From assembly GCA_035541455.1 (NCBI GenBank), contig DATKNH010000045.1:1-37200 (forward strand): a stretch of 37,200 bases of DNA, given 5' to 3'. The notes under the pieces are model-generated. The model was not told the DNA's origin and made no database searches. It saw only the letters and a list, made by a program, of their open reading frames with translations. This stretch comes from Syntrophorhabdales bacterium (GTDB lineage: Bacteria > Desulfobacterota > Syntrophorhabdia > Syntrophorhabdales > WCHB1-27). Positions 1 to 37,200 of this stretch are shown piece after piece; within the stretch, counting starts at the first letter, position 1, and each line of letters opens with the position of its first letter. Both the position numbers and the translations under genes were made by a program.

Positions 1-786
1 CGCCAGGAATGGTCTTGAACGCAGCAGGACCACGTCAAGGATCGGATTCACCTGCTTCTTTTCATGGCCAAGAAAGAGAAAGACCAATGTAGCACTCGAC
101 GCAAGAAGGGCTGCGCCCAGCCAAGCAGAGCGGAGTGACAGGCTTTCGCCCATGAGGTTGAGGCCGAACATGAGCAGGAGTATCGCGGCGCTCATGAGCA
201 AGGCCCCCGCAATATCCACGCGAGGTCTCGAATAAAGTTTCGAGTCCCTCAGCAGAACCATGATCACGAGGAGCAATCCGATGCCTACCGGCAAGTTGAT
301 GTAAAAGATATAGCGCCATGAGTAACGGCTCACGATCCAGCCCCCTACGTTCGGACCGATGATCCCGCCTATCGGAAAAATACTGCTGAAGAGGCCGATG
401 GCCGTCTGGCGGCTCTCGGGGAAATAATCGCTGACCATCCCTGAGGCAGTGGGGAAAAAACTCGCCCCTCCTATGCCCTGAAAAAACCTGAAGGCGATGA
501 GCATGTAGATATTGACAGCAAAACCACATGCGAGAGAACTTCCCGTAAAGAAGAGGAGGGAAACAATAAACACCCTCTTGCGGCCGAAGGTATCACTCAG
601 GCTCCCGGCCAGCGGCGTAGCTATGGTGACGCCTATATAGTAGATGGATATCGTCCATCCGGCCCAGAGCACATTGGTATGCAACTCCCGCATGAAGTGT
701 GGGAAGGCAACGGCCACGGCTGTAGCGTCAACCATGTACATAAGAAGGCTCAAGCCGCCGGAGGCAAAAATTAAGTAACGCCGCAT
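1..786 (-). CDS. DHA2-family MFS drug exporter (EmrB/QacA type), 5' part
   Basis: The frame is open from an ATG at 786 to the window edge, giving the first 262 residues; the C-terminal half lies outside. It should be an inner-membrane proton-coupled efflux pump of the 14-TM EmrB/QacA type. Visible signatures are the motif A loop GSLSDTFGRKR between TM2 and TM3, and the motif C glycine/proline stretch PIGGIIGPNVGGWI in TM5, typical of antiporters. Hydrophobic segments alternate regularly through the visible part. No strong Shine-Dalgarno precedes the ATG, and the frame stays open upstream of it, so the start is not certain. It is transcribed in the same direction as the NicX-like gene, 129 bp away, but nothing links their functions. 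The substrate cannot be told from sequence. Confidence 0.85.
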   Translation of the reverse strand, partial: MRRYLIFASGGLSLLMYMVDATAVAVAFPHFMRELHTNVLWAGWTISIYYIGVTIATPLAGSLSDTFGRKRVFIVSLLFFTGSSLACGFAVNIYMLIAFRFFQGIGGASFFPTASGMVSDYFPESRQTAIGLFSSIFPIGGIIGPNVGGWIVSRYSWRYIFYINLPVGIGLLLVIMVLLRDSKLYSRPRVDIAGALLMSAAILLLMFGLNLMGESLSLRSAWLGAALLASSATLVFLFLGHEKKQVNPILDVVLLRSRPFLA

Positions 787-915
787 GAAATTCGAGTCTA
801 CTAAATTAGCCTGCCAATGGTCAACACACCAGAAGCAGATTGATATGACGGCAACGGTGACGCACGTCCGGACACGGCATCCATGAGTGAACTCAACGTA
901 TTCGGCAAAACGGAA

Positions 916-2076
916 TCAGTACGATCGGGGTGAAGGATCAAGCCCCGGCCTGCCCGGATATTTGGCTGCCACAGCGCGGACAGCCGGATGATCCAGTGCC
1001 GTGAGGTGACCGCGGTCATGAATCAGTACATCACCTGCGCGGAACGTTGCGTTCCTGATATCGCCGGTGCAGTGCATCCAATACGGATACGCAGCTGTAG
1101 CGGAGGGCGCGCCGATATGCACGTGTATGTTTGAGCTGTGAGAATGATCGATCAGGCGATGGTATATGATGTTCGGACATTGCTGAAGGCTGACGCCGGC
1201 CTGAGGATGGACGCCGAAATGCAGCGCATTGAAATCATACACCCCTTCACCTAGTCGTTCATGCATTTCTTTCAGGAATCTGCGCAGAGCATCCGCCTCA
1301 CCGTGACCGTCAATCCTGGTGATCCTGCAGTTCTCAATGGTCAACCTGATCGGTTTCTGGAAGTAGGGAGAGATGCCTATGTAGCGCGACCACCAGCTGA
1401 GCATCCTGTCAAAAACGAGAACCCCTGATACATCTCGCAGTCTTACTATCGGATGCACCCACTCAGGCCACGGCCGGTACGCACCTGCCTCTTCGCGCCT
1501 GATGGAGTAGCTCGTAAACCAGGGATGATTCGGGTGATACGGCGGATTGACAAAGCCTTCCAGATGCGTTCCGTTCTCGTCTGTGATCTGCCACGGGAGT
1601 CCCTCTTTGAAGGGAATGGAGGCCTGGTACCGGATCTCGCTCACCAGTTCGTAAGGTGTTTGAGCCCAGGCGGTGCACAGGAGAGGTGCGGTAACAGCGA
1701 AGTTGCGCACCATGAGCAGTTTCCTTTCCCACAGGAACTGCTTCAACTCGACCAGTTCTTCAAAGACGATGTCGAACGAGTTATTAATGAAGACGTCGGA
1801 GGCTGCGATGGCTGCCTTCACCACAGGTGGCAGCCGCCAGGCATGAGGCCTGGCCGGCTCATCTATCCATAGAACCAAAGCGTTCGCCCCTCGCGACTGC
1901 ACAGCAGCCTGAATCCACGACACGGCTTCTTCGTCAACAAGGTTGTCTCCCCCGTAGAGGCCGTCCAGATGCGCAAGCAGCAGCACCTCCTGTCCCGGAC
2001 GAATCTTTGCACAGTTATCCAGCAAGTCGTTAATAGCAATTGCGGCCCCTTTCGGAATGCCTTGTCTGGTAGACAT
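916..2076 (-). CDS. M29 aminopeptidase T / NicX (2,5-dihydroxypyridine dioxygenase)-like protein
   Basis: This 386-residue soluble protein belongs by overall pattern to the aminopeptidase T (M29) superfamily, which also contains the Fe(II) enzyme NicX, the 2,5-dihydroxypyridine 5,6-dioxygenase. The N-terminal part carries the family's stretch on a regulated nucleophile-poor fold (PGQEVLLLAHLDG). The C-terminal part has ALHFGVHPQAG followed by WMHCTGDIRNATF. In relatives the second stretch normally reads H-x-D before R-N-x-[TS]; here the aspartate position is threonine, so one metal ligand may be replaced. Start: ATG with GGAGGAT seven bases upstream. Downstream of it in the same direction is the MFS gene; upstream is a large inverted repeat. 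Dioxygenase versus peptidase or other activity cannot be decided; family placement is moderately sure. Confidence 0.6.
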   Translation of the reverse strand: MSTRQGIPKGAAIAINDLLDNCAKIRPGQEVLLLAHLDGLYGGDNLVDEEAVSWIQAAVQSRGANALVLWIDEPARPHAWRLPPVVKAAIAASDVFINNSFDIVFEELVELKQFLWERKLLMVRNFAVTAPLLCTAWAQTPYELVSEIRYQASIPFKEGLPWQITDENGTHLEGFVNPPYHPNHPWFTSYSIRREEAGAYRPWPEWVHPIVRLRDVSGVLVFDRMLSWWSRYIGISPYFQKPIRLTIENCRITRIDGHGEADALRRFLKEMHERLGEGVYDFNALHFGVHPQAGVSLQQCPNIIYHRLIDHSHSSNIHVHIGAPSATAAYPYWMHCTGDIRNATFRAGDVLIHDRGHLTALDHPAVRAVAAKYPGRPGLDPSPRSY

Positions 2077-2109
2077 GATCGAATCCTCCGCAAAGAACAG
2101 ACCGCTTCG

Positions 2110-2272
2110 CTTGGACGACCGCTCGTCTTGCTCGCTAGGACGATGGACGATCGCCTTCGGCTAGGACGAGGGACGATTGGTCCTTCAGTATCTCTGGTCC
2201 GAGTGCAGCGGTCATCCCAGTCCGCTACTGGCGGACGGTCGTCCTAGCGAATGGAATGAGCGGTCGTCCAAG
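2110..2272. repeat. Nested inverted repeat with reiterated GGACGA units
   Basis: Perfect 15-bp arms lie at 2110-2124 (CTTGGACGACCGCTC) and 2258-2272. Nested inside are second 10-bp arms at 2132-2141 (TCGCTAGGAC) and 2241-2250. Between them GGACGA or GGACGAT recurs several times. It fills most of the gap between the NicX-like gene and the dehydratase-like gene. A related but less regular GGACGACCG/CTAGGACGA stretch lies at 5941-6013. No ORF of its own is credible. It may be a REP/MITE-like element or encode a long RNA hairpin. Confidence 0.75.
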
Positions 2273-2297
2273 CCACACTATACGTGGCGGTCGATCT

Positions 2298-3731
2298 TCA
2301 CTTCGTAATTCCTGCCAACCGCTTTGCCGCCTTTTTCTTCCTGTTCAGGTCTGTTTCGCGGTAGATCGTTACCCGGTGCGCCTCAGGTGAGCCGCCTCCG
2401 TGAATGTCCGAAATCGTATCGGCGCTCTCCAGGGCCATCTTCTCCACCAGCCTGTACATCTTGACGCGGTCCTCCACGGACCCGCCGTTAGAGGCTTTCA
2501 GGTATTTCTTCAAGAGTCCGCCCACCTCGGGGTTCTGGAAATCCCTGTCGGATGGAAGGTCTGCCACGAAGCCGCCTGATACGTCGATCATGAGCCTGAT
2601 GGCTTCGGCGAGTTCCTTGCCCTCATGCAGCTTCGATGCATTGGCAAGCACCGTGTCGATATAGTAGGTACCGGACGGCTGTTTCTTCCCTTCATAGGAC
2701 GCTGCGAGGCAGCAGGCGTAGAGTGTCTCTGCCCGGTGGATCATGTCGATAACCTTCTGTTTGTGGTGACTCACTTTAGCAGTGCCGTTATAGTCCATCA
2801 ACGTGAGTGCCGCGCCGATCATGCAGTCGATCTTTCCGGATTTGCATCCGCCGTGGCTTTGGCGGTGCAGGGAAGAGAACTTCACAACCATGTCCTGTGC
2901 AAACTCGGTTTCGCCGCACATAAAGACACGCTCCCACGGGACAAAGACATCGTCGAAAATCAGCGTGGGGCAGTACTTGGAATAGAGCGTGTTGCCCACG
3001 TCACATCCATCCAGTTCGCGCATATCGAGGGTTGATCTTCCGACGACGTGAATCAGGCCTTTTGTGTCCGAAGGCACTGAGAACGAGACCGCGTAATCCG
3101 TGTCTTCCTTTCCCATGGCGCGGGTAGGAAGCACGATGATTTCATGCGATGAGAGAGAGCCTGTCTGGTGGGCCTTTGCTCCCCTCACGACGATGCCGTC
3201 CTTCCTGCGTTCAACCACGTGGAGATACATATCTTTGTCAGGTTGCTCGGTAGGCCCCAGCGAGCGATCGCCCTTTACGTCGGTTACGCCGGCATTTGCT
3301 GCGAGATCGTTCTTCTGTACATATTTCAGAAATTCAATAAAGCGATCGTTGTAGTTGGTGCCGTGCTTCTTGTCGATGTCATAGGTCACGATCGAGAGCG
3401 TGGAAAGACAGTCGAGGCCTGTGCACCGCTGGTGGCACGTACCTACGTAGTTACCGAGTGCTCGGTTCACTTTCACGCGCGCCACCAGGTCTTCAATGCT
3501 GGCGGGGGGTAGAGTAAACCTGTTTACCTGCTCATTGATCAAGGGGCTCACGGTGACCACCAGGTCACGGAACTGACCCTCGGCAACTTCGTACGTTGCT
3601 GCTGTAGCTTCTATACCAGCGCGAAGACGGGGGTTGTCCACCACATTTGTGACACGCTCTCCGAACATATACGCCGTCGGTTTGAGAGCCCGAATCGATT
3701 CGATGTATTCCGCTTTTGTCTTAAGACCCAT
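2298..3731 (-). CDS. 4-hydroxybutyryl-CoA dehydratase / vinylacetyl-CoA isomerase family flavoprotein
   Basis: This 477-residue protein of the 4-hydroxyphenylacetate-3-hydroxylase superfamily most resembles AbfD, the FAD- and [4Fe-4S]-containing 4-hydroxybutyryl-CoA dehydratase. All four cluster ligands known in AbfD have counterparts: C99 and C103 in GTCHQRC, and H289 and C296 in HRQSHGGCK (AbfD C99, C103, H292, C299). K297 and T190 match AbfD K300 and T190. The residue matching AbfD Y296 is histidine (H293), so substrate or reaction may differ. A flavin monooxygenase would lack the cysteines, so that reading is unlikely. The ATG at 3731 is preceded by GGAGGTAGC; an earlier start would add 27 poor residues. 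The gene follows a GntR regulator gene and faces the CoA-ligase-like pair across a divergent control region. The true substrate, an acyl-CoA, is inferred. Confidence 0.85.
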   Translation of the reverse strand: MGLKTKAEYIESIRALKPTAYMFGERVTNVVDNPRLRAGIEATAATYEVAEGQFRDLVVTVSPLINEQVNRFTLPPASIEDLVARVKVNRALGNYVGTCHQRCTGLDCLSTLSIVTYDIDKKHGTNYNDRFIEFLKYVQKNDLAANAGVTDVKGDRSLGPTEQPDKDMYLHVVERRKDGIVVRGAKAHQTGSLSSHEIIVLPTRAMGKEDTDYAVSFSVPSDTKGLIHVVGRSTLDMRELDGCDVGNTLYSKYCPTLIFDDVFVPWERVFMCGETEFAQDMVVKFSSLHRQSHGGCKSGKIDCMIGAALTLMDYNGTAKVSHHKQKVIDMIHRAETLYACCLAASYEGKKQPSGTYYIDTVLANASKLHEGKELAEAIRLMIDVSGGFVADLPSDRDFQNPEVGGLLKKYLKASNGGSVEDRVKMYRLVEKMALESADTISDIHGGGSPEAHRVTIYRETDLNRKKKAAKRLAGITK

Positions 3732-3856
3732 GCTGCTACCTCCTCTTATTATGATGATGCGATAAAGCGAAGAAGTGTGGAAGCGGAACTGCCAGACATT
3801 TCCGTTGGTCATTCCGCATATTCGCTTCCTCCCGTCCTCACTTCAACTTCTCCTGG

Positions 3857-4552
3857 TTAAAATTCCGCCCTTTCCTGCTCGGCGAGCATCTTCCGGACGC
3901 TCGTCAGGACCTGCACCTTTACGTTGGTAACATGGTTCTTCAGCACGCTCTGCGCCCTCTCAACACTGCGCACGGCGACGGTGTCATATATCTCCTGATG
4001 CTCCTGATCCGTCGCGGTAAGCGATGTCCTGGGGAGGTTGCTGTACTTCAGGAAAAGAATATCAAAGAGGTTCTCAAGGATGCGAATCTGCGTCTCCCTT
4101 CCCGAAAGCGACGCCAGCGTCAGGTGAAATTCCCTGTTCTTAAACAGCCTGTCTTTGAGAAACAGCTCCCGTTCTGCCGCCTGGTGCGCGTGCAAGGCCG
4201 CTTTCAGTGTGCTGAGACTCTCCTTGTTGAGATTTTGTATGGTGGCCCGGAGAAGCGATGGCTCAATGAGCTCCCGCATCTCGTAGATCTCTTCGATCTC
4301 CTTGATACTGAAAGGAGTCATGTAAAACCCCCGGTTCGGCTCGTGGGCTACGAAACTGAGAAGCTCAAGCCGTTTCAGTGCCTGGATGATCGGTGTAGGG
4401 CTGAGGTGTAATTTTTCTGCAAGGTCCCGGTAGGCGATTTTCTGCCCGGGCACAAGCTCTCTCGTATAGATCATGCGCCTGATGCCCTGATAGGCAAGCT
4501 GGCTGGAGTCCTCCGCCTGCTTACCGCTTTTTTCCCTCTTTTTCTGCGCCAT
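3857..4552 (-). CDS. GntR-family transcriptional regulator (FadR/FCD subfamily)
   Basis: The product is about 231 residues: a basic N-terminal tail (KKREKSGK), a winged helix-turn-helix with recognition-helix region LHLSPTPIIQALKRLE, and an all-helical FCD ligand-binding domain in the C-terminal two-thirds (EIEEIYEMRELIEPSLLR and NREFHLTLASLSGR are typical). FCD domains bind organic acids, often through a metal. I chose the ATG at 4552, which has AGGGTG nine bases upstream; a GTG three codons earlier has no SD. It lies between the dehydratase-like gene (same strand) and the divergent sucC/sucD-like pair, so it probably controls both. Its own promoter overlaps an AT-rich inverted repeat, consistent with autoregulation. 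Confidence 0.9.
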   Translation of the reverse strand: MAQKKREKSGKQAEDSSQLAYQGIRRMIYTRELVPGQKIAYRDLAEKLHLSPTPIIQALKRLELLSFVAHEPNRGFYMTPFSIKEIEEIYEMRELIEPSLLRATIQNLNKESLSTLKAALHAHQAAERELFLKDRLFKNREFHLTLASLSGRETQIRILENLFDILFLKYSNLPRTSLTATDQEHQEIYDTVAVRSVERAQSVLKNHVTNVKVQVLTSVRKMLAEQERAEF

Positions 4553-4589
4553 TTTTCGCACCCTGTCGGTTTTTTCTTATGCCCGGCTT

Positions 4590-4618
4590 ATTGTACAAAA
4601 ATTAAATTAAATTTGCAA
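4590..4618 (-). promoter_or_regulatory. Predicted sigma-70 promoter of the GntR gene
   Basis: On the minus strand TTGCAA (4613-4618), a 17-bp spacer and TACAAT (4590-4595) stand about 40 bp upstream of the GntR start. The spacer is almost purely A/T. Confidence 0.5.
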
Positions 4619-4628
4619 TTAAATTTTT
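4597..4628. promoter_or_regulatory. AT-rich imperfect inverted repeat, candidate GntR operator
   Basis: Arms 4597-4608 (AAAAATTAAATT) and 4617-4628 (AATTAAATTTTT) match at 11 of 12 positions when one is reverse-complemented. The repeat overlaps the -35 element and spacer of the GntR promoter and lies upstream of the divergent promoter at 4689. Position and symmetry suit a dimeric repressor; binding by the local GntR protein is inference. Confidence 0.4.
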
Positions 4629-4688
4629 GCCCATATATCTTGTCGAGTATCGTGCCCATATACCAAATCAAATATCTGATTATTTTCG

Positions 4689-4717
4689 TTGACATGCGCT
4701 TGCAGCAGTTTTATACT
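4689..4717 (+). promoter_or_regulatory. Strong predicted sigma-70 promoter for the sucC/sucD-like genes
   Basis: A consensus TTGACA (4689-4694), exactly 17 bp, then TATACT (4712-4717). It lies 70 bp upstream of the sucC-like ATG. TGCATGCGCTGCA-like sequence overlaps and follows the -10 box and might be a further binding site. Confidence 0.7.
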
Positions 4718-4786
4718 TGCATGCGCTGCACATCGAGTGCAGAACGTGACTACGCTGTACAAAACAATATAAAGGAAAAGACCCTC

Positions 4787-5929
4787 ATGAGACTCCACGA
4801 ATACGAGGCGTTGGATATCTTTGAACAGAACCGCATCCCCGTGCCTCACCGCGGCCTTGCTACGACCATGCACGAGGCCCTCCAGGTTGCCGGCGAAATA
4901 GGATACCCGGTCATGTTGAAGGCCCAGGTTCTCGTGGGCGGTCGGGGCCTCGCAGGTGGGATAAGGACTGCATCGACGCCCGACGAACTTAAAGACGTGG
5001 CTGAAGAGCTGCTCAGTTCGGACATCAAAGGCCTTCCGGTGAGAAAAATACTCGTCTGCGAAAAAGCAGAGATCGCGCGAGAGCTTTATCTGGGTATCAC
5101 CATAGACGGTTACTCGGGCAGACCGGTGATCGTGGTCAGCACGGAAGGCGGGGTGCTGATCGAAGAGACAGCACAAACGGCGCCTGAAAAGATAGCAGCG
5201 ATCCACATCGATCCCTCGTTCGGCTATTATCCTTATCAGGCGCGCTCGCTCCTGCGCATGTTGGGGCTGAAACAACAGCTCATCGCGCCCTGGAGCGATG
5301 TCATAGGCCAGCTGTACGACATTGCTCTACGTTACGAGGCGCTTATCGCAGAGATCAACCCGCTGGTCGTGCTTCCGAACGGCGGCCTGCTAGCCGTTGA
5401 TGCTGTGCTTGAGATAGACGACTCTGCCCTCTCCAGAATCCGTCGATCATTGCCGGATCGCGCTGAACGCATCGAGAACCCTCTGGAGCGCAGGGGCCGG
5501 GAGATCGGTGTGACCTACGTAGACCTCGAAGGAGACATCGGCATTATCTCTTCGGGCGCAGGTCTTGGCATGGCTTCTATGGATATCATCGGGCAGAAGA
5601 TGAAACCCGCCAATTTCTTAGAAACGGGGGGAGGCATCACCGCAGACCTCCTGTACAAATGCATGCAACTCGTTATGATGAAACCTGACCTGCGCGCTAT
5701 TTTTATTAATGTGTACGGCGGCATCAACCCGATCCACGAGGGTGCAAAGGGCGTGGCGCGCTACATTGCCGAACACAAGGTCAAGATTCCTATTGTTGCA
5801 AAGGCCTTGGGCAACCACCAGGAAGAAACCTGGGAGATACTGCGCGCCGCAGGCGTTCACGTGGTAACAGAAGCCGCGACGGAGAAAGCAGTTGAGAAGC
5901 TTTACGAGCTTGTAGGCCCGGCGAAGTAA
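4787..5929 (+). CDS. sucC: Succinyl-CoA synthetase beta-subunit-like ATP-grasp CoA ligase
   Basis: The product has 380 residues, close to the usual 388 for SucC. It has an N-terminal ATP-grasp domain with KAQVLVGGRGLAGG near residue 45 and the metal-site segment EINPL, and a C-terminal CoA-ligase domain with YVDLEGDIGIISSGAGL, KPANFLETGGG and the NVYGGIN power-helix region. Such proteins join an organic acid to CoA with ATP or GTP (succinate, malate or related acids) and work as a heterotetramer with the alpha subunit. The ATG at 4787 has AAGGAAAAG upstream; an earlier in-frame start would extend into the promoter. The alpha-like gene follows after 302 bp rather than the usual few bases, with a dispersed repeat between them. 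Context with an acyl-CoA dehydratase homologue and a GntR regulator suggests a dedicated CoA-activating role rather than the TCA cycle; the acid is unknown. Confidence 0.85.
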   Translation: MRLHEYEALDIFEQNRIPVPHRGLATTMHEALQVAGEIGYPVMLKAQVLVGGRGLAGGIRTASTPDELKDVAEELLSSDIKGLPVRKILVCEKAEIARELYLGITIDGYSGRPVIVVSTEGGVLIEETAQTAPEKIAAIHIDPSFGYYPYQARSLLRMLGLKQQLIAPWSDVIGQLYDIALRYEALIAEINPLVVLPNGGLLAVDAVLEIDDSALSRIRRSLPDRAERIENPLERRGREIGVTYVDLEGDIGIISSGAGLGMASMDIIGQKMKPANFLETGGGITADLLYKCMQLVMMKPDLRAIFINVYGGINPIHEGAKGVARYIAEHKVKIPIVAKALGNHQEETWEILRAAGVHVVTEAATEKAVEKLYELVGPAK

Positions 5930-5935
5930 GACTCA

Positions 5936-6013
5936 CGGGACGTGGGACGACCGCTTCCACCCTTGCGGGTACCTAGCGGGCTAGGACGACCGCGCCCCGC
6001 GCCGGGACGAGGG
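5936..6013. repeat. GC-rich degenerate repeat related to the 2110-2272 element
   Basis: GGGACGACCG, CTAGGACGACCG and GGGACGAGGG recur here, together with a CCCTTGCGGGT palindrome half. The units match those in the inverted repeat at 2110-2272. With the 141-bp repeat that follows, it fills the 302-bp gap between the two CoA-ligase subunit genes. No protein-coding signal is seen. Confidence 0.5.
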
Positions 6014-6040
6014 ATAAAAAAGTAGCAAAAAGGTTTTATT

Positions 6041-6181
6041 GCGAGCGAAGCGAGCTTCGCTCGGAGGCGCCAGGCTGGGTTTGATGGATTTCTGGACGCC
6101 AGGTCATCGGGACTCCGATATAGTACTGGCGTACATGGAGGAGTCACGGTGATCGCAGCAACGACGAAAGGCGCAAACCCT
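6041..6181 (+). repeat. Dispersed 141-bp repeat, copy 1
   Basis: This stretch matches 19472-19612 in the same orientation with nine mismatches and no gaps by eye (about 94% identity). It begins with GCGAGCGAAGCGAGC and ends within GGCGCAAACCCTA. In both places it sits just upstream of a coding gene read in the same direction. It contains a conserved GGAGG followed by a GTG or ATG codon. Identity drops abruptly at both ends, as for a mobile or recombined cassette. Confidence 0.85.
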
Positions 6182-6235
6182 AACGCTGGCGGCTCCGAGC
6201 GAACATACCGAGAAAAGAAAGCGAGAAAAAAGTGA
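6149..6235 (+). CDS. Possible 28-residue leader peptide overlapping the sucD-like start
   Basis: GTG at 6149 follows GGAGG by about seven bases and opens a frame of 28 codons that ends in TGA overlapping the GTG of the next gene (GTGA). The peptide begins VIAATTKGANP and ends in a lysine/arginine-rich tail (REKKARKK). The first eleven codons and the SD are conserved in repeat copy 2, but the remainder is not, and there the frame overlaps the next gene further. Translation to re-initiate at the sucD-like gene is possible. It may equally be a chance frame inside the repeat. Confidence 0.3.
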   Translation: MIAATTKGANPNAGGSERTYREKKARKK

Positions 6236-7104
6236 GCATACTGATTGACGACTCAACCAGAGTAATAGTCCAAGGCATAACAGGACGCATCGGCAGCGTC
6301 CAGACTCACTGGATGATCGAGTACGGGACCAGAGTTGTTGGCGGCGTAACGCCGGGCAAAGGCGGCACCACGGTCGAGGGCGTTCCCGTCTTCGACAGCG
6401 TTGCAGAGGCCGTCAGGGAAACAGGCGCGAACGCGTCTGTCTTTTTTGTACCGGCGGCCTTTGTGCTCGACGCGTTTCTTGAAACCGTCGACGCCGGCAT
6501 CAAGCTCATCGTCATTGTGCCCGAATTTATCCCGGTCAAGGACGTGTTGAGAATGCGCAGCTATGCGATTGAAAAAGGCGTGTTTGCCCTCGGACCCACA
6601 ACCCCCGGCATCCTTGTCCCGGGAAAAGGAAAGATGGGCATCATGCCCGCATCTCTTTTTGCACCGGGGCGCGTGGGCATAATCTCGCGGAGCGGAACCT
6701 TGTCGTACGAGTTTGCCGGGATTCTCTCGCAGAGCAATGTAGGACAAAGTGCTGTGGTCGGCATGGGCGCGGACCCTGTTGTTCTGCGCAATCTGGCGGA
6801 CATACTGGAGCTCTTCCAGGAAGACGAGGGCACAGATGCAGTAATCATCGTCGGAGAAGTCGGCGGGGAGCAGGAGGAGAAGGCTGCCGGCTTTATAGCG
6901 CGGAAAATGACAAAGCCGGTAGCAGCCTACATCGCAGGCCGCTACTCACCGCAGGGAAAGCGAATGGGCCATGCGGGCGCAATCGTGCGCGGCACAGAAG
7001 GGACGGTAGACGGGAAGCATGAAGCGTTACGCGAGGCTCGCGTTGAAGTGCTCGAAACCCCGGTGCATGTGGCGGATTGGGCAAGAAGGAATAAGCTCAG
7101 GTAG
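6232..7104 (+). CDS. sucD: Succinyl-CoA synthetase alpha-subunit-like CoA ligase
   Basis: The 290-residue product matches SucD in length and plan: an N-terminal CoA-binding Rossmann domain (VIVQGITGRIGS), then a ligase domain with VGIISRSGTLSYE, and the phosphohistidine loop GHAGAIVRG near residue 245. The usual GPNCPG segment reads GPTTPG here, so the conserved cysteine and asparagine are missing; this is seen in divergent paralogues and may reflect another acid substrate. The GTG start at 6232 overlaps the stop of a small upstream frame. It should pair with the beta-like subunit encoded 302 bp upstream. Malate- or other acid-CoA ligase activity is an alternative to succinyl-CoA synthetase. 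Confidence 0.85.
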   Translation: MSILIDDSTRVIVQGITGRIGSVQTHWMIEYGTRVVGGVTPGKGGTTVEGVPVFDSVAEAVRETGANASVFFVPAAFVLDAFLETVDAGIKLIVIVPEFIPVKDVLRMRSYAIEKGVFALGPTTPGILVPGKGKMGIMPASLFAPGRVGIISRSGTLSYEFAGILSQSNVGQSAVVGMGADPVVLRNLADILELFQEDEGTDAVIIVGEVGGEQEEKAAGFIARKMTKPVAAYIAGRYSPQGKRMGHAGAIVRGTEGTVDGKHEALREARVEVLETPVHVADWARRNKLR

Positions 7105-7193
7105 GACCGGTTTACCTTCAAACGCCTCATCACTTGGATACGGGTGCTTTCTTGCTCAATCCCCAGATGTTTGAATTCTGCGCGGGTGTTACT

Positions 7194-7709
7194 TCATTTT
7201 TTGTCCGAGGCGATTTTCTCTTCGAATTCCTTCCAGAATTCCTCGTCAGGCTTGCGCCAGTACGGACCCATTGACTTGCTGAAGAGCCCCTCAATCCCCT
7301 TCAAGGCACGCCTCCAGACAGCACCGTATTCATAGGTCAGCACATCTTCCAGAAATGGGACTACTGCGCCGAGTCGTTCTTTAGGAAGATAGGCCCTGGC
7401 GCCGAGTTCTATCGACTTCTTGAGGGATTCGGGTGAGAGGGCGTGCGCCGTGAGCATAACAGTCGGAATGGGGTACGGTCGCTTCACGGCCAGTTGCAAG
7501 AGGTCGAAACCCCTGACGCCCATGATATCAAGGATAACCAGATCGTATGTCCACGATGTGAGCAGCTCAACCGCTTTCTCGTAAGAAGTGGCCGTGTCGA
7601 GCGTGCACGTCGGGGCAGCAGCCTCAATCTCCTCTTTCAATACTTCCAGAATGTCCTGCTCGTCGTCCACAGCCAGGATTCTTTTATTGTTCAAGACTGA
7701 TTCGGCCAT
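7194..7709 (-). CDS. Single-domain response regulator with C-terminal tail
   Basis: The 171-residue product has a receiver domain over about residues 8-125: acidic pair in AVDDEQD, phospho-acceptor aspartate in DLVILDIMG, threonine in MLTAHAL and the conserved lysine in YLPKERL. The last 50 residues are charged and aromatic (YWRKPDEEFWKEFEE) and contain no DNA-binding domain that I recognise. It probably relays phosphate or controls a partner protein. The ATG at 7709 is preceded by GGAGGAG; a longer frame to 7760 would start in the promoter region. No histidine kinase gene is adjacent. It ends tail-to-tail with the sucD-like gene, 89 bp away. Confidence 0.85.
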   Translation of the reverse strand: MAESVLNNKRILAVDDEQDILEVLKEEIEAAAPTCTLDTATSYEKAVELLTSWTYDLVILDIMGVRGFDLLQLAVKRPYPIPTVMLTAHALSPESLKKSIELGARAYLPKERLGAVVPFLEDVLTYEYGAVWRRALKGIEGLFSKSMGPYWRKPDEEFWKEFEEKIASDKK

Positions 7710-7760
7710 GCTGCTCCTCCTTCCTCGGTGCAGAGTGTAGAATTTACGCTCATTTACCAT

Positions 7761-7789
7761 ACTCTACGTGCTTTGAGACAACCTGTCAA
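7761..7789 (-). promoter_or_regulatory. Predicted sigma-70 promoter of the response regulator
   Basis: On the minus strand TTGACA (7784-7789), 17 bp and TAGAGT (7761-7766), about 52 bp upstream of the ATG at 7709. It gives the regulator its own transcription start, separate from the amgK gene upstream. Confidence 0.55.
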
Positions 7790-7846
7790 CAATTCCTTTT
7801 GCAGCCCTTCCCGTCACATGTGGGGGCCAACCCAGCAGGATCGCAT

Positions 7847-8854
7847 TCATCCACGCTCACCCAGTAAAGCGCGGCACCGCACCAGAAGCTCGCGCAGGAG
7901 GGGCAGTGATGCCAGATGCGAAGAGGCCTTCTCAAGAACACCAAGCGCGGAAGGGATATGTTCGAGAAATGCAGGGAGGCCTTTCTTAAGCCCCAGGAAT
8001 CCGTAAGCCCCCAGGGCTTGCATGAGGCGCTGCACGGACGCGTCCCAGAAATAGCGCTGGAATGCCGGCCAGTCAAACCCTTGCGGTGACAGCCCGTAAT
8101 AAAACGAGAGGAGCTCGTCGCGTTCCTCATCTGAAAAAGTCACGTATGGGTCACACAAAAGAGAACCAAGATCGTAAAAAGGATTGCCAAAGCGCATTCC
8201 CTGGAAATCGATCAAAAACAGCCTTCCATCGCAAATCATCACGTTCTGCGACTGAAAATCCCGGTGCACCAGAGAAGGCGGGCCTGCAGACAAGCGCAGC
8301 CCCAGCGAGGAGAGTTCCGACTCGAGTTGATCCTCAAAGGAGGGCTGAAGCTCTATCCTGCAGAAGCCTTTCACAAAATGCTCTTTGAAATAGTCGCGCT
8401 CCCAGCGATAAAGATCCGGTCCGAACGCCTCCATAAGTCTTACCCTCTCGCGCGGAAAGGTATCCTCTCGAACAGACTGAAGCCTCACCGCTATGGCGAG
8501 CGTCTTTTCATAGAACCTTCTTCTTGCGTTCCAGTCGGCTCCTCTGTAAGACCAGAGATCTTTGTCCCCAAGGTCTTGCATGAGGATGAGACACTCCTTC
8601 GGATCGTGGCGGATCAGTCGCGGCACAGGGATTTCCATATCGCGGAGGAATTCGGCGATGGCCGCATAGTACCCGTTCTCTACACGCTTTGGATCGTAAT
8701 GTACCAGGATGGCGGAATCCGTTTCGTGCCACCTGATGCGGAAATACGCGCGGTCCGAGCCCCTTCCCTGCAGCGCCGAAAGTTCTACAGGAACAGATTC
8801 AGGAAGTCCGAGAGCGTCCCGCGCAAACCCAGTCATATCATCCCACGCTCTCAC
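7847..8854 (-). CDS. amgK: AmgK-like sugar kinase (aminoglycoside phosphotransferase fold)
   Basis: The 335-residue protein has the APH kinase fold. The catalytic loop is LVHRDFQSQN and the metal-binding segment is FLIDFQGMRFG followed by NPFYDLGSLL. In Pseudomonas, AmgK phosphorylates N-acetylmuramic acid (and GlcNAc) at the anomeric position, feeding MurU so that peptidoglycan sugars bypass de novo synthesis and fosfomycin inhibition. The adjacent upstream gene is a MurU-like nucleotidyltransferase, 30 bp away on the same strand, which is the known pairing and supports this call. The GTG start at 8854 has GGAGAGGG about six bases upstream. A kinase for another sugar linked to heptose or mannose metabolism is the main alternative. 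Confidence 0.75.
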   Translation of the reverse strand: MRAWDDMTGFARDALGLPESVPVELSALQGRGSDRAYFRIRWHETDSAILVHYDPKRVENGYYAAIAEFLRDMEIPVPRLIRHDPKECLILMQDLGDKDLWSYRGADWNARRRFYEKTLAIAVRLQSVREDTFPRERVRLMEAFGPDLYRWERDYFKEHFVKGFCRIELQPSFEDQLESELSSLGLRLSAGPPSLVHRDFQSQNVMICDGRLFLIDFQGMRFGNPFYDLGSLLCDPYVTFSDEERDELLSFYYGLSPQGFDWPAFQRYFWDASVQRLMQALGAYGFLGLKKGLPAFLEHIPSALGVLEKASSHLASLPLLRELLVRCRALLGERG

Positions 8855-8884
8855 TTGTTGCCCTCTCCTGTATTCACCTTAACC

Positions 8885-9622
8885 TCAACTTCGACCTTGG
8901 TATTGGTATTCTCTTACCAGGCGCTCGTAGGCTTCTACCGAACCTATGTCATGCCAATCGCCCTGGTCTACAAGTATTCCTCTTACGGATCCGGGCTTCG
9001 CGGAGATTCTCCGGATAAGCAGGGAAACAATGGATTCGATACTGCCTGCCTCGATATAGCGAAGCAACGACGTTTCCATCGCATACACTCCCGTAAAAAG
9101 GCAACTCTGGACACCGGGGTTTCCAAGGGCATGCCGGATGTCGCAAATATCTCCGCGTTCGTTGATGTTCACGTTCAGGAGCGGCCCTTCGCTTCGCAAC
9201 GCAAGCGTCGCCCCGGGCCGATCGCGCTCATGTGCGCCGACGAGATTTTGCAAGGGAAAGGTGGCAATCACGTCCCCGTTGTAGCAGAGGATCGCCTCAT
9301 CCTCGCTTAGAAGGTCTTCAATATGCTTCAGTCCTCCGCCGGTCTCAAGCAGGACCGGTTCGTGGCGAAGCACGACGGGCACGCCTCGCCACATTCCGTC
9401 AGGAAATACTTCAACATACATTTCAGGGAGGTGATGCGTGTTGACAATGAAGCGATCCACTCCCACTGTAAGCAAATGGTCCATCGCATAGGTGATGATG
9501 GGCCGACCTCCAAGAGTCAAAAGCGGTTTCGGGCATTTCTCGGTCAGCGGCCGGAGACGGGTTCCCAGGCCTGCACCAAGAATGAACGCTGTTTTAAACC
9601 TCCTATGCCGATTCGGTTTCAC
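8885..9622 (-). CDS. murU: MurU-like sugar-1-phosphate nucleotidyltransferase
   Basis: The 245-residue product is a GT-A-fold nucleotidyltransferase. The N-terminal signature [22 protein letters not shown] contains the G-x-G-T-R-x-R-P-L-T nucleotide loop and catalytic lysine. CYNGDVI carries the metal-binding aspartate, and [11 protein letters not shown] is the usual C-terminal element. It would convert MurNAc-1-phosphate and UTP to UDP-MurNAc in the cell-wall recycling pathway, after AmgK, whose gene is next in the operon. The length suits MurU and short mannose-1-phosphate guanylyltransferases; those are the alternative. The GTG start at 9622 has only a weak purine-rich SD (AAGAAGA). Confidence 0.75.
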
Positions 9623-9690
9623 TCGTATTGATCTTCTTAGCCCGGCTACGCCGCAGTATCTCGGGTGGTGATTATCAAATTCGAATATCC

Positions 9691-9836
9691 GGGCACCCGC
9701 TTGCGGGTGATCTAAATCCTAAATAAATCCAAATTTCAAATGTCCAAAACTAAAAAATGGTTCCACGATGTTGGATTTTGGTCATTAGATATTGTTTAGG
9801 ATCTAGATATTGGATATTAGGATTTATCATCTCGGA
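9691..9836. repeat. GC palindrome followed by AT-rich imperfect inverted repeat
   Basis: The 255-bp gap between the murU-like and spoIID-like genes holds no gene. It has the palindrome ACCCGCTTGCGGGT (9695-9708), then an AT-rich part. ATCTAAATCCTAAATAA near 9710 is repeated in inverted, imperfect form around 9790-9805 (TTGTTTAGGATCTAGAT), with further GGATATTAGGATTT-like words. Base composition differs sharply from the surroundings. It looks like a non-coding interspersed element. Confidence 0.5.
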
Positions 9837-9877
9837 TACCCAATGGCCTCGACTCAACTGCACAAAAGCCTACGTGC

Positions 9878-11224
9878 CTAGTATATCTTCCGCAATTCCA
9901 CTCCGGGGAAATAGTGCTTCAGGATCTCTTCGGCGCTGAAACTCCGGCTGGCCATGACTGCGGCTCCTATCTGGCAGAGACCGACGCCATGTCCCCAACC
10001 CGCACCCACGAAGGTAAACGCCGCTATCTCGCCCTGGCTGTCGCGCCGGGTCTTCACTATAAACGCGCTGCTGTAGAGATGTGTCGGGGAGAGCCAGCGT
10101 CGGATTTCAAGCTCCTTTCCCACTATGATACTTCTTTTTGAACCTGTTATTTTCAATCGCGAGATTCGCCCTGAAGGACCACGGTGAAGCGGCAGGATCT
10201 CCCGCAGAATACCCACATCAAATCCCGACTTCTTCCTGATGATGTCTTCCAGTTCCTCACGTGGATATTCGATTCTCCAGCGGAAGAAATGTGTGGTCTC
10301 CCTGTCAAAATCCGGCAGGATTTTCTTCAGAAGGTCCTGGTCTTCCGCATGGCAATAAGCTTCGGGTGACGAAAGAATCCACCGCGTGGCCTCCTCCTCT
10401 GTGCTGATCGGATCATGCGCAACAGGAGCATCCGGAACGCTTACCAGGTATGCCACAGATCTATCGTCCCACGCGGTTGCAAAATTTTCCGTAAGGCCGC
10501 CGCACGCTTTGCTGTAACGTGCGTCGCAGACCATACCCTTGTAGGTCATCACCAAACCATAAGTCTGTCGCACCGCGCTCTCAGCCTCACCGGATGTAAT
10601 TTTTGTTATGCCCTGATATCGCTGACAGTGATCGTCTGCGCAGACGTCAAAGAACTCGTGCCCTTCCCGGTCATACCAGCGGGCCACCTCCCCTTTCACT
10701 TCATCAAAACACTCTGTAGACATATAAGGCTCACTGCTGCTTTTCCTTTTTTCCAGTGCAGCCAGAAGCCAGCTCCTGGACATGATTGCATGACTCTTCA
10801 GAAACTCCAGGGGCGCTGTAGCACTCATCTCCGACGAGATCACGCTCTTGAGGTAATCCTCCAGGGGAATCTCATTGACGGCCACAATCGTTTGCTGCTC
10901 GCGCAGCTTCAAAATGAGGTTTCCCTGAAAGGTTTGATCCTCCTCTCTCTCCCAGTGGAAACGTTTTCCTATGGTAACGCCGAAAAGCGTGAAGGTCGTA
11001 TCTTTCTCAGCGACCAGTTTGATTGCCGGGGCGCGTACTAATTCCTGCTGACGTTCGTCAGTCAGCACTACCATTCCTTCTTCCGCATGCGCCGTAGACG
11101 CACCCGAGAGAGGTCCCAGTCCATCCACTGTGAAGCGGCCGTTCAGACGCAAGCGTATCGTTTTGCTGCCGTCGATCACCCCAACAGCGACATAGGGTTG
11201 AGTGGCTACGGGTTCATGGGTCAT
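9878..11224 (-). CDS. SpoIID/LytB-domain peptidoglycan-remodelling protein
   Basis: The 448-residue protein carries the SpoIID domain: PLEDYLKSVISSEM (with the glutamate equivalent to the lytic transglycosylase catalytic residue) near residue 125, SHAIMSRSWLL after it, and the C-terminal signature GWGHGVGLCQIGA. SpoIID cleaves glycan strands lacking stem peptides. An insert between the two conserved parts contains several cysteines (STECFDEV, VCADDHC, ACGGL, YCHAED). No signal peptide or TM helix is visible, which is odd for a wall enzyme and suggests a cytoplasmic role on recycled muropeptides or a mis-set start; no in-frame hydrophobic extension was found. It precedes murU and amgK on the same strand, which fits a peptidoglycan salvage group. 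Confidence 0.8.
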   Translation of the reverse strand: MTHEPVATQPYVAVGVIDGSKTIRLRLNGRFTVDGLGPLSGASTAHAEEGMVVLTDERQQELVRAPAIKLVAEKDTTFTLFGVTIGKRFHWEREEDQTFQGNLILKLREQQTIVAVNEIPLEDYLKSVISSEMSATAPLEFLKSHAIMSRSWLLAALEKRKSSSEPYMSTECFDEVKGEVARWYDREGHEFFDVCADDHCQRYQGITKITSGEAESAVRQTYGLVMTYKGMVCDARYSKACGGLTENFATAWDDRSVAYLVSVPDAPVAHDPISTEEEATRWILSSPEAYCHAEDQDLLKKILPDFDRETTHFFRWRIEYPREELEDIIRKKSGFDVGILREILPLHRGPSGRISRLKITGSKRSIIVGKELEIRRWLSPTHLYSSAFIVKTRRDSQGEIAAFTFVGAGWGHGVGLCQIGAAVMASRSFSAEEILKHYFPGVELRKIY

Positions 11225-11270
11225 GGGTCACACACCACGTACAAAAAAGGTTCCCTCGAAGATGATCCCA

Positions 11271-11300
11271 AAGTTAGTATGTTTTGAAATGTGTTGTCAA
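11271..11300 (-). promoter_or_regulatory. Weak candidate promoter of the spoIID-like gene
   Basis: On the minus strand a perfect TTGACA (11295-11300) is followed after 18 bp by TAACTT (11271-11276), a poor -10 match. It lies about 47 bp upstream of the ATG at 11224 in the divergent gap to the glycosyltransferase gene. Confidence 0.35.
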
Positions 11301-11416
11301 CCGTCACCGCGCGATTCTTGTCAGATGGGCCTGCTGTTTAAGCCCTTTAGCCCCTGTCGTTCGGGCATGAGATTATGATATAGTTCCCGTGAAGCCGACG
11401 TAGGAGTGGACCCCTT

Positions 11417-12925
11417 ATGAAACCTTTCACGGCAATCGTACGCTATAGTCCGGGACCCCGCTTCGGGAGCATGCTGGCCACTCTCATGCATTCAGACCTC
11501 GTCGAAAGAGTGTTGGTGCATAGCGATAGTCCGGTAGAACTCAGCGCACCAGGCTGCCGCCTTCTCGTGACAGGCCCGTTTACCTCTAGCGCCACCATCG
11601 ACGTGATACTTGACGAGGTCTCAACCGAGTATCTTCTTCTTGCCGTGAGTCCGCAACTGATTGCGATCGAACCTGAAGCGCTGAGCAAGATGCTCGCGAC
11701 AGCCCGGTCAACAAAAGCCGGCCTGGTCTACACCGATTTCTACAATGAGAGCGGAACAGGGAGAATAATTCACCCGCTCACTGACTATCAGCCGGGGAGC
11801 GTAAGGGATGATTTCGATTTCGGCGCCCTCCTGCTGCTGTCAATGGCCTCCATCCGCCATGCGGCCGCCACACACGGCAGGATAGCGGATGTTGCATGTG
11901 CCGGCCTCTACGATATGCGCCTGAAACTCTCCATCGACTATGCCCTGTGTCATCTGCGCGAGCCCCTCTACTCTGTTAGGCAACTCGCCTCCCCTTCTTC
12001 TGAAGGCGAGGGATTGTTCGCTTACGTTGACCCCAGAAATGAAGCGGTCCAGAAGGAGATGGAGAGAGCCTTTACGGATTACTTGCAAAAGATTGGTGCG
12101 TACCTCGCTCCGGATCAATTCAGAGAACTCGAACCATCGACTACACCCTTCGCTGTGGAGGCCAGTGTTGTGATCCCGGTTCGTAACCGGAGAAGGACGG
12201 TTGCCGAGGCTGTGAAAAGCGCCCTCTCTCAGGAGACGGATTTCGACTTTAACGTCATCGTCGCAGATAACCATTCAACAGACGGGACCACAACCGTTCT
12301 TGAAGAGTTATCGAGGGAATATCGCAGGCTGCAGCACATCATCCCTTCCCGGCGCGACCTCGCAATAGGCGGCTGCTGGAATGAAGCTCTTCGCAGCAGC
12401 GCGTGCGGGCGATACGCCGTCCAGCTCGATTCGGATGATCTTTACAGCAGCGCCCACACACTGCAGAGAATAGTTGATGTGTTCCGCGAGGGGAACTATG
12501 CGATGGTGATAGGGTCTTATACACTGGTAGATGAGAACCTTGAAGAGATACCGCCTGGCCTCGTAGACCACCGCGAATGGAGTGACGAGAACGGTCGCAA
12601 CAATGCGCTGCGCATCAACGGGCTCGGCGCTCCACGGGCTTTCAGCACAGCCTTCATGCGGAGTGTCGGCTTTCTCAATGTCAGTTACGGGGAGGATTAC
12701 GCCGCAGCGTTGCGTGTCTGCAGGGAGTACCGCATCGGCAGGATTTACGATAATCTCTACCTCTGCAGGCGCTGGTCTGGAAATACTGATGCCGCACTAA
12801 CATTTGAGCAGGCGAATAAGAACAATGCGTTCAAGGATGAGATCCGGAGCAGAGAAATAGCGGAGAGGCAGAAGATCAATAGGGAAGCCTTGCGGCCCAA
12901 GGCTCGTGGATCGAGAAAGACATAG
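11417..12925 (+). CDS. Family 2 glycosyltransferase with a divergent N-terminal half
   Basis: In this 502-residue protein the C-terminal half (from about residue 250) is a clear GT-A glycosyltransferase: ASVVIPVRNRRRTVAEAV, NVIVADNHSTDGTT and the DxD-type motif QLDSDDLY, followed by YGEDYAAALRV. The first half (residues 1-230) looks like a decayed second GT-A domain; the beginning FTAIVRYSPGP and YLLLAVSPQ suggest the fold but the donor and metal motifs are not clear. No TM segments are present, so it is likely cytosolic or membrane-peripheral. The GGAG-type SD precedes ATG 11417. The DUF4922 gene follows 17 bp downstream. Acceptor and sugar are unknown; position next to SpoIID/MurU/AmgK suggests envelope glycans. 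Confidence 0.8.
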   Translation: MKPFTAIVRYSPGPRFGSMLATLMHSDLVERVLVHSDSPVELSAPGCRLLVTGPFTSSATIDVILDEVSTEYLLLAVSPQLIAIEPEALSKMLATARSTKAGLVYTDFYNESGTGRIIHPLTDYQPGSVRDDFDFGALLLLSMASIRHAAATHGRIADVACAGLYDMRLKLSIDYALCHLREPLYSVRQLASPSSEGEGLFAYVDPRNEAVQKEMERAFTDYLQKIGAYLAPDQFRELEPSTTPFAVEASVVIPVRNRRRTVAEAVKSALSQETDFDFNVIVADNHSTDGTTTVLEELSREYRRLQHIIPSRRDLAIGGCWNEALRSSACGRYAVQLDSDDLYSSAHTLQRIVDVFREGNYAMVIGSYTLVDENLEEIPPGLVDHREWSDENGRNNALRINGLGAPRAFSTAFMRSVGFLNVSYGEDYAAALRVCREYRIGRIYDNLYLCRRWSGNTDAALTFEQANKNNAFKDEIRSREIAERQKINREALRPKARGSRKT

Positions 12926-12942
12926 GTTCGGCGATCAGCCCA

Positions 12943-14016
12943 ATGCAGAAGCGTCTCACCAAAGAAGATTTGCGATCATTGCTGGATGGAAAGATTTACA
13001 AAAAATTCGACGGCGAGATGGGTTCCTCTCCTTTAGCGGACCTCTGCCTCACACTCTTGGCCGAACAAAAAGAGACATGGCCGATGCTCTCCAGAGGTTA
13101 CGCCTCAATCGACCATGCGGCCCAGCGCCGTCTCGCTTGTGACGGATTTTCTGCGCTGGTTCAGCACAACCCCGGGAGAATCAAGAGCACTCTGGCAGCT
13201 GTGGGAGAAAAAGATATAAACAAGCGTCCTTGTTTCCTCTGCCTCCCTCAACTTCCGCGGGAACAAAGAGCGGTGCTCTACAGGAATGACTATCTGATCC
13301 TCTGTAACCCTATGCCGGTGTTTCCCGCTCATTTCACGATCGCTGCTATAGACCACCGCCCGCAGTCCATCTCCGGACATATTGCCATACTGATTCAGTT
13401 GATGGCCGATTTTGGCTGCGGCTGGACAATCCTCTACAATGGACCGAAATGTGGCGCCTCAGCACCGGACCATTTTCATTTCCAGGCAATCCAGTCGGGG
13501 CAGTTACCGGTTGAACAGGAGGTTCTCCATGAGGGAAGGCTCACGCTCGTCGATCAGCATGGCGAGGCAGTCCGGTTTCGCGCCAATGCCATGGGAAGAG
13601 AAACCGTTGTCATTGAGGGAAGCTCTCCGGCAGCAGTCGGGGAATCATTCATGTCCTTTCACGATGCCTTGAATGAGGCGACGGGAGGAGTCGACGAACC
13701 GATGATGAACATGATCGGGCTATATACGGAGACCATGGGGCAACGGCCGCGGGCCGAGAAAAACTGCGACAGTCAACGTGCTGTCTTGTGCACAGTGGCT
13801 GTCAGACCCTCCTGGCGGCTTCTCATATTCCCGAGGCGCAAGCATCGCCCGGACGCGTTTTTTAAAAAGGGCAACGAGCGTATTGCAGTCAGCCCGGCGG
13901 CAGTTGAGATGGGAGGCGTCTTTGTGACGCCCTTTGCCGGGGATTTCGAGCGGCTGGATGCCGCCTCCATCAGGTCCATCTACAAAGAAGTCTCTTTTTA
14001 TTCCACGTCGTCCTGA
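12943..14016 (+). CDS. DUF4922-type, HIT/GalT-like protein
   Basis: The 357-residue protein resembles the DUF4922 family. It has a zinc-finger-like pair in KRPCFLCLP near residue 97 and the HIT/GalT signature GASAPDHFHFQAI near residue 180, where H-x-H-x-Q is the nucleotidyl-transfer triad seen in galactose-1-phosphate uridylyltransferase and ATP adenylyltransferases. It may therefore move a nucleotide onto a sugar or phosphate. It is the second gene after the glycosyltransferase. As far as I recall, DUF4922 genes are found beside SpoIID and glycosyltransferase genes in other genomes. The 3' end overlaps the convergent sulfatase-like gene by 19 bp. The SD is weak at ATG 12943. The activity is inferred from the motif only. 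Confidence 0.7.
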   Translation: MQKRLTKEDLRSLLDGKIYKKFDGEMGSSPLADLCLTLLAEQKETWPMLSRGYASIDHAAQRRLACDGFSALVQHNPGRIKSTLAAVGEKDINKRPCFLCLPQLPREQRAVLYRNDYLILCNPMPVFPAHFTIAAIDHRPQSISGHIAILIQLMADFGCGWTILYNGPKCGASAPDHFHFQAIQSGQLPVEQEVLHEGRLTLVDQHGEAVRFRANAMGRETVVIEGSSPAAVGESFMSFHDALNEATGGVDEPMMNMIGLYTETMGQRPRAEKNCDSQRAVLCTVAVRPSWRLLIFPRRKHRPDAFFKKGNERIAVSPAAVEMGGVFVTPFAGDFERLDAASIRSIYKEVSFYSTSS

Positions 14017-15611
14017 TAGCCACACGAGCCTTCCGCTGTTGACCCGTTGCCGTCGAGCCAGGCAGCCATTCCCTCCATCGACGTGATCTCTCCTCGTAGG
14101 ATTGCAAGGATCAAATCCTGCGTGAGGACTGTATTGAACGGTCTTTCGTAAACAGCCCCGCTTTTCTGTCCTGCCAGTTTCACCATAAATGGTATCCTGC
14201 GGTCCACTTCTCCTTCGAACCGCCACAGTGATTTTCGCAACCAGTGGTCGGAAGAGAGGATAATCGTGGCGCCCTCCCATCTCCCCGACGCCTCCAAGTC
14301 CTGGCGCACTATAGCCAGAGTGCGGTCCACAAGCTCGAGATTATCTGCGTAGCTGGAATCAGTGACATTAATGGCTGAATCGCGGAGTCGCTGCGTATCC
14401 CGATCGTAGATGGAGGGCGGGTGAGGTACAGGCCAGTGAATCAGGACCAGACCTATCGTGGGGTCTGTGATGACTTTTCTGGCTTCCCTCACAACATTCA
14501 TGTACACACCCGCGTGATACTGAACTTCATGGAGCACGCCCCGTAGGGCCTCGGCGCGGATCTCCCCAACCCTTTTCGCGTGCAGGCGAGAATATCCCAT
14601 GAAGAGGTCGAAACTCGTCATGAAATGCTCTATCATAGTCGCCTGCAGCGTGCGCTCAGGGGAGATGTCAAAAGGATCCCATGGCTCCCAGAAACATCTG
14701 CTTACGTGCCTCGAGATGACACGACAATACGGGTGATAGCCACCAATCACTGCTGTTTCGAACCCCATCCTTCTGGCCCGTGAGAAGACGTTCGGTTCGT
14801 GACTCCATTTTGCCGTCCTGCGGTCCGCGCAGTAGGTAACCGCAAGTTCGTCGGAACTGAGTGGTTCGGCCTTGCTGATCCGCTTTCCTGTCAACAGCGC
14901 GGGCAGCGAGCGGATGGTCCAGCTTGCTGGTGGAAACGCATTGGTAGCGTACAGAGACTCCCGGCGGAAACGATCCAGTTGCGGTAGCCTGAGACCGGGC
15001 AGCCGTTCCTCAAAAGTTTGACGTTGATCCATTTCGTCAAAAATGAACCAGAGTATCCGCGCCGATGAAGAGGCGCTCCGGATAGGCGGCGCTAATGGCT
15101 TATCACAGAAAGCCGCATCTCCCCGCGCCAGGTGCCAGCCGGCATGCAGGAATGTTATGAGTACGAAGGGCAGGAGGAAAAGCAGTGAATTCTTAATGAA
15201 CTCGCCCACCGCAGGCTTGCGGTCCCAGAGGAAATAAAGAAGGAGCATGACAAGAAGGGCAACGGCAAAACTGAGCGCCTTATCGTCCGCAGCAAGATAG
15301 GTGCCCGCAAAAGAAGTACTGCACAGCAGAAGAACGTGATACGTCGCGAAGAAGAGCATCCCGAGGACCACAAAGCGCGCCAGCATCCTGGGGGCTCTTC
15401 TTTTTTGGTTGACGAGCGTTATGAAGGGAAAGATTACAACACCCAACAGCAGAACATCGATCAAAGCAGCATACACGGTGATGTTGTAGGGGGATACTTT
15501 AAGAAAATAATCATTGTCGGAAGAGCCCGGTGCGCGATAAAGAAAGTGGTGCCACATGTTTATCATGCAAAGGTTCGCCAGCGACAGCGATACAGCGGCA
15601 TCTTTTAGCAT
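13998..15611 (-). CDS. Membrane-anchored sulfatase / alkaline-phosphatase-superfamily enzyme
   Basis: The product has 537 residues. The first 170 contain about five TM helices (for example IDVLLLGVVIFPFITLV and FAVALLVMLLLYFLW). The rest is a periplasmic alkaline phosphatase/sulfatase fold: metal-binding WFIFDEMD, probable nucleophile threonine in PASWTIRSLPALLTGK, and the second metal site IILSSDHW. This build matches phosphoglycerol or phosphoethanolamine transferases of the LtaS/EptA type, which modify envelope polymers, although TM and soluble parts differ from both. It is last of a three-gene minus operon: the preceding methyltransferase stops two bases before this ATG. It converges on and overlaps the DUF4922 gene. 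Confidence 0.75.
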   Translation of the reverse strand: MLKDAAVSLSLANLCMINMWHHFLYRAPGSSDNDYFLKVSPYNITVYAALIDVLLLGVVIFPFITLVNQKRRAPRMLARFVVLGMLFFATYHVLLLCSTSFAGTYLAADDKALSFAVALLVMLLLYFLWDRKPAVGEFIKNSLLFLLPFVLITFLHAGWHLARGDAAFCDKPLAPPIRSASSSARILWFIFDEMDQRQTFEERLPGLRLPQLDRFRRESLYATNAFPPASWTIRSLPALLTGKRISKAEPLSSDELAVTYCADRRTAKWSHEPNVFSRARRMGFETAVIGGYHPYCRVISRHVSRCFWEPWDPFDISPERTLQATMIEHFMTSFDLFMGYSRLHAKRVGEIRAEALRGVLHEVQYHAGVYMNVVREARKVITDPTIGLVLIHWPVPHPPSIYDRDTQRLRDSAINVTDSSYADNLELVDRTLAIVRQDLEASGRWEGATIILSSDHWLRKSLWRFEGEVDRRIPFMVKLAGQKSGAVYERPFNTVLTQDLILAILRGEITSMEGMAAWLDGNGSTAEGSCGYQDDVE

Positions 15612-15613
15612 AG

Positions 15614-17005
15614 CTATCTTTTCTTTTTCATCACGTAAAGGGAACGGGTGCTGCTCCCCAGACGCAGGTTGTGCATGATGTCGAAGCGGGCTAGAAAAAA
15701 GGATTCAAATGCCTCCCGCGTGAGACCCGCGTAGAGGTGATCACGTCCCAGCGTAAGGCTCCGAAAAAGCCGGTCCTCGGGTCCGACGTATTCGATGAGC
15801 AGCAGGTCCTTCGTGAGTTCTGCTGCGAGTGCCGCTATTTCACGGAGAGGTATCTGCCCGGTCACCATCACATGATGCACGACCGCAAGCATCATGACCA
15901 CATCAAAGACACCAAGGGAGCGCTCAAGAAACGAGGCGGATTCCCGGTTGCACCAACCGAGAGGGGGCGTCGGGTTGGCTATATTGACTACCAGAGGCAG
16001 GATATCCAGGTCTTCTTTCCTGGCATGGTGCCAGGTCTGTCCAACTACCACGGGATCGCTGTCGATACCTACCACACGGGCACCTTGCCTCGCCGCAATC
16101 GCACTGAAATACCCCGTGTTGCACCCGATGTCGAGAACCTTCTTCGGGCGTGCTTCGTCAAGGGCTCTTTCTACGAATGACGTTTTCGCTGAAAAATCTT
16201 CAGGGGAGTAACTGTTCGAACCCGTATAAGACGACCAGTCCGATTCAGCCTGTACAGGCGTAAGCTTTCTGGTCAGCTTGCATAAGCGTCCAAAGAGCGA
16301 TCGCAAAACGAATTGGCTTCTCTCGATGCCGTCCCGCCGATTCCTCCGATAGATAGACGTATTTTTTCGGGCCACCATTCTCGAAAGCCAGACCGGAACA
16401 GTAACAAGTGTAAAAAAGGGAGGGAGAAACTTTGTGGCACAGCTTAGCAGCGGATACACGTCCTGCGGCCGAAGGCCATCATCTCCGGTGAGAGCCGGAA
16501 GACTCTGCGGAACACCAAAACGCCTGTTTACAGCCAGAGGCAAAAGAAACCTGCGAACAAACTGGGCATAGGGTAGCCACACCGGGTCTCCAGGGTCCCT
16601 CTTTTCAAAGGAGAGCACATCGACAAATACTGGATGGGGTCCACGAAAGAGAATATTGCGAGGGTCGGCATCCTTGAGGCCGATCCCTTCACCGAGAAAG
16701 GCTTCTCCAATTTCAAGCGTTAACTGCGCTGCCGCATGGAGCATCTCAGCGGGCCATTCGTGAGGATAGGAAGGGAACTCTGTGAGCGGATGCTCCAGGA
16801 CAAGCGCAGCTTCAGAATCATCACAGCCGGAGCCATTCTCTCCGAGTTGACGGAAAAGACTCGTTGCATCTATTTCTTTGGCTATCTTGCTGTCTATGAG
16901 GTCTCCGCGATCTACGAAGTGTCGAGCGATCGGAGAATGAAGAAAGGCACTCAAGCTCTCAACGGCAGGCTTTGAGACGACGCGCAAAACACGTCCGTCA
17001 AGCAC
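15614..17005 (-). CDS. Kinase-like / class I SAM methyltransferase fusion protein
   Basis: This 463-residue protein has two parts. The N-terminal 200 residues contain LKDADPRNILFRG followed by PVFVDVLSFEK, resembling the catalytic loop and DFG-like segment of small-molecule or lipopolysaccharide kinases, but much reduced. Residues about 280-460 form a Rossmann methyltransferase: motif I VLDIGCNTGYFSAIAA, acidic residue in VVGIDSDP, and DVVMMLAVVHHV. It may methylate or phosphorylate an envelope glycan or lipid. The GTG at 17005 has a poor SD. The operon order (small membrane protein, this gene, sulfatase-like gene) suggests a joint envelope job. The kinase-like reading of the N terminus is tentative. 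Confidence 0.7.
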   Translation of the reverse strand: MLDGRVLRVVSKPAVESLSAFLHSPIARHFVDRGDLIDSKIAKEIDATSLFRQLGENGSGCDDSEAALVLEHPLTEFPSYPHEWPAEMLHAAAQLTLEIGEAFLGEGIGLKDADPRNILFRGPHPVFVDVLSFEKRDPGDPVWLPYAQFVRRFLLPLAVNRRFGVPQSLPALTGDDGLRPQDVYPLLSCATKFLPPFFTLVTVPVWLSRMVARKNTSIYRRNRRDGIERSQFVLRSLFGRLCKLTRKLTPVQAESDWSSYTGSNSYSPEDFSAKTSFVERALDEARPKKVLDIGCNTGYFSAIAARQGARVVGIDSDPVVVGQTWHHARKEDLDILPLVVNIANPTPPLGWCNRESASFLERSLGVFDVVMMLAVVHHVMVTGQIPLREIAALAAELTKDLLLIEYVGPEDRLFRSLTLGRDHLYAGLTREAFESFFLARFDIMHNLRLGSSTRSLYVMKKKR

Positions 17006-17049
17006 AGCTAACCGGCCTGCCGGATCGCGAAACGAACAATTCTTGCTGA

Positions 17050-17238
17050 TCAGCGCTCTTTCCCTTTGCGATCTCTTTTAACCAAATGCAAGATCTTCCG
17101 GAAGCGAAAAACGATGCACCCGACGAAACCCGATACAATCAGTTGCCACAAAAGCAGACCGGAGCCGGGATCAGTATACGCCTGCGCGGGTACAACCGTT
17201 AAAACCAGAAGGAAGCAAAGCAAAAGCGGCAGCGACAA
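17050..17238 (-). CDS. Small membrane protein with AYTDPGSG motif
   Basis: The 62-residue protein starts with a hydrophobic segment ending VPAQAYTDPGSG, which looks like a signal peptide with cleavage after AQA, then a second TM helix (LLLWQLIVSGFVGCIVF) and a strongly basic tail (FRKILHLVKRDRKGKER). The Y-x-DPGSG element followed by a short TM helix is a pattern I have seen in small proteins near glycan or methyltransferase genes. The TTG start has GGGGAG seven bases upstream. It leads the methyltransferase/sulfatase-like operon, 44 bp ahead. Function unknown. Confidence 0.65.
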   Translation of the reverse strand: MSLPLLLCFLLVLTVVPAQAYTDPGSGLLLWQLIVSGFVGCIVFRFRKILHLVKRDRKGKER

Positions 17239-17315
17239 CGTTCTCTCCCCAACGGTTGGAGCAACCCAACTTACGCAACCGGGCGCCTAATCGCACACCC
17301 GTTTCAATTCTGTCG

Positions 17316-17807
17316 TCACTTAGTTCCCGCATCACCCGTCTGCGGATGAGCGCCCATCTGCCCGGGCCTTCCGTTAACCTGTACGGCGGGGGCAAGAATA
17401 ATCTTGTCAAACGTGCGATTGAGCGTCTTGCTGCGAAAATTCTCTACTGGCGGCGAGTCCGGAAATACAACCTCGTCTCCGGGTTTGACCTCGACCTGCG
17501 TGGCTGCAACCCAGAACTTCTTCCCGTTCTCTTCTATTTCCATGTAAGTGTAGCCGGACGCATTCATCGTAGATACTACCTTTCCTCTATGATCCGCTCC
17601 GGCATTCATCTCCATCGGCTTCACGGCCGCATGAGGATTTACCGCCTGCCCTGACTGAGACGCTCCTCCATGCGCGGGACTGGGCTGCATAGTACCACTT
17701 TCACCAGCCCCCTGCGCAGCACTCGCAGGCTGTGCCTTGGGCTTTTCCGTACACCCGGTAATCGCAAGGGCCGCGACTGCCAGCGCTATTAACACGATTC
17801 TATTCAT
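17316..17807 (-). CDS. NrfJ-like lipoprotein
   Basis: The 163-residue protein has a lipoprotein signal peptide with lipobox-like ITGC (cysteine 19), then a low-complexity Ala/Gly/Ser/Gln linker to about residue 70. A compact domain follows: GKVVSTMNASGYTYMEIEE, KFWVAATQVEVKPGDEV and NRTFDKIILA. That domain matches the NrfJ-type beta-barrel found in small periplasmic proteins of anaerobes, including those near cytochrome nitrite reductase genes. The SD is GGGGAGAACAGG before ATG 17807. It is divergent from the UroD-like gene. No haem motif is present; the ligand is unknown. Confidence 0.7.
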   Translation of the reverse strand: MNRIVLIALAVAALAITGCTEKPKAQPASAAQGAGESGTMQPSPAHGGASQSGQAVNPHAAVKPMEMNAGADHRGKVVSTMNASGYTYMEIEENGKKFWVAATQVEVKPGDEVVFPDSPPVENFRSKTLNRTFDKIILAPAVQVNGRPGQMGAHPQTGDAGTK

Positions 17808-17958
17808 CCTGTTCTCCCCAATGCGTTTTCTATGGTCAACAATAACATATCAATCCAGCCAATTACAACCTGACCATCACACGTCGTATTAGGGCTGGAT
17901 TTATTTTCTTCTTGGCGTATACAATAAGACCAGAAGCACGGGAACAAGGAGGACGGGC

Positions 17959-19296
17959 ATGGAGAAGCAATGGGCAGCGATGTCACCCATAGAGAGACGG
18001 GCAGCGCGATTTGAGACATGGCTTTCCCCGCAAGGCGTTCAGTTCCAGAATCCCGAGGCTGAGGCTACCTACAAAGCGGCTGTGCTGAGATTCAAAGATG
18101 CTGTAGGTATGGAGAAGACGCCGGACAGGGTGCCAATATTGCTTCTCAGCACCTTCATGCCTTCGTACCTTTACGGCGTAACCGCGCATGAGGCAATGTA
18201 CGATACAGACAAGCTGGTCGCGGCCCATAAGAAATTTCTGCAGGAGTTCAGGCCCGATTACTACGTAACCCCTGCCCTCATCGGTGCAGGAAAGATTTTT
18301 GAGATCCTGCAGTATAAGCAATACAAATGGCCGGGCCACGGCATATCAAAGGAGTCAGCCTACCAGGCCGTTGAAGGCGAGTATATGCTTCCCGAGGACT
18401 ATGAGGCACTGATCGATGATCCATCAGATTTCTGGATACGACGCTGGATGCCCCGCGCTTTCGGGGCACTGGAGCCTCTGAGGAATTTAGCCCCATTCAC
18501 GGACTGTTGGGAAATAGTACTCGTCTCGCTGCACATGATCCCCTTCGGCGTTCCTCAGGTCCAGAATGCTCTGAAAGCGCTGATCGATGCGGGAAATGAA
18601 GCCATGGCTTTCATCCAGAAAATCGGGGCCTTTGAGACAGAAGCCAAAGCCATGGGTTTCCCCAGCTGTGTAGGAGGAGCGACAAAAGCGCCGTTCGATA
18701 TAATCGGCGACACGTTGAGAGGCACGCGGGCCATGACGCTCGACATGTACAGGCGGCCCGATATGATCCTGAAAGCAGTCGAACGCTTTACCCCTCTCGC
18801 AATAAAACAGGGAGTGGCGGGTGCAACCATGAATGGCTGTCCCGTCGTGTTCATCCCTTTGCACAAGGGTGCTGATGGGTTCATGTCCGACGAACAGTTC
18901 CGCACTTTTTATTGGCCGACGCTCAAGGCAGTACTTCTAGGGCTTGTAGAGGAGGGGTGCGTGCCTTTCTGTTTTTGCGAGGGTTCCTACAACACGCGGC
19001 TTGAATATCTTGCGGAGTTGCCCAAAGGCTCGTGCTTGTGGATTTTCGACAGAACCGATATGGCGCGGGTGAAAGAACTTCTCGGCAGTAAGATCTGCGT
19101 TGGGGGGAACGTATCCTCTGGAATGATCCTTACAGGGACCCCGGAGAAGGTAAAGGCATATTGCAAGGGTCTCATTGACGTGGTGGGAAAAGGCGGCGGC
19201 TATATCATGTCCTTGGGGACATCGATGGATGAAGGAAAGGCAGATACCATTCACGCCATGGTAGACTACACAAAAGAGTACGGCGTGTATAGATAG
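17959..19296 (+). CDS. Uroporphyrinogen decarboxylase (URO-D)-family protein
   Basis: The 445-residue protein belongs to the URO-D/MtaA/CmuA superfamily, a TIM barrel. Typical family stretches are PFDIIGDTLRGTRAMTLDM, FIPLHKGADGFMSDEQF and KICVGGNVSSGMILTGTPE. It is longer than HemE (about 350 residues) and lacks its clear N-terminal arginine motif, so it is more likely a methyltransferase-type paralogue moving methyl groups to or from a corrinoid, as in anaerobic O-demethylation. Candidate metal-site cysteines are in PFCFCEGSY. No corrinoid protein gene lies next to it, so partners must be elsewhere. The ATG is preceded by AAGGAGGA. The next gene is an amidohydrolase 371 bp downstream, beyond a dispersed repeat. 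Confidence 0.7.
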   Translation: MEKQWAAMSPIERRAARFETWLSPQGVQFQNPEAEATYKAAVLRFKDAVGMEKTPDRVPILLLSTFMPSYLYGVTAHEAMYDTDKLVAAHKKFLQEFRPDYYVTPALIGAGKIFEILQYKQYKWPGHGISKESAYQAVEGEYMLPEDYEALIDDPSDFWIRRWMPRAFGALEPLRNLAPFTDCWEIVLVSLHMIPFGVPQVQNALKALIDAGNEAMAFIQKIGAFETEAKAMGFPSCVGGATKAPFDIIGDTLRGTRAMTLDMYRRPDMILKAVERFTPLAIKQGVAGATMNGCPVVFIPLHKGADGFMSDEQFRTFYWPTLKAVLLGLVEEGCVPFCFCEGSYNTRLEYLAELPKGSCLWIFDRTDMARVKELLGSKICVGGNVSSGMILTGTPEKVKAYCKGLIDVVGKGGGYIMSLGTSMDEGKADTIHAMVDYTKEYGVYR

Positions 19297-19471
19297 TTCC
19301 ACGACCCGCTGCGCTAGGAAGACCGTCGTACCTTGTGCGACTAGCAAGATGGAAGAGAAACATGAACCCGCTGTTGTCACGAGTTACATGGAGAAAGACG
19401 TCTGTTAGCAAGCAGTGTAAAAACAAACCACAATTTTCAACCCATAGGTTAATGACAGTCGCTTTTCTACC

Positions 19472-19612
19472 GCGAGCGAAGCGAGCTTCACTCGGAGGTT
19501 CCAGGATGGGTTTGATGGATTTCTAGGCGCCAGGTCATCGGGACTCCGACATAGTACTGGTGTACATGGAGGAGTCACGATGATCGCAGCAACGACGAAA
19601 GGCGCAAACCCT
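19472..19612 (+). repeat. Dispersed 141-bp repeat, copy 2
   Basis: This copy matches 6041-6181 at about 94% identity in the same orientation. It lies in the 371-bp gap between the UroD-like gene and the amidohydrolase gene, 55 bp before the latter. The first part of the gap (19297-19471) shows only degraded GCGCTAGGAAGACCG-like words related to the GGACGACCG elements. The SD/start pair inside the repeat is kept, with ATG in place of GTG at 19580, but the frame overlaps the amidohydrolase gene out of phase. Confidence 0.85.
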
Positions 19613-19667
19613 ATTTCTGGGACCTCCGACGAACCAAGATACAAAAACAAGAGAAGGAGGAAGAAGA

Positions 19668-20678
19668 ATGAAGAAGAGATACCCCTTGCTGATCGACGGC
19701 TATTCCCACGTGGCACCCCCGAAGTACCGCGAGCTTCTGCGCAAAGCAGCTCCCAAGGAGTGCGCCTACATGGTCGACACCTTCCCGCCGCTCTACGACA
19801 TGGAGGCGCGGTTCCGGATAATGGACAAATACGAAGGTCTTGTTCAGGTAATCACCCCCTCCTGGCCGTCGGTTGAACTGGCAGCCCCGAAGCAATCGGT
19901 GGAACTCTCCAAGGCGTTAAATGATGAGATGGCCGAACTGGTCACCAAGTACCCCGACCGATTCCCTGCTGCCGTCGCCTGTTTGCCGATGAACGACATG
20001 CACGCTGCCCTGAAAGAAGCTGATCGGGCCATTACCGAGCTCCGGATGAGGGGCGTCCTTATTTACACCCCTGTAAACGATAAGCCTCTCGATTCACCCG
20101 AGTTCATTCCCCTTTACGAAAAGATGTCTCAGTACAACCTTCCCCTGGTGATTCATCCCATGAGGAATCCTGACTATCCTGATTACAGGACGGAAACAGA
20201 ATCTAAGTACAGAATCTTTAATACGTTCGGCTGGGTGTACGAAACCACCGCGGCCATGACGCGCTTGATTTTCAGCGGGATACTGGAAAAATTTCCCAAC
20301 ATAAAATTCCTCACTCACCATTGCGGCGGCATGGTGCCCTATCTCGCGGAAAGAATACGCCAGTTCCAGGATCTCGGGGAGATGCGATGGGGGCAGAAAT
20401 ACTTTCAGGGACTCACAAAAGCGCCTCTCGATTACTACAAAATGTTTTATGCTGACACGGCCCTGTACGGGAACACGCCCGCCCTCATGTGCGGCCATGC
20501 ATTCTTTGGCGCAGATCATCTCCTTTTCGGCATTGACATGCCCCTCGGCGATATGGAATTCGGAAACAGAAATTACAGGCAGACAATAAATGCCATCGAA
20601 GAGATGAACATAACCGACGAGGACAAAACCAAAATATACGAAGAGAACGCGAGAAAGTTCTACCGCCTGCCGGTTTAA
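19668..20678 (+). CDS. Amidohydrolase-2 (ACMSD/COG2159) family hydrolase or decarboxylase
   Basis: The 336-residue product is a TIM-barrel metal enzyme of the ACMSD family, whose members decarboxylate or hydrate aromatic and muconate-type acids. Metal-site elements are the N-terminal IDGYSH (residues 8-13), VIHPM after strand 5, THHCGG after strand 6 and the strand-8 aspartate in FGIDMPLG. The first position of the usual D-x-H-x-H is tyrosine. Decarboxylase members such as gamma-resorcylate decarboxylase also change that histidine, so a lyase rather than a hydrolase is likely. The start has AAGGAGG eleven bases upstream. It is separated from its neighbours by long gaps, so is probably transcribed on its own. 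Confidence 0.8.
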   Translation: MKKRYPLLIDGYSHVAPPKYRELLRKAAPKECAYMVDTFPPLYDMEARFRIMDKYEGLVQVITPSWPSVELAAPKQSVELSKALNDEMAELVTKYPDRFPAAVACLPMNDMHAALKEADRAITELRMRGVLIYTPVNDKPLDSPEFIPLYEKMSQYNLPLVIHPMRNPDYPDYRTETESKYRIFNTFGWVYETTAAMTRLIFSGILEKFPNIKFLTHHCGGMVPYLAERIRQFQDLGEMRWGQKYFQGLTKAPLDYYKMFYADTALYGNTPALMCGHAFFGADHLLFGIDMPLGDMEFGNRNYRQTINAIEEMNITDEDKTKIYEENARKFYRLPV

Positions 20679-20699
20679 AGCAAGTGTTTTTCTGGCACC

Positions 20700-20737
20700 G
20701 TAACCTCCACGGGCTTCTTTTCATCCGTGGAGGTTAC
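20700..20737. terminator. Perfect 13-bp hairpin after the amidohydrolase gene
   Basis: Arms GTAACCTCCACGG (20700-20712) and CCGTGGAGGTTAC (20725-20737) enclose a 12-base loop. GGCACC and GGTGCC extend it after a bulge. It begins 21 bp after the stop codon. There is no T-tract on either side, so it could be a 3'-end stabilising structure rather than an intrinsic terminator. Confidence 0.5.
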
Positions 20738-20873
20738 AACAGGTGCCTGCGCAACCAAATCCAATTAATGTTCTTCGCGCTATCGACCGAAAATTGAGTA
20801 GGTAATCCAGCGCCGGTTTCAGTCCGCTCGGGCTGGTGTATGACTCTTCCGGGCGGCACGGGAAGTTCTTCGG

Positions 20874-22511
20874 ATGCGAGCAGGCAAAAGTGTGGACGAG
20901 CTGCTGCAGACATGTTACGACATTCTCGGACTATCGAAGAATGCGTCCAGACAAGACATTATCAACGCATCCGATACCCTCAGCAGGCGACATGAAGCAA
21001 GCGGGACCACGCGGGGCGAACCGGACAGTCAGGGGTCCTGGGAACGACTAAAGAAAATCACCTGGGCTCGAGACACGCTTCTCGACTACCTGTCCGTCAA
21101 CGAACCGGATACTTCCACAGGAGAGCTCTCACCGGCAGAAATAGATGCCCACGGGCAAGCCCGTGGTACTCAGAGCACGCGATCGCGCAGACAGGTCATG
21201 CATTCACCCACGCTTGAAAGCGTTGTCCTCTGCTGCTCGACGCCGCCCGCAGGAATCTATCTAGCGAGCACGGCGAGCGAGAGGGGGAGGCTCCATGTGG
21301 CTTTGCCACTGGAGGGGGCGACGCGAGCCCCACTGATTGACAAATCAGCAACGACGAGTGATACACCGCCGCCAAACACGGGTGAAGCAACAAGAGCAGA
21401 AAGAACATCTATGCGCTCCTTTCTGGCTCTCGCAGTGGTCCTCCTTTTTCTCCTCGGGCTGATTTTCTTTTACGGTTCCGGCCCGAGTTCACGGTCACCC
21501 GCAAAATCGAGTGCCTCGCCCGGTAAGGATAACCATATGGTCGCTTCGACGGGAGCGACGGATGTGTCGTCAGCGGCAGGAGGACTCATAGCCGGCGGTG
21601 ACACGGCGCAGTTCCTCCAGGAAGCCAAGAGGGCTGTGGTGACGCTCAGGTACCCAGGCGGTCTCGGCTCAGGATTTCTTGTGACGCCGGATGGCTACAT
21701 CGTCACAAATGGCCACGTGGTTCTGGCAGCCAGAGGTACTGCCCAGTTCTCCTCCGGAGAGACGACGGGCGTCGACCTTGTAAAGTTTGATCCCGAGAAA
21801 GACTTTGCTCTTTTAAGAACTGCAGGCTATAGCAATTCTCCTTTTCTCAAATTGGGCGACAGCGCTGCCTGCCGTGAGGGTGACACCGTGTTTGCGATCG
21901 GCTCTCCCCGGGGACTGGAGTCTACTGTCACCAAAGGAATTGTGAGTGCAAAAGATCGAAAGCTTCCTCAGTTCGGTTTTAGGCTGATCCAGACGGACGC
22001 AGCGATAAGCCAGGGGAATAGCGGGGGTCCCTTAATCAATGCCGGAGGGGAGGTCATAGGCATTAACACTATGACGATCGACAAGCGGTTGGCTGAGGGC
22101 CTCAATTTCGCTATTGCTATCAACGAGGTAAAACCTCTGATTGCCTACGGTCAAAGGTTGAGCGCAGCCGAGCGGGCCGAGGAAATTGCTAAGCTCGAGG
22201 CAAGGATTGCAGGCCAGGCGCAAAAGAGAGACATGTCGCTCGAAGATCTGGAACGGGAAGACCAAAGGCAGTACGCCGAATACCAGGAAAAAGTGGAGAA
22301 TCTGAAACGACGGCTCGAAAAAATGCAAAAGAGGGAAGTGTTGGTGCACTGCCTTCTGGAAGCAGGCAAGGAGGCTGAGGAATTATGGAATGAACAATGC
22401 CGGTTGTCCGGCCAGGCGTCCGGATGTAAACTTCCTCCGAGGATTGCCAATCCGCTCAATATCAGCTCCGTGAAAGCCCAGACGGATTGCCTCGACCGAA
22501 ACCCCCAGTAG
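20874..22511 (+). CDS. Degenerate J-domain fused to a membrane-anchored HtrA-like serine protease
   Basis: The product has 545 residues. Residues 10-80 read like a J-domain (CYDILGLSKNASRQDIINA, then RLKKITWARDTLLDYL), but the HPD triplet is HEA (SRRHEAS), so DnaK activation is unlikely. A low-complexity linker runs to residue 180, then one TM helix (LAVVLLFLLGLIFFYG). The protease domain has H281 (TNGHVV), D310 (EKDFALL) and S383 (GNSGGP), a complete triad. A charged coiled coil (LEDLEREDQRQYAEYQEKVE) and four cysteines end the chain; I see no PDZ domain. It probably works in the periplasm with the J-like part in the cytoplasm. The ATG at 20874 has a weak SD. An internal ATG at 21411, just before the TM helix, could give a shorter HtrA-like protein. 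Confidence 0.75.
   Translation: MRAGKSVDELLQTCYDILGLSKNASRQDIINASDTLSRRHEASGTTRGEPDSQGSWERLKKITWARDTLLDYLSVNEPDTSTGELSPAEIDAHGQARGTQSTRSRRQVMHSPTLESVVLCCSTPPAGIYLASTASERGRLHVALPLEGATRAPLIDKSATTSDTPPPNTGEATRAERTSMRSFLALAVVLLFLLGLIFFYGSGPSSRSPAKSSASPGKDNHMVASTGATDVSSAAGGLIAGGDTAQFLQEAKRAVVTLRYPGGLGSGFLVTPDGYIVTNGHVVLAARGTAQFSSGETTGVDLVKFDPEKDFALLRTAGYSNSPFLKLGDSAACREGDTVFAIGSPRGLESTVTKGIVSAKDRKLPQFGFRLIQTDAAISQGNSGGPLINAGGEVIGINTMTIDKRLAEGLNFAIAINEVKPLIAYGQRLSAAERAEEIAKLEARIAGQAQKRDMSLEDLEREDQRQYAEYQEKVENLKRRLEKMQKREVLVHCLLEAGKEAEELWNEQCRLSGQASGCKLPPRIANPLNISSVKAQTDCLDRNPQ
21149..21166. repeat. 18-bp palindrome inside the protease linker
   Basis: CCACGGGCAAGCCCGTGG has perfect 8-bp arms and a 2-base centre. 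It lies in the low-complexity linker region, where the translated sequence is unlike a folded protein and related palindromic words continue to about 21340. It resembles the GC-rich palindromes found between genes elsewhere in the window. Confidence 0.5.
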
Positions 22512-22539
22512 CCTGTCATAATCACCGGCCAGCCTACTG

Positions 22540-22917
22540 TCACCCCAGCATCCTTATCCTGCTTACCATATCCTCAAATCCGAAAGGCTTCGGGAAAAAG
22601 CAGGAGTTAGGAATATCTTCTATGTTGATGCCTATGGCCTTTATTCGCTCAGAGTCACAGCCGCTCATGAACAAGAACGTCACGTTCTCATCTATCTTTC
22701 GCATTTCCAGGGCGGCGGTCAGGCCATCCATCCTCGGCATTACAATATCGGAGACAACAACGGAAACGTTACCTTCGCTTTCCCGGTAGAGTTTTAAAGC
22801 CTCCTCCCCGTCTGCGGCCAGGAGAACCTCGAAGCCCTCTTCATTCAGGGTCTCTTGTAGCAGCAGTCGGAGCGTCTCATCATCATCAACAACAATCACT
22901 CTCGACCCGGACTTCAT
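22540..22917 (-). CDS. Receiver-only (CheY-like) response regulator
   Basis: The 125-residue product is a complete REC domain: VIVVDDDETL acidic pocket, phospho-acceptor in VVVSDIVMPRMDG, serine in FLFMSGCDS and lysine in CFFPKPFG. There is no output domain, so it acts through protein contacts or phosphorelay. I chose ATG 22917, which has GGGGGAG nine bases upstream; a TTG at 22962 would add 15 residues without domain content. No kinase gene is close. The small membrane protein gene at 22994 precedes it on the same strand. It converges on the protease gene, 28 bp away. Confidence 0.85.
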   Translation of the reverse strand: MKSGSRVIVVDDDETLRLLLQETLNEEGFEVLLAADGEEALKLYRESEGNVSVVVSDIVMPRMDGLTAALEMRKIDENVTFLFMSGCDSERIKAIGINIEDIPNSCFFPKPFGFEDMVSRIRMLG

Positions 22918-22993
22918 CTGCCAATACTCCCCCACGTTGCCCCCGCCAATCGGCCGCTTCAAAAGCTCCCGACCCTCTCCTTTTGTCTCCCCG

Positions 22994-23191
22994 CTAGACC
23001 TTCTGATGCCCTGCCATACACATCGTCTTCAGAAAATGGAGAATACATTCGTGCGAGATATGGGCTTCCTGCATCAATGGTGAAGCCTCTGACCCCGCCT
23101 GGCCGCGCACGACGGACGCTGACCATACGACAAGCACGAAGAGCACGTTGAAAATCCCGATGCCGACAAGCACATCCCAATACCAACTCAT
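22994..23191 (-). CDS. Small single-pass membrane protein
   Basis: The 65-residue protein begins MSWYWDVLVGIGIFNVLFVLVVW, one strong TM helix with aromatic residues at its start. A polar tail with two cysteines and three histidines follows (EAHISHECILHFLKTMCMAGH). The ATG at 23191 has an excellent GGGAGGAAAGG. I do not recognise the family. The Cys/His-rich tail could bind metal. It may be cotranscribed with the receiver protein gene 76 bp downstream. Confidence 0.6.
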   Translation of the reverse strand: MSWYWDVLVGIGIFNVLFVLVVWSASVVRGQAGSEASPLMQEAHISHECILHFLKTMCMAGHQKV

Positions 23192-23436
23192 AAACCTTTC
23201 CTCCCGAAAAAAGCGCAACCTGAGACCCTCGTTGCAGAATCTATGCCCTATGCCTCGCTGCTTTAAATCCTTTCAGATGCTGCTCATTGGGCACCTCACG
23301 GCCGCCAAGCCGTCTCGAAGCGAAGGAGTTTCCAAACGAATGGACATGGTGATACGAAGGTTTTTTCCTACACGTACGGAAACAACGCAGCTCTCTTCAC
23401 CATCCTTCTCTCAGCCATATTTTCTTCAATTTTTTC

Positions 23437-23465
23437 TTGACAAAGGTACCTCCGTACAATAAAAA
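23437..23465 (+). promoter_or_regulatory. Predicted promoter for the TctC/M24 gene group
   Basis: TTGACA (23437-23442), 17 bp, TAAAAA (23460-23465). It lies about 100 bp upstream of the TctC gene in a 376-bp gap (23192-23567) that holds no other recognisable feature except the palindrome at 23493. Confidence 0.45.
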
Positions 23466-23492
23466 GTAGGGGTATCATATTCTGAAACATCG

Positions 23493-23506
23493 TTCCAAAT
23501 ATGGAA
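23493..23506. promoter_or_regulatory. Small palindrome, possible operator
   Basis: TTCCAAATATGGAA has perfect 5-bp arms about 28 bp after the -10 box, where a repressor would block transcription. It recalls the TGGAAAT-type half-sites of IclR regulators, but no IclR gene is in the window. Confidence 0.3.
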
Positions 23507-23567
23507 TGAAACAGCGATCCGATCGGCTGGAGAAAGACGCCCCTCTTACATTCGGGAAAGGAGCATC

Positions 23568-24542
23568 ATGGACTTGCTGAGAAATAGAATACTTCTGACT
23601 GCTGTTTTTATGGCCGTGATGTGCGGTTTTTCGGCTGCGCAGGAATATCCTGCGAGGCCTGTAAACGTGACCGTGGTTTATGCGGCGGGTGGCACCATGG
23701 ACACCACTGCCCGCGCTCTCGCGGGACCTGCGGAGAAACTCCTCGGTCAGCAGCTTGCGGTTTCAAACGTGGGCGGCGCAGGCGGTGCAGTGGGACTCGG
23801 CCTCATCGCAAGACAAAAAGCCGATGGTTACCACCTGGGAGTGTGCAGCCACGCGGGGCTGATTTTCGTTCCCCACGTACAGACCGTGACCTACAAGCTT
23901 GATGACTTCGTCCCGATCATGCATTACGGGTTCTCTCCGAATGCGATCGTCGTCAGGTCAGACTCTCCCTGGCGCACTCTGAAAGAGCTGGTCGAGTACG
24001 CACGCCAAAACCCGAAGAAAGTGACCTACGGCACAGGTGGAACAGGTTCTCCCATGCATCTGGCAATGGAGTTTATAGGTCGCCAGGAAGGCATTCAGTG
24101 GACGCATGTGCCCTACCAGGGCGCAAACCCTGCAATGATAGCGCTCCTCGGAGGCCACATTACCGCTGAGTCAGGCAGCACCGAATGGATGCCCCACGTA
24201 AAGGATGGAAAGCTGCGCCTGCTCGCCGCCCAGGGAGACAAACGGATGAAGGCGTTTCCCGATGTGCCGACCTTGCGCGAGCTGGGCTACGATTTCACCA
24301 CTGGTGCCTACTTCATGTTTATTGCTCCGAAAGGAACGCCTGACGCGGTAGTGACAAAACTGGATGCCGCGTTACACAAGGCCATGGATGAGCCGAAATT
24401 CATTGATCTGCTTGGAAAACTGGAAATTGAAGTCGCCTACAGAAACGCTGCAGATCTAAAAAAATACCTGGAAGAAAACAACGCAAGGCTTCTGAAGCTT
24501 TTCGCTGAGAACAAGATACCGCGTTTGCAGGAAAAGAAATAA
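23568..24542 (+). CDS. TctC/Bug-type periplasmic solute receptor
   Basis: The 324-residue product has a signal peptide cleaved after SAAQ or nearby. The mature start EYPARPVNVTVVYAAGG and the segment VPYQGANPAMIALLGGHI are hallmarks of tripartite tricarboxylate transporter receptors. These bind carboxylates and pass them to TctA/TctB channels. No TctAB pair is adjacent; the only one in the window lies 11 kb downstream. It leads a plus-strand group of enzymes and thus probably marks their substrate as a carboxylate. The SD is AAAGGAG. The ligand cannot be told from sequence. Confidence 0.9.
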   Translation: MDLLRNRILLTAVFMAVMCGFSAAQEYPARPVNVTVVYAAGGTMDTTARALAGPAEKLLGQQLAVSNVGGAGGAVGLGLIARQKADGYHLGVCSHAGLIFVPHVQTVTYKLDDFVPIMHYGFSPNAIVVRSDSPWRTLKELVEYARQNPKKVTYGTGGTGSPMHLAMEFIGRQEGIQWTHVPYQGANPAMIALLGGHITAESGSTEWMPHVKDGKLRLLAAQGDKRMKAFPDVPTLRELGYDFTTGAYFMFIAPKGTPDAVVTKLDAALHKAMDEPKFIDLLGKLEIEVAYRNAADLKKYLEENNARLLKLFAENKIPRLQEKK

Positions 24543-24588
24543 CGCGTAATCTCGACGATCTATCCGTCAAAGATGAAGGAGAATACCC

Positions 24589-25722
24589 ATGCCATTCACA
24601 GAGACTGAAAAAAAGCGCAGACAAGAGGCCCTTCAGAAACTTCTCGCTGAGAAAGAGCTGCAGGCACTGGTGCTCATCGGCAACATGACGGTCGGCCACA
24701 GCTATCACGGCGACTTCAGGTGGTATACCGATAATCACATATTCTTCCAGCGGCAGGTGGCAGTGCTCTTTCCTGGGATTGACCCGATACTTTTCAACTA
24801 CTCAGATTTTTCGAAGCGAGCTTCAATGGAGCGGTCGATGGTGAAGGATGTGCGCGTGAGCACCAATTTCATCGCCGACACGGTGACTCTTATAAAAGCA
24901 CAAGGCGCAGCAAAAGGGAAAATCGGAGTCAACTTTGAGATGCTGCCCACAACGTGGTATCGCTACCTTCGCACCGAGCTCCCGGATGCCCAGTTGCTGG
25001 ATGTGCACGAGGATATCATGGCGATCCGCTTCCAGCACAGTGACGAAGAAATTGAGATTTACCGTAAAGGAGCGGCCCTGGCGGATCAAGGTTTCCAAGC
25101 CGCCCTTAACATGATACGGCCGGGAGTGACTGAGTACGAAATTGTGGCTGAGATAGAGTACGTTTCGCGCCGGCAGGGTACTGACGAACATTTCACGCTG
25201 ATCGGCTCCGGGCAGTTTTCATTCAACATGGAGCGGTCACTGCCGCTTCCTGTCAGCCCTTCTGAAAGAAAAATTCAGGCCGGCGAAAGTATTGTTCTTG
25301 AGATCACTCCGCGTTACAAGGGCTACTGGACGCAGCTCGTTCGCATGGTCAACGTTGGGAAGCCCAACGAAGAATTGCGAAAGATGCAAACCGTGGCCAG
25401 GGACGCCATTCGGCGCGGCATCGAAGAGATACAACCCGGGAGAAGAGTGAAAGATGTGGCTCTCGCCATGCAGGCATACATCGCCAAAACGGAGTTCGTG
25501 CCCAGGGCGCCTTTCGGTCATGTCTGCGGTATCGACCTGGTAGAAGAAAGGGTCAGCGTGGACAACGAGAGTCTCTTCATCCCAGGCTATGCAGCGATTG
25601 TGCATCCCCTGGTGCAGACAGCGGACGGCAAAAATGTGATATTCTGGGGCGAGACCTATCTCGCCACAAGAGAAGGATACGAGCGGCTCCACACAACGGG
25701 CGACGATCTCATAACGATTTAA
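24589..25722 (+). CDS. M24 (creatinase / prolidase-fold) protein with altered metal site
   Basis: The 377-residue protein has the two-domain creatinase/prolidase plan, with an N-terminal domain to about residue 150 and a pita-bread domain after it. The histidine of the third ligand region is present (GHVCGIDL) and the last glutamate probably too (WGETYLATREGYERL). The two aspartates that normally hold the dinuclear metal appear replaced: SIVLEITPRYKGYWTQLVRMV has E and Q where D and D are expected. Creatinase works without metal, so this may be an amidine or C-N hydrolase rather than a peptidase. It follows the TctC gene by 46 bp with an AAGGAG SD, most likely in one operon. Confidence 0.8.
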   Translation: MPFTETEKKRRQEALQKLLAEKELQALVLIGNMTVGHSYHGDFRWYTDNHIFFQRQVAVLFPGIDPILFNYSDFSKRASMERSMVKDVRVSTNFIADTVTLIKAQGAAKGKIGVNFEMLPTTWYRYLRTELPDAQLLDVHEDIMAIRFQHSDEEIEIYRKGAALADQGFQAALNMIRPGVTEYEIVAEIEYVSRRQGTDEHFTLIGSGQFSFNMERSLPLPVSPSERKIQAGESIVLEITPRYKGYWTQLVRMVNVGKPNEELRKMQTVARDAIRRGIEEIQPGRRVKDVALAMQAYIAKTEFVPRAPFGHVCGIDLVEERVSVDNESLFIPGYAAIVHPLVQTADGKNVIFWGETYLATREGYERLHTTGDDLITI

Positions 25723-26010
25723 GTCGCAATTGCGAGCATTCGGGCAGTGATAAGTTGGTCTTTTGCCGACTGGATATTGTCGACTCAACTTCGCTGCCGG
25801 AAGAACTTTTCCTCGGGTACCCGCTTGCGGGTGCGGCGACGTGAAGGACGGATTGGGACACCCTTTGGGTAGACGGCAGATTGAACTGTAGTAGCGGGGC
25901 ACCCGCGAGCTGCCACATTGATGTTCCGCGGGTCGCGCGGGGCGGAGCAGCGAAGGAAACAGTGTTTCGGCAGCGGCCCGCGTTGGGCATGAGTTCCAAG
26001 AGGTGACACT
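25723..26010. repeat. Gene-free gap with GC-rich palindromes
   Basis: No gene is seen here. CGGGTACCCGCTTGCGGGTG (25814-25833) is a palindromic unit almost identical to one at 9691-9708. A second, GGGGCACCCGCGAGC with a matching CCGCGGGT, spans 25896-25932. They split the putative operon between the M24 and epimerase genes. Confidence 0.55.
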
Positions 26011-26967
26011 ATGATCATGATTACAGGTGGTATGGGTTTTCTGGGCGGTTCGTTGGCGAAGCTTTTGTGTGAGCAGGGTGAGCGGGTACTCCTCACTATC
26101 CACAAGCAGAAAGAACTCGCCCCTTTTCTTGAACAATACCGGGACAAGAAGCTGTTCGTGGCCCCCCTCGATATCACAGACCTGGACGCAGTCGAGAAAA
26201 CAATCAAAGATCATAGCGTCAAGAGCATTATTCATGCGGCCTCGTCGTACGAGGCAAAGGGAAATCTCTACGATGCAATGCGGGTCAACGTGCTCGGCAC
26301 GATCAATATACTGGAAGCATCCGCCAGGACGGGTATCGGCAGGATCAGCGCGATCAGTACGGAAGCAGTCTACCAGGGCATAAAACAGAAAGAGCCATTG
26401 AAAGAAGAGTTGTTGCTCAGCGTAGAATCGGACCGCTACGTACCCGGGACCAAGAGGGCCGAAGAGAACATTGCCCTGCTCTATGCAGCAAAAGCGGGCC
26501 TCAATGTGGCCCTGATACGGGCCAGCAGAATCTACGGGCCTCTCTTCGCGGGCGTGAGGAGCCCGATGCACCGGATAGCCCAGTCTGCAGTGGACGGAAC
26601 GCCGTGCGAACTGCCGAACATTGACGAGGCCGAGGGGCATGACAATATCTACGTCAAGGACTGCGCCCGCGGTGTCATCATGATACACACCGCGGATAAG
26701 TTGAAGCACCGCATCTACAATCTCGGCATGGGGAAACTGACCACTTTCGGAGAGATAAGGGACGCGGTCTTGAAAGTGGCACCTGGAGCAAAGATTATCC
26801 TGGGTAAAGATCTCGGAGAGATCACCGCAACTAAATCAGCCCTCGACATCAATGCATGCCTCGATATAGGCCGAATCCGGGAAGAGCTGGGTTTTGGACC
26901 TGAGTACGACATTGACAAAGGCATGGCTGCCTATGTCACATGGCTCAAGGATAAAATCTATCTGTGA
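26011..26967 (+). CDS. NAD-dependent epimerase/dehydratase family protein
   Basis: The 318-residue protein is an extended SDR: N-terminal NAD(P) loop MITGGMGFLGGSL, DITDLD adenine-ring region, and catalytic tyrosine-lysine in YVPGTK, with the serine of ISTEAVYQ upstream. HDNIYVKDCARGVIM is typical of nucleotide-sugar epimerases, but many catabolic reductases share it. It sits with amidohydrolase, cyclase and SDR genes rather than sugar genes, so a small-acid or keto substrate is likelier. The SD AGAGGTGA precedes ATG. The next gene starts 41 bp on. Confidence 0.85.
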   Translation: MIMITGGMGFLGGSLAKLLCEQGERVLLTIHKQKELAPFLEQYRDKKLFVAPLDITDLDAVEKTIKDHSVKSIIHAASSYEAKGNLYDAMRVNVLGTINILEASARTGIGRISAISTEAVYQGIKQKEPLKEELLLSVESDRYVPGTKRAEENIALLYAAKAGLNVALIRASRIYGPLFAGVRSPMHRIAQSAVDGTPCELPNIDEAEGHDNIYVKDCARGVIMIHTADKLKHRIYNLGMGKLTTFGEIRDAVLKVAPGAKIILGKDLGEITATKSALDINACLDIGRIREELGFGPEYDIDKGMAAYVTWLKDKIYL

Positions 26968-27008
26968 CACGCGCGGCAAGGCCGTAATGAAAAGGAGCTG
27001 AGAGCACT

Positions 27009-27695
27009 ATGGTTATAAACCACGATATCATTGATCTGTCCCGTCCGATCCACACCAATATGCCGGTCTTCCCGGCCATAACCAAAACATATCTCGGTAT
27101 ATTCACGGCGCACAAGGATTCGGTAAAGCCGAACGGCGTCTCCCACCAATCGAACATTCTGGTAATGGGTGATCACGCAGGCACGCACATCGACGCGCCG
27201 CTTCACTTCAACCCTGCAGGTACGGGAATCGACCAGATGCCCGTCGACCTTTTGGCCGGAAACGCTATCATGCAGGATTACTCGGATAGAAAGCCCGGCG
27301 AGTCAGTAACCGCGGATGACGTGAAGACAAGACTGGAACGTTATCGTATCAATCCCAAAGACCTTACCTACATTCTCTTCCGCACAGACGCAGCTCCCCA
27401 CTACGGCACCGAAGCTTACTGGAGCCACTACCTCGAGATCCGAACTGATGCGGTAGAATGGATGCTCGATGAGGGCATTCTGATATTCGGCGTGGACGCT
27501 TCGACTGTAGATCACGCAGGCGATCGATCAACACACATGCTCATGAGGAAAAGGCCGTGCTACCATATAGAAAATCTGGTCAATCTCGACAGGCTTCCAC
27601 AGGACCGGATGTTTACGTTCATCTGCGCGCCCTTGCTCATGAGAGATTCGAGTGCGTCACCCATCAGGGCGTTTGCGCTTGTTTCCCGAAAATAA
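27009..27695 (+). CDS. Cyclase-family (COG1878, kynurenine-formamidase-like) hydrolase
   Basis: The 228-residue metal hydrolase shows the family signature GDHAGTHIDAPLHF (H-x-G-T-H-x-D) near residue 57, the catalytic-site ligands of manganese or zinc, and a later IFGVDASTVDHAG typical of the fold. Family members include arylformamidase and hydrolases that open lactams or isatin. Reaction here unknown; a ring- or amide-opening step would fit the amidohydrolase and SDR neighbours. SD AAGGAG is slightly far (12 bp) from ATG. The amidohydrolase gene follows after 53 bp. Confidence 0.85.
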   Translation: MVINHDIIDLSRPIHTNMPVFPAITKTYLGIFTAHKDSVKPNGVSHQSNILVMGDHAGTHIDAPLHFNPAGTGIDQMPVDLLAGNAIMQDYSDRKPGESVTADDVKTRLERYRINPKDLTYILFRTDAAPHYGTEAYWSHYLEIRTDAVEWMLDEGILIFGVDASTVDHAGDRSTHMLMRKRPCYHIENLVNLDRLPQDRMFTFICAPLLMRDSSASPIRAFALVSRK

Positions 27696-27748
27696 CTGTA
27701 GCGCATGACTGGAAAGATCCTACGCTGAACCAAGGGGGAGGAGGACGC

Positions 27749-28720
27749 ATGATCATTGATACGTATTCTCATCATATCTCAGCGACCAATATCGAAATAA
27801 TCGAAAAGGGGCGAAGGGCTCGCCAGGCAGCCGACAAGGAGGGCTCGAAGAAATTTCCATGCCCTGTGGAGAACGCGGACCCTGAGGCACGGCTCCGCAT
27901 TCTGGACAAGTATGGTATCGACGTGCAGGCAGTCTGTCTCACGATGGAAACCCTGGACGGCTTCGATACGGACACAGCGGCCGAAATATGCACCCGAGCG
28001 AATAATGACAATTACACCTTGTGCAAGGCGCATCCCGACAGATTCGTCAATATCTGCGCGGTCTCGCTCCTTGACATGAAGAGGGCCATGCATGAACTCG
28101 AGCGGTGCATCAATGAATTGGACTGCCGCGCGGTCACGGTGGCCACAAATCAGCGTGGGAAAGGCCTCGATTCCGTTGAGTACTTTCCTTTTTACGAGAA
28201 AATCTCCAAACACGATCTCCCGCTCTTCCTGCATCCCTGCAACTGGGAATCGTATCCTCTTGCTGATGAGAGCCAGTGGATGTTCATGTCCCGTTTCGGA
28301 TGGCCGTTCGATTCGACGCTGGCAGTCTGGAGACTCATTTTCGGAGGAGTCATGGACCGCTACCCTGCCCTCAAAATAGTGATGCATCACCTTGGAGCTA
28401 TGTACCCTTATTTTGCCGGCAGGATTGATTCCGGTATGGTGGCCCTCAGGAAAAAGCTTCCGAGGGATTTCTCTGAATACTGGAAAAATATTTACGCAGA
28501 CGACGCTCTCAGTGCCGGGCCTCCTGAGGCATATGCCTGCGGCTATGCTTTTCTGGGTCCGGATCACGTTTTGTACGGGACGGATTACCCGTTCGGCCCT
28601 GAAGCGGGCGAGCGGTTTGTGAGGGCTAACCTGGAGGGTCTCACATCTCTTAAGATCCCTCCTGCCGACATGAATAAGATACTCTCAGGAAATGCAAAGA
28701 AGCTTCTCAAGATAGCCTGA
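27749..28720 (+). CDS. Amidohydrolase-2 (COG2159) family enzyme
   Basis: This 323-residue TIM-barrel enzyme belongs to the same family as the product of 19668-20678. Metal-site segments are IDTYSHH at the N terminus, LFLHPCNW after strand 5, MHHLGAMYPYF after strand 6 and GTDYPFG with the strand-8 aspartate. The first histidine of D-x-H-x-H is again tyrosine. Relatives hydrolyse, hydrate or decarboxylate unsaturated and aromatic acids. The ATG at 27749 has GGGGGAGGAGG upstream; a longer frame to 27557 would overlap the cyclase gene. It is part of a tight plus-strand series. Confidence 0.85.
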   Translation: MIIDTYSHHISATNIEIIEKGRRARQAADKEGSKKFPCPVENADPEARLRILDKYGIDVQAVCLTMETLDGFDTDTAAEICTRANNDNYTLCKAHPDRFVNICAVSLLDMKRAMHELERCINELDCRAVTVATNQRGKGLDSVEYFPFYEKISKHDLPLFLHPCNWESYPLADESQWMFMSRFGWPFDSTLAVWRLIFGGVMDRYPALKIVMHHLGAMYPYFAGRIDSGMVALRKKLPRDFSEYWKNIYADDALSAGPPEAYACGYAFLGPDHVLYGTDYPFGPEAGERFVRANLEGLTSLKIPPADMNKILSGNAKKLLKIA

Positions 28721-28759
28721 GAACGAACACGATCAGCAGAAATAGTCGGGAGGTAAACC

Positions 28760-29524
28760 ATGGGAGTGCTGGATGGTAAAATCTGTGTGATCACCGGAGG
28801 CGCAGGCAGCCTCGGACTTGCGAGCGCATCCCTCTTTCTGAGCGAGGGTGCCAAAGTCATGCTGGTCGACAGCAACGAGGAGTCGCTCGCTCGCGCCGTC
28901 GATTCCATCAAAGCGCACAACGATACCGTAGACAGCACAAAGGCCGATGTGTCCAGCTTCCAGGAGACACAGAATTACATCAATCGCACAGTCGCCAGAT
29001 GGGGCAAGATCGATGTTCTGTTCAGCAACGCGGGACACAGCGGTACCACCAGCCCGATTACAAACTATCCGGAAGATATCTTTGATACGGTTATGGCGGT
29101 CAACGTTCGCGGCTCGTTCCTTGCCTGCAAGTACGGTCTGCCCCAGATGAAGGACGGCGGCAGCATTATCATTACCTCGAGCATCATGGGTGTCACATCA
29201 AGCCCGAACTCCTGCGCATATGTAACATCCAAGCACGCGCTCGTGGGGCTCATGCGCACAGTCGCAAAGGAAGTTGCGGTACGGCGGATCAGGGTTAATG
29301 TCCTCGCGCCGGGTCCGATCGATAATGCCTTCCAGACTGAGATTGAAAGACGGATCAGTGCCGTTACCGGGCAGGACGGCACCGCGATGATCAATGCGCG
29401 CATCCCCCTCGGGCGACACGCAAGACCCGAGGAAATCGCGCGCCTTGCGCTTTTTCTCGCTTCAGATCAGAGCAGTTTTTCAACGGGGAGTATTTTTCTG
29501 GCCGACGGAGGCATGAACGCTTAA
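28760..29524 (+). CDS. Short-chain dehydrogenase/reductase
   Basis: The 254-residue classical SDR has TGGAGSLGLAS (cofactor loop), LFSNAG, catalytic serine in ITSSIMG and Y-x-x-x-K in YVTSKHALVG, ending in FLADGGMNA. Residues after the second strand (VDSNEE) have an acidic start, favouring NAD over NADP. It should oxidise an alcohol or reduce a ketone of the substrate handled by the preceding enzymes. GGGAGGT precedes ATG. It is last in the series and convergent with the minus-strand TctC gene, 51 bp away. Confidence 0.9.
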   Translation: MGVLDGKICVITGGAGSLGLASASLFLSEGAKVMLVDSNEESLARAVDSIKAHNDTVDSTKADVSSFQETQNYINRTVARWGKIDVLFSNAGHSGTTSPITNYPEDIFDTVMAVNVRGSFLACKYGLPQMKDGGSIIITSSIMGVTSSPNSCAYVTSKHALVGLMRTVAKEVAVRRIRVNVLAPGPIDNAFQTEIERRISAVTGQDGTAMINARIPLGRHARPEEIARLALFLASDQSSFSTGSIFLADGGMNA

Positions 29525-29575
29525 GAGTGCGGTTGCAACTTCCGGCACCGCGGGCTTCACACATATAAACGGGTA

Positions 29576-30556
29576 CTACTTGCCCACGTAGAGACCCAGC
29601 TCCTTCAGAATAGGAATACCGACAGCCTCCTGTTTCCTTATTTCCTCCCTGACAAATTCAGGTCCGCCGAACCTTGGGGCTTCACCAACCCTCTCGATGC
29701 CCTTCCTTGTCTCCGGGTCCTCAGTTATTTTCTTGCACGTCTCCGCAAGCACCTTCCTGATTGGCTCCGGGGTATCTCTGCGCACGTAGAGCCCGAAGAA
29801 GGCCGGCAGAACCGCATTCGGAAAGCCGAGTTCCACCGCAGTCGGCACGTCGGGGTGATCTTTGAATCGTTTGTCGGTATAGAACATCAGGTACCTCGCT
29901 TTCCCAGCCGCGACTTGCTCTGACATCGCCCCATAGGCCAGGCTCGCCGCATCAACGTGTCCGCCCAGCAGCGCCACGAGCGCCTCAGCCGTTCCTTTGT
30001 ACGGCACATCGATGGTCGCGATTCCCGCCTTGCGAAATATAACCATCCCACTCATGTGAAGTCCTATCCCGCGCCCAACGTGCGCCCATTTGAACTGGCC
30101 CTGGGCTTTCCTCGCGTAATTCAGGAGGTCATCGAAGTTCTTAAAAGAAGAGTCTCCCTTCACTACCATGCCCATCTTCAGCTCCACGAAGTTTGCAAGT
30201 GGTGCAAGGTCATCCGGATCGAACGGGACTTTCTGAGTCTTGGTCGTGGTTGCAAAAAAGACATGTGCACCCCAAAAGACTTTATATCCGTCAGGCTTCG
30301 AACTGATCACATCAGCCGCGGCGAGTGCACCGCCGGCACCGGGTTTATTGACCACCACCATGGGCTGGCCAAAATATTTTGACCCGACGTCCGTGATAAC
30401 CCTGAGGAGAATGTCTGTAGTGCTGCCCGGCGCGTAGGGGCAGATGATCTCCAGAGGCTTCTCAGGATAAGGAGCTGCCGAGACCAGTCCAGTCCAAAAA
30501 ACTCCGGTAAAAAGAAGGACCGCTACACACGTGAGGAAGAGACCCCTTTCTCTCAT
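29576..30556 (-). CDS. TctC/Bug-type periplasmic solute receptor (orphan)
   Basis: The 326-residue product starts with a signal peptide (MRERGLFLTCVAVLLF) cleaved near SAAP, and continues PYPEKPLEIICPYAPGSTTD and DVPYKGTAEALVALLGGHV, both hallmarks of the family. The ATG at 30556 has GAGAGG; a longer frame has no better start. It is the only gene on the minus strand between two plus-strand catabolic groups and has its own promoter. With no TctAB at its side it must share a channel, possibly that of the 34121-37200 system. Confidence 0.9.
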   Translation of the reverse strand: MRERGLFLTCVAVLLFTGVFWTGLVSAAPYPEKPLEIICPYAPGSTTDILLRVITDVGSKYFGQPMVVVNKPGAGGALAAADVISSKPDGYKVFWGAHVFFATTTKTQKVPFDPDDLAPLANFVELKMGMVVKGDSSFKNFDDLLNYARKAQGQFKWAHVGRGIGLHMSGMVIFRKAGIATIDVPYKGTAEALVALLGGHVDAASLAYGAMSEQVAAGKARYLMFYTDKRFKDHPDVPTAVELGFPNAVLPAFFGLYVRRDTPEPIRKVLAETCKKITEDPETRKGIERVGEAPRFGGPEFVREEIRKQEAVGIPILKELGLYVGK

Positions 30557-30585
30557 GCGATTACCTCTCCATTGGGTGATTCCAG

Positions 30586-30614
30586 AAGATACCAGTACGG
30601 CCATTTCCCGTCAA
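30586..30614 (-). promoter_or_regulatory. Predicted promoter of the minus-strand TctC gene
   Basis: On the minus strand TTGACG (30609-30614), exactly 17 bp, TATCTT (30586-30591), about 30 bp before the ATG at 30556. It is divergent from the promoter at 30649. Confidence 0.55.
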
Positions 30615-30648
30615 GCTCTTCCCCTCCCTGCCGGCTCTCAAAAAAAGA

Positions 30649-30676
30649 TTGACACCGTCCCCAGATCTGCTATCAT
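30649..30676 (+). promoter_or_regulatory. Predicted promoter for the DUF6282 gene
   Basis: TTGACA (30649-30654), 16 bp, TATCAT (30671-30676). The leader to the GTG start is about 50 bases. The -10 box lies within an 18-bp palindrome. Confidence 0.6.
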
Positions 30677-30686
30677 TAATGACAGC
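30669..30686. promoter_or_regulatory. 18-bp palindrome over the -10 box, candidate operator
   Basis: GCTATCATTAATGACAGC equals its own reverse complement except for one position per arm. It covers the -10 box and probable transcription start, the place for a repressor. The GntR protein encoded at 32663-33304 is the obvious candidate. A looser TGCT...AGCA pair follows at about 30692. Confidence 0.5.
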
Positions 30687-30731
30687 AAAAGTGCTGAACA
30701 CTTATAGCAATAACGATGGAGGTCATCTAAC

Positions 30732-31610
30732 GTGAACCCTATATTGAGCGAAGCGTACGATCTGCACGTGCATTCGGCTCCCGATGTACTCCCAAGGAAG
30801 ATGGACGATGTTGAAATGGCCCAGAGGATCATCACATCCGGCATGAAAGGATACGCCATTAAGTCGCACTACTTTTGCACTTCAGAACGTGCGCAGACGA
30901 TCCGAAAGATATTTCCCAGCTGCAATGCCATCGGCACCATCACGTTGAACAGCTCGGTCGGTGGCATCAATCCCATGGCTGTGGAGATGGCCGGCCGCTC
31001 GGGGGCCAAGCTGGTCTGGTTTCCGACCGTTGATTCGCAGCACGAGCTTGCCCATCTTGCCAGCAGCCCGTCCCAGAAACTTCCCTACTGGGCACAGATT
31101 AAGGAACAGATGAAGGCCGAGGGAATTGTTGCGCCTACCATCTGCATTCTCAAAGACGGCACATTGAAAGATGAGGTCTTCAGCGTCCTCGATATCATTG
31201 CCCGCTTCAACATGATCCTCGCCACCAGCCACGTTTCCAAGGAGGAAGCCTTCGCCCTTGTAAAGGCAGCAAAAGAACGCAAGGTGGAGCGGATCATCAT
31301 CACCCATGTGGATTTTCCATCCACCTTTTATGCGGTCGAGGAGCAGAAGGAAATGCTCAAAAGCGGTGCATTCGTCGAGCACTGTTACACCACACCGGCA
31401 ACCGGCAAAGTTGCATGGGACGTAGCCATCGGGCAGATAAGGGCTATCGGTGCTGATCGCGTGGTGCTTGGCACCGATCTGGGGCAGACTACCGGTGTTT
31501 ATCCGGATGAAGGCCTGGCGCTGTATGCGGAAAAGTTGCTGCAAAACGGCTTCTCCGAGTCGGAGGTGAGGACGATGATCGTCAAGAACCCGACCTCGCT
31601 TGTCGAGTGA
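30732..31610 (+). CDS. DUF6282-type metal-dependent hydrolase-like protein
   Basis: The 292-residue protein begins with a PHP/amidohydrolase-like metal motif, AYDLHVHSAPD. Further candidate ligands are in IIITHVDFPS, FVEHCYTTP and the late aspartate of VLGTDLGQT, so a TIM-barrel hydrolase with metal is likely. It resembles proteins annotated DUF6282, whose reaction I do not know. The start is GTG with ATGGAGGT upstream. It opens the group that continues with galC, gntR and galB, separated from them by a 327-bp structured gap. A lactonase or isomerase feeding the 4-oxalomesaconate step would suit the context; this is conjecture. Confidence 0.75.
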   Translation: MNPILSEAYDLHVHSAPDVLPRKMDDVEMAQRIITSGMKGYAIKSHYFCTSERAQTIRKIFPSCNAIGTITLNSSVGGINPMAVEMAGRSGAKLVWFPTVDSQHELAHLASSPSQKLPYWAQIKEQMKAEGIVAPTICILKDGTLKDEVFSVLDIIARFNMILATSHVSKEEAFALVKAAKERKVERIIITHVDFPSTFYAVEEQKEMLKSGAFVEHCYTTPATGKVAWDVAIGQIRAIGADRVVLGTDLGQTTGVYPDEGLALYAEKLLQNGFSESEVRTMIVKNPTSLVE

Positions 31611-31653
31611 GCTTAGGAGGTAATGTCACGAGTTTTAGAAAGCTAGAACTGAA

Positions 31654-31884
31654 TTTTTATCACAGATGTACACAGATAGAAGCGAAGAGAGATAAAGACT
31701 GATGGCGTACTGGTGTCCAGCATTGTGATACCACGTCAATGCTGGACACACCTCAGCGCTGCGCGCAGGTCACCGCACCGGAGGTGCTGAGGGTTGACCG
31801 GAGGTGGCGTCTTATCACAACTCCGGTCAAGAAATATTCATCCGCTCTTATCTCTTTTCTGATCCGCTCTTATCCGTGATAAAG
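31654..31884. repeat. MITE-like element with terminal inverted repeats and three hairpins
   Basis: The ends TTTTTATCACAGAT (31654-31667) and ATCCGTGATAAAGA (31871-31884) are inverted copies matching at 12 of 14 positions. Inside are three stems: 31713-31725 with 31737-31749 (13 bp, perfect), 31751-31757 with 31786-31792 (7 bp), and 31794-31801 with 31823-31830 (8 bp). ATCCGCTCTTATC is directly repeated at 31840 and 31862. It fills the gap between the DUF6282 and aldolase genes. No protein frame is convincing. Confidence 0.65.
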
Positions 31885-31937
31885 AATGTATCTTGTGTGA
31901 GTTTCGACAGAACCGCTTAGGTGAAGGGAGATATCAG

Positions 31938-32663
31938 ATGGAGCGATATATCGTCAGAACCATTCCGCGCTGTGATGAAAAGACATGCAGCGAGTTTGCG
32001 CGGCTCGGGACAGCGACCGTCTACGAGGCACAGGGACAAACCGGGCTTCTCAACGACAGTATGAAGCCAATACAACAGGGACAAGCAGTCTGCGGCCCTG
32101 CTGTTACAGTGATCTGTCCTGCCGGTGACAACCTTATGGTTCACGCCGCCGTGGAGTGCTGCCAACCAGGCGATATCCTGGTTGTAACCACAGAAGGGGA
32201 ATCGAACAAGCACGGGATGATTGGCGAGTTGCTCGCCAAAAGCTTAATGAAGCGAGGAGTCAAAGGACTCATCATGGACGCCGGTGTGCGGGACACAGCG
32301 CAACTCCGAGAGCTTGGTTTCCCTGTTTGGACCGCGGCCGTTGTCTGCACGGGCACTACCAAGAACAAGGCCGGCTGGGTTAACGCCCCGGCTGTCTGTG
32401 CCGGCGCGCTTGTCGAACCCGGTGATCTAATAGTCGCCGATGATGACGGCGTCGTGGTCGTCAAGCGACCGGATATCGCCCATGCTCTCGAGCAATCGCT
32501 GGCCCGGGAAAAGAAAGAGCAAGGTACGACAAAGAAGATCGAAGAGGGGCAGCTCGGCATTGATTTCTACGGTTTCCGCGAAGCGCTCGCTAAACTGGGC
32601 GTGCGTTATTACGACACGCTGCAAGATGCACGTCGCTCAGCGAGTGGCGAACAGGAGAAGTAA
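31938..32663 (+). CDS. galC: 4-carboxy-4-hydroxy-2-oxoadipate aldolase (GalC/LigK, RraA fold)
   Basis: The 241-residue protein matches HMG/CHA aldolases over its whole length: TATVYEAQGQTGLL, AVTVICPAGDNLMVHAA, IGELLAKSLMKRG (pyruvate-site loop) and MDAGVRDTAQL with the catalytic arginine and metal-binding aspartate, then CAGALVEPGDLIVADDDGV. It would cleave 4-carboxy-4-hydroxy-2-oxoadipate to pyruvate and oxaloacetate using Mg or Mn. RNase E inhibitor RraA lacks the extended C-terminal arm present here. I chose ATG 31938, preceded by GAAGGGAG; a longer frame begins in the repeat element. Its stop overlaps the GntR start by one base (TAATG). A galB-like gene follows, which completes the pair of reactions. 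Confidence 0.85.
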   Translation: MERYIVRTIPRCDEKTCSEFARLGTATVYEAQGQTGLLNDSMKPIQQGQAVCGPAVTVICPAGDNLMVHAAVECCQPGDILVVTTEGESNKHGMIGELLAKSLMKRGVKGLIMDAGVRDTAQLRELGFPVWTAAVVCTGTTKNKAGWVNAPAVCAGALVEPGDLIVADDDGVVVVKRPDIAHALEQSLAREKKEQGTTKKIEEGQLGIDFYGFREALAKLGVRYYDTLQDARRSASGEQEK

Positions 32664-33304
32664 TGCGGGACCAGACTAACCAGGTCTACCATTCGTTGCG
32701 ACAGCGCATACTCGACGGACTTTTTCGTCCGTCTGAAAGCCTCACAGAGGTAACCCTCGCCGCAGACCTGGGTGTGAGCCGCGCTACAATCAGGAAAGCT
32801 CTCTTGAAGCTCGAGAGCGAGAACCTTGTGGTGATCGAAGAAAACAAGCGGGCAAGGGTTCGCTGGTTCTCCGTCGAAGAGGTGATGCAGTACCTGGAGG
32901 TAAGAGAATTACTGGAGGGCTTCGTAATCCGTCAGAGCGTGCCGAATCTCTCCACTGCAGACCTGAAGGAGATGCGCGCGATCCTCTCCGAGATGAAGAA
33001 ATGTCTCAAGGCGCACGATCTTCTGCAGTACTCTCAGAACAACTGGCGATTTCATGATGTTGTCTATCGCGTCTGCCCTAACCGTCCGGCTGTCGACATG
33101 GTGATGGCCATCAAGAATCAGTTGAAGCGGTACAACATCAAGACCATGCTCGTGCAGGGGCGTGGAGAGGATTCCCTCGACGAACACAGCAAGATCCTCT
33201 CCGCCCTGGAGCGGCACGACGCGGATACAGCGGAGGCGCAGATGAGGCGTCATATCTCCAACCTGCGAAGAGTGCTGCGGGCGCACTTTGAGCTCTTGCT
33301 GTGA
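32663..33304 (+). CDS. GntR-family regulator (FCD subfamily)
   Basis: The 213-residue product has an N-terminal winged helix with recognition helix DLGVSRATIRKALLKLE, then an FCD domain. Likely ligand- or metal-binding histidines are in NNWRFHDVVYR, DEHSKILSALERHD and MRRHISNLRRV. It is translationally coupled to galC by a TAATG overlap and precedes galB, so it should regulate this catabolic group in response to its substrate. Its operator may be the palindrome at 30669-30686. There is no separate promoter that I can see for this gene. Confidence 0.9.
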   Translation: MRDQTNQVYHSLRQRILDGLFRPSESLTEVTLAADLGVSRATIRKALLKLESENLVVIEENKRARVRWFSVEEVMQYLEVRELLEGFVIRQSVPNLSTADLKEMRAILSEMKKCLKAHDLLQYSQNNWRFHDVVYRVCPNRPAVDMVMAIKNQLKRYNIKTMLVQGRGEDSLDEHSKILSALERHDADTAEAQMRRHISNLRRVLRAHFELLL

Positions 33305-33356
33305 CCTCGAAGCGACCGCGAAGCCGGGAGGCAAATAAAGTTCAAGGAGAAGGAGT

Positions 33357-34085
33357 ATGGCGGAAGACCAAAAGAAGACTGTGTTAGTGGTGAGCGCGCA
33401 TTCGGGTGATTTTGTATGGCGGGCGGGCGGCGCAATAGCGCTCTATGCGAGCCGCGGCTGGAGAGCCAAGATCGTCTGTCTCTCTTTCGGAGAGAAAGGA
33501 GAATCAGCCAAGCTCTGGAAAGAGGGAGGCATGACTCTGGAGCGGGTAAAGGAGTTGCGCAGGGAGGAGGCGCTGAAGGCTGCGGCAGTATTGGGAGGTG
33601 AAATAGAATTTCTCGACTGCGGTGACTATCCGATGCATTTCACTGCCGCGCACCTGGATCGACTCGTTGATATTTACAGATCCCTCAAGCCGGAATTTGT
33701 TCTGACGCATTCCTTGGAAGATCCGTACAATTTCGATCACCCTATGGCGGCGCATGTTGCGCAGGAAGCACGGATCGTCGCGCAGGCACACGGTCATAAG
33801 CCCGGTGGAGCAGTGCTCGGCGCTCCCCCTGTTTTTCTCTTCGAGCCGCACCAAACGGAGCAGTGTAACTGGAAACCCCAGGTTCTGCTGGATATCACAC
33901 CGGTCTGGGACAAGAAACGAAAGGCGTTTGAAACATTGGAAGCACAGGAATATCTCTGGGAGTATTACACCCGCGTGGCGCTGAACCGCGGCGTACAGGC
34001 CGCCCGAAATTCAGAGAAAAAAAACATCAAGTATGCCGAAGCGTATCAGCGCGTCTTCCCGCAGGTGACCGAGGAACTTCAGTGA
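33357..34085 (+). CDS. galB: GalB-type 4-oxalomesaconate hydratase (PIG-L/LmbE family)
   Basis: The 242-residue protein is a PIG-L-fold zinc enzyme. The start VLVVSAHSGDFVWRAGG has the A-H-S-x-D variant of the usual AHPDD site, as I recall for Pseudomonas GalB. CLSFGEKGESAKLW, HSLEDPYNFDHPMAAH and LWEYYTRVALNRGVQA are also GalB-like, and the length agrees. GalB adds water to 4-oxalomesaconate to give 4-carboxy-4-hydroxy-2-oxoadipate, the substrate of the GalC-type aldolase encoded two genes upstream. That pairing is the strongest reason for this call against a sugar deacetylase. SD AAGGAGAAGGAG. The TctC gene follows after 35 bp. Confidence 0.85.
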   Translation: MAEDQKKTVLVVSAHSGDFVWRAGGAIALYASRGWRAKIVCLSFGEKGESAKLWKEGGMTLERVKELRREEALKAAAVLGGEIEFLDCGDYPMHFTAAHLDRLVDIYRSLKPEFVLTHSLEDPYNFDHPMAAHVAQEARIVAQAHGHKPGGAVLGAPPVFLFEPHQTEQCNWKPQVLLDITPVWDKKRKAFETLEAQEYLWEYYTRVALNRGVQAARNSEKKNIKYAEAYQRVFPQVTEELQ

Positions 34086-34120
34086 TTGTTTCAAACGAAG
34101 TAAAAAGGAGGGACTTTACC

Positions 34121-35092
34121 ATGAATTATTTCAAAATCCTGCTATTGGGAGTGCTCGCGGTGGCCGTTCTTTGCGCTGGCTACGCTTCTGCACAGACGTA
34201 CCCCACAAAGCCGATCCACATCATCGTCGGCTTTGGACCGGGCGGCGTGGCAGATCTCACCTGTCGCGTAGTGGCACAGAAACTCTCAACCCAGCTCGGC
34301 CAGCAGGTGTTGATTGAAAACAGGCCCAGCGCAGGAGGTATAGTCGCCGCTGATGCAGTTGCAAAGGCAGCGCCGGATGGCTACACGCTACTCCTTCTGT
34401 CGAACGGCAACGCAGTAAGTGCCTCGCTTTTCAAGTCTCTCCCGTATGATCCAGTCGCCGACTTTGCCCCTGTATCGACACTTGGCTTCTTCGACATAGC
34501 AATGATTGCAAAAGGGGACGCCAAGTGGAATTCCGTCAAAGATGTCCTCGCCTACGCCAAAGCAAACCCCGGGAAATTGAATATCGGCACGATCAACATC
34601 GGCAGCACGCAAAACCTGTCCGCTGAGCTCTTCGTCAGCATGACCGGTATCAACGCTACCATCGTGCCGTACAAGGGCAGCCCTGATGTGCTGGTCGCAC
34701 TCAGAGGAAATGATGTACAGCTCGCCTTCGACATGCTGGCGCCAATTATTTCCCAGTTCAAGAGCGGTGTGGTCAAGGTTATCGCCATCACGTCGGAGCG
34801 GCGCTTCTCCGGTCTGCCCGACATCCCGACCATCGCCGAGAGCGGTGTGCCAGGCTACCAGGCCTCGTCCTGGAATGCTATTGCTGCCCCCGCGAAAACA
34901 CCCCGTGCGATCATTGACCGTTTAAACAAGGAGATCAATACTGCTCTGGCGGCAGCGGAGGTCAAGAGCAAACTTCTTGAACTCGGGGTCACGGCGCGCG
35001 GCGGCACGCCCGACGCTCTGAAAACACTTCTCACCTCGGATATCGCAAAGTGGAGAGGCGTCATCGAAAAAGCAAAGATCGAGAAACAATAG
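34121..35092 (+). CDS. tctC: TctC receptor of the tripartite tricarboxylate transporter
   Basis: The 323-residue protein has a signal peptide (ILLLGVLAVAVLCAGYASAQ, cut after SAQ), then TYPTKPIHIIVGFGPGG and VPYKGSPDVLVALRGNDV, the family's N-terminal strand and ligand-loop segments. The ATG at 34121 has AAGGAGG; a longer frame would start in galB. It should deliver its carboxylate ligand to the TctB/TctA channel encoded just downstream. Together with galB and galC it suggests a tricarboxylate or similar polycarboxylate as substrate. A 180-bp gap with palindromes separates it from tctB. Confidence 0.9.
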   Translation: MNYFKILLLGVLAVAVLCAGYASAQTYPTKPIHIIVGFGPGGVADLTCRVVAQKLSTQLGQQVLIENRPSAGGIVAADAVAKAAPDGYTLLLLSNGNAVSASLFKSLPYDPVADFAPVSTLGFFDIAMIAKGDAKWNSVKDVLAYAKANPGKLNIGTINIGSTQNLSAELFVSMTGINATIVPYKGSPDVLVALRGNDVQLAFDMLAPIISQFKSGVVKVIAITSERRFSGLPDIPTIAESGVPGYQASSWNAIAAPAKTPRAIIDRLNKEINTALAAAEVKSKLLELGVTARGGTPDALKTLLTSDIAKWRGVIEKAKIEKQ

Positions 35093-35190
35093 GGCGGTAG
35101 TAACACAGATGATGCCTTTCGACACCGATTCGATTTCAAGATGGATACCGAGGCGAGCCGAGGCCTGGCTGCGCGGTACCAGTTGTTCTA

Positions 35191-35235
35191 GCCGGGCACC
35201 CGCGGCCTGCCAGGCTCTTCACCCGCGGGTGGCAG
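35191..35235. repeat. GC-rich palindromes between tctC and tctB
   Basis: GCCGGGCACCCGCGGCCTGCC and, 15 bases later, ACCCGCGGGTGGCAGG form stems with one another (CCTGCC/GGCAGG; the ACCCGCGGGT block is itself a perfect palindrome). Same family as at 9691 and 25814. It could trim the transcript and lower tctBA output relative to tctC, as often needed for receptor excess. Confidence 0.5.
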
Positions 35236-35272
35236 GAGTAAGAGCAGGCCGAAGGGCAACGGAGGTAAGCGC

Positions 35273-35734
35273 TTGAAGGCGAATTGGTGTAGGTCCAAGG
35301 ACTTCTGGTCCGGCGCCATCTTCCTCGGCGTGGGTGTAGCATTCGCAGCCTACGGCAGACACTACCCCATGGGAACAGCGATGCGCATGGGTCCCGGCTA
35401 TTTCCCTACCCTGCTCGGAAGCCTACTTGCCTTGATCGGCCTGATCCTTGTTATACACACCATGCTGAGGCCGGGCCCCGGTGTGGGGCGCCTGGCCTGG
35501 GGCAAACTCGTCTTGGTCACTCTATCCAATGTACTCTTTGCGCTGATGCTTCGCAGACTCGGACTCGCCTGCGCACTCGTCCTGCTCGTACTGGTGAGTG
35601 CCTATGCCAGCAAGCGCTTCCGATGGCCGGTCGCGCTTGCCCTCGCAGTCGGACTCGCCGCCGGCTCTTCCATAATTTTTGTCTGGTTGCTGGGCTTGCC
35701 CATACCCATCCGCGGCACTTGGCTCGGAGGTTGA
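35273..35734 (+). CDS. tctB: TctB small membrane subunit of the TTT transporter
   Basis: The 153-residue protein has four hydrophobic segments: FWSGAIFLGVGVAFAAYG, FPTLLGSLLALIGLILVI, LVLVTLSNVLFALML and VALALAVGLAAGSSIIFVW. MGPGYFP is the typical sequence between the first two. TctB is the poorly conserved 4-TM subunit paired with the large TctA subunit. It starts at TTG with GGAGG eight bases upstream. tctA begins three bases after the stop, so the two are coupled. Confidence 0.85.
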   Translation: MKANWCRSKDFWSGAIFLGVGVAFAAYGRHYPMGTAMRMGPGYFPTLLGSLLALIGLILVIHTMLRPGPGVGRLAWGKLVLVTLSNVLFALMLRRLGLACALVLLVLVSAYASKRFRWPVALALAVGLAAGSSIIFVWLLGLPIPIRGTWLGG

Positions 35735-35737
35735 GAA

Positions 35738-37200
35738 TTGGAAATCTTCGCCGGTTTAGCCACCGGTTTTCACTCGGCGCTCACTCCCTTCAATCTTCTT
35801 TACTGTCTCATCGGTGTCTTTATCGGCACACTTATCGGCGTTCTGCCCGGGCTCGGGCCTGCCGCAACAGTGGCCATGCTTATGCCTGCTTCTTTCGTGC
35901 TCCCTCCAGTATCGGCGCTGATAATGCTCGCGGGAATCTACTACGGGGCCCAGTACGGCGGATCAACCACATCAATTCTCGTCAATCTGCCGGGCGAGGC
36001 TTCTTCCATAGTTACCACACTCGACGGCTATCAGATGTCGCTCAAAGGCCGGGCAGGTGTGGCGCTTGCCACGTCAGCCATCGGCTCTTTCTTTGCGGGG
36101 TCTGTCTGCACCCTGATCATAGCGCTCTTCGCACCTCCGCTCGCCAAGGTAGCCCTCAAGTTCGGCGCACCTGAATACTTTTCCCTGATGGTGCTGGGGC
36201 TTGTCGCGTCCGTCGTGCTTGCACGGGGCTCCTTGCTGAAGGCCATAGGCATGATCGTGCTCGGCCTGCTCTTCGGCATTATCGGCACGGACGTGAATTC
36301 AGGGACACAGCGCTACACCCTGGGATTCAAGGAACTGATGGATGGAATCGGCTTTGTGACTGTTGCCATGGGTATGTTCGGCGTCGGCGAGATCATTCTG
36401 AACCTGGAGCGGGAAGGCGTGGCCGACCGTATCGTCAGCAAGATCACCAGTCTCATGCCCACGCGCGAAGACTGGAAACGGATGGTCGCGCCCATCATTC
36501 GCGGAACAGCGCTCGGATCATTTCTGGGCGTGCTCCCAGGCGGTGGAGCCCTCCTCGCTTCCTTTGCCGCATATTCGGTCGAAAAAAAGATCTCGAAGCA
36601 TGGTTCCGAGTTTGGTACGGGTGCGATCGAGGGCGTTGCAGCACCGGAATCAGCCAATAATGCGGGCGCCCAGGCCTCGTTCATTCCCATGCTCACCCTC
36701 GGCATCCCGACGAGCCCCGTCATGGCGCTTATGATCGGCGCAATGATTATCCAGGGCGTCCAACCGGGACCCTCCGTGATGACCGATCAACCGGCGCTCT
36801 TCTGGGGAGTCATCGTCTCGATGTGGATCGGGAATCTTTTCCTGCTGGTGCTCAACCTGCCGATGATCGGACTGTGGGTACGCCTCTGCCTTGTACCCTA
36901 CCATCTGCTTTATCCTGCGATCCTCGTCTTCTGCGGCATAGGTGTCTTTTCGCTGAGCAACAGTGAATTTGATGTGCATCTCATGGCCCTCTTTGGGATC
37001 ATGGGCTATATCTTCGGCAAACTTGAATGCGAGCCGGCGCCAATGCTCCTTGCGATGATCCTCGGGCCGATGATGGAAGAACACCTGAGGCGGGCCATGC
37101 TTCTGTCCCGTGGCGATCCTACTATTTTTCTTACGAGGCCCATCAGCCTCGGCATTCTCCTGGTTGCGGCTGTGGCGTTGGTAGCCGCTCTCCTCCCTGC
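35738..37200 (+). CDS. tctA: TctA large membrane subunit of the TTT transporter, 3' end missing
   Basis: The frame is open from TTG at 35738 to the window edge: 487 residues of an expected 500 or so. Strong family segments are LIGVLPGLGPAATVAML, IYYGAQYGGSTTSILVNLPGE and GVLPGGGALLASFAAY, the latter two being the repeated halves of the substrate pathway, and EGVAAPESANNAGAQAS. It forms the ion-coupled inner-membrane channel that takes the carboxylate from TctC. SD GGAGG lies inside the end of tctB. Only the very C terminus lies outside the window. Confidence 0.9.
   Translation, partial: MEIFAGLATGFHSALTPFNLLYCLIGVFIGTLIGVLPGLGPAATVAMLMPASFVLPPVSALIMLAGIYYGAQYGGSTTSILVNLPGEASSIVTTLDGYQMSLKGRAGVALATSAIGSFFAGSVCTLIIALFAPPLAKVALKFGAPEYFSLMVLGLVASVVLARGSLLKAIGMIVLGLLFGIIGTDVNSGTQRYTLGFKELMDGIGFVTVAMGMFGVGEIILNLEREGVADRIVSKITSLMPTREDWKRMVAPIIRGTALGSFLGVLPGGGALLASFAAYSVEKKISKHGSEFGTGAIEGVAAPESANNAGAQASFIPMLTLGIPTSPVMALMIGAMIIQGVQPGPSVMTDQPALFWGVIVSMWIGNLFLLVLNLPMIGLWVRLCLVPYHLLYPAILVFCGIGVFSLSNSEFDVHLMALFGIMGYIFGKLECEPAPMLLAMILGPMMEEHLRRAMLLSRGDPTIFLTRPISLGILLVAAVALVAALLP

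Follow-up and report, generated by a model that had tools for sequence, protein, structure and literature searches.

The group of six genes led by a TctC receptor at positions 23568–29524 of the window (the whole 37,200-nucleotide stretch of DNA analysed here) is a real operon with a conserved core, and its combination of genes, all from known families, is new as far as could be searched. Probably this is an operon with which a soil or sediment bacterium takes up and degrades an organic acid; inducible catabolism of such an imported acid is likely, and the chemistry involved is a guess. The set exceeds chance, as is seen both from neighbours that are conserved in other copies and other genomes and from a common upstream regulatory block. 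In routine annotation M24 proteins are called peptidases and TctC proteins tricarboxylate receptors; the conserved pair of genes described below, taken together with its operator and regulator, makes a short, testable gene set for finding the substrate.

Composition and borders of the unit

The window is one contig (C45) of a 3.9-Mb genome (G000) that comprises 173 contigs and is 97% complete. Open reading frames and Pfam matches place all six named genes where the initial annotation had put them, on the forward strand and with short gaps save for one of 288 bp. The unit proper probably also takes in a further amidohydrolase gene (AH1) and an IclR operator, and with these the features are as follows:

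19668–20678, forward strand: AH1, an Amidohydro_2 protein of the ACMSD superfamily (Pfam 6.2e-34)
23428–23521, forward strand: promoter/operator block, with TTGACA at 23437–23442 and a palindrome, TTCCAAATATGGAA, at 23493–23506 that is probably an IclR site
23568–24542, forward strand: TctC-type periplasmic receptor (Pfam TctC 3.5e-69) with a signal-peptide-like N terminus
24589–25722, forward strand: M24/creatinase-fold hydrolase (Pfam M24 1.2e-29, Creatinase_N 2.7e-9) with an altered active site
25723–26010, no strand: gap of 288 bp with dispersed repeats
26011–26967, forward strand: epimerase, an extended SDR of epimerase/dehydratase-like type (Pfam 6.9e-29)
27009–27695, forward strand: cyclase-family (COG1878) metal-dependent amide/lactam hydrolase (Pfam 3.9e-29)
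27749–28720, forward strand: AH2, an Amidohydro_2 protein, ACMSD/decarboxylase-like (Pfam 2.4e-35)
28760–29524, forward strand: classical SDR (Pfam 1.2e-59), YxxxK present as YVTSK; final gene of the unit

The start of AH2 is best put at the ATG at 27749, upstream of which lies a strong ribosome-binding-like sequence (GGGGGAGGAGG), and with this start the intergenic gaps are 46, 288, 41, 53 and 39 bp. The long gap was considered as the site of a lost or hidden gene or as a promoter break, and both were rejected, as it is instead occupied by dispersed repeats: a 76-bp repeat has 95% identity to a spot on another contig (C135), and a 40-bp unit recurs at six other places. Because the corresponding gap between the M24 and epimerase genes can measure anything between a few bases and about 190 bp in other copies, it does not resemble a functional border.

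Upstream, evidence for including AH1 comes from a sister species (G001), the sole same-genus relative among 148 genomes related to that of the window. There an AH1 orthologue (90% identity) is followed directly by the TctC orthologue (90%) and an M24 fragment (83%), so that AH1 probably headed the ancestral unit and the adjacency of TctC and M24 is retained; the contig concerned (G001:C10) stops within M24 after its first 64 residues, and the remainder is absent from this 79%-complete assembly. In the window, the interval between AH1 and TctC (20874–22962) holds a trypsin-like gene, with an N terminus that by eye is J-domain-like, and a reverse-strand response regulator.

Downstream, positions 30732–37200 hold the series DUF6282, LigK/GalC aldolase, GntR, GalB, TctC, TctB and TctA, in which the GalB protein matches 5cgz (1.2e-102). 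This block is fully collinear in another genome (G010:C62, 57–88% identity), which has no copy of the window-type epimerase, and in part in the sister species; it is thus a separate unit, and it follows that the receptor-led group ends at 29524. A single operon running on into the LigK and GalB genes was accordingly rejected, given that the block stands complete and alone in G010. Its DUF6282 protein could be a hydrolase that forms 4-oxalomesaconate from an imported compound, for example pyrone dicarboxylate; a single-sequence structure model of it (pLDDT 37) was too poor to use. Between the two operons lies a convergent TctC gene (29576–30604, reverse strand) that has relatives at 53–58% identity in the window genome (C124) and in the sister species (G001:C145).

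Conservation of the gene neighbourhood

That the six genes might move together, as the initial annotation proposed should be checked, holds for M24 with the epimerase (and in some copies the cyclase) and for TctC with M24; AH2 and the SDR were not found in the other copies, and the complete six-gene set was observed once. Within the window genome, seven of the nine M24 homologues and all three cyclase homologues have a TctC gene no more than 6 kb away; stretches this close to a TctC gene make up about 10% of the genome at most. One of these cyclase genes adjoins TctC (G000:C109), while at a second locus (G000:C35) cyclase, M24 and epimerase lie downstream of TctC, TctB and TctA, with identities to the window proteins of 63, 32 and 47% respectively. 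The same three genes occur in the sister species (G001:C160; 67, 33 and 46%), followed there by genes for a xanthine-dehydrogenase-type enzyme (FAD, 2Fe-2S and Mo subunits), so that in this genus (g1) three of three copies of the epimerase adjoin both M24 and cyclase. Elsewhere, an M24 at 49% identity to that of the window sits with a TctC gene between two divergent Mo-hydroxylase operons (C129; L022 4522–15044). The window itself contains no Mo-hydroxylase gene.

Among the 148 related genomes this epimerase was not found outside the two of the genus. A profile of it run over 395 genomes of the phylum matched two genomes, the second being G237, and in a set of 77 genomes comprising G237 and its relatives it was present in 12, all belonging to one family (f79). 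In every assessable genome of that family (11 of 11) the gene order is M24, epimerase and a TRZ/ATZ-type amidohydrolase, which in G237 scores above the cut-off of the PRK06151 model; the twelfth epimerase copy, of 35% identity and located at a contig end, was left out of this count. Five of the f79 copies have genes for the FAD and 2Fe-2S subunits of a Mo-hydroxylase nearby, and four have TenA. A search of plasmids for the cassette gave distant matches only (cyclase at most 36% identity), no annotated neighbourhood that was opened carrying the set, and a scan of genome contigs returned the sister locus G001:C160 as its sole match.

The conserved core is M24 plus epimerase, joined by the cyclase in the genus of the window and by a different amidohydrolase in f79, and this pair, recurring in two distant families, looks like a genuine degradation module. 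In the M24 tree the window protein clusters with M24s that are not epimerase-linked (support 99/98), implying that the modules have been shuffled. The state “epimerase-linked” has to change three times or more along this tree, which means that the pairing either arose repeatedly or was lost in some lines.

The control region and the IclR locus

The 94 bp at 23428–23521 align with the region preceding an IclR gene elsewhere in the genome (contig C116) with a score of 69.5, where the maximum for 500 shuffled pairs was 21.5 and that for other loci of the same genome 23.5. The palindrome occurs at exactly two places in the genome, and the 24-mer that contains it (23488–23511) likewise has two exact copies, with a further copy carrying three mismatches before the IclR orthologue (75% identity) of the sister species. 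It was the palindrome that led to the C116 gene, and the identification of that gene as an IclR regulator (Pfam PF01614, PF09339) came afterwards. The locus (G000:C116:117800–131418, equivalent to L029 2800–16418) lies on a single strand throughout, and the regulator gene is followed by those for a fumarate-reductase-like flavoprotein, two enolase-superfamily (MR_MLE) proteins, two M24s and two TctCs, and by TAXI and fused DctM transport genes.

From this shared element it is natural to infer that the C116 regulator acts in trans on the window operon, presumably by binding the palindrome. In the sister species the palindrome is absent between AH1 and TctC, so IclR control of the unit may be recent or lineage-specific.

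The M24 active site

The pita-bread fold and the Creatinase_N domain are both present in the window M24 (Pfam; Foldseek 5e-26 on a model of pLDDT 75), and this model resembles prolidase, EutD and creatinase to a similar degree. The dinuclear metal ligands of Pyrococcus prolidase, D209, D220, H284, E313 and E327, align with E238, Q249, H311, H339 and G354 respectively, so that one ligand in five is retained and the ligand set of a metallopeptidase is lacking; L220 stands opposite the PHG-motif histidine of prolidase. The epimerase-linked M24s share invariant residues of their own (E238, T240, G245, Q249, H311, D316, H339 and P340), and G354, [ED]355 and T356 are also retained except in G431, which diverges near there.

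Since so few of the prolidase ligands are kept and a distinct invariant set is present, the protein is probably not a peptidase, and that assignment, for which four of the five ligands have been lost, was rejected as the most likely one. Creatinase and EutD are known to function without the peptidase metal pair. With its clearly altered active site, the conserved M24–epimerase pair points to a family of small-molecule hydrolases. Triple runs of M24 genes occur together with D-2-hydroxyacid dehydrogenase genes at two other loci (L023 8931–18036 and L024 6016–10628), where one M24 type has a different active-site pattern.

The other enzymes and the receptor

The epimerase has the N-terminal NAD-binding GxxGxxG motif (TGGMGFLGG; Rossmann GGxGFLG), and its nearest solved relatives are nucleotide-sugar dehydratases and epimerases (3.5e-23). 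The catalytic YxxxK is missing, and module members have [YF][IV]P[GA]TK instead, in which the Tyr is replaced by Phe in most f79 copies. In the cyclase the metal motif HxGTHxDxPxHF is intact (as DHAGTHIDAPLHF) and the Pfam score of 102 bits far exceeds the cut-off of 23.1. AH2 is similar to ACMSD and to the gamma-resorcylate and 5-carboxyvanillate decarboxylases (1.8e-30 to 2e-23). Near the N terminus, at the position of the HxH motif, it reads DTYSH and AH1 reads DGYSH, so that the first His is Tyr in both; indeed this His is missing in all eight family members compared, being mostly Tyr or Phe. As regards the receptor, the window genome has about 50 TctC genes above the curated cut-off in 3.9 Mb, a large expansion.

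Proposed role and alternative readings

The reading that we favour, and consider fairly probable, is an IclR-controlled operon that breaks down an imported organic acid by hydrolytic opening of a C–N (or C–O) bond and by redox steps. A small organic acid would be captured by TctC and delivered to a TctAB permease whose genes lie outside the unit. Inside the cell, C–N (or C–O) bonds would be opened by two enzymes: the cyclase-family hydrolase, and the M24 working in the manner of creatinase or ectoine hydrolase instead of as a metallopeptidase. Redox or isomerisation of the product would fall to the SDR and the epimerase-like protein, and the ACMSD-like amidohydrolases may decarboxylate or hydrate an intermediate. 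The IclR protein encoded at C116 would switch the operon and also control its own (M24, TctC, enolase-superfamily, TAXI/DctM). The enzyme functions, the order of the steps, the substrate and the binding of IclR are what we infer; the initial annotation had likewise suggested carboxylate uptake, C–N or ring opening and redox steps, and had found no described pathway to match, just as we found none that fits, and a literature search for this gene combination returned nothing relevant. Since the core is seen beside molybdenum-hydroxylase genes at other loci, our tentative first guess at the substrate class is an aromatic or N-heterocyclic acid. A fuller version, distinctly speculative, would place M24 and epimerase at the centre of a degradation route not yet described. 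A molybdenum enzyme would first hydroxylate an imported N-heterocyclic acid, which the M24 (a creatinase-fold hydrolase working without metal) and the epimerase (lacking the catalytic Tyr) would then process; the amide hydrolase would be exchangeable, from the cyclase family in one lineage and of the TRZ/ATZ type in another.

Other readings deserve weighing. The molybdenum-hydroxylase neighbours that recur beside the core would be left unexplained by a sugar-acid pathway, in which the epimerase would be akin to uronate or aldonate dehydrogenases, the cyclase and M24 would act as lactonases and the enolase-superfamily proteins of C116 would be acid-sugar dehydratases or cycloisomerases. The solved relatives of the epimerase fit this idea, as do the two MR_MLE genes in the putatively co-regulated operon, and one report (PMC13390454) links a TTT system to alginate use in Vibrio. 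The epimerase does also match D-erythronate dehydrogenase, but weakly (37.5 against a cut-off of 325); it has no YxxxK, the unit contains neither a sugar kinase nor a KDG-type aldolase, and we regard the pathway as unlikely. Rather unlikely, too, is a lignin-type aromatic acid pathway in which AH1 and AH2 would be aromatic decarboxylases feeding the 4-oxalomesaconate hydratase and CHA aldolase downstream. The decarboxylase matches of AH2 and the presence of GalB and LigK homologues 2–4 kb downstream speak for it; yet the downstream block is self-contained, G010 having it in conserved form but lacking the receptor-led genes, the convergent TctC separates the two blocks, the first His of HxH is wanting throughout the AH family, and no LigB-type dioxygenase was found in the window genome.

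It is also conceivable, though very improbable, that there is no single pathway at all, and that independent scavenging genes have gathered behind one promoter. Other copies do lack AH2 and the SDR, the M24 lineages vary between copies, and the genome holds some 50 TctC genes, with numerous paralogues in every family; against this, the M24–epimerase pairing is held across two families, and the set of cyclase, M24 and epimerase in all three copies of the genus.

Comparison with known systems

The preferred reading, catabolism of an imported organic acid, can be set beside several described systems. TctCBA transporters comprise three proteins, of which the unit encodes the TctC receptor only; the TctB and TctA genes at 35273–37200 are part of another operon. 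With kynurenine formamidase and isatin hydrolase, which are among its best PDB matches, the cyclase shares the metal motif, but it scores 75.3 bits against the KynB cut-off of 223 (TIGR03035) and has no tryptophan-pathway neighbours. The amidohydrolases share with ACMSD and the Amidohydro_2 decarboxylases the fold family and most of the ligands (H162, H213, D279), differing in the first His of HxH.

For the M24, prolidase and aminopeptidase P (M24B) are the nearest matches in sequence and fold, with the single shared ligand noted above. Creatinase is matched in fold by profile (3e-29) and by model (TM 0.68) at about 21% identity, and here again the window protein differs in not keeping the PHG histidine of prolidase. 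The ectoine catabolic clusters, in which ectoine hydrolase opens the ring (PMC5924519), offer a likeness of organisation: an M24 fold (EutD/DoeA) acts on a small ring compound, deacylase and redox steps follow, and the whole is linked to a transporter. Unlike them, the unit has no EutE, aminotransferase or ectoine transporter, and its M24 scores 80.1 bits against an NCBIfam DoeA cut-off of 575. Creatinase and ectoine hydrolase serve as working analogues for the window M24.
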